From a virus, in IMG/VR virus record IMGVR_UViG_3300009285_003361, positions 1 through 32,726 of that record: a stretch of 32,726 bases of DNA; one strand, written 5' to 3'. Of this stretch, positions 1 to 32,726 are shown piece after piece. Below the pieces are notes generated by a model. It had not been told where the DNA came from. It searched no databases and worked only from the letters and a program-made list of their open reading frames with translations. The translations under genes were made by a program, and so were the position numbers. Each line of letters begins with the position of its first letter. Position 1 is the first letter of the stretch.

Positions 1-99
1 AAGGAGCAGACCGAGGCCATCGCGCTCGAAGCGGTCAAACAGAACGGGTACGCGCTCCAATACGTCAAGGAGCAGACTTTTGGAAACAAGGAGAAATAA
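1..99 (+). CDS. DUF4116-like protein, C-terminal fragment
   Basis: Only the last 32 residues are in the window, since the reading frame is already open at base 1, and a TAA stop ends it at 99. The visible stretch IALEAVKQNGYALQYVKEQT matches the repeat unit of DUF4116 (an A-x-x-A-V-x-x-[DN]-G-x-A-L-x-[FY]-V pattern), known from phages, protists and bacteria and of unknown function. The next gene starts two bases after the stop, and its ribosome binding site (AAGGAG, 88-93) lies inside this gene, so the two are probably cotranscribed. The family call rests on one partial repeat. Confidence 0.6.
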   Translation, partial: KEQTEAIALEAVKQNGYALQYVKEQTFGNKEK

Positions 100-100
100 A

Positions 101-400
101 ATGGCAGAAGTGTTCGATGGTACACCCGCAATCGTCAATGTGACGATATCGGATCAGGAAAGCAAGCAGGTGTCGTATCATGTCGCAGGACGTGATCTGT
201 CAACAGTGGCCGAGGCTGTCAGGGCAGCTCTCACCGCAATCCCCGATGAGGAAGCATCCGCCAAGCCGAAGAAGGCCCGCAAGAAGCGCCGGACAAAGGC
301 TGAACTAGCGGCTGCCGCTGACTTGGCATCGGGAAGTGAACAGACTCCCGAACCGTCGCGCCGAAAAACTCCCAAGGAACCGGCAGGCTGGCCCGGTTGA
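101..400 (+). CDS. small hypothetical protein with basic C-terminal half
   Basis: This is a 99-residue protein starting at ATG 101, with AAGGAG at 88-93 as a well-spaced ribosome binding site. A TTG at 80 in the same frame lies upstream of that site and is not needed. Residues 1-50 look like a small alpha/beta fold, with alternating hydrophobics in IVNVTISDQES and a helix near RDLSTVAEAVRAALTAI. Residues 58-70 are a lysine and arginine cluster (KPKKARKKRRTK), and the tail is rich in proline and charge, so it is probably disordered and may contact nucleic acid. I do not recognise a family. Its position in the early-type rightward operon suggests an accessory or replication-related role. Confidence 0.7.
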   Translation: MAEVFDGTPAIVNVTISDQESKQVSYHVAGRDLSTVAEAVRAALTAIPDEEASAKPKKARKKRRTKAELAAAADLASGSEQTPEPSRRKTPKEPAGWPG

Positions 401-449
401 AGCAAACCCGTTCCCGGCGGGTAATCCGGGACAATTTTGAGGGGGAATC

Positions 450-776
450 ATGTCCTGGATAACAAAGGTCGTGACGGTATTGGCCGAAAATAAAAACAGG
501 GAAGGCGAGCTGAAATCAAAGTGGGAAATAACACGCCCTGAGAATGATGAAACAGGCAAGCACTTCGCGGAGGGATTGCAAAAAACCAGCTACTACATGA
601 AAGACGGAGAACTAAAGCGCGGGTATCCTCAACCATTAACAATATATGATTTGAAGTGGATCAAAAATAATTGGATAAAAATCCTTGAAGCCATTGATCC
701 GACTCCGGGCCAGCCCGCATCTCCCCCCGAGCCCGCATCTCCAACCGAGGCGGAGATAGAAGAAGTTCCTTTTTGA
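450..776 (+). CDS. hypothetical protein with SSB-like acidic C-terminal tip
   Basis: This 108-residue protein starts at ATG 450 behind GAGGGGG (439-445). The first 75 residues form a compact region with several aromatic residues (W4, W25, Y48, Y49, W69, W74). A proline-rich linker follows (PTPGQPASPPEPASPTEAE), and the protein ends in EIEEVPF. A disordered linker followed by an acidic tip ending in P-F is the hallmark of bacterial single-stranded DNA-binding protein tails (E. coli SSB ends DDDIPF), which recruit replication and repair proteins. I cannot confirm an OB fold in the N-terminal part. It may be a divergent SSB or a protein mimicking the SSB tail. The next gene's binding site overlaps its stop codon. 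Confidence 0.7.
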   Translation: MSWITKVVTVLAENKNREGELKSKWEITRPENDETGKHFAEGLQKTSYYMKDGELKRGYPQPLTIYDLKWIKNNWIKILEAIDPTPGQPASPPEPASPTEAEIEEVPF

Positions 777-791
777 GTGGAGGACATAAAA

Positions 792-1094
792 ATGCCAATA
801 ACAAGCATCAAATCGGTTAACCGCATAGGTCTCAGCCGGCATGCGTTCTGGTTTTGCGTTGCCGCGCTCGCAATTTCCGCTCTTTTCGCGGCAAGCAAGC
901 ACCGCAACGACGCCTCGATCGCGGCCGACACCAAGCGCATCGCGGACGCGGCCGAGCGGATCAGCCCGTATGGCTACTACCGCTCGATCTCCTGCGACGG
1001 TGAGACTGGGGTGTCCTGCGCGAACATGTGGAAGTGCGTCTTGGAGCAGAAAGGGAAGGCTGCACCCGGGCCTTGCGGTCCAGATATACAATGA
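792..1094 (+). CDS. small single-pass membrane protein
   Basis: The start is ATG 792, preceded by GGAGG (779-783), giving 100 residues. A GTG five codons upstream would lie at the ribosome binding site and is unlikely to be used. A hydrophobic segment at about residues 18-34 (AFWFCVAALAISALFAAS) is followed by a charged helix, KRIADAAERI, and a C-terminal domain with four cysteines (ISCDG, VSCANMWKC, GPCGP). The arrangement suggests an N-terminal anchor or uncleaved signal with an exported, possibly disulfide-bonded, C-terminal domain. No family is recognised. Confidence 0.65.
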   Translation: MPITSIKSVNRIGLSRHAFWFCVAALAISALFAASKHRNDASIAADTKRIADAAERISPYGYYRSISCDGETGVSCANMWKCVLEQKGKAAPGPCGPDIQ

Positions 1095-1181
1095 GCATCA
1101 CGGGCCATCTTTACAACGAAATGGCAACGCAATCGTCCCATCATTCGCGGCCGAGTTCGTGAGGGCCTACATGGAGGCCGC

Positions 1182-2045
1182 GTGGCAGATGTAGTTCCTC
1201 AGGCCGTGCCTCCCACGCGCCCCGTCCTGCGCTGGCATGGTGGAAAATTTTTGCTGGCACCGTGGATTATTTCTCATTTCCCGGAGCATCGCATTTACAC
1301 GGAAGTTTTCGGTGGCGCTGCATCGGTCCTTTTGCGGAAGTCGCGCAGCTACGCGGAGGTCTACAACGATCTCGACGGCGAAGTCGTCAACCTATTCCGC
1401 GTCCTCCAAGATAAGGAGACCGCTGAGGAATTGCGTCGGCTTCTCGTGCTGACCCCCTTCTCCCGCGAGGAATTCAATCTGTCTTATGATCCGACCGGAG
1501 ACTCGGTTGAACGCGCCCGCCGGCTCGTCATCGTCGGCTTCATGGGATTCGGCTCCAACGGCCACAACACCGCCAGCAGGACCGGTTTCCGCACGAAGAC
1601 CGAGCGTTCGTATACGCTACCGGCGCATGACTGGGCGAACTGGCCCGATCAATTTCCCGCCTTTGTCGAGCGTCTCCGGGGCGTCATCATCGAGAACAAG
1701 GACGCATTCGAGGTCCTCGCGCAGCACGACACGCCGGCGACGCTCCACTATGTCGATCCGCCCTATGTTCACTCGACGCGGGGACTTGGCAGCAAACGCA
1801 TGTCGAACCAGCGCGATTACCGGCATGAGATGGACGACTCCGGGCACCGCCGGTTGGCCGCAATCCTCCATGGCTTGAAGGGGATGGTCGTCCTGTCCGG
1901 CTATCCATGCGCCCTCTATGATGAGTTATACATGGGATGGTATCGCGTCGCAAAGAGCACCCTAGCCGACGGGGCGCGCAAGCGCATCGAGGTCCTATGG
2001 ATGAACGACGCGGCAATGCGGAGTAGACAGGAATTGTTTGTATGA
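1182..2045 (+). CDS. D12-class N6-adenine DNA methyltransferase (Dam-like)
   Basis: This 287-residue protein has the signature of D12-class (Dam/DpnM-type) adenine methyltransferases, which transfer a methyl group from S-adenosylmethionine to the N6 of adenine in DNA. PVLRWHGGK at residues 14-22 corresponds to the N-terminal P-x-x-[KR]-W-x-G-G-K motif. YTEVFGGAASVLL (39-51) is the FxGG cofactor-binding motif, and DPPY (192-195) is the catalytic motif IV. The start is GTG 1182 behind GGAGG (1173-1177), a close spacing. The stop overlaps the next start as ATGA. Phage methyltransferases of this type usually protect the genome against host restriction or mark it for regulation. The target sequence cannot be read from the protein. 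Confidence 0.93.
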   Translation: MADVVPQAVPPTRPVLRWHGGKFLLAPWIISHFPEHRIYTEVFGGAASVLLRKSRSYAEVYNDLDGEVVNLFRVLQDKETAEELRRLLVLTPFSREEFNLSYDPTGDSVERARRLVIVGFMGFGSNGHNTASRTGFRTKTERSYTLPAHDWANWPDQFPAFVERLRGVIIENKDAFEVLAQHDTPATLHYVDPPYVHSTRGLGSKRMSNQRDYRHEMDDSGHRRLAAILHGLKGMVVLSGYPCALYDELYMGWYRVAKSTLADGARKRIEVLWMNDAAMRSRQELFV

Positions 2046-2248
2046 CCATTAACAAGCCCCGTGAAACAACTCTATGGTCTTGCCCGCTATGCCTTCGCAC
2101 GATCGGCCATCCCCCGCCTTGTTGGCGATGCGCCGAGAAACCGTATTCCCCCTTCAAGACGAGTTGGCAATGCTGGTTGGGTTGGCATGGGCCGAAAAAG
2201 TATTCCATGGGTGTCCGGTGGTGCCAGGAGTGCGGGAGGGATTCATAG
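2042..2248 (+). CDS. small zinc-binding protein
   Basis: This 68-residue protein is translationally coupled to the methyltransferase by an ATGA overlap. It carries CPLC at residues 14-17, CWRC at 27-30, a lone C44 and CQEC near 61-64, so it has three CxxC knuckles, and it is rich in tryptophan (five W). This is typical of small zinc-ribbon proteins encoded in phage early regions. The function is unknown; DNA, RNA or protein binding are all possible. Confidence 0.65.
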   Translation: MTINKPRETTLWSCPLCLRTIGHPPPCWRCAEKPYSPFKTSWQCWLGWHGPKKYSMGVRWCQECGRDS

Positions 2249-2249
2249 C

Positions 2250-2435
2250 ATGAAATGCCAAGCCCATGTCGTTCGACAGTACAGTCGCCCTGGCCCGTGC
2301 GAACAAGTAAAAGACGTGAAGATCGTGCGATGGGCGCCGACGCCATTACGGACCCAAGTATTCCGGCTCTGCGCTCCCCATCGAGCCTACCTTGAACGCC
2401 ATGGGAGGATGCCATGCTGTCCAAAACTCAATTAG
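2250..2435 (+). CDS. small Cys/His protein, hypothetical
   Basis: ATG 2250 is preceded by GGGAGGG (2234-2240) and gives 61 residues. The frame stays open upstream to 2061, but that part is an out-of-frame shadow of the preceding gene. Cysteines and histidines (MKCQAHVV, PGPCEQV, RLCAPHRAYL, PCCPK) could bind one metal ion, and the segment RLCAPHRAYLERHG resembles one half of a zinc site. The product is otherwise basic. It overlaps the next gene by 22 bases. No family is recognised. Confidence 0.55.
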   Translation: MKCQAHVVRQYSRPGPCEQVKDVKIVRWAPTPLRTQVFRLCAPHRAYLERHGRMPCCPKLN

Positions 2436-2671
2436 CCGCAAAGTGCCACAAGCGAACCATGTCCAGCCGGAAGAAACGCCGAGGAAAATTCGCGCGATTG
2501 GCTGGAGCATCTTCGGAATCGCGGGCTAGACGCCTTAAAGCGATCTCAGCGGCAAATGAGAGCCGCCGGCAGGTTCAGGAATCGCGCCGGCCGAATCCGG
2601 CCATACCCAAGCCTGCCCCGCGAGGTCTTTTAGGGCGCATAGGATCGTTTTTCCGGAGAAGAACACCCTAA
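2414..2671 (+). CDS. small, very basic protein
   Basis: This 85-residue protein starts at ATG 2414 behind GGGAGGA (2403-2409). It is extremely rich in arginine, lysine and serine (SSRKKRRGKF, RRLKAISAANESRR, SFFRRRTP) and has no hydrophobic core to speak of. It is likely disordered and able to bind nucleic acid. It is the last gene of this rightward block: only three bases separate its stop from the end of the convergent leftward gene at 2675, and I see no clear terminator hairpin between them. Confidence 0.55.
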   Translation: MLSKTQLAAKCHKRTMSSRKKRRGKFARLAGASSESRARRLKAISAANESRRQVQESRRPNPAIPKPAPRGLLGRIGSFFRRRTP

Positions 2672-2674
2672 CAG

Positions 2675-3181
2675 TCAAGGCTTCGGCGGCGCATCCGACG
2701 CAGGCGGGGAGCCCCCGGGCGCCGAGTCAATAGCCTTGCCCTCGTTCTCGAGCTCGGTGTCTACCGCATCGCCAAAAGCGGCCGCCGCCTCAGCCCAAGC
2801 TCCGGCCGTGCCAGCGAAAAACCCTGCGATCACAAGTAGGGGCGGTTTGATGATGCGGGGAGCCAGCGCAGCCAGGCGCAGGGGCAAGACCGCCATCCAG
2901 GCCCCGAAACGCGCGTAAACCTCCCGGCCGGTGCCTGGGTCCGGTATTTCGGCCTCCAGGAAGGCCAAAACCGCCCGTAGGAGGGCTTTTCGGTGCGGCT
3001 GCGCGGGATCGGCCACCCAGGGGCTCTTGCGGGCCGCCTCAAGCACATTGTGGAGGAACGGCACGATCAGTCTAGGCCCGAAATGGACGACCATTTTCAA
3101 GCCGAACAGGAAGACTCCCCCGGTCACAAGCACGTCTAGGTGCGATTGGATCAACGGCCACAGCTTCAACAGGTGTTCCAT
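2675..3181 (-). CDS. two-segment membrane protein at end of late operon, possible lysis protein
   Basis: ATG 3181 is preceded by GAGGAGGA. A TTG five codons upstream falls in the binding site and is rejected. The 168-residue product has a hydrophobic stretch at about 14-33 (LDVLVTGGVFLFGLKMVVHF) and another at about 110-135 (PPLLVIAGFFAGTAGAWAEA), separated by a soluble helical region. The C-terminal tail (GGSPPASDAPPKP) is rich in proline and probably disordered. It is the last gene of the leftward region, four genes downstream of the endolysin, so a role in lysis (holin or pinholin regulator) is possible. No family is recognised. Confidence 0.65.
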   Translation of the reverse strand: MEHLLKLWPLIQSHLDVLVTGGVFLFGLKMVVHFGPRLIVPFLHNVLEAARKSPWVADPAQPHRKALLRAVLAFLEAEIPDPGTGREVYARFGAWMAVLPLRLAALAPRIIKPPLLVIAGFFAGTAGAWAEAAAAFGDAVDTELENEGKAIDSAPGGSPPASDAPPKP

Positions 3182-3182
3182 G

Positions 3183-3440
3183 TCAATCCTCCTCAAAACG
3201 CACTTCTTGCGTCCATATCACTGGAAGGCCCGCCAGGCGAAGCCCCTTGACCCTGGTGAGGCGCGGCAGGGCGGCGGGCCCCAGGGCCTTAACCCGGGCC
3301 TGAGCGCGCCACAGGCGATCGTAGGGCTCCGTGCGTATCTCCGGTTTGCAGACAAGCGGGCGCACCGCCTCGGGGACCAACCCGCCGAACCATCCGCCCG
3401 GGCAGTTATAGGCCAAAAAACTGACTAAAAACCAAGTCAT
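3183..3440 (-). CDS. small hypothetical protein with hydrophobic N-terminus
   Basis: This 85-residue protein starts at ATG 3440, overlapping the preceding stop as ATGA, and stops one base before the next gene. The N-terminus (MTWFLVSFLAYNCPGG) is a short hydrophobic segment ending in a cysteine, so it could be an anchor or an atypical lipoprotein signal, although A-Y-N-C is a poor lipobox. The rest is basic and ends in WTQEVRFEED. Its place just after the endolysin, among tiny overlapping genes, is where phages keep spanins, but neither a lipobox nor a long coiled coil is convincing. Confidence 0.55.
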   Translation of the reverse strand: MTWFLVSFLAYNCPGGWFGGLVPEAVRPLVCKPEIRTEPYDRLWRAQARVKALGPAALPRLTRVKGLRLAGLPVIWTQEVRFEED

Positions 3441-3619
3441 TTCAGGGGCTCCACAAATCTATGATCGTTGCCGCGGCGATGGAATTTCCTGGCTTTCCCG
3501 CAACCTGGCTTGCTTGCGGTTCCGCATTTGTCGTTGCCACCATCCAATCCGTTGAACTCAATCCGGATGCTGACCCCCCGGCCCCACAGCGACGACCAGA
3601 GCGCGCGGATTGCTTTCAC
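3437..3619 (-). CDS. tiny basic hypothetical protein
   Basis: This 60-residue frame starts with GTG 3619, which overlaps the preceding stop as GTGA, and ends in an ATGA overlap with the next gene. The double coupling is the main support. The product is basic and has two cysteines (NDKCGTASKPGCGKARKF). I see no domain. It could be a linker frame kept only for coupling, and I would not assign a function. Confidence 0.45.
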   Translation of the reverse strand: MKAIRALWSSLWGRGVSIRIEFNGLDGGNDKCGTASKPGCGKARKFHRRGNDHRFVEPLK

Positions 3620-3804
3620 TTCTTAATATGCTCCGCATGTTCGTCGATCAGCCGGTCTCGCACGGCACCGGGGGCCTTGCCCGCGCACTCGTCTCGCGGC
3701 ACTTCAAACATTTTTCCGCATTCGCACTTGGCTCGCGTCATCGCCATCCAAATAAGCGCGTGGTTTTCCCGCCTCGGTTTTTCAAGCATGAGGATTTTCG
3801 CCAT
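3616..3804 (-). CDS. small CxCG protein, hypothetical
   Basis: The frame is 62 residues from ATG 3804. An alternative start, ATG 3747 (giving MAMTRAKCECGKMFEVP), would avoid the 23-base overlap with the endolysin gene. Neither start has a strong ribosome binding site. The CECG motif with a later DECAGK resembles half of a small zinc ribbon, and the C-terminus is a charged helix, VRDRLIDEHAEHIKK. It is coupled to the next gene by GTGA. Confidence 0.5.
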   Translation of the reverse strand: MAKILMLEKPRRENHALIWMAMTRAKCECGKMFEVPRDECAGKAPGAVRDRLIDEHAEHIKK

Positions 3805-4318
3805 GCGTCAAAGCCGGCATGGCGATTTTTTCGGATAGAGTGAATCGTCCATCCTTCATGGACAACACTTCCCCGCATCGTTCGATGGCTCGGTACGGCG
3901 CGCCAAGACTGATATGCACCCACCAAACGCGCCCCTCGCGCCCCGCTTGGCTCTCAACGATGAGCTGCCCGAATTTGAGCTTGCCGATTCGCGCGGCCGT
4001 GGCGATCTTCCGCCAGGCTTCGGTCACGGTCGTTTCGGTGTCGGGCCCGGCCGGCGACCAGTCCGCGGCTTCGCATTTAAGATGCTGGCTCCTGACGCTG
4101 CCTCCGACCCTGGCATTGAGCGCCAGATAACGCCGGGCGGAATGCACGTCGATATCGCGTCCCAGGATGGACCGGCACGTTTCAAGAAGATCGGCTAATT
4201 CGCGGAGTTTGCGTTCTTCCTCGTCCGTGATATGCCGGTTTTCTTCTTGCAGGTCCACGTGGTCGGTGCGCGTCAACACAAACAGGCTGAAATGCGGGCT
4301 TAACTGGCGGTCAGTCAT
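3782..4318 (-). CDS. M15-family peptidase, phage endolysin
   Basis: This 178-residue protein matches the peptidase M15_3 (D-Ala-D-Ala carboxypeptidase-like) endolysins that cut peptidoglycan cross-links at the end of infection. It opens with the usual LSPHFSLFVLTRTDH. LALNARVGGS (65-74) precedes SQHLKCEAADW (77-87), in which H79 and D86 are the expected zinc ligands, and WVHISL (134-139) supplies the third ligand, H135. The family motif SxHxxGxAxD has glycine replaced by C82 here. ATG 4318 with GAGGAAA upstream is preferred over a TTG seven codons earlier. A holin-like gene lies two bases upstream, forming a lysis cassette. There is no signal peptide, so access to the wall would need the holin. 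Confidence 0.88.
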   Translation of the reverse strand: MTDRQLSPHFSLFVLTRTDHVDLQEENRHITDEEERKLRELADLLETCRSILGRDIDVHSARRYLALNARVGGSVRSQHLKCEAADWSPAGPDTETTVTEAWRKIATAARIGKLKFGQLIVESQAGREGRVWWVHISLGAPYRAIERCGEVLSMKDGRFTLSEKIAMPALTHGENPHA

Positions 4319-4319
4319 C

Positions 4320-4589
4320 TCAGTGTTTCCTCGCCTCAAAAAGTGCCAGGGCTCCGGCTATCACCAGTCCGGCCCACGCGACCAAAGATGACAGCGCGCC
4401 ATCCGCCGCCTTGCGTCCGTGGGCCTCGGCACTCTCCTTATGCTCGGCGAGATCAATGGCGACGAGTTTGACGTTGGAGCTGACCGCGTTGATGTGGTCG
4501 CGCATGTTCTCCTGTTGGGATAACATCAACTTTTCTAACCCCTCAAACTTGGCGTCAAAATAAGATCGGTCAAATGACTCGCGTTCCAT
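4320..4589 (-). CDS. holin-like protein with coiled coil and C-terminal membrane segment
   Basis: From ATG 4589 the product is 89 residues. A charged helical region (about 1-65, for example FEGLEKLMLSQQENMRDHIN, with heptad-like spacing) is followed by one membrane segment near the C-terminus (LSSLVAWAGLVIAGALALFE) and a short basic tail. This layout is that of XhlA-type hemolysin/holin accessory proteins, and the gene sits immediately before the endolysin. ATG 4589 overlaps the end of the preceding gene, and its binding site is weak. A longer reading from 4637 would overlap that gene further and is not favoured. Confidence 0.65.
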   Translation of the reverse strand: MERESFDRSYFDAKFEGLEKLMLSQQENMRDHINAVSSNVKLVAIDLAEHKESAEAHGRKAADGALSSLVAWAGLVIAGALALFEARKH

Positions 4590-4591
4590 GG

Positions 4592-5089
4592 CTACTTGAT
4601 GAGACTCCCGAGCCTGACACTCGCCGTAGCCCGCCACGCGCCCGGATCAAGCGGCTTCCATGCCCGCGCCTGTTGCCAGTCAAGCGGGATCACCGGGCCG
4701 ATGCCGAAGAAGATGGGCGGGAACTTCGACGCCGTGATATATTTCTGCGCCCATGGCGTTGAGAGGATTTTATGCGTCAGGTAGGTCGGGTCGATCGTGA
4801 GTGGCATGACGAACCCCGCGACTTTCTCGTTCTTGCGCGCTTCCCACCCGACATTGACGAATTCCATGAAGTCGCGGCCGCTGGCGTCGTGGAGCGAATA
4901 GATGGCGAGGTAGTTGACCGTGCCGACCCGGCCGTCCATTCCGAGGCTGCCGCCGATCTTCATTTCCTTGGCCTTGCCGACCGCCAGGTCTATGAGGCTT
5001 TGCGGGCCCGGTCCCGGATCAGGTGAGACTTGCGCCTGCGCGCCGATGACTGAGAACAGCAGAACGACCGTCAAGATACTGTGTTTCAT
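4592..5089 (-). CDS. exported hypothetical protein
   Basis: This 165-residue protein has a textbook Sec signal peptide: a basic start MKHS, the hydrophobic ILTVVLLFSVIGA, and a likely cut after A-Q-A (residue 19). The start is secure, since AAGGAGG lies seven bases upstream of ATG 5089. The mature part contains glycine-rich strand-like segments (KIGGSLGMDGRVGTVNYLAI) and alternating hydrophobics, and ends with ATASVRLGSLIK, so a beta-rich fold is likely, although no family is recognised. I found no cysteine. It lies between the fibre gene and the lysis cassette, so it may be a virion or periplasmic factor. Confidence 0.75.
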   Translation of the reverse strand: MKHSILTVVLLFSVIGAQAQVSPDPGPGPQSLIDLAVGKAKEMKIGGSLGMDGRVGTVNYLAIYSLHDASGRDFMEFVNVGWEARKNEKVAGFVMPLTIDPTYLTHKILSTPWAQKYITASKFPPIFFGIGPVIPLDWQQARAWKPLDPGAWRATASVRLGSLIK

Positions 5090-5101
5090 AAGCCTCCTTG
5101 G

Positions 5102-7324
5102 TTAATACTCCTGCACGCCAAATTGGGACACAGTCGCGAAGAAATTGTTGTAGCCGCACTTCGTCGCTCCCATGATAGTGAGAGTCTGCCCCGCGTTATA
5201 GACCGCCGCCGTCAAACAGAAACTATGGCTTCCAGACGCTAGAGTGACGCGGTAAGACATCGAGATCGAATCGCAAAAACCTCCGCTCTTGTTGTTCCAC
5301 GTTGTTCCTCCGGCCGTCGCGTTCCATCGCGCATCCGCATAGCCTCCATCAACAAGGAATCCGATGGAGGCTTCGGAATTGTATGAGCCTATTTGTGCCG
5401 CCCCGCTGAAGCTGACTTGTAATGTACAAGTACCCGCGCAAGTTACGGTCACGGTCGAGGATGGAGCGCAGGCCACTAAACTGGTTTGACTTGTTGACCA
5501 TGCAGGGACATAAGTAAAACTTGATACTTTAGCGGCAGCACCACCCCCGCCGCCGGCCGGCGAAGTGCTGGTAACTGTCCCGTCCGGCCATCGTAGCGTA
5601 GACCCGTTCTCCATGTAGAACTGCCCGGCCAGAAGATGGATTCCGCTTGACGTAGTGAGACTGTATGGGGCGGCCCCTCCCCCGGTCAAAGTGGCGCTGG
5701 CGGCCGAGAGCGCGCCAGTAAGTGCTGCCGTCGCGGCCGCAAGTCCATAGGTCGCAGTGTAATCCGGGGCGGCCACAAGCCCGGTAAACGTGGCTCCGGT
5801 CAGGTTGGCTTTCAAGGCGAGTTGGTCGAAGGCAGCATCCGAAGTGATCGGATTTGTCGAGCCGTTCGTCGCCGCCGTCTCAATCCAGGCCGGCTGGCAG
5901 GTGCCTGCGGCGTTGATCCCGCGGCAAACGTAGCCCGACGCCGCATCTGCCGGGTCGGCGGCTAGGGCGGTTGCTGTTTCAGCGTTTCCAATGGTCACGG
6001 ATGATACGCTGGTAATTCTCCCATCTGGCCCGAAAGTCGTGCGGCAAGATGTGGTCGCATCACCGCAGGTAGCCGGCGCGATGACGGCGGCCACGCTTGA
6101 GGCGATCACGTCCGTATCCAAGATTCCCGCCGCGATGTTCGCGGCCGCGACTCCATCCCCTACTTTGGAGCCCGTGAGAGAGCCGTCCGCGAGATCCGTC
6201 AGGTCCGCGTCGAGGTCTTGTTTCGACGCGAGAGCCGTAGTGATCGTCGAAAGATTCACTTGAGCCGGTGTATCTCTGTCCACCTTCAAGGCAAGCGCGG
6301 TTGTTATGGTCGAGAGGTTCACCTGCGCGGGAGTGTCCCGGTCAACTTTGAGATTGAGGGCGGTCGTCACGGTGGACAAGTTGACTTGGGCCGGAGTATC
6401 CCTATCAACTTTCAGGTTTAGAGCTGTGGTGATGGTGGAAAGATTGATGGATGCCGCAGGAACCACGCCGGAGAGATTAGCGAGCGTCACGAATCCTTGT
6501 TTAGTCACGCTTGATGGATCGAGTTGCTGATTGAGGACATACCCACCGGAGCCAAGAATGGCGACAGATGACGGGTTGACGCCCGCGACATTGCTGGATG
6601 AACCATCCCCGATCATGGAAGCGTTGATGGCAATCGTCGCTCCTGCCGCGCCGGTCGGGCCGGTGGCGCCGGTCGGGCCTATCCCCGTGGCGATCTCCTC
6701 GACGCTGAACTGACAAATCCTGGTATTACAGTTCAACCGGGCAGTGCTGCCGTCCGTAATCATCCCCATGCACCAACTATGGGTGCCGGCTACCGGCGCG
6801 TTTTGGGTGACGTGGACGAATCCCCCGTTCTGACTCGCGCCTACCGGGTTGTTATCCTGGCTTCGGATAAAACCGACAGTTGCGCTCTGGCCGTCGAAGA
6901 AAGCACCGTCTTGCAGAACGATTATACTCTGAACTTGGCTGGCACTGTCATTTTCGAGATCACCACTGTAGGTTATCCGCACCTTATTGCCGACCGTCGT
7001 CATCGTCAATGTTGAGACAGCGGCAAGGCAGCCGGACCATGAAGTGTTAGTTGCCGTGATGCTGGTAGCTGGATAAGTGAAGGAAGATACGACCGTCACG
7101 GACGCGGCGGGCGCAGTCGTTTGGCAAGTGCCATCAGCAAAGCATAGAGATCCGTTGATGGTGCCGCCATTCGTGAGGTCAATTTTTCTGATCCCGCCTG
7201 CCAATGCCCGCGAATTTTCGTTAAGAGCGCCCACGTCGCGGAGGTCTTTAACTTCACGGTTGTAAAAAGGCGGTTCGACTGCTGATGCTTGGAGTGCAAG
7301 CAGCAGCAGGATGCCGTTCATCAT
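5102..7324 (-). CDS. exported fibre-like protein with collagen-like and 21-residue repeats
   Basis: This 740-residue protein starts at ATG 7324, coupled as ATGA to the preceding gene. The N-terminus MMNGILLLLALQASAVEPP reads as a signal peptide, though without a basic n-region. The head region has alternating Cys and beta strands. A short collagen-like GPTGATGPTGAAG sits near residue 220. About four 21-residue repeats built on DRDTPAQVNLST and TTALNLKV follow, then a beta-rich C-terminal domain ending in QFGVQEY. By my count there are 16 cysteines, several in close pairs (GYVCRG/GTCQPAW, CAGTC). The layout resembles trimeric phage fibres and adhesins, so host receptor binding is the likely role. 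Export of a fibre is unusual (see findings). Confidence 0.78.
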   Translation of the reverse strand: MMNGILLLLALQASAVEPPFYNREVKDLRDVGALNENSRALAGGIRKIDLTNGGTINGSLCFADGTCQTTAPAASVTVVSSFTYPATSITATNTSWSGCLAAVSTLTMTTVGNKVRITYSGDLENDSASQVQSIIVLQDGAFFDGQSATVGFIRSQDNNPVGASQNGGFVHVTQNAPVAGTHSWCMGMITDGSTARLNCNTRICQFSVEEIATGIGPTGATGPTGAAGATIAINASMIGDGSSSNVAGVNPSSVAILGSGGYVLNQQLDPSSVTKQGFVTLANLSGVVPAASINLSTITTALNLKVDRDTPAQVNLSTVTTALNLKVDRDTPAQVNLSTITTALALKVDRDTPAQVNLSTITTALASKQDLDADLTDLADGSLTGSKVGDGVAAANIAAGILDTDVIASSVAAVIAPATCGDATTSCRTTFGPDGRITSVSSVTIGNAETATALAADPADAASGYVCRGINAAGTCQPAWIETAATNGSTNPITSDAAFDQLALKANLTGATFTGLVAAPDYTATYGLAAATAALTGALSAASATLTGGGAAPYSLTTSSGIHLLAGQFYMENGSTLRWPDGTVTSTSPAGGGGGAAAKVSSFTYVPAWSTSQTSLVACAPSSTVTVTCAGTCTLQVSFSGAAQIGSYNSEASIGFLVDGGYADARWNATAGGTTWNNKSGGFCDSISMSYRVTLASGSHSFCLTAAVYNAGQTLTIMGATKCGYNNFFATVSQFGVQEY
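6235..6440 (-). repeat. 63-bp tandem coding repeats in fibre gene
   Basis: Three near-identical units and a partial fourth, with period 63 bases, encode the 21-residue unit containing DRDTPAQVNLST. On the + strand the equivalent positions 6271-6280, 6334-6343 and 6397-6406 read tatctctgtc, tgtcccggtc and tatccctatc. Differences fall largely at third codon positions, so the protein repeat is under selection. The regular heptad-like spacing suggests a trimeric coiled-coil or beta-helical shaft. Confidence 0.85.
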
Positions 7325-7731
7325 GCGGCGATTTTTTCCGACTCGATGGCGGTTTTTGTCGCGTCGTAAGTCTTATGGATCAAATGCAGGGCAGTAATTT
7401 GGGCGTCTCCCAATCCGGCAGCCTTGCCTAATTCGTATATTTCGGTCTCCTGTTCTGGTGTCCAACCGGGGGATGGGAGGATGGCATGAGGCAGTTCAGC
7501 GGCAACCGGGACCGTCGTGGGAGTAGCCGCAGGAGCATCATAGCGGTCTATCGGGACATAGGATGAGATTTCCATGGCCGGTGCCTTGCCCTCTATCTGC
7601 CGCTCAATCCGATAGGATAATTCTTGCGAGACAGTCCGACAATTCTTGAACGCCGCGGCCTCAATAGCCTTGTACGCCTCGACCGTCAGGACGATTTTTG
7701 CCGACATGCTACGCTTTGCTTTTCTAGCCAT
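7321..7731 (-). CDS. hypothetical protein with Arc-like N-terminal region
   Basis: ATG 7731 has GGAGGAATC directly upstream, giving 136 residues. Residues 1-48 (MARKAKRSMSAKIVLTVEAY, then a helix-turn-helix run to RIERQIEGK) resemble the ribbon-helix-helix fold of Arc/MetJ-type DNA-binding proteins: a short strand, S-A-K-I-V-L-T-V, followed by two helices. A proline and alanine linker leads to a C-terminal helical part. It may be a late regulator or a small virion protein. Its stop overlaps the fibre start, so the two are co-translated. Confidence 0.6.
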   Translation of the reverse strand: MARKAKRSMSAKIVLTVEAYKAIEAAAFKNCRTVSQELSYRIERQIEGKAPAMEISSYVPIDRYDAPAATPTTVPVAAELPHAILPSPGWTPEQETEIYELGKAAGLGDAQITALHLIHKTYDATKTAIESEKIAA

Positions 7732-7756
7732 GATTCCTCCGTTCTTTTTTTACGAA

Positions 7757-9277
7757 CTATTCTACTCCGCCAGCGATCTCCGCCCCGGTGACCCGCGTCG
7801 CCGTGCCCGCGACTTTCTTGGCTATCTTGACCGGGGCAGCCTGGCTCGCTTTAATGGTCTTGGCGAGGTTCTGCGGCGTCACCAGTGCCCTAGCCAAATC
7901 TTTGATGTTCCCCGATGGCGTCCCGATGGCATGCCGTGTGAATGACCTCGATGCCAAAACGTCCATCAAATCCTCGATCTCCGATCTCAGAGACGGATAC
8001 TTTTCTCCGACCTCACGGATGAGGTCCTGTCGCAAACCGCCCTTGTTAAAGAACCGTTCAAGCGTGTCCACCTTGCCGATCATTGCCATTCGGCTCTTGT
8101 CCTGCGTCCCGACCAGTTTGCGTAGCGAGTCGTAATCAGTGGAGAAATCGTGAAATTTAGCGTTGGCGCTAGTCAGTTCCCCATAGTTCATCTTCTTGCC
8201 GGCGTTTTCGATCGCGTCCCGGAAGCCGCCGGCCAATCTCTTGATAGCGAGCTCGCCGACCTCGGAAGTGACCTGCGGGACCCCGCCAAACTTAAAGCTC
8301 TGCAATTTATCTAGTTCCCGGCGGATGCGGACCATGCTTGCGGCGCTCTTCATCGGATCATCGCGCATATTCTTTATCAAGCCTTGTATCTTGATGTAAT
8401 CACCCGCCATAAGAGCCTTAACAGTGGAGTCCTGCCCTCCCATTCCCTCATTGACGAACTTTTCCAGGTCGTCGGCCAGGGGGTTGAGGTCAAACACCTT
8501 TTCCCCTTTTGTCTTGGCATGGAGCCCTTCCAATGCCTTCTCCACCGCCTCGCCACTAGACTTTCTGAGTCTGCTTATGTGATCTTGTATCTTTCCTAGG
8601 ATATTTACTGCCTTGTTCTCCACAGCCAACTGCGCGGCGGGCCCGCCAGTCTCTACCGCATATGGGCGGGTCAATGCTCTCTTGATCGCCTCAGCCGGAA
8701 TCTTTAGATAGGTGGCGGCGAACTCTGGCAAGAGCGACACTGCCTTTCCCGCAACGCCGAGGCCGAGGTCCATCATGGCCGCACCAAGTCCCATGGCTCC
8801 TATGTCGGTGATATCTTCTTTCAGATTCGCACCGGGGCGATCACCAATGGCCGCAGATGCCGCTTTCTTCGCAGCCTCACCAGCAGACACGCCGACGAAT
8901 TGCATTGCGGCTGAGGCTAAGAGACTTGTCCCACCCGTCATTGTAGCGGCGGCAATAGAACCGGCAGCCAATGGGCCATATTCACCGACTACCCGGCCTG
9001 TTGATTCTTCCAGGCTTGGTTTTTCGATCTTCGTTCCTGCGAGTCCAGCGCGGACGCCACGGACGAATTCGCCAGGATCTAGCCTCTGATTCCTTGGATC
9101 ACGCTGATGTTTCGCACGTTCCGCCAATTCCCGCTCTCGTATCGCAGCCAACTGTTCCCCGATCGTCTTATTCGCCTGTTCCAGATGCGGATCGACCGGA
9201 GCATCAACCATTGGGCCAAGATCGAAGAAATCAGGCGACTCTATTGTGCTCGGGCCGAGATCGGAGAAATCAGGCAT
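7757..9277 (-). CDS. putative internal virion / ejection protein
   Basis: This 506-residue protein starts at ATG 9277 behind AAGGAG. The N-terminus carries a duplicated D-F-x-D-L-G-P motif (residues 3-8 and 16-22). Residues about 90-135 are rich in alanine and glycine and hydrophobic (LAAGSIAAATMTGGTSLLAS), and much of the remainder is predicted helical and charged. Long helical, alanine-rich proteins next to the tail hub are typical of podovirus ejection proteins, which leave the capsid ahead of the DNA and form a channel across the envelope. I find no cysteine in the sequence. The assignment is from composition and position, not from a recognised domain. Confidence 0.6.
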   Translation of the reverse strand: MPDFSDLGPSTIESPDFFDLGPMVDAPVDPHLEQANKTIGEQLAAIRERELAERAKHQRDPRNQRLDPGEFVRGVRAGLAGTKIEKPSLEESTGRVVGEYGPLAAGSIAAATMTGGTSLLASAAMQFVGVSAGEAAKKAASAAIGDRPGANLKEDITDIGAMGLGAAMMDLGLGVAGKAVSLLPEFAATYLKIPAEAIKRALTRPYAVETGGPAAQLAVENKAVNILGKIQDHISRLRKSSGEAVEKALEGLHAKTKGEKVFDLNPLADDLEKFVNEGMGGQDSTVKALMAGDYIKIQGLIKNMRDDPMKSAASMVRIRRELDKLQSFKFGGVPQVTSEVGELAIKRLAGGFRDAIENAGKKMNYGELTSANAKFHDFSTDYDSLRKLVGTQDKSRMAMIGKVDTLERFFNKGGLRQDLIREVGEKYPSLRSEIEDLMDVLASRSFTRHAIGTPSGNIKDLARALVTPQNLAKTIKASQAAPVKIAKKVAGTATRVTGAEIAGGVE

Positions 9278-9279
9278 AT

Positions 9280-10344
9280 CTACTCCTTAATCTTGAGTCC
9301 AGGATCACGCTTCTTCGCGGCCTCGATATTCTTTTCCAGTATTTTATGCTCTTTTCCTGAACTGTCAATGATGGTCATTATATCCGAATCGCGTGGACCA
9401 CCCTGCAACTTGTCCAGGATTGCCTTGTACTGAGATTGAACTTTTGCGATGTTCTCTTTAAGGACATCAGCAGGCTGGTTGGGATCAAGGGAAGTAGCGG
9501 TAGAACTCAGTAATTGAAGTTCGATGTTGGAAACCTGGCCCAAAGCCCCCCCAGTCTTTGAATTGTCGCGCATTTCTTGTAACCTTCCAAATGCGAGATT
9601 GGATCTGAGAGTGTCAATATAACCTTCAAGCGCCTTGCGACTGGAACCGGGGACTTTGGACAAGACTGCTCCTGGCACTCCAGTAGTTTTCATGCCAATT
9701 ATTCCTATGGCTTTCGTGGCCGCATCAATTACATTTGTGGAATGCAACTGTGCTGCATTTCTCGCATCTTCTATCTTTTGTGCCGTTGTCTCTCTTTTTT
9801 CTGCCGCGGGACCTCCCGGAATGGCTTCAAGTTTTTCACCACCCGCAACAAATCGGAAGCCTGGCGGAGCTTTATCCCCTTTGGGTTTTTCGGTTTTGGT
9901 CTGAGCGAGAAAAACCGCATTTGGGATCGCATCCCCCGGTTGGTATCCCATATTGGCAATTTTGGGATAGTTGGCGATGATTTCCGGGGTCACGTTGACG
10001 ACTCGTTTGTCAGCTGGCGGGATATATCGGGCACCAGTCGGCAACCCAAGATTCGGCAAAAGTGATTGTATCGTCATTGGCTCGCCAGTTGGACTGGTAA
10101 ACGTACCGCCTTTTTCGAGCAATCCCATGAGTCCGCTTTCTCGCCCTCCAGCTTCAGTCGCAAGTCGCGCTTTTTCCGCTTCGGATGCTTTCGCTACCGT
10201 TTCTCTTCGGCTCGCTAATCCTTCCCCAATGCCTTTCCCCGCCTGCAAAATGCCCTGCGCGATCGGGTCCATTTGCGATGCCTGCATTTGAGCGATCAAA
10301 GCGGCGAGTTGAGACGGCTGACGACGCGAAATAAACTCGGGCAT
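9280..10344 (-). CDS. putative internal virion protein
   Basis: This 354-residue protein starts at ATG 10344 with AGGAGG upstream, and is separated by two bases from the gene before and two from the gene after. It opens with helical segments rich in alanine and glutamine (SQLAALIAQMQASQMDPIAQ) and contains a charged coiled coil (ASEAEKARLATEAG). The C-terminal half is helical and ends in KKRDPGLKIKE. No signal peptide and no cysteine were found. Its position between the S74-domain protein and the 506-residue ejection-like protein supports an ejection or tail-internal role, but no family is recognised. Confidence 0.6.
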   Translation of the reverse strand: MPEFISRRQPSQLAALIAQMQASQMDPIAQGILQAGKGIGEGLASRRETVAKASEAEKARLATEAGGRESGLMGLLEKGGTFTSPTGEPMTIQSLLPNLGLPTGARYIPPADKRVVNVTPEIIANYPKIANMGYQPGDAIPNAVFLAQTKTEKPKGDKAPPGFRFVAGGEKLEAIPGGPAAEKRETTAQKIEDARNAAQLHSTNVIDAATKAIGIIGMKTTGVPGAVLSKVPGSSRKALEGYIDTLRSNLAFGRLQEMRDNSKTGGALGQVSNIELQLLSSTATSLDPNQPADVLKENIAKVQSQYKAILDKLQGGPRDSDIMTIIDSSGKEHKILEKNIEAAKKRDPGLKIKE

Positions 10345-10345
10345 A

Positions 10346-11176
10346 TTATGCCTCCTGCTTTAAGAGCATGATCTTGCGTCTGACTTCATACGGAAGCCCG
10401 GAATAATTGACAGTCTTGAATTTTTCTCTCCATCCGACCAAGGATGGATAGAATCTCTCCACATCTTGCGCGATGACTCCGATAGACTCACCGAGATATG
10501 TCCCAAGAGACCTGGCTTTTTCATTCCAATCCCATTTGACTATATCCAATTCTCCTGCTTTCCCAATGATGCGGATATTCTTTTTGAGATTCGCATCCGA
10601 AAGAGCTCCACCGGCAATCAGCCCGCCGGCGCCGATGGCCGAACCCCAAAGTGCGCTTTGTCTTGCCTTGCCGGCAAGATGCGCCGCTTGTTCGCGGTCG
10701 AGCCTGGCCTGTTCCATGTCTCGCTGCGAGGACAATTCCTGGCCGAGGGCCTGGGCGAGTGTTACGAACATTTCCCTGTTTCCCTGGATATCCATGCCCA
10801 TCGCCTGCATGATGTACTGCGCCAGCGCCGACGACTGCTGCGCGATGAGCTGGCCCACCTGTTGCTCTCCTGCGGCCCTGGCCTGGCCCATGGAGGCTGC
10901 CTCGATATCGGAGCCAGTCAGGCCGCGTTTCATGGCCTCAGACTGCGCCGCGGCGACATTGGCTCGGGAGCCCTCACGCAAAGAAGCGATGGCAGGAGCT
11001 TGCTGTCCCATAAGCAGCTCCTGGATGCTAGGCAACACATCGGTCATGCGGGCCTGCGGGGACTGTAAGAGCTTAAAAATGGTGCCGGGATCGGCGCTCG
11101 GGCCGCCTGGACCGAGAATGTCCATGAGACTCGGTAGTTGTGGGGCCTGATACGGGGCCATCATATTTTCGGCCAT
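10346..11176 (-). CDS. virion protein with C-terminal S74 intramolecular chaperone domain
   Basis: This 276-residue protein starts at ATG 11176 with AGGAGAG upstream. Residues 1-170 are helical and rich in glutamine and alanine. A glycine-rich hydrophobic hinge (SAIGAGGLIAGGA) leads at residue 193 to SDANLKKNIRIIG, the opening of peptidase S74 (endosialidase-type) chaperone domains. GVIAQDVERFYPSLV and VNYSGLPYEV follow, as expected for the family. These domains trimerise tail fibres and often cut themselves off at the serine of the SD motif. Here the domain is short (about 84 residues) and is attached to a helical rather than a beta-fibre protein, so cleavage is uncertain. Confidence 0.8.
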   Translation of the reverse strand: MAENMMAPYQAPQLPSLMDILGPGGPSADPGTIFKLLQSPQARMTDVLPSIQELLMGQQAPAIASLREGSRANVAAAQSEAMKRGLTGSDIEAASMGQARAAGEQQVGQLIAQQSSALAQYIMQAMGMDIQGNREMFVTLAQALGQELSSQRDMEQARLDREQAAHLAGKARQSALWGSAIGAGGLIAGGALSDANLKKNIRIIGKAGELDIVKWDWNEKARSLGTYLGESIGVIAQDVERFYPSLVGWREKFKTVNYSGLPYEVRRKIMLLKQEA

Positions 11177-11186
11177 ATTGTCTCTC

Positions 11187-14165
11187 CTAATCCTCAGTCA
11201 GTCTTGTGAACACGATTTTAAGCCCGAAGACCTTCCACGGTCCTTGCAAGCCGGAGTGCGTCAATCCGAAACTGAACCACCGAGCCGATACATTATTGCT
11301 TAAATCGGCCGGTACTTTCGCGGCGATGAAGCGGGAATAGTCCTCATTGAGATTGATTGCGTTTAGCGAAAATGTGTCCGTTGAGGCGTCGATCGTATAC
11401 GATGGCGTAAGGCTGATAGCATAGCCTGGATCGGGGAGCCCCGCAAGATCATAATACATCCGCTTCAATTCCTTCTTCTGCCAAGTGTTGCCGAAATCGA
11501 AGTCTTTTGTCTTGATCGTTGATGTGAAAGACGCGCCGTCATCATCCTGCCCGACATCCATTTGATAAACGAATCCGGTGCTCGCCGAATCCCCGCAGTA
11601 TAATTTGCGGTTATAAAGCCCCAAGGATGAGCAATTCGGCGCGTCATGTAAAACCCATTGATCCCGAGAATCGAGGACCAAGAGGCGATCATTCACCACC
11701 GTCCCGGATGTGCCGGAAGTGTAGGCCAAATAGTAGCGGTCCCGGTAGACTTCCGATGCAAGAGCTGGCCTAGATGTTCCCTCATCCCAATTTATCGTGC
11801 AATCGTTGAGCGTCGGCGTTTCCGTGCCGGAATCGAGATCGAAAAGAACGCGATAAGCGACATAGGCGGCGGTCGCCACGGAAATAACGGTGTTATTTGT
11901 CTGCGCGGTAAAAGTCGCGGTTGTGCGAGTGACTGAATTGCAAGTTGGCCCGGTGGAAATAGAGAAAGTGATCCCCCCGTTGTTCAGGACCTGATTGCAT
12001 TGGAACAGGCCCCAATCGGTTATAGCGGTCCCAGGATTGCGGCACTGGCTGATGAAATAGCCGGTGGTTGCTGATGGAAGGGTTACTATTGTGATCCCAG
12101 GCGATTCAGTTAAACCGGACTGCGAGAACGTGGCCCTATATTGAGCATATCTGCTCTTATCACTTGGCTGTGTGTTGTTTGCAATACTGGCGTATGACGA
12201 CCACAGATCGTTGTTCGGCGACGTGGAACTCCTGATTGAATATGAGAGAGTCGTCCCTGAGATGGGGAATGAGGTTACATCTAGGGACCCAAACGTCGGG
12301 GTTGAAAAGGTGGTGTCAAGAATACGCGATGTGAAAGTAGCTACGGAAACAAAATCAGTATTTAATGGATGGGGAATATCCGTTGAAATATGAAAAAAAT
12401 CAACAAAAACTGTCGCTGGCGAAGCCGCAGTATTACATCTTATTGTTGCTTCAGAAACGGTTGGAGAAGCAGAAATGGTTCCAGAAGCCTTGAACACCCC
12501 ATTACGATAAAAATAAACCGCTGGATTGGTTATCGTACCGACAATTACTGTGTAGGTAGAATAAGCTGGTTGCACTAATGTTTCTACCCCGGCATTAACT
12601 AGCCCATTCGCTCTATAAACTACTTGCCAAGTTGAAATATATACCGCTCCAAAAACGGTACTTCCTTTATTAAATTGAAAGATGAGTGTCGTATCTGTAT
12701 TAGGCGCTGAATTTTGACCACGAGCAACAAGCATTGTATTTGTCCCGACCCCACTGGAACCAGAAAAAGTTTTTTTATAAAGCGTGTCGCTCCCGGATGA
12801 GCATGTGAATGTAAGACTACCTCCGGATACTGATTCAGTAGGTGATCCCGTTATTGACCAACCATCATTCGTTGGCGAGACATTCGCATCATAACGGAAT
12901 ACATAGGTACTCGTGATCCCGGAAAAATGAACATATCCGTTCGGGTTCACCCCGCATCCAGAACATGTCCCGAGAGAGAATAGAGAAGTCGTATTGTCGA
13001 GCAGAGTTGCGGATGATGGCACGATATTCCCGGGGCTTATCGTCGCACTCATCGGCGCGCCTGGTCCCGAAGCCGTCAGGTTCCCCGCCTCAAAATCTGT
13101 CTGACTGCTATCAGTATTGCTCCGTGAATTTCCGCCGGAAACGATGATGGTATCCACCAAATCCCGCACTGGATCGGAAACGCGAGTGATGCTCGGCCCG
13201 GTCATCTTCTCAACGCCGCGCTTGGAGAGCCAGTAGAGCGAACCCTGTTTTTCCCGGACGGATCGGTTCTCGACACAACCTACTTCGCGGGAAATCTCCC
13301 GGACGGCGAAATCCCGGCGATCAAAACCGTATAGGCCCCAGGTAGAATCCTCTTTTCCCATCACAAGCACATCTTGGTAGGTCCCCATGACGCACCGTAG
13401 CCGCTTGCCATCATTGACGCCACCCAGAGAGATCACCGCCGGCGAAGTCGAAACCGGAGAGGCCGGGATGGTATAGTCCGTTCCGTCCAGCTCGCCGGAC
13501 ATGCGGAGTTGCGATAAAGTCCCCGAGCAGTTTCCCAGGATGACCCGATTACGGAAACAGTCAATAGCGGAGCAGGTAGGAGCGCCGGAGACCGAGCCGG
13601 TCGAAGTTCCATCCCAAAAAAACATCGTATCCGATCCATTGACGCACCATAATCTTCCAAGGCATTGCTGACAATCCATGTCCTCGGTCGCGGATTTTCC
13701 CGCCAAAGCCGGACTGATTGCCGAAAATTCCCCATCCCCGTCAGATTGATACATGGTCTGCGAGGACAAGGCAACCATGTATTCGGTCCCATCGGTAGCC
13801 CGGAAGGGCCAGACGCCGCGGACTGATTGGGAGGATGCGGCGGTAGTATTAAACTTGGCAAATCCCTTGCGGCGTGAAATCCCGGCATCCTCATCCAAAT
13901 AAATGTTTTCGGCTTCGGTCAGGCAGGTGTCCCCAATCTGCGATGAAGCATAGCGGGTGACGAGTCCGCATTGTCCCAGGTTGCGGATTTCCAACTTTTC
14001 CTCGGCCTGGGCAAGGGCCAGAGAGGGCGGGAATAGCAGGATGAGGGATAAGAGCTTGGCAACGACCCCAGGAATGGCCCTGGCGGGCCTGACGATGGCC
14101 CAGGAGGGCCTGGAGGCGGCCTCGGCGGCCCAGGAGGGCCCGGCGGCGGATGATTTCAAGCTCAT
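11187..14165 (-). CDS. tail hub / stabilisation protein (gp10-like) with predicted signal peptide
   Basis: This 992-residue protein starts at ATG 14165, overlapping the preceding stop as TAATG. From about residue 58 it follows the pattern of podovirus tail hub or stabilisation proteins (P22 gp10, T7 gp12-like): NLGQCGLVTRYASSQ, then AENIYLDEDAGISRRKGF, then beta-propeller-like repeats with short strands (WPFRATDGTEYMVALSS). Before this lies an extra N-terminus with degenerate 10-residue repeats (GPSW, RPSW) and a hydrophobic stretch, VVAKLLSLILLFPPSLALAQ, that reads as a signal sequence with a cut near A-Q-A. By my count there are 20 cysteines, many in pairs (MDCQQC, GTCSGCG). The start has no strong Shine-Dalgarno sequence and depends on coupling. 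Confidence 0.75.
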   Translation of the reverse strand: MSLKSSAAGPSWAAEAASRPSWAIVRPARAIPGVVAKLLSLILLFPPSLALAQAEEKLEIRNLGQCGLVTRYASSQIGDTCLTEAENIYLDEDAGISRRKGFAKFNTTAASSQSVRGVWPFRATDGTEYMVALSSQTMYQSDGDGEFSAISPALAGKSATEDMDCQQCLGRLWCVNGSDTMFFWDGTSTGSVSGAPTCSAIDCFRNRVILGNCSGTLSQLRMSGELDGTDYTIPASPVSTSPAVISLGGVNDGKRLRCVMGTYQDVLVMGKEDSTWGLYGFDRRDFAVREISREVGCVENRSVREKQGSLYWLSKRGVEKMTGPSITRVSDPVRDLVDTIIVSGGNSRSNTDSSQTDFEAGNLTASGPGAPMSATISPGNIVPSSATLLDNTTSLFSLGTCSGCGVNPNGYVHFSGITSTYVFRYDANVSPTNDGWSITGSPTESVSGGSLTFTCSSGSDTLYKKTFSGSSGVGTNTMLVARGQNSAPNTDTTLIFQFNKGSTVFGAVYISTWQVVYRANGLVNAGVETLVQPAYSTYTVIVGTITNPAVYFYRNGVFKASGTISASPTVSEATIRCNTAASPATVFVDFFHISTDIPHPLNTDFVSVATFTSRILDTTFSTPTFGSLDVTSFPISGTTLSYSIRSSTSPNNDLWSSYASIANNTQPSDKSRYAQYRATFSQSGLTESPGITIVTLPSATTGYFISQCRNPGTAITDWGLFQCNQVLNNGGITFSISTGPTCNSVTRTTATFTAQTNNTVISVATAAYVAYRVLFDLDSGTETPTLNDCTINWDEGTSRPALASEVYRDRYYLAYTSGTSGTVVNDRLLVLDSRDQWVLHDAPNCSSLGLYNRKLYCGDSASTGFVYQMDVGQDDDGASFTSTIKTKDFDFGNTWQKKELKRMYYDLAGLPDPGYAISLTPSYTIDASTDTFSLNAINLNEDYSRFIAAKVPADLSNNVSARWFSFGLTHSGLQGPWKVFGLKIVFTRLTED
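14097..14140 (-). repeat. GC-rich 14-bp repeat, period 30, in tail hub N-terminus
   Basis: The + strand sequence GGCCCAGGAGGGCC occurs at 14097-14110 and again at 14127-14140, with further GGCC blocks between and around the copies (14076-14150). The 30-base period encodes the degenerate 10-residue repeats GPSWAAEAAS and RPSWAIVRPA ahead of the predicted signal segment. It looks like a recent local expansion. Its composition differs from the remainder of the gene. Confidence 0.75.
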
Positions 14166-14875
14166 TATGGCCCCGCAGGGATGCCGGGAGTGATGGAAGG
14201 GTTATTTGACGGCCGCGCCATAGCCACGCCGGCAAGCCTGGCAAGCCCCTGAATGTAAATCTGCTGATACAACTGGATTAAATTCGTTTGCCCGTCTATT
14301 GCGGCCATGCGGACGGCCGCGCAGTAGGCTAGAATGTGATGAAACGAGTAGAATTCCCGGATTCCGTTGAAAGGCACGTCCGCATCAACCGTTATATCAT
14401 TGGCCTGCGCGTAAAACTCCACCTTGACCGTGCCTGTAGACGTGGAATCGGCCGGGAACGGATAAATCCCGATCATTGTCCTAGAGGCAAAAGTGACGAA
14501 ATAATTTTGCGGTGTTCCCGAGACTGTTTCCCATTCTTTGGTTTGGTCAAGCGCAACCGGGCTTTTCTCGGATAAGACCCTGTTTCTCCATGTCATGCGC
14601 TTGATTGCCAAAAAGGAGTTAGGGACAGCGTAATAGGTCGTGCCGGCCACGAGCTCTATATTTGAGGACCGGATGATCGGCCAGGTTTGGGCCACTGCCT
14701 CGGATTGGCAGTCCAAGATAAGATCATCTATTTGTCCGTTCGTAAATCTGAGGCGGGAAGTGGCGGAGCCGGAATCGGAAACTAGAACCCTGGCTTGTGA
14801 GCGGATATCGGAGAGCGTGAGAGCGTTGGCGCTACCCGCTAGAAACGCCACCGCCAGAAAACCAAGTCCAAGCAT
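14165..14875 (-). CDS. head-tail adaptor (gp4-like) with predicted signal peptide
   Basis: This 236-residue protein matches the podovirus head-tail adaptor pattern: LTLSDIRSQARVLVSD at the start of the fold, LRFTNGQIDDLILDCQSEA, VAGTTYYAVPNSFLAIKRM, GTPQNYFV and MIGIYPFPADSTSTG, then a helical C-terminus. Such adaptors bind the portal and seat the tail. The first 18 residues (MLGLGFLAVAFLAGSANA) precede the fold and look like a signal peptide ending in A-N-A, though without a basic n-region. ATG 14875 is preceded by GAGGGGG. I see no plausible in-frame start between it and the fold, so the extension appears real. Export of an adaptor would be unexpected. Confidence 0.78.
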   Translation of the reverse strand: MLGLGFLAVAFLAGSANALTLSDIRSQARVLVSDSGSATSRLRFTNGQIDDLILDCQSEAVAQTWPIIRSSNIELVAGTTYYAVPNSFLAIKRMTWRNRVLSEKSPVALDQTKEWETVSGTPQNYFVTFASRTMIGIYPFPADSTSTGTVKVEFYAQANDITVDADVPFNGIREFYSFHHILAYCAAVRMAAIDGQTNLIQLYQQIYIQGLARLAGVAMARPSNNPSITPGIPAGP

Positions 14876-14967
14876 GACACCCCCTCACTTTACCCATGCC
14901 CCCACCGCTATCCCGGCGATGAAGACTACGACTATCCAAGGCCACAGATAGGGGGCCTGTGCTCGAC

Positions 14968-15378
14968 CTACGGAACGGATTGAGTTTCCTCTACTGCAAC
15001 TACGGTCATGGATGCTACGCCGACCGTCGTATAGCAGTAAAATGCCGCCGAACTGTTCGTGCAAAAAACTGGAAAAGTGGCCGAATTGGTTGATTCGCCA
15101 AGAACGTACAGATTTGATGCCTGCACGGTGGACGATCCGATGGCAACGGTCACGCCGCCGCGGTTCTCAAAACAGATTCGCCGTCTGGATTTATCCGTTA
15201 CGGCGGCTCTAAGCAGATTTGCAACCCCAGTCGAGTTGCACAAAACTGAATATGTCCCGATCGTGTCGCCACCGGATTGAGCCACGCGGCGAGTCCGGCC
15301 GCCTTCCATGAGAAAATCAGACGGGTCGGCCGCCCATGCAGCTATCGGGAATAAGAGAGCAAGCAGGATAATTTTCAT
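14968..15378 (-). CDS. small exported cysteine-containing protein
   Basis: This 136-residue protein starts at ATG 15378. The N-terminus MKIILLALLFPIAAWA is a clear signal peptide with a cut near A-W-A, before ADPSDFLMEGG. The mature part is beta-rich and contains four cysteines (VLCNST, RRICFEN, VFCTNSS, FYCYTT), consistent with two disulfides. It lies between two other signal-bearing genes, so it is probably a tail or fibre component. The 92-base gap after it (14876-14967) holds a short hydrophobic frame without a normal start codon. Confidence 0.75.
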   Translation of the reverse strand: MKIILLALLFPIAAWAADPSDFLMEGGRTRRVAQSGGDTIGTYSVLCNSTGVANLLRAAVTDKSRRRICFENRGGVTVAIGSSTVQASNLYVLGESTNSATFPVFCTNSSAAFYCYTTVGVASMTVVAVEETQSVP

Positions 15379-15387
15379 GCCGCCTCT

Positions 15388-16425
15388 TTACTCACCAGTC
15401 CCGCAGCCGACCGTACCCGAACCTTCCCTAGCGAATTGAGCCACGGCGGTTCCGATACCCCGACAAACCGCGTAGGTAAGCGTACAGTTGGAACATTGCA
15501 CTAATGCCCCCACGAAATCCGGGGTCAAAGTATCAATCTGCGCCTTTGTATATTGACGGAATCCCACATGGCCAGCAGGACCTATCCGCACTAAAGGATT
15601 CTCAGAGGAATCCCGAGCGATGAGCAAATCAGCAGTCTGAGAAGCAGCGGCCGTGATGACGGTCCCGGAAGATGAAGCGTTGGTTGCTATGATGTCAAGC
15701 ATGGCGTCGGGCGTGGTATCACCGATCCCAAGTTCTCCGGTTATCTCGATCTCTTGATTCTGAACGTCCACCGCCAGCAAATCAGTAGACCCGTTCTGGC
15801 TTGAAATTCTAAGCCCATAGGTATCTGCCGCCCTAGGCGCTACCTCTAAAGTCGCGTCTGGCGTGGCATCGCCTCCCACACCCACCGCATCCGCCGAACC
15901 ATCCACGATCAAAAGATTGGCGGTGTTATCCCCTTCTATGCGAAGATCGACAGCGGCGCCTCCCTCATTAAGGATGACTCCACCCTCCTGGACAATAGCC
16001 CCATCAGCCGAGGCCACCGTCAATAAATCAGTGGACCCGTTCTGGCTGGAAATCCGCAAGACATAGACGTTATCTCCGGACGCCACTTCCAGACTCGCAT
16101 CCGGGGTCGTCTCGTTAATGCCGACTTCATCCGCTGGTCCGTCCCCTAAGAAGGAATCCCCGTCTACATCTAGGTCGTCGGTTACAGTAACGTCATCGCT
16201 GAACGTGGCATCCAAAGCCAGTACATTAGACCACCGCAGCGCCGATGTGCCAAGAGACGCATCGTTGTCCGTGGTCGAGATGATATTCCCGCTTGAATCT
16301 ACGCAAACTTCCTCGCCGCCATCCCCCCAACAGGTCTCCGGGTCAACCGTAGTCCCGGTGATACGGGCCTGGACAGGACCGCAGATGAGCAGAACCGCCA
16401 TCAAAAACGAGAATAATTTAGTCAT
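15388..16425 (-). CDS. exported fibre-like repeat protein
   Basis: ATG 16425 overlaps the upstream stop as TGATG and has AGGAG at 16433-16437. A GTG one codon earlier is also possible. The 345-residue product begins MTKLFSFLMAVLLICGPVQA, a good signal peptide. The mature part has long beta-type repeats: TPDASLEV...RISSQNGSTDLLTV occurs twice with small changes, and TPDAMLDI starts a third. Its DNA repeats lie near 15780-15870 and 16027-16120. Cysteines occur near both ends of the mature protein (PETCWGDGGEEVC, VQCSNCTLTYAVCRGIG, GCGTGE). The repeat pattern resembles phage fibre shafts that carry beta-helical segments. Confidence 0.75.
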   Translation of the reverse strand: MTKLFSFLMAVLLICGPVQARITGTTVDPETCWGDGGEEVCVDSSGNIISTTDNDASLGTSALRWSNVLALDATFSDDVTVTDDLDVDGDSFLGDGPADEVGINETTPDASLEVASGDNVYVLRISSQNGSTDLLTVASADGAIVQEGGVILNEGGAAVDLRIEGDNTANLLIVDGSADAVGVGGDATPDATLEVAPRAADTYGLRISSQNGSTDLLAVDVQNQEIEITGELGIGDTTPDAMLDIIATNASSSGTVITAAASQTADLLIARDSSENPLVRIGPAGHVGFRQYTKAQIDTLTPDFVGALVQCSNCTLTYAVCRGIGTAVAQFAREGSGTVGCGTGE

Positions 16426-16922
16426 CACTTTCTCCTACGGAAATTTTCCAAGTTTCGCAGTTCGGGATTGTCGGGCTCGATCACCCCGGCCAATTCCTTG
16501 AGCCGGCCGCATACTGCTTTTCCGCGACTTCCGCATTCCCAGGCCATAATCTTGCCTTTGGAACGCTCAAAAGCCATTTCGGCATCCGGCCCCATTTTCG
16601 ACATCACTCCTGGATAGCCAAGACCTTGCTCATATTTGGTCAGCGAGTTTGACTCGAATTCGTTGAGCAGCGTCTTGAATTCCCGGTAGGCCGCGTTCTT
16701 GCGAATCCCGTCCACTATGGGAGGGGAGTCTTTCTCCAAGACGTTTTTTAACAGCGCTTCTCTCGCCGCGAGATTTCCGTCGTTAATCTCGAATTCACGC
16801 GGCTTGAATACTCTCGGTTCCCCTTCCGGGATATCGGCCGGCGCGCGCCTCATGGCACGGATGCCTTTCAATTCCTTGTTGATCCGCAGCCTGTCGGATG
16901 GCGAGAGGTAGGACTTATTCAT
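16425..16922 (-). CDS. hypothetical basic protein downstream of major capsid gene
   Basis: This 165-residue protein starts at ATG 16922, just after the capsid gene, with GGGGGAAGG upstream. It is charged and mainly helical (LAAREALLKNVLEK, YREFKTLLNEFESN) with a basic C-terminus (LRNLENFRRRK). It has two cysteines (WECGS, AVCGR). No signal peptide is present. Its position between the capsid and tail genes suggests a head completion or connector role, but I recognise no family. Confidence 0.65.
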   Translation of the reverse strand: MNKSYLSPSDRLRINKELKGIRAMRRAPADIPEGEPRVFKPREFEINDGNLAAREALLKNVLEKDSPPIVDGIRKNAAYREFKTLLNEFESNSLTKYEQGLGYPGVMSKMGPDAEMAFERSKGKIMAWECGSRGKAVCGRLKELAGVIEPDNPELRNLENFRRRK

Positions 16923-16932
16923 TGCCTTCCCC

Positions 16933-17835
16933 CTAGCTTACAAGGTGTCCGTACACTCCACGCCAGTCCACAGCGCTGGAATTCAGCGACATGTAAACGG
17001 CGAACTTCGACACCATCGTATCGAATTCACCTGAGCGGAAGAACTGCGTCGGCTCCCATTCCCTGAGAATGTGATGGCGCTTGAGCAGTTTGGAATCCGC
17101 CGCGAACCAGTTGTTCACGTCAGAAAGGTAATTCTCCCAGACCACCAGTTTATACTTGCCTTGATGAAAGTTTCTGTTGTTGTTGGCGGTATCGATCTTC
17201 CCGGAGGACTTGATGAGTTCATACGCCTTCTCCTCCAAGTCTGCCGGGACGATGAGCATGTCCATGCGCGCGGCCATTTTGTTTCCCGCATTGGTCTGGT
17301 GCTTCAGAATCAGGAGCCTGGTTGCCTCAACAGCGGACGGCGAGAAAGCGGATGTGCCGCTGTTGTCCTGAGTGAGCGCGTTTTGCGCGTTCGTGTGGGC
17401 CGAATTGAAGAATGACAACGTATCCCCGGATGTGAACGAAGACGTGAACCCGTCCACGAACAACTGAGCCGCGGTAGTCTCCCGTCTGTCTCGCGCCGAG
17501 TCGGCCAAGGCCGCAGCCCGGTTTCGGAGAACTCCATAGAGATCGTTGCGAAGAAGTTGCCGCGTGGCCTTGATCCCAAGCGCCCACTGCTGCTCAGTGA
17601 CCGATTTCCGGTAGCCCTCGGTCGGGGATGAGAAGGAGATTGATCCCTCGTTGAACTCGGACATTTCCCCGATGTCTCCGACTTCCAGGTCATATTCGGT
17701 CCCCTGGGTCGCTTCCTTGACGGTGCAAACAGCCCCAATCATGGACTCGAACTGTCGGTACTGGTCATCGAAGACGATGGACAGGTCCTTCTGGACGATA
17801 CGGGGCCAATTGGCCTGCGTGGCAAGAGCTGGCAT
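16933..17835 (-). CDS. major capsid protein (HK97 fold, Mu gpT-like)
   Basis: This 300-residue protein starts at ATG 17835 behind AAGGAG. Features of Mu gpT-like HK97-fold capsid proteins include the N-terminal SIVFDDQYRQFESMIGAV, the E-loop region GIKATRQLLRNDLYGVL, LSFFNSAHTNAQNAL in the middle (compare the gpT 'F-N-x-x-H' motif) and MDMLIVPADLEEKAYELI in the P domain. It lies downstream of the portal and probable scaffold, the usual order. A terminator (19037-19090) separates it from them, so its expression may be set separately from that of the packaging genes. I found only one cysteine. Confidence 0.88.
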   Translation of the reverse strand: MPALATQANWPRIVQKDLSIVFDDQYRQFESMIGAVCTVKEATQGTEYDLEVGDIGEMSEFNEGSISFSSPTEGYRKSVTEQQWALGIKATRQLLRNDLYGVLRNRAAALADSARDRRETTAAQLFVDGFTSSFTSGDTLSFFNSAHTNAQNALTQDNSGTSAFSPSAVEATRLLILKHQTNAGNKMAARMDMLIVPADLEEKAYELIKSSGKIDTANNNRNFHQGKYKLVVWENYLSDVNNWFAADSKLLKRHHILREWEPTQFFRSGEFDTMVSKFAVYMSLNSSAVDWRGVYGHLVS

Positions 17836-17865
17836 CGGATTCTCCTTACGTTTTTATTTACAGTT

Positions 17866-18648
17866 TTAGTCGATCGAAGCTGCGGCTGTGTCACGAAGAT
17901 AGCCGACGGCTCGGAACTTCGGGCTCAGACCGTTAAGCTGAAGATTGCTGTGGAGCTGCGGCTGCATCTGAATCCAACCGCTCTTTCCCTGGTAGGTAAA
18001 CTCGTTCTTGATGATGCTGAACAGTGTGACGTAATTGGTATTCGCCGCGTAGGTGTTGAGCTGAGTCCCGCGAGTGGCCGAAACGGCGCTGCGGGCGACT
18101 AGCAGTCTACCGGCAGGGAGGATCATGATGACATCGGAAGTCGAGTCCAGGGCCGTGGTGAAGTTATCGCGCACACCGACAGAACCGGATGCCGATACCT
18201 CGCAGTAGCCGAGTTGCCCGATGCCGGTCTCCGCAGCCACGTCTTGGGCGACGTATACCCACCCACCGTCGAAGGCGTCCTGTAGAGAAGTGATGGTGAC
18301 AGTCGGCGCAGCATAGGAGGCCACGTCGATCTGGACCGTATCGTTATACTCGATACAGAGCAGATCGCCAGGCTTGATCAAGGCCACAGGCTCCAAAGTC
18401 CCGAAGGTCGCGCTCGACCCGCCATCCGGGTCAGCGTCGGTGCGGTCGGCATTGGCGATAGTGCGGTTGGCTATCCCGACAGCCTTGGCAGCGACGTTCG
18501 TACCGGCTCCCGGCGCTGGGATGAGAACGCCCATATCTTGATCTGCCGTTAATCCTGGAACGAGCAGAGTGCCCTCAGAGATTCCAGTGGCGGCCGCATA
18601 GACCGGCAACATCAGGACTTCTGAGTGTCGTTGTGAATAGTGGTACAT
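17866..18648 (-). CDS. head accessory / decoration-like protein
   Basis: ATG 18648 is preceded by AAGGAG, giving 260 residues. The sequence is rich in alanine, threonine and valine, with many beta-type segments (PVALIKPGDLLCIEYNDT, GSVGVRDNFTTALDSTSDV), and ends VGYLRDTAAASID. It is placed directly before the major capsid gene, where decoration and head-stabilising proteins are often encoded. No signal peptide is seen. I do not recognise a named family, so the role is an inference from position and composition. Confidence 0.65.
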   Translation of the reverse strand: MYHYSQRHSEVLMLPVYAAATGISEGTLLVPGLTADQDMGVLIPAPGAGTNVAAKAVGIANRTIANADRTDADPDGGSSATFGTLEPVALIKPGDLLCIEYNDTVQIDVASYAAPTVTITSLQDAFDGGWVYVAQDVAAETGIGQLGYCEVSASGSVGVRDNFTTALDSTSDVIMILPAGRLLVARSAVSATRGTQLNTYAANTNYVTLFSIIKNEFTYQGKSGWIQMQPQLHSNLQLNGLSPKFRAVGYLRDTAAASID

Positions 18649-18702
18649 TTCATTTCTCCTTGCGATACGTTCCAGGCGATCCTATCCCTGGTAACGGGCA
18701 CA

Positions 18703-18978
18703 TCATCGAAGAACATCCGAAACCGGCGATTTCATAAATTCATCATGGCGGCGAGAACCAAAAAAATTCTTCGAGCCGCACAAGCTGCATCCGCCATTGG
18801 TATTGTGGGCCTGGTTGCCGTCCGCTCCCGAGCCCTGTTGAGTGATGGCGCCAAGCGCGCCGGAGCCATCGAGAGTGCCGCCGCTATGATCGTCGCGGTT
18901 CAGGTCCGCGCCGGGAAAACCGCAAATGCCGCAGGAGACGCGGCGAGTAGAGACGCTTAGACCTTGACCATCAGTCAT
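18703..18978 (-). CDS. glycine-rich protein with two CxxCG zinc knuckles
   Basis: The frame encodes 91 residues from ATG 18978. CGICGFPG (16-23) and CSLCGSKNFF (64-73) flank a long glycine-rich loop (SGGTLDGSGALGAITQQ). Two CxxCG motifs in a small protein suggest one zinc ribbon. Third codon positions are strongly G or C in this frame, as in neighbouring genes, whereas the overlapping rightward frame lacks that bias. There is no clear Shine-Dalgarno sequence before ATG 18978, so the start is uncertain. Confidence 0.5.
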   Translation of the reverse strand: MTDGQGLSVSTRRVSCGICGFPGADLNRDDHSGGTLDGSGALGAITQQGSGADGNQAHNTNGGCSLCGSKNFFGSRRHDEFMKSPVSDVLR

Positions 18979-19036
18979 TTTTCGATAGGGAGGCCGGACC
19001 TGGCCGTCACCTGCCGTCGGCGTCGGGAATAGCGAG

Positions 19037-19090
19037 TAAATAAAAAACCTCCGTGCTTCTATCTTGTTGGATTCAAGAAAGGCACGGAGG
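19037..19090 (-). terminator. rho-independent terminator for leftward transcription
   Basis: CCTCCGTGC (19048-19056) pairs with GCACGGAGG (19082-19090), a 9-bp stem with a roughly 25-base loop that can extend the stem further. In the leftward direction the stem is followed by GGTTTTTTATTTACTC (19037-19047), a good U tract. It lies after the packaging, portal and scaffold genes and before the zinc-ribbon, accessory and capsid genes, so it could lower or uncouple read-through into the capsid block. The long loop is atypical. Confidence 0.65.
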
Positions 19091-19150
19091 GCTATCAGAG
19101 ATACGAGCTGGTACTATCTTAACCGATTCCCGGATTAAGTCAATGGCTTT

Positions 19151-19309
19151 TTACTGACACCCGCGGAATTCAGCCACATACCGAAAAAGCGAACGCTCGC
19201 AGATGTGATGTTTTTTTCTCGTCTTGAAAAGCATCCCCTTGCTGTCTCCGGTTTTCCTCACTAAATCTAGATACTCCCGGGCTATCTTCAGACGCAATTC
19301 ACGCGGCAT
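19151..19309 (-). CDS. 52-residue helix-turn-helix-like protein
   Basis: ATG 19309 begins two bases after the scaffold gene's stop, and TAA ends the frame at 19151, giving 52 residues. MPRELRLKIAREYLDLVRKT followed by GMLFKTRKKHHICERSLFRY resembles the compact helix-turn-helix of small regulators and of transposase OrfA-type domains. The product is strongly basic. No strong ribosome binding site is present, so translation would rely on coupling. The terminator lies about 60 bases downstream, so this is the last gene of the packaging transcript. Confidence 0.5.
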   Translation of the reverse strand: MPRELRLKIAREYLDLVRKTGDSKGMLFKTRKKHHICERSLFRYVAEFRGCQ

Positions 19310-19311
19310 GA

Positions 19312-20046
19312 CTACTTGGGTCCGAACTTCGGCGCGTCTTCACCGCCGCGGTGAACTGTGCTGTCGGGGATATACGGATTCTTCAGTTTTTCGTAGTCAT
19401 CGAGAGTCCTGCCGTGCGACTCAATGACTTCTTTTTCCTCAAGGGAAAATCCCTTGTCCGCTATCTTGTCCTTCACTGTCCCGGTTTCCTTGGTGTCCAT
19501 AGCGTCTGGTTTCCTGCCGCCGGCGGGGAGCTTGACTCCGCTCTTGGCGAACTGGATAGCCTTGGTGATCCACTTCTTGCGGCCTTCCGGTGTCTTCAAT
19601 AAATCGCCGGGAATGTCGGCCATGAATTTCTTCGCCTCAGCCTTGAACTTCGGGGCGAGCGGGTCTGCGTCGAGAGCGTCTTGCAGTTCATCTTTCACCG
19701 CATATTGCGACTCTAGGGATTCCAGAGTAGCCATGGTACTTGATTCGATTCCAGCCTTTAGGTTGAGATTGGCTAAAATGGCTTTTCGATCAAGCCCAGT
19801 CTGTGCCTCGGCTTCCGTCCATTCGGTCTCGGGGAATGACGAGATGGTGTAACCTGTCTTTGGATGAGTACGCTTGGTTTCGGCAGCGCGTTCGGATTTC
19901 AGCCGCGCAGATTCGGCTTCGGCCTCGGTCGCTCTTTTCTCTAAGGCGGCGAGTTTTTCCGCTGCGGCAAGTTCAGCTGCGGTAGGCTCAGGCTTCTCGT
20001 TCTCCTTTACTTCCGTCTCATCAGCTACGACATCAGTTTTAGCCAT
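19312..20046 (-). CDS. probable scaffolding protein
   Basis: This 244-residue acidic protein starts at ATG 20046 with AGGAG upstream. Residues 1-60 form a charged coiled coil (ELAAAEKLAALEKRATEAEA). The middle is helical and the C-terminus is short and basic (GGEDAPKFGPK). Size, acidity, the coiled coil and its place between the portal and the capsid protein are those of phage scaffolding proteins, which guide procapsid assembly and leave before packaging. No protease gene is seen nearby. The sequence has no recognisable family signature. Confidence 0.7.
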   Translation of the reverse strand: MAKTDVVADETEVKENEKPEPTAAELAAAEKLAALEKRATEAEAESARLKSERAAETKRTHPKTGYTISSFPETEWTEAEAQTGLDRKAILANLNLKAGIESSTMATLESLESQYAVKDELQDALDADPLAPKFKAEAKKFMADIPGDLLKTPEGRKKWITKAIQFAKSGVKLPAGGRKPDAMDTKETGTVKDKIADKGFSLEEKEVIESHGRTLDDYEKLKNPYIPDSTVHRGGEDAPKFGPK

Positions 20047-20063
20047 GATGATCTCCTGTGATT

Positions 20064-20462
20064 TCAGCTTTGCTCGGATTCGATCTTCTTTAGTTCTTCG
20101 ATCATCTCATTTAAGCGAACGCGCTTACGCTCAATGACAGATTCGACTTCCACTTCCGACTTGATGAGCTTGGCAAATGCGATAGCCCCGCCCAAAGCCT
20201 TGAGACTGGCGAAATCGGCCATGGCGTCAACCGTTTCCCATTCGCCGTTTAGAGTCTGCCGATTTGGGCCGGCGGATAGAATGCTCTCTATTTTCTCGCG
20301 GTTCGCATCAATGGCCCGATCAATACGCGGCCCAATGCGCTTCCACAGGATGCTTTCTTTTTGGCCTGCCATTTCTTCCAGATCGCGCATTTCTGCCTTT
20401 AGGCGGGATATCGACTCGCGGCGCTTGGCAATTCCTTCTTCGCTGATTCTCACTAAACTCAT
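20064..20462 (-). CDS. coiled-coil protein after portal
   Basis: This 132-residue protein starts at ATG 20462 in an ATGA overlap with the portal gene. It consists largely of charged helices: AKRRESISRLKAEMRDLEEM near the start and RKRVRLNEMIEELKKIESEQ at the end, with a short hydrophobic part (LKALGGAIAFAKLIKSEV) between. It may be a head or portal accessory protein. No family is recognised. Confidence 0.65.
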   Translation of the reverse strand: MSLVRISEEGIAKRRESISRLKAEMRDLEEMAGQKESILWKRIGPRIDRAIDANREKIESILSAGPNRQTLNGEWETVDAMADFASLKALGGAIAFAKLIKSEVEVESVIERKRVRLNEMIEELKKIESEQS

Positions 20463-22516
20463 GGCCTTGGCCTCTCAGTTGTGTTCCCGGCTCCTATCGA
20501 AGCCAGAAGTGATTTTAGACCGCCGGCTCCCGATCCGCCTACTGGCGCCGGGGCCGGGGCCGCACCGGGAATTGCCGCAGGCGGTATTGCCCCCGGCATT
20601 CCCGGCATTCCTGGCATCCCCGGAATAACAGGCGGTGGAGCAACTTTCAATTTCTCGGGGTCCTGTGCCCTTGATGCCGCGACAAATCGGTTCCACAACT
20701 CGCCGACGATCCTTATCTTCTCCATCGGGTCGGCTATCGCCATTCCAGCCGCTTGGAGCAATGCCATGACTCGCTCCATCTCGAATTCGGGACTCATGAT
20801 GACGGAACGGGCGTTTAGATCAAGCGTGAGACCCTCGGCTCCGAACAGCGCCCGGTCGGCCTCGTTGAATTCCATCTTGCCGGACTCCGAGTTTTTGGCT
20901 TGATAAGCCATCTTTCTGCCGCCATACTGGTAGTACAGGGCGAGAGCCAGTTTGCCGATCTGCGGGAACGACCGCTTGAATTCGTCGATATAGTCGTCCA
21001 CTCTGTAGCCGGCCTGGCGGAGTTTTGATAAATGCTTTGTGGCGGGCGCGCCCGCGTCTCCCTTAGTCTCCTGGCCGGAGAGTCCTTGAGTAGGTCCGAT
21101 GATGAACTCGACGTATCCGCGTAGCCCGTTCTCCTCGTCGAGGCTATTCTGCGTATTCGATCGGTTCTGGAATTGCTGCTGCTGAACGCCGGCCATCCGC
21201 CCTTTCGGGACCCATATCACAACGCCGGGTCGCCAGTTAAGAAGGGATTGCTCCACCGAATCCTTCAAATCATCCTCGGCGATGAACCCGGCCGAGTCCG
21301 TAATCATGCGGTTGTTATTCCGGCTACGATGGATGTCATTGATCTCTTGGAACAGGTCCATGCCGTCATAAAGCAGGGATGGCCCAAGGAGCCTATCATC
21401 GCGCCGGATGAATCGGAGCGGGACAAGGAAGTCGATATTGTGACGAATCTTGTAGCGGTCGAAGTTGAGGAATTTACCCTTGGCGAGATTAAACACGCCC
21501 ATGTACTTTTCCGGCAGCCCATCTTCGTCCAGGTCCATTGTCATTACGAGCCTGAAATTCTCGAAGTCCTTGCGGTTGGCAATGCTCTGCCGGCTGATGC
21601 CCTCGATGAAATCACGGGAGCGGTCCCACAGATCAACGACTGCCGATCCCTCTTTGACCGCGGATAGGCATTCGTCTACCACCATCTTCCCGTATTCCTT
21701 CGTCTTTTGCTTTCGCCGCATAGTCGATTCAGATTCTTCCATGCGGATGCCGTACAATTCGCAGTCTTCAAGACTCTTGGCCGAGAGCGGATACCAGTAA
21801 AATCGCGCTAGAGACACTATCGAGAACTCGGGCGCGTCTTTCTTCACCATGTCGGACTCGAAAGAAACGTCTAAGGATGTATCCGGTTCGGACAAGTGAG
21901 AGAGAATGTCAGTAAACTTTTGCTCTGAGACGCCCGCGTCCTTCGGTTCGGGATAATCCGCAAGGAAGTCGTCCGTCGTCGCGTAGCTATTGTAGTCAAT
22001 GACTTTCTCGCTGCGTCGTTCCCATATTCCCTGTAGAAACGATATGCCGTCGCGGAATGTCGGCACGATAGCATCCTTCAAAGCCTCGATTAAATTGTTT
22101 TCATGCGCCGCTTTCCAGTTGAAGGCGTCCTCAACGATGTTCGCATCGCCTCGCAGATCGTCTTTGTCAATGCTCACCACGAACGCGCGATCAGGATCAG
22201 GAAACAGAGCTCGGACCATCGTAGAGCGTAATGTGCGGACCGTGCCGATAGCCGCCTTCACATCCGTATTGGAGGCATTGGGAAACGGATAATCTACTTC
22301 CTGGGCTACGCCTTCAAGCATATCGTTGAGGCTGTTGAGCCGCCGGCGCATGGTCTGGGTATTGGTGCGAGAGTCCTCTAGGACGCGCTTGATCTCTTTT
22401 TCAAGATCGGACATCTTTTCGTCGGAGATCGGGGAAGACTTAGCGGCATCGAAAGACATTGATTTTGTCTTGGCTTGGATGTCTGTGGCCGGCGGATTCA
22501 AACTTATTTCTTGCAT
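20459..22516 (-). CDS. portal protein (P22-like)
   Basis: This 685-residue protein is close to the usual size of P22-type portals. Key regions include the N-terminal helical part (RVLEDSRTNTQTMRRRLNSL), the conserved WKAAHENNLIEALKDAIVPT, FLQGIWERRSEKVIDYN, an FRLVMTMDLDEDGLPEKYMG segment and RDDRLLGPSLLYDGMDLFQE before the long wing and stem helices. Twelve portal subunits form the channel through which DNA is packaged and through which it leaves. The C-terminus is unusual: a PGMPGMPGMPG run and a proline-alanine-glycine tail that is probably disordered. ATG 22516 has GGAGG upstream. Confidence 0.88.
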   Translation of the reverse strand: MQEISLNPPATDIQAKTKSMSFDAAKSSPISDEKMSDLEKEIKRVLEDSRTNTQTMRRRLNSLNDMLEGVAQEVDYPFPNASNTDVKAAIGTVRTLRSTMVRALFPDPDRAFVVSIDKDDLRGDANIVEDAFNWKAAHENNLIEALKDAIVPTFRDGISFLQGIWERRSEKVIDYNSYATTDDFLADYPEPKDAGVSEQKFTDILSHLSEPDTSLDVSFESDMVKKDAPEFSIVSLARFYWYPLSAKSLEDCELYGIRMEESESTMRRKQKTKEYGKMVVDECLSAVKEGSAVVDLWDRSRDFIEGISRQSIANRKDFENFRLVMTMDLDEDGLPEKYMGVFNLAKGKFLNFDRYKIRHNIDFLVPLRFIRRDDRLLGPSLLYDGMDLFQEINDIHRSRNNNRMITDSAGFIAEDDLKDSVEQSLLNWRPGVVIWVPKGRMAGVQQQQFQNRSNTQNSLDEENGLRGYVEFIIGPTQGLSGQETKGDAGAPATKHLSKLRQAGYRVDDYIDEFKRSFPQIGKLALALYYQYGGRKMAYQAKNSESGKMEFNEADRALFGAEGLTLDLNARSVIMSPEFEMERVMALLQAAGMAIADPMEKIRIVGELWNRFVAASRAQDPEKLKVAPPPVIPGMPGMPGMPGAIPPAAIPGAAPAPAPVGGSGAGGLKSLLASIGAGNTTERPRP

Positions 22517-22713
22517 TTGTCATCCTCCGGACCGGACGCCCAATGAGCCACAGCATCGACCGCCGAAATAATCGTCTCATCGGTCTTCGTTTCTGGCGGG
22601 AACGAGAGAGGATTAAAAGTTGAGGCGGATGGCGGCCACTCAAACGGATCGGCGCCGCACATCCCGCTTTTGACATCGCCAGGACGCCAGGGATTCTTTG
22701 AGGATTCTTTCAT
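22504..22713 (-). CDS. small hypothetical protein before portal
   Basis: This 69-residue frame starts at ATG 22713 in an ATGA overlap with the preceding gene and overlaps the start of the portal gene by 13 bases. Features include PWRPGDVKSGMCGADPFEWP near the start and a C-terminal HWASGPEDDKCKK. The aromatic and proline content suggests little regular structure. Conserved tiny genes directly before portals often encode head accessory proteins, but nothing specific can be assigned. Confidence 0.6.
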   Translation of the reverse strand: MKESSKNPWRPGDVKSGMCGADPFEWPPSASTFNPLSFPPETKTDETIISAVDAVAHWASGPEDDKCKK

Positions 22714-23141
22714 TTCTTACCCTTCTTCTTTTTCTTGCGCGATATCCCCGCCTCGCTCATGGCGATGGCAATGGCCTGCTTGCGGCTGCGGACTTTTGCG
22801 CCGGATGAGGATTTCAACGAACCATGCTTGTATTCGGACATGACCTTATGGACTTTCCCGCGCCCGCCAGGTCCTGGATTTACATCCTTGACCTCGCGGA
22901 CTTCAAGCCCCATTCCCTCTCCGTGCTCATCCTTGCGGATACTCTGGAGCCGGACTTTTGCCATGATGATGGCTTCGCCGCCCATAGCGACTTTATCAAG
23001 GCCGGGAATATGCTTATCCAAGTGCAGTGTCGGATAAGATTTCTTGTCCTTGTACCCGGCCACTTGGGGCATGTCCATCTTGTGCCCCACGTCAATCATG
23101 GTCACGCCGCGGTCGGTGTAGTGCGCCTTGTGCGATGCCAT
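22710..23141 (-). CDS. DUF6496-like small basic protein
   Basis: ATG 23141 overlaps the upstream stop as TGATG. A TTG one codon earlier is possible. The product is 143 residues. The C-terminal half, MSEYKHGSLKSSSGAKVRSR then KQAIAIAMSEAGISRKKKKK, matches the pattern of DUF6496 (M-x-E-x-x-x-G-x-L-x-S-G, then V-x-x-R-x-Q-A-x-A-I-A-x-S-E), common in phages and of unknown function. The N-terminal part has two short glycine and histidine-containing motifs. The strongly basic tail suggests nucleic-acid contact. Confidence 0.65.
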   Translation of the reverse strand: MASHKAHYTDRGVTMIDVGHKMDMPQVAGYKDKKSYPTLHLDKHIPGLDKVAMGGEAIIMAKVRLQSIRKDEHGEGMGLEVREVKDVNPGPGGRGKVHKVMSEYKHGSLKSSSGAKVRSRKQAIAIAMSEAGISRKKKKKGKK

Positions 23142-23344
23142 CAAGATGAGCTGCCCGCCTTCGGCAGATGCTTCTCGCTATCCTGCGGCATGGCAACGCC
23201 GGTCTTATTAAGATCGGCCTTCTGTTCCTCGATCGAGCCTTCCACGCCCTTGAACTCCTTGAACGCCGCCGGCTCACCCTTCGGGCCTTTCACCTTTTCC
23301 GGCAATCCGGCGTCCTGATCCTCATCGTATCTCTTGTTCGGCAT
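23141..23344 (-). CDS. small charged hypothetical protein
   Basis: This 67-residue protein starts at ATG 23344 with a strong AAGGAGG site. It is very hydrophilic (MPNKRYDEDQDAGLPEKVKG) and has no predicted membrane or zinc motif. The stop overlaps the next start as TGATG. Such small charged proteins are frequent in the packaging and head region of uncultured phages, and no function can be given. Confidence 0.6.
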   Translation of the reverse strand: MPNKRYDEDQDAGLPEKVKGPKGEPAAFKEFKGVEGSIEEQKADLNKTGVAMPQDSEKHLPKAGSSS

Positions 23345-23359
23345 GGTGCCTCCTTGCGT

Positions 23360-23713
23360 CTATTGTGGATAATAATTCCCGTGGGATGCTCGAAAAAAAA
23401 TCGCCGCCGCGCCGGATAGAAAAACCGACGAGCGGACTCTGACTGATGCAAATGGGCCAAGCGGCAATGTAAATATGCCGTTTCCTGCTGTTGCATTGGT
23501 CAGACCAGTTCCATTATGAACATTGCGCGGCAACCAGTTTACATTGTCCACTGTAACCTCAAATTCAATCTGTCCCGCCCATGATCCACTGATCTGGATG
23601 ACCCCGGAACTGAATCCCATTGCCTCAAAGGCAACAGTTTCCCCAACATTTCTGATGGTCTTGTTTTCAGTTGCGAAATAGTGTCCATAGTGAAATATAG
23701 GGACAAGATTCAA
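23360..23713 (-). CDS. small beta-sandwich-like virion protein, TTG start
   Basis: The 117-residue frame starts with TTG 23713, preceded by GAGGAA at a long spacing (about 11 bases). The pattern FSSGVIQISGSWAGQIEFEV followed by TVDNVNWLPRNV resembles a phage beta-sandwich motif in which a strand-rich 'G-S-W-x-G-x-[IV]-x-F-E-x-x-x-D-N-x-x-W' core occurs, as in head-decoration and fibre-associated proteins. FFRASHGNYYPQ ends the protein. I can see the fold pattern but not a specific family, and the rare start makes the N-terminus uncertain. Confidence 0.6.
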   Translation of the reverse strand: MNLVPIFHYGHYFATENKTIRNVGETVAFEAMGFSSGVIQISGSWAGQIEFEVTVDNVNWLPRNVHNGTGLTNATAGNGIFTLPLGPFASVRVRSSVFLSGAAAIFFRASHGNYYPQ

Positions 23714-23734
23714 GCCAATAGAAATTCCTCGTGC

Positions 23735-23959
23735 TTAGATTTTGGCCGAACCCTGCCGTTTAGAGAGAATTTCTCTGAACTTTGCAGAGTCCAAATCTCC
23801 CTTGACGAGCAACTCTACGATACGGACAAGATCACCCTCCAACTCATTGATGCGATCCACCAGGGCCACCGGGGGTGCCGCTTTGACCGCCGGAACTGCC
23901 GGGGCTGCCGGAACTGCCGGGGCCACGGATGCTCGTACTCGCTTTTGTTTCTTCGCCAT
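23735..23959 (-). CDS. small protein with Pro/Ala linker and coiled coil
   Basis: This 74-residue protein starts at ATG 23959 with GGAGG upstream. A basic start (MAKKQKRVRASV) is followed by a proline-alanine-valine repeat (PAVPAAPAVPAVKAAPP) and a C-terminal helix (DRINELEGDLVRIVELLVKG) that can form a coiled coil. It is possibly a small scaffold-associated or DNA-binding protein. No family is recognised. Confidence 0.6.
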   Translation of the reverse strand: MAKKQKRVRASVAPAVPAAPAVPAVKAAPPVALVDRINELEGDLVRIVELLVKGDLDSAKFREILSKRQGSAKI

Positions 23960-23969
23960 AATTGCCTCC

Positions 23970-24341
23970 TTACACCGTTACCGTCTGCTTCTTCGGTTGT
24001 GCAAAATCGAACTTCGAGACGTACTTCGCCAACACCCTGTTGCAAAGTCCCTTTTGCGTCGAAGTCGCTAACTGACGCAAGACATCCATGCACACCTTTG
24101 CCTCGTCGTCGTCGATCTCATCCCTGCTGACTAAGGACTGCAAATAATACGTCACGATGTGGCGCGCCTTATCGTTGATATCCGCGCCGCTCATCCCGAG
24201 CTTTGCCAACACGGCCGCCTCGTCCGAAGTGATCTCACGAGACTTAACGGCTTGGACAGCTTCGATTGATTTTATGACTTCGGCCAGTTTTCTTGGCCTA
24301 CCTACTGGCCGGCCGACCGGCCTACCGATTGGGTTATCCAT
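23970..24341 (-). CDS. AT-hook-like small protein
   Basis: ATG 24341 overlaps the preceding stop as TAATG and has GGAGGG upstream, so it is preferred over a start 13 codons earlier. The 123-residue product begins MDNPIGRPVGRPVGRPRK, three G-R-P units followed by a basic cluster as in AT-hook minor-groove binding motifs. The rest is helical (VIKSIEAVQAVKSREITSDE, DDDEAKVCMDVLRQLATS). It resembles DNA-binding packaging or small-terminase-like factors by layout only, since a better small terminase lies at 28097-28579. Confidence 0.6.
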   Translation of the reverse strand: MDNPIGRPVGRPVGRPRKLAEVIKSIEAVQAVKSREITSDEAAVLAKLGMSGADINDKARHIVTYYLQSLVSRDEIDDDEAKVCMDVLRQLATSTQKGLCNRVLAKYVSKFDFAQPKKQTVTV

Positions 24342-24544
24342 TATCCCTCCACCTGCTCGTTTCGTTCGCGTTCCTCGCACATGATTAAAAATCTAGTCGC
24401 CGCTCCGAGAGACCATGTTCGATTGTTCGTCTCGAATTCGATATCGCCGTCTTTGCTTGTGATGACAAGATAGTCGTCCACGCTTTGCTGTAGGAGGCTC
24501 ATAGCTATCCCGCTCGTGGCCTGGCGTTTCTTGGGTTCCTTCAT
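24341..24544 (-). CDS. small hypothetical protein
   Basis: ATG 24544 overlaps the preceding stop as ATGA, giving 67 residues (MKEPKKRQATSGIAMSLLQQ at the start). Upstream in-frame codons to 24634 lie within the preceding gene and are not used in my reading. The product is mixed alpha/beta, with the strand DYLVITSKDGDIEFET and a charged C-terminal helix (FLIMCEERERNEQ). It is coupled to the AT-hook-like gene. No family is recognised. Confidence 0.55.
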   Translation of the reverse strand: MKEPKKRQATSGIAMSLLQQSVDDYLVITSKDGDIEFETNNRTWSLGAATRFLIMCEERERNEQVEG

Positions 24545-24816
24545 AATTTTAATTTGTCCTTGAACCGCTGAAACCCGGTTTTTGCGGCCAAGGTCGCCAT
24601 ATCGCGTTGCTTCTGCCCTTGGACTAGATACCATTTAAGGATTTCCGTTCGGCAGAAATCCACCATGCCGCGCGCGAATATCTCCGGGGTCTTGTAAAGT
24701 GGGATGCTGAATGCCAGATACCCGGTCTTGTCGATGCTGAGGATTGGCTTGGCGGGGTCTTCCTGCTCTGGTTCAGGCTGCGGAGCCGGCTTGTCGTCGT
24801 TCTGCTCTAACGACAT
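24541..24816 (-). CDS. small hypothetical protein
   Basis: This 91-residue frame starts at ATG 24816, overlapping the GroES-like gene by 10 bases, and ends in an ATGA overlap. The first 20 residues are acidic and rich in proline (DDKPAPQPEPEQEDPAKP) and look disordered. The rest (LSIDKTGYLAFSIPLYKTPE, then a helical EILKWYLVQGQKQRDMATL) is compact. It may be a partner of the upstream co-chaperonin gene, but only position suggests this. Confidence 0.55.
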   Translation of the reverse strand: MSLEQNDDKPAPQPEPEQEDPAKPILSIDKTGYLAFSIPLYKTPEIFARGMVDFCRTEILKWYLVQGQKQRDMATLAAKTGFQRFKDKLKL

Positions 24817-25181
24817 TTGGATTCCTCCGATTGGAGGCTGTCAATCGCTTTAATGTCGGATTCGTCGATGATGAGATATTCGTCGCTGGTCGAATCGTCC
24901 TTGATGACGATCTGCTTGTCGGCCCAGTCGTAGAGGCCGTACCACCAAACGACATCGCCGGGCTCGTACCATCCGCGCTCATGACCATACTTCGCGCTGT
25001 TAGTCCGGCGCCCGACCGCGATGACGATCCCGCAGAACAGGTCTCCTTTCGTCGTATTGCGATCCCGTAGGTCCTCGGGGATCAAAATGCTCTTAACTCG
25101 CTCATCGACCGGCTTGCGCTTCACTAGGACCTTGGTCCCGAGCGGCCGCAAACGGGAAATATCCAGCGTTGTTTCGTTCAT
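24807..25181 (-). CDS. GroES-like co-chaperonin (Cpn10)
   Basis: The 124-residue protein follows the Cpn10 pattern: LRPLGTKVLVKRKPVDERVK (residues 11-30) for the first strand and start of the mobile loop, SILIPEDLRD (31-40) carrying the short hydrophobic GroEL-binding triplet, GIVIAVGRR (51-59), YEPGDVVWWY (72-81) and EYLIIDESDIKAI (101-113) for the final strands. Ordinary GroES is about 97 residues, so this protein is about 25 longer, mainly through extra residues between the third and fourth strands and at the C-terminus. T4 gp31 and similar phage co-chaperonins help the host GroEL fold the capsid protein. It starts at ATG 25181 in an ATGA overlap with the terminase stop. Confidence 0.82.
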   Translation of the reverse strand: MNETTLDISRLRPLGTKVLVKRKPVDERVKSILIPEDLRDRNTTKGDLFCGIVIAVGRRTNSAKYGHERGWYEPGDVVWWYGLYDWADKQIVIKDDSTSDEYLIIDESDIKAIDSLQSEESKCR

Positions 25182-27859
25182 GCTCTCCTCACACCATAAC
25201 CGACGCTCGGCCTCGGTATCACAGCGTTCCGATTGATCCCGAAAGCCTCTTTGAATCTCTGCCTGATTGCAGGAGGGGTCTCACGATTTTCGCACAGGAT
25301 GGAAACGCCGATCGCCAAGCTCATCACGGTATCGTCATGCGACCCGGCTTGCGCGCCCATGTCATTGCGAGTGTCAAGATACACAAAGGATTTCAATTCG
25401 TCAAGTGTTTCTTGGCTGTTTATTTTCAGGTCCAGCGCGCGCAAGGAATGAGACAAGGCGTTGACCATCTCGATTTTGGTTTTCCGCGTCGTCTGCCATC
25501 CGTAGACTATACCTCCCGTCTTTTGCTCGCGGACATAGAGATTAGGGTATCCGTTATTTGCCAGCCGGCCGCATGTCGCAGCTCCGTGGTTATTGACTTC
25601 CGGCACGATGTTGCCCCAGTTGTAGTAGGCGCCTAGATCGCCGAGGACATCGGCGAAGTCGTAGGGCGTGATGTGCCCGCGCCACTGGGCGACCTGCTCC
25701 CAGGTGGAAATGTCCAGCACGTCGGCCACGCTATAGTCGCCGTCCGGGATGCCTTCGGCCACGTCCGCGCTGATGACATACCTGCGGTCCTCACGCGGCG
25801 TGTCCCATACTTTCAGCGGGCCGTTCTCGCCCGGCTCGACCTCGATGCGCTTGCCGATGTTGCGGAGCCGCCCGGTCCACTTGGGAGTCCTAGCCGCCTG
25901 GATTTGCTTCTGGATCGCCAGCCAGTCGAACACCATCCGGCCGCTCGTCAGAAACGCATCTTCTTCGCAGTTGTGGACAAGCACACCATTTGCCCCGAAT
26001 GCGTGTAGGATTGGTACGGTCAGATCATATACCTGATCCTCCCCGCAGGGCGTCACCGAAACAACTTTATCAGAATTTCTTATAGCGACTGCCAATCGTC
26101 CGCGCTTTTCCCCAATCCAGCGTTTGCCGCCCCGCTTACGCGCGGAGATAAAACCAATGTTGTCATGGAAGGCGGTTGCATTTCTAGCGGACAGGGCTAA
26201 TTCATTCCCATCATAAAATCCGCTTGGAGCCTTCTTTTTCACCGTGCGGCACAGCCCATTCATGCCGAACCCAGTTAACAGAAGATTCACCGTCTGGAGA
26301 AAATCCGGGTATTTCGAGAAGAACATGACACGCGGTTGATATGGGTAGGCACAGCCATCGCACTCAAACAATGCCGACAAAAATGCAGCGACAACGCTCT
26401 TTGGGCTTCGCAAGATACACTCAGGAACATGGACCTTACGCTGCCAATACTGAATAGTGCCATTGTCTCGGAAACGCGGCTTGATAATGCCGAGTGCGTT
26501 GAAAATTTCCTGTAGCTTGGTGTTCCAGGCCCTCGACTCAATCCCGCCACGCTTGTTGCCGACAATGCGGCTTGCCAGATGGATGTTTAAGGTATCTCTC
26601 ACTACGCCTCTAATATCAGCAATAGTGTCGGTGTCCTTGGCGTCGCAAACGAAAGATAAAATATTCCCATAAAAAGAACCATCGCCCATGAAATATCCGA
26701 GCAGTTTGCCCCAGTCCTCATCAATCAAGATGCTGCTCTTTACGCGGCCCTGATGGTGCCATTCGGCCCGGTAGTATTCTTTTGAGAATGATGCCGGCTG
26801 CAATGTCAACTCGCTCCCAACAGAAAGACCGTCCAGTCGCACGAACCCGGTTTTTGTTGAAAAAAGATGATTAGCCGTGGCCCTGATCTTACGTCCATTC
26901 TCGGTAAGAACCTCAAATATCTGCTTGGTCCCTTGGAACAAGTGCGCTGTTAGCGTGTTTCCATCAACCGAATTTGCCTCAGAGGCATACTTGATCGGGA
27001 CAATACCTTTATCCGTGCAAACAAGAGTGTCGCCCGCTAAACAAGACGGATATTCCTGCGGGAATAAATCGGGGTTGCTCATCTCGCGCAGTTTTTGCCG
27101 GCGCCAGGCCAATTTTTGATCGGGAACCTGATATGCCTCCCGCAATTTGTTTTCGGCCTCATCGAGGACAAGCGGCTTGTCTACCGCTATCTCGAAGTCC
27201 TCAGCTCCCCACCAGGGGAAGAAATGAGCCTTGTACGCGGTTTGGCCGCGCTTGGTTTTGAGCCAGAACTTATGGAACGGCGTCCCGTAACCGTTTGCCG
27301 TGGTCTCGATAACGCGACGGGCGCGATTGACGCAAGCTCCCTCGACCGCCGCGAGGAATGGTTCGCTCGGATAGAACGCCCGCTCGGACAGATGCAAATG
27401 CGTGATGTCGCTGCCGCGCCCTGGGTCCATCGCGCCGGCGGTGATGACCCGAAAATGCGAGTTGGTCTCGGAAAATCGCAGGTGCCCCGCGCTTGCTTCG
27501 GCGACCGGGATATTGATCTTGAGATTTTCGAGCATCCACTTGACGCGGGCAAACAGGACCTTCGCGTCCTCGTCGCGGTGGGAGACCACAACCGCATTGA
27601 CATATTTTTCCAGGATGCAGGCCGACAGAAATTCCGCGCCGATGAGAGACGAGAAACCACGCTTGCGCGGCTTGAGGATTATGTCGCACTGGGTCCGGGC
27701 ACCCCAGTATTCCTGTTGTTCGGGCCGGAAGATAAACGGGACTGACTGCTGGCTGTCGCCGTGGATGATATTGAATGACGACTGGATGAACAAGCTCTTG
27801 TCGGCTTTGATGCGCGCGAACATCGCTGCCGGATCATCAGCTTGCTGGATTTTTGGCAT
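25178..27859 (-). CDS. terminase large subunit interrupted by an intein
   Basis: The gene encodes 893 residues; without the 358-residue intein (273-630) the terminase is 535, a normal size. In the N-extein, ILKPRKRGFSS (61-71) occupies the Walker A position but deviates from the standard P-loop, and HLHLSERAFY (154-163) is the Walker B region. In the C-extein, the nuclease acidic residues are SADVAEG (D699), VPEVNNHG (E754) and SHDDTVMS (D842/D843), as in RNase H-like terminase nucleases. The enzyme cuts and pumps DNA through the portal. ATG 27859 overlaps the SpoVG-like gene by 23 bases. The Walker A deviation is seen in several metagenomic terminases and is not evidence of loss. Confidence 0.93.
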   Translation of the reverse strand: MPKIQQADDPAAMFARIKADKSLFIQSSFNIIHGDSQQSVPFIFRPEQQEYWGARTQCDIILKPRKRGFSSLIGAEFLSACILEKYVNAVVVSHRDEDAKVLFARVKWMLENLKINIPVAEASAGHLRFSETNSHFRVITAGAMDPGRGSDITHLHLSERAFYPSEPFLAAVEGACVNRARRVIETTANGYGTPFHKFWLKTKRGQTAYKAHFFPWWGAEDFEIAVDKPLVLDEAENKLREAYQVPDQKLAWRRQKLREMSNPDLFPQEYPSCLAGDTLVCTDKGIVPIKYASEANSVDGNTLTAHLFQGTKQIFEVLTENGRKIRATANHLFSTKTGFVRLDGLSVGSELTLQPASFSKEYYRAEWHHQGRVKSSILIDEDWGKLLGYFMGDGSFYGNILSFVCDAKDTDTIADIRGVVRDTLNIHLASRIVGNKRGGIESRAWNTKLQEIFNALGIIKPRFRDNGTIQYWQRKVHVPECILRSPKSVVAAFLSALFECDGCAYPYQPRVMFFSKYPDFLQTVNLLLTGFGMNGLCRTVKKKAPSGFYDGNELALSARNATAFHDNIGFISARKRGGKRWIGEKRGRLAVAIRNSDKVVSVTPCGEDQVYDLTVPILHAFGANGVLVHNCEEDAFLTSGRMVFDWLAIQKQIQAARTPKWTGRLRNIGKRIEVEPGENGPLKVWDTPREDRRYVISADVAEGIPDGDYSVADVLDISTWEQVAQWRGHITPYDFADVLGDLGAYYNWGNIVPEVNNHGAATCGRLANNGYPNLYVREQKTGGIVYGWQTTRKTKIEMVNALSHSLRALDLKINSQETLDELKSFVYLDTRNDMGAQAGSHDDTVMSLAIGVSILCENRETPPAIRQRFKEAFGINRNAVIPRPSVGYGVRRA
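25970..27043 (-). other. intein with LAGLIDADG homing endonuclease, inside terminase
   Basis: The splice junctions are clear: EYPS | CLAGDTLV at the N side and VLVHN | CEEDAFL at the C side. The intein is 358 residues. Block A is CLAGDTLVCTDKGIVPI, block B has the T-x-x-H motif in RATANHLF, and the C-terminal blocks read VYDLTVPILHAFGANG and end in H-N with C+1. Two dodecapeptide motifs, LLGYFMGDGSFY (115-126) and FLSALFECDGCAY (221-233), keep both catalytic aspartates, so the homing endonuclease looks intact. It interrupts a conserved terminase motif next to the end of the ATPase domain, a common choice for inteins. Confidence 0.93.
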
Positions 27860-28100
27860 GATAGGCGTCGAAAACTATCCTCTCGATGTAGGCCCGTGTC
27901 TCAGTGTTGATCGGGTGAACCGTATCGCGGCGGCTGCCGTCTTTGTGGAGGTGGCGCGGAAAAGATAGATGCAGCCCTCCCTTATGTCCAGGCATGACAG
28001 CGAGGCCGTGGATGGCGACCATATCGTCGAGAATAATACTTATGCGAGCAAGGATATTTTTGTTCTGCCCGTCCGTGATCCTTACGTCCGTGATCCTCAC
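27837..28100 (-). CDS. spoVG: SpoVG-like regulatory protein
   Basis: The 87-residue product aligns along its length with SpoVG: MRITDVRITD at the start, ILARISIILDDMVAIHGLAV in the core, LHLSFPRHLHKDGSRRDTVH with the conserved F-P-R/K and R-D-x-x-H-P residues, and PINTETRAYIERIVFDAYH at the end. SpoVG is a small DNA- and RNA-binding regulator known in Firmicutes and other bacteria. It starts with GTG 28100 in a GTGA overlap with the small terminase and overlaps the large terminase start by 23 bases. The first bases contain a duplicated ATCACGGACG that encodes the repeated R-I-T-D. Confidence 0.85.
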   Translation of the reverse strand: MRITDVRITDGQNKNILARISIILDDMVAIHGLAVMPGHKGGLHLSFPRHLHKDGSRRDTVHPINTETRAYIERIVFDAYHAKNPAS

Positions 28101-28579
28101 GATCTATCCGCGTCAATCAGATGATCGAGTCCGCGCTCGTGCAGACCCTTGAGGACAAACATCCCGATGTTGATGCTTTGAGTGCCCGGGATTTCTGCGG
28201 GGATTAAAAGTCCGCGCGCTTTGAGGTTGAGCTCGGCTGCCCTAAGACGGGTGTCGTGGTCGATCATGGGCTTGGAGTAGACCAGTCCATCCTTGCCATT
28301 AAACACTTTGGTTTCAGTCGCGCCATGGGCCGACGCGATCACGTTAGCACTCAGGTCTATTCCGGCGCCAGCGCGGTCAAGAGCGCGGTCGAGAGCGCGC
28401 ATTACTCTTGGTTTTTTCAGAACTTGGCTCGCGGTGCTGGCCGCGTACTTAGGATTGTTCTTTGCGTAGCCCGCGTCGAGCGCGGCTTGGGCTATAGGTT
28501 TTCCTCCGACGACCCCTTTTATAAGAGCGCGTTCAGGCATGGTCAGGCGATCGCGCCCGAGGCGGCGAGCTCTCTGCAT
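28097..28579 (-). CDS. terminase small subunit
   Basis: The 160-residue reading from ATG 28579 contains the small-terminase pattern ALIKGVVGGKPIAQAALDAG, then YAKNNPKYAASTASQVLKKP and RVMRALDRALDRAG, a helix-turn-helix that recognises packaging DNA. The C-terminal part (LRAAELNLKARGLL, IGMFVLKGLHERGL) is the oligomerising helical region. It sits one gene upstream of the large subunit, as expected. The start is uncertain: neither ATG 28579 nor ATG 28540 has a Shine-Dalgarno site, and a promoter -10 box lies 11 bases before the first. Confidence 0.85.
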   Translation of the reverse strand: MQRARRLGRDRLTMPERALIKGVVGGKPIAQAALDAGYAKNNPKYAASTASQVLKKPRVMRALDRALDRAGAGIDLSANVIASAHGATETKVFNGKDGLVYSKPMIDHDTRLRAAELNLKARGLLIPAEIPGTQSINIGMFVLKGLHERGLDHLIDADRS

Positions 28580-28589
28580 AAGCAGGGGG

Positions 28590-28619
28590 AGTATAATAGG
28601 GAAGCGCGGCGCCGCGCAA
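28590..28619 (-). promoter_or_regulatory. sigma70-type promoter for the packaging operon
   Basis: Reading leftward, TTGCGC (28614-28619) and TATACT (28590-28595) are separated by 18 bases. The pair falls in the 42-base gap between two leftward genes and points at the small terminase gene. The predicted start of transcription would be about four bases before ATG 28579, so the mRNA would be almost leaderless. A perfect TATAAT also reads rightward at 28592-28597 but has no matching -35 box. Confidence 0.55.
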
Positions 28620-28621
28620 GA

Positions 28622-28924
28622 CTATCTTACTGACAGCCGACTAGCGCACCTGTTGGGGATCACTTCGCCGTTGGCGAGGATCATCATGTTCTGGTCGCAA
28701 TAGGTCGCCAGGGCATGGGCGGCACCCTCCGGGCTGGTCCCGCGTTCGATAAGATACTCCTGCCCATCGCTGGAGACCGCATACATCCCGCACCCGCCGA
28801 TCAAAATCCCGACCGCGAACGCCGCGACGATGCTCACCGCTTCGGCGTCCAACGCGGCGACGAATTTTCGCGCGAGAGAATCCGGATGACACGAACAAGT
28901 CGCCCGACTCGATCGCCTGAACAT
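28622..28924 (-). CDS. small single-pass membrane protein
   Basis: The 100-residue frame from ATG 28924 has strong G/C third positions along its length. One membrane segment at about residues 30-50 (VSIVAAFAVGILIGGCGMYA) is followed by a hydrophilic domain with helical segments (EYLIERGTSPEGAAHALATY) and cysteines (YCDQ, NRCAS). ATG 28924 has no ribosome binding site. A TTG at about codon 25 would give a shorter protein starting near LDAEAVSIV. It is the first gene after the predicted terminator and promoter at 28931-28995. Confidence 0.6.
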   Translation of the reverse strand: MFRRSSRATCSCHPDSLARKFVAALDAEAVSIVAAFAVGILIGGCGMYAVSSDGQEYLIERGTSPEGAAHALATYCDQNMMILANGEVIPNRCASRLSVR

Positions 28925-28930
28925 GAGACT

Positions 28931-28960
28931 ACCATATCACATCGTGCCCAAAAACGTCAA
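28931..28960 (-). promoter_or_regulatory. candidate leftward promoter
   Basis: TTGACG (28955-28960) and TATGGT (28931-28936) are separated by 18 bases on the minus strand. The -10 box ends six bases before ATG 28924, so transcripts would again be near leaderless. It overlaps the foot of the hairpin at 28960-28995. Only two consensus-like hexamers support it. Confidence 0.4.
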
Positions 28961-28995
28961 CGGGGCAGCTCGCCGGCCGGGCCGAGCCGCCCCGT
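28955..28995 (-). terminator. candidate terminator for leftward transcription
   Basis: ACGGGGC (28960-28966) pairs with GCCCCGT (28989-28995), and GCTCG pairs with CGAGC inside, a 12-bp stem broken by one A/C mismatch. In the leftward direction the stem is followed by TGACGTTTTTGG, a moderate U tract. It would end transcripts from the two tiny upstream genes (29159-29465). The U run starts a few bases after the stem, which weakens the case. Confidence 0.45.
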
Positions 28996-29158
28996 GAGCG
29001 CTGTCCTAGTACCCGCATAGAACTTTTTTGCCGATGCGCCGGGCCCCGCTCGGCAAACGCGGGAGGAGGGCATGACCCCTTGGACCCGGCAAGATGATAT
29101 CCGATGCAGCCCGATCAAGTCAAGCAGCCGGCCACCCGGGCGGGTCCCAATCCATGGG

Positions 29159-29305
29159 TCATCTTGATAAAGTTGATTCGGCGATCCAGCAGAGCAATCG
29201 CATCACGCACTCCAAGACGATTCCCGCTACCACCGGCACAACGCGAGCGGCCATCACGCCGCAATAAGCGGCGAACCCAGCGCAGAAGCAGAACCAGAAA
29301 GTCAT
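29159..29305 (-). CDS. 48-residue cysteine-rich membrane peptide
   Basis: ATG 29305 to TGA 29159 encodes 48 residues, almost all hydrophobic: MTFWFCFCAGFAAYCGVMAA, then VVPVVAGIVLECVMRLLCWI and a short polar end. It can span a membrane twice. Third positions in the first 40 codons are mostly G or C, as in neighbouring genes. There is no ribosome binding site I can see, so it is only moderately supported. A rightward frame with a good binding site (29072-29167) overlaps its end. Confidence 0.4.
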   Translation of the reverse strand: MTFWFCFCAGFAAYCGVMAARVVPVVAGIVLECVMRLLCWIAESTLSR

Positions 29306-29351
29306 GCCGAGAAGGATAGCCGATGCGCCGGGCTAAGTCAACCCCCGCGCC

Positions 29352-29465
29352 TTACTGCGCGCAGATGTTGGGCCACACGCAGGGCTGGAACTGGGCGCGG
29401 GCTGGGATGCCAAAGAGTAGGATGGCGAGGATCGTGACCGTGAGGATGAGGGTTAGTATCTTCAT
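29352..29465 (-). CDS. 37-residue exported two-cysteine peptide
   Basis: ATG 29465 starts a signal peptide (MKILTLILTVTILAILLFGI, then PARA) and leaves a mature part of about 13 residues, QFQPCVWPNICAQ, with two cysteines. A leftward promoter 28-56 bases upstream gives a short leader. The ribosome binding site is weak. The frame extends upstream to 29591 without a better start. It could be a small periplasmic or membrane-inserted peptide. No family is recognised. Confidence 0.5.
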   Translation of the reverse strand: MKILTLILTVTILAILLFGIPARAQFQPCVWPNICAQ

Positions 29466-29492
29466 GCCGACTTCATACATTTTTTTGCAAAA

Positions 29493-29521
29493 AGTGTATA
29501 TGATTTCGGTCAATTTATCAA
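29493..29521 (-). promoter_or_regulatory. leftward sigma70-type promoter
   Basis: On the minus strand, TTGATA (29516-29521) and TACACT (29493-29498) are separated by exactly 17 bases. It points at the 37-residue exported peptide gene, with a leader of roughly 20 bases. It is divergent from the rightward promoter at 29987-30015, and the repeat cluster lies between the two. Confidence 0.6.
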
Positions 29522-29549
29522 TTTGACCTTCGTCAATTTCCCAAAAAAC

Positions 29550-29810
29550 GCCCCGGTTTTTGCCCCGGTGCCCCGCCCAACCGGGGCGCAAAACGGGGCA
29601 AAAAAAGTTATATGAGACATTAGCTATTCGCGTCTGCCCCGGTTTTTACTAATATATTATAGAATATAGATATACGCGCACGCGCGCACGCGCGCGCACA
29701 CATGTATCTTTTTCGAAAAGGGGCAAAAAGCGGGGCACCCAATAAATCCCTAAAAAATAACGCGATATCGCAAATCACCTCTGCCCCGCGCCCCGGTTTT
29801 TACCGGGGTT
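29550..29810. repeat. intergenic cluster of GCCCCGGTTTTT direct and inverted repeats with AT-rich tract
   Basis: GCCCCGGTTTTT occurs at 29550-29561, 29636-29647 and 29790-29801. The inverted form GGGGCAAAAA occurs near 29594 and 29720, with more GCCCC and GGGGC blocks between. CCCCGGTTTTTACCGGGG (29791-29808) is a 7-bp hairpin with a four-T loop. Between copies two and three lie an AT-rich run (29648-29676) and an alternating purine-pyrimidine run of GCGCAC/GCGCGC type (29677-29702) that could form Z-DNA. There is no plausible gene in 29466-29986. Iteron-like repeats beside an AT-rich melting tract between divergent promoters suggest an origin of replication or a multi-operator control region. 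Confidence 0.7.
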
Positions 29811-29860
29811 AAAAGCCCGTTTCGTGGCTCATCCTCTATATAGGCTACCCACGCCACTCT

Positions 29861-29877
29861 TACCCCGCGGCGGGGTA
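29861..29877. promoter_or_regulatory. perfect 17-nt palindrome, operator candidate
   Basis: TACCCCGC, a central G, then GCGGGGTA form an uninterrupted palindrome about 110 bases before the rightward promoter. No gene covers it. Size and symmetry fit a dimeric repressor operator. A hairpin with a one-base loop is not favourable in RNA, so binding to duplex DNA is more likely. No second copy was noticed. Confidence 0.45.
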
Positions 29878-29986
29878 TACTCTCCCGCCGGCGTAGAAGG
29901 CTCCCGAAAAACTTCCGAGAGCAAATTGATCGCCTTGATAAATTCCCTCCTGCTCCGCGCGCGATCACCGCCCGAAAAAATAGGAC

Positions 29987-30015
29987 TTGACAAAACCCCG
30001 ATCATCTGTTATACT
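29987..30015 (+). promoter_or_regulatory. near-consensus sigma70 promoter, rightward
   Basis: TTGACA (29987-29992), a 17-base spacer and TATACT (30010-30015) form the strongest promoter in the window. The -35 box is perfect and the -10 box matches four of six including the key positions. Transcription would start near 30022 and read directly into the structured leader at 30024-30102, then the TnpB-family gene and the early-type genes. Confidence 0.85.
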
Positions 30016-30023
30016 TTCGGCAT

Positions 30024-30102
30024 GTCGAGGGTTGAGCGGTTTTTTAATTTTGGGCCTGCCCGGGCACCGCTCCCCTCGACAAGGACGGAAATCCGGGCAG
30101 GC
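30024..30102 (+). ncRNA. 5' leader RNA able to form an H-type pseudoknot
   Basis: Stem 1 pairs GTCGAGGGTTGAGCGG (30024-30039) with CCGCTCCCCTCGAC (30067-30080): 14 pairs with a two-base T-T bulge. Stem 2 pairs GCCTGCCCGG (30054-30063), inside the loop of stem 1, with CCGGGCAGGC (30093-30102): ten perfect pairs. The crossing order gives an H-type pseudoknot with loops of 14, 3 and 12 bases, which are sterically reasonable. Stem 2 is followed by TCTTTTATT, so alone it could act as a terminator. The RNA begins about two bases after the predicted transcription start. It is a regulatory leader, attenuator or small RNA. Confidence 0.6.
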
Positions 30103-30131
30103 TCTTTTATTAAAAATAAAGAAGGAAACTA

Positions 30132-31187
30132 ATGATTCTTGTTTATCGCTACCGCGTCAAAAGTCCGACCAAGATTCTTGACGAACAATCCCGCGCAGTA
30201 AACTATGTTTGGAACTTTTGCAACGAAAGCCAAAAGTCCTGCCTGCGGCTCGGGAAGCGGTGGCTTTCCGGGTTCGATCTTGATTATCTGACGACCGGGA
30301 CCAGCAAGGAGTTGGGCCTTCATTCCGGCACAATCAATTCCGTCTGCGATCAATATGCTAAAAGCCGGAAACAAAAGAAGCGACCTTTTCTCCGTTGGCG
30401 CGGGAAGAAATCTCTGGGTTGGATTCCTTTCAAGGGACGCAATCTCAAATGGAAAGGCGACGCATTCGTATTTGGCGGCAACACGTTCCGAGTTTTCTTC
30501 TCCCGCCCGATTCCCGATGGTGCCATCATCCGTGACGGTTCTAATTTTTCCCAGGACGCTCGCGGGAATTGGTTTCTCAACGTGGTTTTGAGGCTGCCGG
30601 ACAATCCGCGTCGGGGGATCAGAACGTCCGTGGGCATCGACCTCGGGCTCCACGATCTGGCCGCGCTGTCCACGGGAGAGAAGATTGAGAACCCGCGCCA
30701 TCTGGCGAAGCTGGCCGACAAATTGGCGCGGGCTCAGCGTGCCGGGAAGAAAAAACAGGCGACGAATATCCACGCCCATGTCAAGAATGCCCGTCGAGAC
30801 TTTCAGCATAAGCTCTCGACTTGCCTGGTAAAACAATTTGACGCAATCTACGTCGGTAATGTTTCGTCGTCCAAGCTGTCCAAAACCAGATTGGCAAAGT
30901 CCGTACTTGACGCCGGCTGGTCGTCCTTCCGCTCGATGCTGGCCTACAAATGCGATTACGCAGGGGGTCGGTTCTCGGAAGTGAACGAATCGTTTAGCAC
31001 CCAGGTCTGCTCCTCCTGTGGCTGTCTGCCCGAGGGGAGGCCGAAAGGTATCGCGGACCTCGGAAAAAGGCAATGGGACTGCGTGGAGTGTGGGTCGCAT
31101 TTGGATCGTGATCTGAACTCTGCGTTGAATATTCTCCATGCCGGATCGGGACATCGATCCCCTGCTGAGGGAATCCCCGCTCTTTAG
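30132..31187 (+). CDS. tnpB: TnpB-family (IS200/IS605 OrfB-like) RNA-guided nuclease
   Basis: The 351-residue product starts at ATG 30132 behind AAGGA (30122-30126). TnpB features include the N-terminal MILVYRYRVKSPTKILDEQS and AVNYVWNFCNESQK, the RuvC-I motif SVGIDLGLHDLAALSTG (D170), the zinc ribbon CSSCG...CVECG (C293, C296, C317, C320) and the RuvC-III motif SHLDRDLNSALNIL. The usual RuvC-II 'E-D/N-L' after the strand is missing: the site reads IYVGNVSSSKL. In its place a glutamate occurs in FSEVNESFSTQVC (E286) where typical TnpBs have proline. This matches the rearranged-site lineage of TnpB. No TnpA partner is seen, so the element is non-autonomous or domesticated. Confidence 0.9.
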   Translation: MILVYRYRVKSPTKILDEQSRAVNYVWNFCNESQKSCLRLGKRWLSGFDLDYLTTGTSKELGLHSGTINSVCDQYAKSRKQKKRPFLRWRGKKSLGWIPFKGRNLKWKGDAFVFGGNTFRVFFSRPIPDGAIIRDGSNFSQDARGNWFLNVVLRLPDNPRRGIRTSVGIDLGLHDLAALSTGEKIENPRHLAKLADKLARAQRAGKKKQATNIHAHVKNARRDFQHKLSTCLVKQFDAIYVGNVSSSKLSKTRLAKSVLDAGWSSFRSMLAYKCDYAGGRFSEVNESFSTQVCSSCGCLPEGRPKGIADLGKRQWDCVECGSHLDRDLNSALNILHAGSGHRSPAEGIPAL

Positions 31188-31205
31188 GGCGGGGAGGATG
31201 TCAAA
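31140..31205 (+). ncRNA. probable right end and omega-RNA 3' scaffold of the TnpB element
   Basis: The end of the gene and the bases after it carry the hairpin CCCCGC (31175-31180) / GCGGGG (31189-31194), with the stop codon TAG in its loop, followed by AGGATGTCAA (31195-31204). This arrangement, a hairpin over the tnpB stop followed by GGATGTCAA, is typical of IS605-type right ends, where the guide RNA scaffold ends and the guide begins. The 5' end of the RNA is not determined. The element's left end was not recognised. Confidence 0.6.
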
Positions 31206-31243
31206 ACCGTCGGGTGCCTTTATTTTGGCGCGGGAGAAATAAA

Positions 31244-31618
31244 ATGAAAATCGAAAGCAAACTGGCGCACACGCCGGGGCCGTGGACTTCCGAGGTCACG
31301 AATGCCGGGGAGATTGGATCTAAGGACAAGGTGCGCGTTGAGGCCGCTGATGGCCATATTGCCATCATCTGTCGCATCCAGCAGAACAACGCGCGCAACA
31401 CCTTCGGCAAGGAGTTGAACGTCCATCGCAATCTACAGGAGGTCAAAGCCAACGCCCGCCTGATCGCCGCCGCGCCGGACCTGTTGAGTCTGCTGGACAC
31501 TATCGCGGGGGAGTTAGGGGCATGGCGTTGTAGCGGGGACCCGCGTCCGGCGACGTGGGCCGATGTTAGGATTAGACGTATCCATGCCGCCATCGCCAAG
31601 GCCAAAGGGGGTATCTAA
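31244..31618 (+). CDS. phage early-region hypothetical protein
   Basis: ATG 31244 is preceded by GGGAGA, giving 124 residues. The upstream frame to 31214 is not needed. The sequence has the recurring phage pattern HTPGPWTSEV at the start and NARLIAAAPDLLSLLDTI in the second half, found in many small phage proteins of unknown function. It begins about 40 bases after the TnpB element's right end, so this operon may have been interrupted by insertion of the element in its leader. Its stop overlaps the next start. Confidence 0.75.
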   Translation: MKIESKLAHTPGPWTSEVTNAGEIGSKDKVRVEAADGHIAIICRIQQNNARNTFGKELNVHRNLQEVKANARLIAAAPDLLSLLDTIAGELGAWRCSGDPRPATWADVRIRRIHAAIAKAKGGI

Positions 31619-31824
31619 TGGCGAAATACTACACCTGCCGCTACGTCCTAGACGTGCTGTGGGCGGCGTCCGCGCGCGACCTGGCTGCGGCGAAAAGGCT
31701 CTGCCTCAGGCCGACTGTGGACGGGCGCCACTGTGCAGACCACATCGAGTTTCCTCCGAAGCGCGAGCCCGCCTGGCCTCTAAATGATGACGGAAGCCCG
31801 TGCTCGCCGGACAATCATGAGTGA
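31618..31824 (+). CDS. small cysteine-containing hypothetical protein
   Basis: This 68-residue protein starts at ATG 31618, coupled as TAATG to the previous gene. MAKYYTCRYVLDVLWAASAR begins a helical N-terminus. CLRPTVDGRHCADHIEF carries two cysteines and two histidines that could bind a metal ion. The C-terminal part is short and rich in proline. No family is recognised. Confidence 0.6.
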   Translation: MAKYYTCRYVLDVLWAASARDLAAAKRLCLRPTVDGRHCADHIEFPPKREPAWPLNDDGSPCSPDNHE

Positions 31825-32029
31825 ACTAAAAATAACGTGTTGTGATCTCTGCAATGCGGAGTATTTTTCAACCAGCAGAGGCTACTTGCTGTGCCGCCAA
31901 TCTCAAGCTGTTGATTTTGGCTGGCGGTCATTCCGCGATGGGAGCGGACGCCTCAAGCATATCTGCGCGCACTGTATTGAGGAAGGAAAAACTACAAAAG
32001 GAGGCGACCACCTTGAAAACCCCCGTTGA
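31817..32029 (+). CDS. small double-CxxC zinc protein
   Basis: From ATG 31817 the product is 70 residues. It overlaps the preceding gene by eight bases. CCDLCNAEYF near the start and HICAHCIEEG near residue 50 provide two C-x-x-C pairs, and a third cysteine (LLCRQ) lies between, so a zinc ribbon is likely. Short zinc proteins like this one cluster in phage early regions. Its function is unknown. Confidence 0.6.
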   Translation: MSELKITCCDLCNAEYFSTSRGYLLCRQSQAVDFGWRSFRDGSGRLKHICAHCIEEGKTTKGGDHLENPR

Positions 32030-32216
32030 GATCATCGAGGCGCACTGGCCCGGCTGGATCGCCGGGCATGGCTCCGCCCGGCCCATCCCGGTCCTAGAGC
32101 TGATGGCCGAGGCCCAACGCGAGGCGCTGGAATTCGCCGCGCAGACGGCTGAACTGGAAGATGACGGGCAGGAAGTCGCGCGCATTTGCCGCGCGGCCAA
32201 GGAGAAAATTGGATGA
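32013..32216 (+). CDS. small helical protein with TTG start
   Basis: AAAGGAGG (31998-32005) lies eight bases before TTG 32013, which fixes the start despite the rare codon. The 67-residue product (LKTPVEIIEAHWPGWIAGHG read with M first) is helical and acidic in the second half (ALEFAAQTAELEDDGQEVAR). It overlaps the preceding gene by 17 bases. No family is recognised. Confidence 0.6.
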   Translation: MKTPVEIIEAHWPGWIAGHGSARPIPVLELMAEAQREALEFAAQTAELEDDGQEVARICRAAKEKIG

Positions 32217-32688
32217 AGATCACTATTGACTGGCTGACGCAAGAAAAAGCCTGTAAAGACGCCGTGAAATGGGCCACGCCCCGGCTCGGCTCCGGGAAAC
32301 CGCTTGACGAATGTATCCTGTTGCTGGACCGCGCGGACCATCTGATGTGGCTACTTTATCATGCCAAAATCATCAACCTCCGCCAGCTCGTCAGTCTCGC
32401 TTGCCTGACCGGGCGCCTGTCCCTGCGGCATATCCCTGCTGGCGAGGATCGCCCTAGATTGGCCTTTGAAGCGGCCGAGGAATGGGTGAGGCATCCGACT
32501 GTGGTGGCCAGGGGGGCGGCCGGGGCGGCCTGGGCGGCCTCGGGACGACGGATCGCCCCGACTGCCCGGACCTCGAGGACAGCAGGGCCGTGCGGAAGCT
32601 CCAGGACCGCATGGTGGCGGACGAGGCCGAGTACCAAGATCTGGTCGGCTACAACCTGGTGCGGCCGCTCGCGGAGGCGGCGTCGTGA
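32213..32688 (+). CDS. hypothetical protein, probable frameshift in GC-rich tract
   Basis: ATG 32213 overlaps the previous stop as ATGA. The first 100 codons (MKITIDWLTQEKACKDAVKW to FEAAEEWVRHP) have normal character, including an alanine-rich stretch ARGAAGAAWAA typical of one phage protein type. After the GC-rich run at 32510-32545 the frame loses coding character and stays open to the window end, while the frame one base back (-1) continues well as DRPDCPDLEDSRAVRKLQDR and stops at 32688, where it overlaps the next GTG start. A natural or programmed shift, or a sequence error in the G run, is likely. A separate gene from ATG 32482 is the alternative. Confidence 0.45.
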
Positions 32689-32726
32689 TCAAGGTCGGCG
32701 ACATCATCGAGGTCACGCCGACCTAC
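32685..32726 (+). CDS. start of a hypothetical protein, cut by window end
   Basis: GTG 32685 overlaps the preceding stop as GTGA. Fourteen codons are visible (MIKVGDIIEVTPTY). The K-V-G-D-I-I-E-V pattern looks like the first strand of a small barrel fold, but the fragment is too short to classify. Confidence 0.5.
   Translation, partial: MIKVGDIIEVTPTY

Follow-up and report, generated by a model that had tools for sequence, protein, structure and literature searches.

In the textbook account, tailed phages are assembled in the cytoplasm and the filled head is sealed by the adaptor. Work on P22 by King, Strauss and others is said to show that heads, once filled, are closed by the adaptor, as in known podoviruses, and to our knowledge the other known phages assemble both the adaptor ring and the nozzle inside the cell. 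Coat proteins of filamentous phages such as M13 are Sec-dependent virion proteins that use the export machinery and the signal peptidase of the host, and the disulfides of an M13-type minor coat protein are formed in the periplasm.

The DNA analysed here belongs to a clade of uncultured short-tailed phages in which almost all tail proteins carry predicted export signals; the tails of these phages probably fold in the periplasm. Its adaptors share the fold of podovirus adaptors (SU10, GP4 and cyanophage A4; P22 gp4 type; PF24175), the adaptor-then-nozzle gene order and the location downstream of the capsid gene, but differ in having a signal peptide of the cleavable type and, in part of the clade, two Cys that co-vary. 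Likewise, its nozzles have the fold of podovirus nozzles (SU10, T7 gp12, P22 gp10 and Pa223) by AlphaFold and Foldseek and are encoded next to the adaptor, but add a signal peptide and many paired Cys. In P22 the body of the tail consists of the same two protein types, gp4 and gp10, assembled on the filled head (PMC3741392). The parts of P22 share one compartment, whereas here the inner membrane would separate them. Use of host export and signal peptidase would be common to the clade and the filamentous phages, but the coat proteins of the latter are inserted in the membrane and extruded with the DNA, whereas the signal-bearing proteins of the clade are soluble components of the tail of a capsid phage. 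Filamentous-phage-like extrusion, in which the coat is extruded and terminase, portal, icosahedral capsid and endolysin are absent, does not agree with the terminase, portal, major capsid protein (MCP) and endolysin genes described below.

Tail genes of the window and their N-terminal segments

The window, that is the whole stretch of DNA analysed (IMGVR_UViG_3300009285_003361, 32,726 bases), carries a single long minus-strand block of genes running from the terminase to the lysis genes. Family searches of the window gave matches to TerL, the portal, the MCP, an SU10-type adaptor and an M15 endolysin. The relevant features are the following, with their evidence in brackets.

20459..22516, minus strand: portal protein, without signal (PHROG 1216)
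16933..17835, minus strand: MCP, without signal, used as query for relatives (PHROG 4523/371)
15388..16428, minus strand: 345-aa fibre-like protein (p345), predicted signal peptide 16366-16428 (sequence; hydrophobic start in 17/17 homologues)
14968..15378, minus strand: 136-aa accessory tail protein (p136) with 4 Cys, predicted signal peptide 15331-15378 (sequence; homologues)
14822..14875, minus strand: predicted signal peptide of the portal-tail adaptor, MLGLGFLAVAFLAGSANA (sequence; alignment of 22 adaptors; forced start)
14165..14821, minus strand: mature portal-tail adaptor, SU10/GP4 type (Pfam PF24175; AlphaFold; Foldseek)
14004..14165, minus strand: predicted N-terminal signal region of the nozzle, with a 36-aa n-region, an h-region and an AQA site (sequence; relatives with short canonical signals)
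11187..14003, minus strand: mature tail nozzle (hub) with 20 Cys (AlphaFold and Foldseek; Cys pairs)
7757..11176, minus strand: three ejection-protein-like genes between nozzle and fibre, without signal
5102..7324, minus strand: 740-aa fibre with 16 Cys, predicted signal peptide 7280-7324 (sequence; hydrophobic start in most of six homologues)
4592..5089, minus strand: 165-aa protein, predicted signal peptide 5033-5089 (sequence)
4320..4637, minus strand: holin candidate of 105 aa, with a single TM segment at its C-terminus (sequence)
3782..4339, minus strand: M15 peptidase endolysin, without signal peptide (PF08291; PHROG 894)

A homologue search with the 165-aa protein found none, and the 105-aa holin candidate had no match in the family searches. 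The signal-bearing genes form two runs, one from p345 to the nozzle and one made of the distal fibre genes, with the signal-less ejection-protein genes between them. This is the split expected if head-bound proteins stay inside and tail-forming ones are exported.

A sequence-only reading of the window had proposed that p345, p136, the adaptor, the hub, the 740-aa fibre and the 165-aa protein each begin with a hydrophobic signal-like segment. All six ORFs were recovered in place, that of 345 residues with its start ATG at 16425 and a GTG one codon upstream, and the segment is present in 6/6, being Sec-type by sequence. It reads MKHSILTVVLLFSVIGAQA followed by Q in the 165-aa protein, MMNGILLLLALQASA followed by V in the 740-aa fibre, MKIILLALLFPIAAWA followed by A in p136, MTKLFSFLMAVLLICGPVQA followed by R in p345 and MLGLGFLAVAFLAGSANA followed by L in the adaptor, while the nozzle has a 36-residue n-region with R/K, next LLSLILLFPPSLALAQA and then E; the predicted mature ends begin with LTLSDI (adaptor) and EEKLEI (nozzle). 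The fibre and the adaptor had been described as lacking a basic n-region; this holds for the window, yet most relatives have one (MKIL.., MRYI.., MKRA..), and in the window nozzle the n-region is over-long. The n-regions of the window's adaptor and nozzle are thus points that speak against export.

The start of the window adaptor is forced, because its ATG is preceded by an in-frame TGA, 12 nt upstream, and by a Shine-Dalgarno-like GAGGGGG, and a search for ATG, GTG or TTG near the mature start found none. A misplaced start codon is thus ruled out by the in-frame TGA; moreover, a conserved internal start giving a signal-less form was looked for in the relatives and not found.

The adaptor matched PF24175 (SU10_adaptor) with 72.3 bits (cut-off 27, E 9.6e-20), the match beginning at protein residue 20 and model position 2. 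In its AlphaFold model (pLDDT 87) the signal is a separate helix (residues 3-11) and helix 1 of the fold starts at residue 21, so that the segment is, as had been proposed, an addition before a complete fold. Foldseek placed the GP4, A4, SU10 and VP1 adaptors as top matches of this model (E 4e-9 to 3e-8). The model of the mature hub (pLDDT 73, residues 362-552 mostly unreliable) matched the nozzles of Pa223 (E 3e-17), SU10 (2e-14), LME-1, A4 and VP1, with the T7 gp12 and P22 gp10 nozzles lower in the list. What had been called a 'gp4-like adaptor' is a GP4/SU10-type portal-tail adaptor by Pfam and fold, and the 'tail hub' is a podovirus nozzle of the SU10/T7 gp12/P22 gp10 type by fold. These folds predict that the adaptor forms a ring beneath the portal, with the hub as the nozzle below that ring.

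Distribution of the segments among relatives and protein roles

Scans with the MCP and the hub led to the identification of 72 loci, some of which overlap or are near-identical. Comparison of the relatives' adaptors and hubs, a check that the sequence-only reading had suggested, indicated that the extension is conserved and lineage-specific. Every intact adaptor and nozzle in the window's clade (about 18 distinct relatives) carries a signal-like segment, the exceptions being contigs with frameshifts or cut ends. The segments are thus not an oddity of a single genome.

To compare roles we scored each protein by the uncharged 10-mer of highest hydropathy in its N-terminal region, with a threshold of >=2.0 and with equal freedom in the choice of start for every role. 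The threshold was reached by 19/20 clade adaptors (1.91 for the remaining one), 18/19 clade nozzles, and all homologues of p345 (17/17) and p136 (15/15). The failing nozzle is that of the window, because its hydrophobic core lies behind 36 residues, outside the scanned range. At the same threshold no protein scored among TerL (0/12), portal (0/21), MCP (0/24), scaffold (0/17) and ejection proteins (0/13), which bears out the proposal that packaging, portal, scaffold and capsid proteins are signal-free, and none of the zinc-ribbon proteins did with the same scorer. Signals on all phage proteins are therefore ruled out by the head and ejection proteins. Weak hits in deco260, an upstream head-region protein, come from an internal stretch and were rejected as signals. 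The score contrast between 78 tail and 157 head proteins had a Mann-Whitney p of 6e-36, a value inflated by related sequences.

Outside the clade the threshold was reached by 0/8 adaptors and 0/14 nozzles, and two cultured relatives, Roseobacter phage CRP-207 and Microcystis phage MaAM05, encode an adaptor and a nozzle that start at the fold, without signal. On an MCP tree of 43 rows all signal-bearing rows fall on one side of a branch with 99% support and no tested signal-less row lies among them, which corresponds to one change of state. The locus L016 is outside the clade by MCP but has a truncated adaptor with signal; this pattern may stem from a second or an earlier gain of the signal, or from an exchange. 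In the outgroups L018 and L068, fibre-like genes carry a signal while the adaptor and the nozzle are without, so export may have begun with the fibres. One relative sits in a Verrucomicrobiota MAG. In the phylum to which the MAG containing L046 belongs, the SU10-type adaptors of other genomes have no evident signal where the start is readable.

In the adaptor alignment the -1 residue is A, G, S or C in 18/18 clade members, as in a signal-peptidase-I-like site, the residues at -3 are either small or aliphatic, and the conserved part of the fold sets in directly after the site. The initiator Met of outgroup adaptors aligns with the clade's predicted mature start ('MLATIAEI', 'MAKTLSTL'), so that the predicted cleavage would restore the ancestral N-terminus. 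A cytoplasmic signal-less paralogue was sought and not found in 11 records, in which adaptor and nozzle are single-copy or there are two adaptors, both with signal.

Conservation of a hydrophobic segment across the clade would also be seen if it were an uncleaved N-terminal membrane anchor, with a role in DNA entry or as an inner-membrane tether for tail assembly. We consider such anchors very unlikely, since the segments are short and signal-like, the residues at -1 and -3 have the properties given above right before the fold, and the paired Cys presented below imply that the body of the protein is translocated. Among the three meanings offered by the sequence-only reading, periplasmic assembly fits best, and the conserved signal-peptidase site and the paired Cys speak against a permanent anchor at the N-terminus. 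In all, the assignment of the adaptor, the nozzle and the fibres and accessory proteins as Sec-exported tail parts is well supported by sequence.

Co-varying cysteines in the nozzle and the adaptor

If a protein folds in an oxidising compartment, its Cys are expected to be gained and lost in pairs. Among 18 nozzles, seven pairs of Cys columns co-occur with zero exceptions (both/one/none: 9/0/9, 7/0/9, 11/0/7, 6/0/12, 11/0/3, 4/0/10 and 5/0/9), and among the columns of these seven pairs perfect co-occurrence was never seen between non-partners. On a nozzle tree built with the paired columns left out, partner columns have equal change counts, with 1 to 3 inferred steps per pair and 12 in total. 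Two pairs are in register on predicted hairpins, 111/120 on strands 110-114 and 117-121 and 255/268 on strands 255-260 and 263-268. The other nozzle pairs include 12/27, 654/688, 669/735 and 791/803 in mature numbering.

The adaptor has one perfect Cys pair (8 both, 0 one, 11 neither), and the p136 homologue of every clade member carries 2 or 4 Cys after residue 25. No perfect pair was found in the clade portal, TerL, MCP, scaffold, deco260 or ejection protein, and the 276-aa ejection-protein family contains 0 Cys in 2,765 residues from 13 relatives. The raw Cys frequency of nozzles differs weakly between the clade and the outside (p 0.04), and the argument therefore rests on the pairing of the Cys and not on their number. 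Perfect Cys pairs also occur in outgroup nozzles and outgroup portals, each from three sequences with both; in the outgroup nozzle four Cys columns are linked all-to-all, the pattern expected of shared descent.

Read as disulfides, the co-varying Cys would be a line of evidence for export that is independent of the signals and that supports it, short of proof, as disulfides might form after lysis without export. A separate alternative is that the hydrophobic starts are not export signals at all and that the Cys pattern reflects phylogenetic coincidence or post-lysis oxidation. This appears extremely unlikely to us in view of the kinship-inflated score contrast between tail and head proteins, the cleavage-site pattern of the adaptors and the fact that within the clade perfect Cys pairing is found in signal-bearing proteins only.

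Proposed assembly on both sides of the inner membrane

Our preferred reading, which we hold to be probable with some reserve, is that the tail parts are exported by Sec, cleaved and oxidised in the periplasm, that the heads are filled in the cytoplasm, and that the two are joined at a breach of the inner membrane. In this scheme the ring-forming adaptor and the nozzle, together with several fibre and accessory proteins, would be synthesised as Sec precursors and then exported, signal peptidase I would cut at the start of each fold, and periplasmic oxidation would give disulfide-bonded tail proteins. The steps of this route up to the periplasm are those usual for Sec and signal peptidase I; the export itself and the periplasm as the site of oxidation are what we infer from the signals and the Cys pairs. 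Capsid, portal, packaging and ejection proteins would remain in the cytoplasm, where the heads would be filled.

Heads and tails would meet only upon breach of the inner membrane, the likeliest moment being holin-triggered lysis, when heads would pass through holin lesions of capsid size and dock onto adaptor-nozzle assemblies. We infer this timing and place of joining. The lesions of the lambda holin are large enough for capsids, and the endolysin of the window, having no signal, is presumably released through a holin that opens the inner membrane. Whether assembly is divided between two compartments throughout, with filled heads in the cytoplasm, a complete tail (adaptor, nozzle and fibres) in the periplasm, the phage's own holin joining them and lysis as the last assembly step, is a proposal for which we see the chances as evenly balanced.

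As the adaptor is the head closure of known podoviruses, heads with an exported adaptor would need another plug until lysis. This problem is removed if the signals are inefficient or regulated, so that a cytoplasmic fraction builds the virion and the exported fraction serves elsewhere, for example in blocking the receptor against superinfection. The weak n-region of the window adaptor is in keeping with such an arrangement. However, the Cys pairs of adaptor and nozzle suggest that the functional form is oxidised, conserved internal starts near the mature end were not found, and a retained signal would precede the first helix of the fold in the AlphaFold model; we thus regard this explanation as rather unlikely. 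The exported tail parts could also stay periplasmic or extracellular and be joined to heads only after complete lysis. The same sequence evidence that underlies our preferred reading would fit this as well, and the signals on fibre-like proteins but not on the adaptor and nozzle of L018 and L068 may mean that late joining is older. Dilution would nevertheless be expected to make assembly of a multi-subunit ring inefficient, and we find joining after complete lysis distinctly unlikely.

Returning to tail export with joining at the inner membrane, all the proteins belong to known families, and the predicted export route is new as far as the literature found goes: in the open-access literature we found no description of a tailed phage with an exported adaptor or nozzle. 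If both are exported, the phage would need other means of holding its DNA, together with a joining step that crosses the membrane or is coupled to lysis. Its tail proteins would also offer a natural example of selection for disulfide stability. The clade makes the question of whether head and tail must meet in the cytoplasm directly testable.

Other genes in the window

18703-18978, minus strand: 91-residue protein with four cysteines (CxxC, zinc-ribbon-like)
25178-27859, minus strand: TerL gene, split by a LAGLIDADG intein (PF14890, PF14528)
1182-2045, plus strand: adenine-specific DNA methyltransferase, D12 class (PF02086)
30132-31187, plus strand: TnpB/OrfB-like protein (Cas12f1-like_TNB, OrfB_IS605)

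The zinc-ribbon-like protein adjoins the capsid genes and is kept across the entire capsid-protein group (50 loci). The phage block has the TnpB/OrfB-like gene at its edge.

Predicted signals on adaptors and fibre-like proteins of relatives

Two adaptor genes, each with a predicted signal peptide, stand in tandem in the related locus L004 (12523-13943), and an adaptor fragment with a predicted signal was found in L016 (11455-11856), whose phage falls outside the signal-bearing clade by its capsid protein. Fibre-like proteins with predicted signals are also encoded by the outgroup phages L017 (11094-16514), L018 (15918-17720) and L068 (13729-16818); the adaptor and nozzle genes seen in L018 and L068 are without a signal.

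A member in a MAG named as Verrucomicrobiota

One member with the full tail-gene module, L046 (JASEHE010000006.1), is a contig within the MAG named Verrucomicrobiota bacterium Yes70-15. This placement may indicate the host or may reflect a mis-binned phage contig.

Follow-up and report, generated by a model that had tools for sequence, protein, structure and literature searches.

The window, i.e. the whole stretch of DNA that was analysed, is a virus record of 32.7 kb (32,726 nucleotides); its minus strand carries the genes for head, tail and terminase, its plus strand the early genes. An AT-rich region (29470-29900) with CCCCGG/GGGGC repeats and several hairpins separates the late from the early module. 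On the plus strand, a sigma-70-type promoter is located at 29987-30015. It consists of TTGACA (29987-29992), a 17-nt spacer and TATACT (30010-30015), with a TG right 5′ of the −10 hexamer, and 11 of its 12 positions match, which bears out the promoter proposed in an earlier note on this DNA. When both strands of the window were searched, two sites with at least 11/12 matches were found (29987 on the plus and 9368 on the minus strand), compared to a mean of 0.11 in shuffled windows (n = 100). Between 7828 and the end of the window, the site at 29987-30015 is the sole plus-strand promoter with at least 10/12 matches. Judging from the spacing, transcription is expected to start at A30022 (+), 7 nt 3′ of the −10 hexamer. 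The leader is followed by tnpB (30132-31187, +), and the first phage early gene after tnpB (31244-31618, +) encodes an HTPGPW protein (phrog_1273).

Interlocked stems behind the early promoter

Directly 3′ of the promoter, the plus strand can form an H-type pseudoknot of two stems (S1 and S2). The 5′ arm of S1 (30023-30039) starts at about +2, the distance from the expected start that had been claimed before, and its first 9 nt (30023-30031) pair with 30073-30081. After a TT bulge (30032-30033), 6 further pairs are formed between 30034-30039 and 30067-30072. The 5′ arm of S2 (30054-30063) lies inside the loop of S1 and forms 10 perfect base pairs with its 3′ arm (30093-30102), or 12 when the stem is extended to include one G-U pair. 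The arms are joined by a U-rich loop 1 of 14 nt (TTTTTTAATTTTGG, 30040-30053), a loop 2 of 3 nt (30064-30066) and a loop 3 of 11 nt (30082-30092), the 3′ arm of S1 covering 30067-30081. The earlier note was thus right about the size of S2 and of the first two loops, but S1 has 15 pairs instead of 14 and the third loop 11 nt instead of 12. The U-rich run that it described after the second stem is also present (TCTTTTATT, 30103-30111) and, by its sequence, is a possible termination point, although a simple terminator scan with a loop limit of 8 nt did not list this site.

Perfect interlocked stems, both 9 bp or longer, were found at two places in the window, the leader and the CCCCGG-rich repeat at 29557-29644 within the AT-rich region. 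Shuffled windows contained 0.03 such pairs on average, and 3 of the 100 had one. We also used a scored finder that considers knots starting at most 12 nt from a fixed point. The leader scored 56.5, a value reached by none of 20,000 shuffles of the leader. Of 20,000 105-mers drawn at random from the real sequence of the fetched loci, a pool with much GC-rich Burkholderia DNA, six scored at least 54. The two interlocked stems are not due to chance. On the minus strand, a promoter-like TTGACT-18-TATCAT directed towards the late genes is followed by weaker interlocked stems of 9 and 8 bp (29000-29123); scores of at least 44 were reached by 81 of the 20,000 random real segments.

The best nested-only fold of the leader, a type of folding that is unable to display a pseudoknot, consists of S2 and a local hairpin (−36.3 kcal/mol, z = −2.17). 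From helix energies and a simple, rough penalty, the pseudoknot was estimated at −46.1 kcal/mol compared to this nested optimum, and the corresponding rough values for a related phage described below are −48.5 and −40.3 kcal/mol. When the chain was folded as it grows, S1 belonged to the optimal nested structure between 30081 and 30101, earlier than the closure of S2.

The same leader in a related phage

The early gene at 31244-31618 had one relative in our search, which led to a second phage (L178) whose gene is 59% identical over the matched part. The 15.3-kb contig of this phage (L180) is collinear with the window over terminase, portal (43% identical over the alignment) and the early gene. 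In the window, the large terminase subunit (25181-27859, −) contains an intein with a LAGLIDADG domain; the L180 terminase has 543 aa compared to 893 aa in the window, and the intein is apparently missing.

L178 has no tnpB at the leader. In its place are two ORFs of 54 and 50 aa, and upstream of these lies the promoter TTGACA-17-TACTAT; a 29-nt stretch around the −35 hexamer and the spacer is 79% identical in the two phages. At the same offset as in the window, the L178 sequence forms a pseudoknot with an S1 of 9 bp, an ATTT bulge and 8 bp, and an S2 of 11 bp. S1 would again begin at about +2, counted from the start expected there, and none of 20,000 shuffles of the L178 leader reached the observed score.

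Base pairs were counted in a structural alignment made by hand, with the stems anchored by hand, an approach that leans towards structure; the sequence alignment (A2) misplaced the 3′ arms and was unfit for this purpose. In this hand-made alignment, all 26 aligned pairs are canonical in both phages and none is broken. Thirteen pairs are identical, three are changed on one side and ten on both sides, seven of these in S1 and three in S2. Compensatory changes in a homologue, the test that the earlier note had named, were therefore found in 10/26 pairs, in one homologue. Since only two homologous leaders were found, a single comparison carries the covariation. In L178, too, loop 1 is rich in U (TTTTTGTTTTTGG), and the run after S2 is poorer in U (TTTGCTTTGG). 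Loops 2 and 3 measure 3 and 11 nt in the window (sum 14) and 9 and 4 nt in L178 (sum 13). As these sums are alike, one of the two loops could span S1 in each phage; the 4-nt loop 3 of L178 would be too short for the full 17-bp S1 unless the 9-nt loop 2 crosses it.

The same knot is thus found in L178 with largely different letters, and therefore the fold itself appears to matter. Together, the shuffles and the compensated stems in L178 uphold the view that the early transcript starts with a genuine pseudoknot. As judged from the two sequences, the element is a conserved phage early-operon leader RNA with a pseudoknot. A 58-aa ORF on the minus strand that starts at 30005 had no match among the PHROGs or in phages; the resemblance to the start of an L178 ORF is explained by the shared promoter DNA.

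Furthermore, we searched for additional relatives. An exact 19-mer and an exact 17-mer had no match in the viral contigs, and a 16-mer was found in 11 viral contigs, in none of which the second arm was present. Blastn against phages and plasmids gave no useful homologue. The terminase of the window had no match among the viral contigs, and its portal matched one 9.8-kb piece with a 100% identical portal, whose orientation suggests that it does not reach the leader. The L180 portal had no match in phages, and the L180 terminase was less than 30% identical to phage proteins among the matches listed. A portal alignment found nothing in 3 records and one weak partial match in 398 genomes of one phylum. 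When a sequence-only profile of both leaders was run over 78 loci, only the two leaders themselves were recovered, and the single match of the L178 leader in 16 phage records was at chance level. The whole window had no match in Rfam 15 at the gathering cut-off, and nothing convincing appeared around both leaders at E-values up to 5, in line with the earlier remark that the RNA could not be matched to a known class.

In total, 820 promoter-like sites from 181 sources were scanned, and knots were found at five distinct places. The top score was obtained in another phage (L102), where interlocked perfect stems of 13 and 12 bp, with TTTTT further on, lie 3′ of a promoter-like TTGACG-17-TAAATT. 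The genes 3′ of this knot resemble early genes; we take their ORFs to be HNH, ERF-like and SSB-like, by our own reading of the sequences. L102 was rejected as a homologue, as the U-rich loop 1 is missing and the loops measure 25, 17 and 4 nt; it is a possible analogue only.

The tnpB unit behind the leader

The gene at 30132-31187 encodes a protein of 351 aa that matches NF040570 (guided_TnpB) with 208 bits, compared to a cut-off of 100, and the Pfam families Cas12f1-like_TNB and OrfB_IS605. By these family matches it is a TnpB, a predicted RNA-guided nuclease of the IS200/IS605 type, and it has its own Shine-Dalgarno sequence (GAAGGA). A 3′ guide-RNA (reRNA) scaffold and the right end of the unit lie at 31108-31203 (+), with sub-threshold matches to HgcC and sot0042 and with ends of the type GGAATC...GTCAA seen in relatives; by sequence, the relatives share this 3′ hairpin and the GTCAA end. 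Relatives of this TnpB are found in tnpB units of phages and mostly of Burkholderiales.

That promoter and knot are not phage sequence but form the left end of the tnpB element is very improbable. Elements of this family start after TCAT and, as seen in 32 of 58 non-redundant loci, have a promoter whose −10 lies a few nt 5′ of a leaderless start, and the window contains TCATCTGTT at 30002, which occurs in 0.08% of shuffles. However, the promoter and knot of L178 are continuous without tnpB, so that an exact loss of the unit would be needed, and the idea that TCAT at 30002 is the target motif of tnpB, with the promoter as left end, is contradicted by this phage. Moreover, interlocked stems of at least 9 bp were present within 400 nt upstream of tnpB in none of 89 loci. 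As the knot is missing upstream of the TnpB relatives examined, it belongs to the phage and not to tnpB. Most likely, tnpB is a later occupant of the slot behind the phage leader.

Several features of the TnpB family were observed along the way. The −10-like hexamer lies 5-8 nt 5′ of the tnpB start in the 32 loci (at 6 nt in 16 and at 7 nt in 16), compared to a background of 0.7 per position; because the hexamer is so near to the start, transcripts of tnpB seem to lack a leader. In three loci (L002, L003 and L115), it is instead a 43-aa ORF that is leaderless; its stop overlaps the tnpB start, and we take it to be ribbon-helix-helix-like. The tnpB units L016-L095 sit behind TCAT or TCAC, which in many cases is, by our own reading, the start codon of a divergently oriented gene in reverse. 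A CTCC is located a few bases inside the element in 65 of 76 units; this antisense Shine-Dalgarno sequence could restore translation of the interrupted gene. Among the 62 units with a recognised right end, 28 have CTCC, CCTC or TCCT in the next 18 nt. In an alignment of 15 TnpB rows, the place where the RuvC glutamate would usually be expected reads VGNVS in eight and close variants without E in the others. E283 and E286 near FSEVNES are invariant in all 15 rows.

Possible function and known systems

The conserved 5′ leader RNA probably works as a switch when early gene expression begins. More specifically, we propose, with a probability of roughly one half, that its knot works in cis and gates entry into the early operon. 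S1 would form once its 3′ arm has left the RNA polymerase; S2 would then pair the loop of S1 with the sequence just 3′ of S1 and lock the 3′ arm of S1 in the knot. In this state the arm would be kept off a downstream ribosome-binding site, and early gene expression would change if the knot were opened through protein binding, a ribosome or cleavage. In L178, the Shine-Dalgarno region of the first gene contains a second copy of the S1 5′ arm, so that the 3′ arm of S1 can form 12 perfect base pairs with TACCATGAGGAG at 1668-1679. Of the two partners of this arm, S1 is the stronger (−25.9 compared to −18.3 kcal/mol for the Shine-Dalgarno region). A switch is therefore possible in L178, in which the knot would leave the Shine-Dalgarno site free. 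The earlier note had recognised neither this alternative read-out nor tnpB as the next gene. A second copy of the S1 5′ arm was not found in the window, and the Shine-Dalgarno switch is seen in L178 only; in the window, which lacks this second target, the slot behind the leader is occupied by the tnpB unit, which would be driven by the early promoter of the phage. The gate could be read by ribosomes or by RNA polymerase.

The best rival to the gate is a put-like effect, in which the nascent knot would bind RNA polymerase and render it resistant to pausing and termination within the early operon, with no phage protein involved. We give this a minor but real chance. As far as the source describes HK022 putL, the positions are alike, just behind an early promoter, over about 70-80 nt and from +2/+3 onwards, and the structure of the leader is kept though much of its sequence differs. 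On the other hand, putRNA is described there as side-by-side stem-loops with a triplex, whereas the stems of the leader are interlocked, and Rfam gave no match. Rather unlikely is an attenuator, in which S2 and the U-run would end transcription at about 30111 unless S2 is blocked by a factor or by translation of a leader ORF. The GC-rich S2 lies directly 5′ of TCTTTTATT, and a possible leader ORF of 36 codons (30022-30132, +) extends from the AUG at 30022 to a stop that overlaps the tnpB start (TAATG). The corresponding frame of L178 is also open (AUG 1567, 41 codons) and overlaps the first gene in the sequence ATGA, and the two phages have the same distances between AUG and S2 (30 and 71 nt). 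However, an open frame of this kind is found in about 20% of shuffled window leaders, and the window leader has another open frame besides. For these reasons the leader ORF is a weak, suggestive candidate for a coding sequence, and we dropped it as proof of coding. In addition, the U-run of L178 is poor, and there is no textbook terminator/antiterminator pair because S1 and S2 share no bases. The two-state switch between termination and read-through suggested in the earlier note is not demanded by the structure.

Alternatively, the stem at +2 and the knot might shield the early mRNA from decay that depends on its 5′ end. The expected position of S1 (+2 in the window, about +2 in L178) and a structure that is better conserved than the sequence agree with such a stabiliser, but a plain hairpin would be enough for it, and the kept S2 and U-rich loop would be left unexplained; we consider it unlikely. 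Quite improbable is a short RNA that would act in trans, with about 90 nt transcribed from the strong promoter and an end at S2. Promoter and terminator-like end do enclose a compact structured RNA, yet the stem sequences differ between the phages and no seed is kept besides the U-rich loop. Moreover, from 29987 to the end of the window the early genes have no other plus-strand promoter with at least 10/12 matches, and read-through past S2 is therefore needed.

Compact, backed by covariation and placed at +2 of an early operon, the knot offers a small RNA that is open to testing and may control host takeover, and it can serve as a seed for finding more such RNAs. As the TnpB unit lies directly behind the early leader, its expression is expected at once on infection. 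Tentatively, the leader might stand for a class of phage early-leader RNAs that is new, with a knot at +2 that gates early transcription or translation and needs no dedicated protein, and counterparts may exist in unrelated phages such as L102.

To our knowledge, few phage early leaders of known mechanism act via RNA structure (HK022 put and T4 gene 32). The open-licence PMC literature on phage early-leader pseudoknots, in the passages covered, dealt with put, T4 gene 32 and general RNA, and these passages did not describe the leader element. The IS200/IS605 TnpB elements are alike in the gene directly downstream with its canonical 3′ reRNA scaffold; unlike them, the leader is the phage's own early leader and lies outside the element. 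The STAXI motif, in the part of its description cited here, is also a pseudoknot RNA and often lies near genes of DNA-handling proteins (PMC2864571), whereas the leader is a single knot without an Rfam match. According to the passages cited for T4 gene 32, its leader pseudoknot nucleates binding of the single-strand-binding protein encoded by its mRNA (PMC3014915). The likeness lies in an H-type pseudoknot in a phage mRNA leader and, in the window, in an A+U-rich stretch that reaches from the knot to the ribosome-binding site; the next gene, however, is tnpB (window) or the 54-aa ORF (L178) and not a single-strand-binding protein. HK022 putL lies just behind the early promoter, is about 70 nt long and pairs from nucleotide 3, and the nascent putL and putR RNAs suppress termination with two side-by-side stem-loops and a triplex, as given in the cited part of the source (PMC9378689). 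On this account, both are structured RNAs of about 70-80 nt acting, in our case presumably, in cis between a phage early promoter and the early genes, but the leader has two interlocked stems and lacks the tandem stem-loop fold of put. Within what these sources describe, HK022 putRNA and the T4 gene 32 leader may be regarded as the closest functional analogues of the leader.
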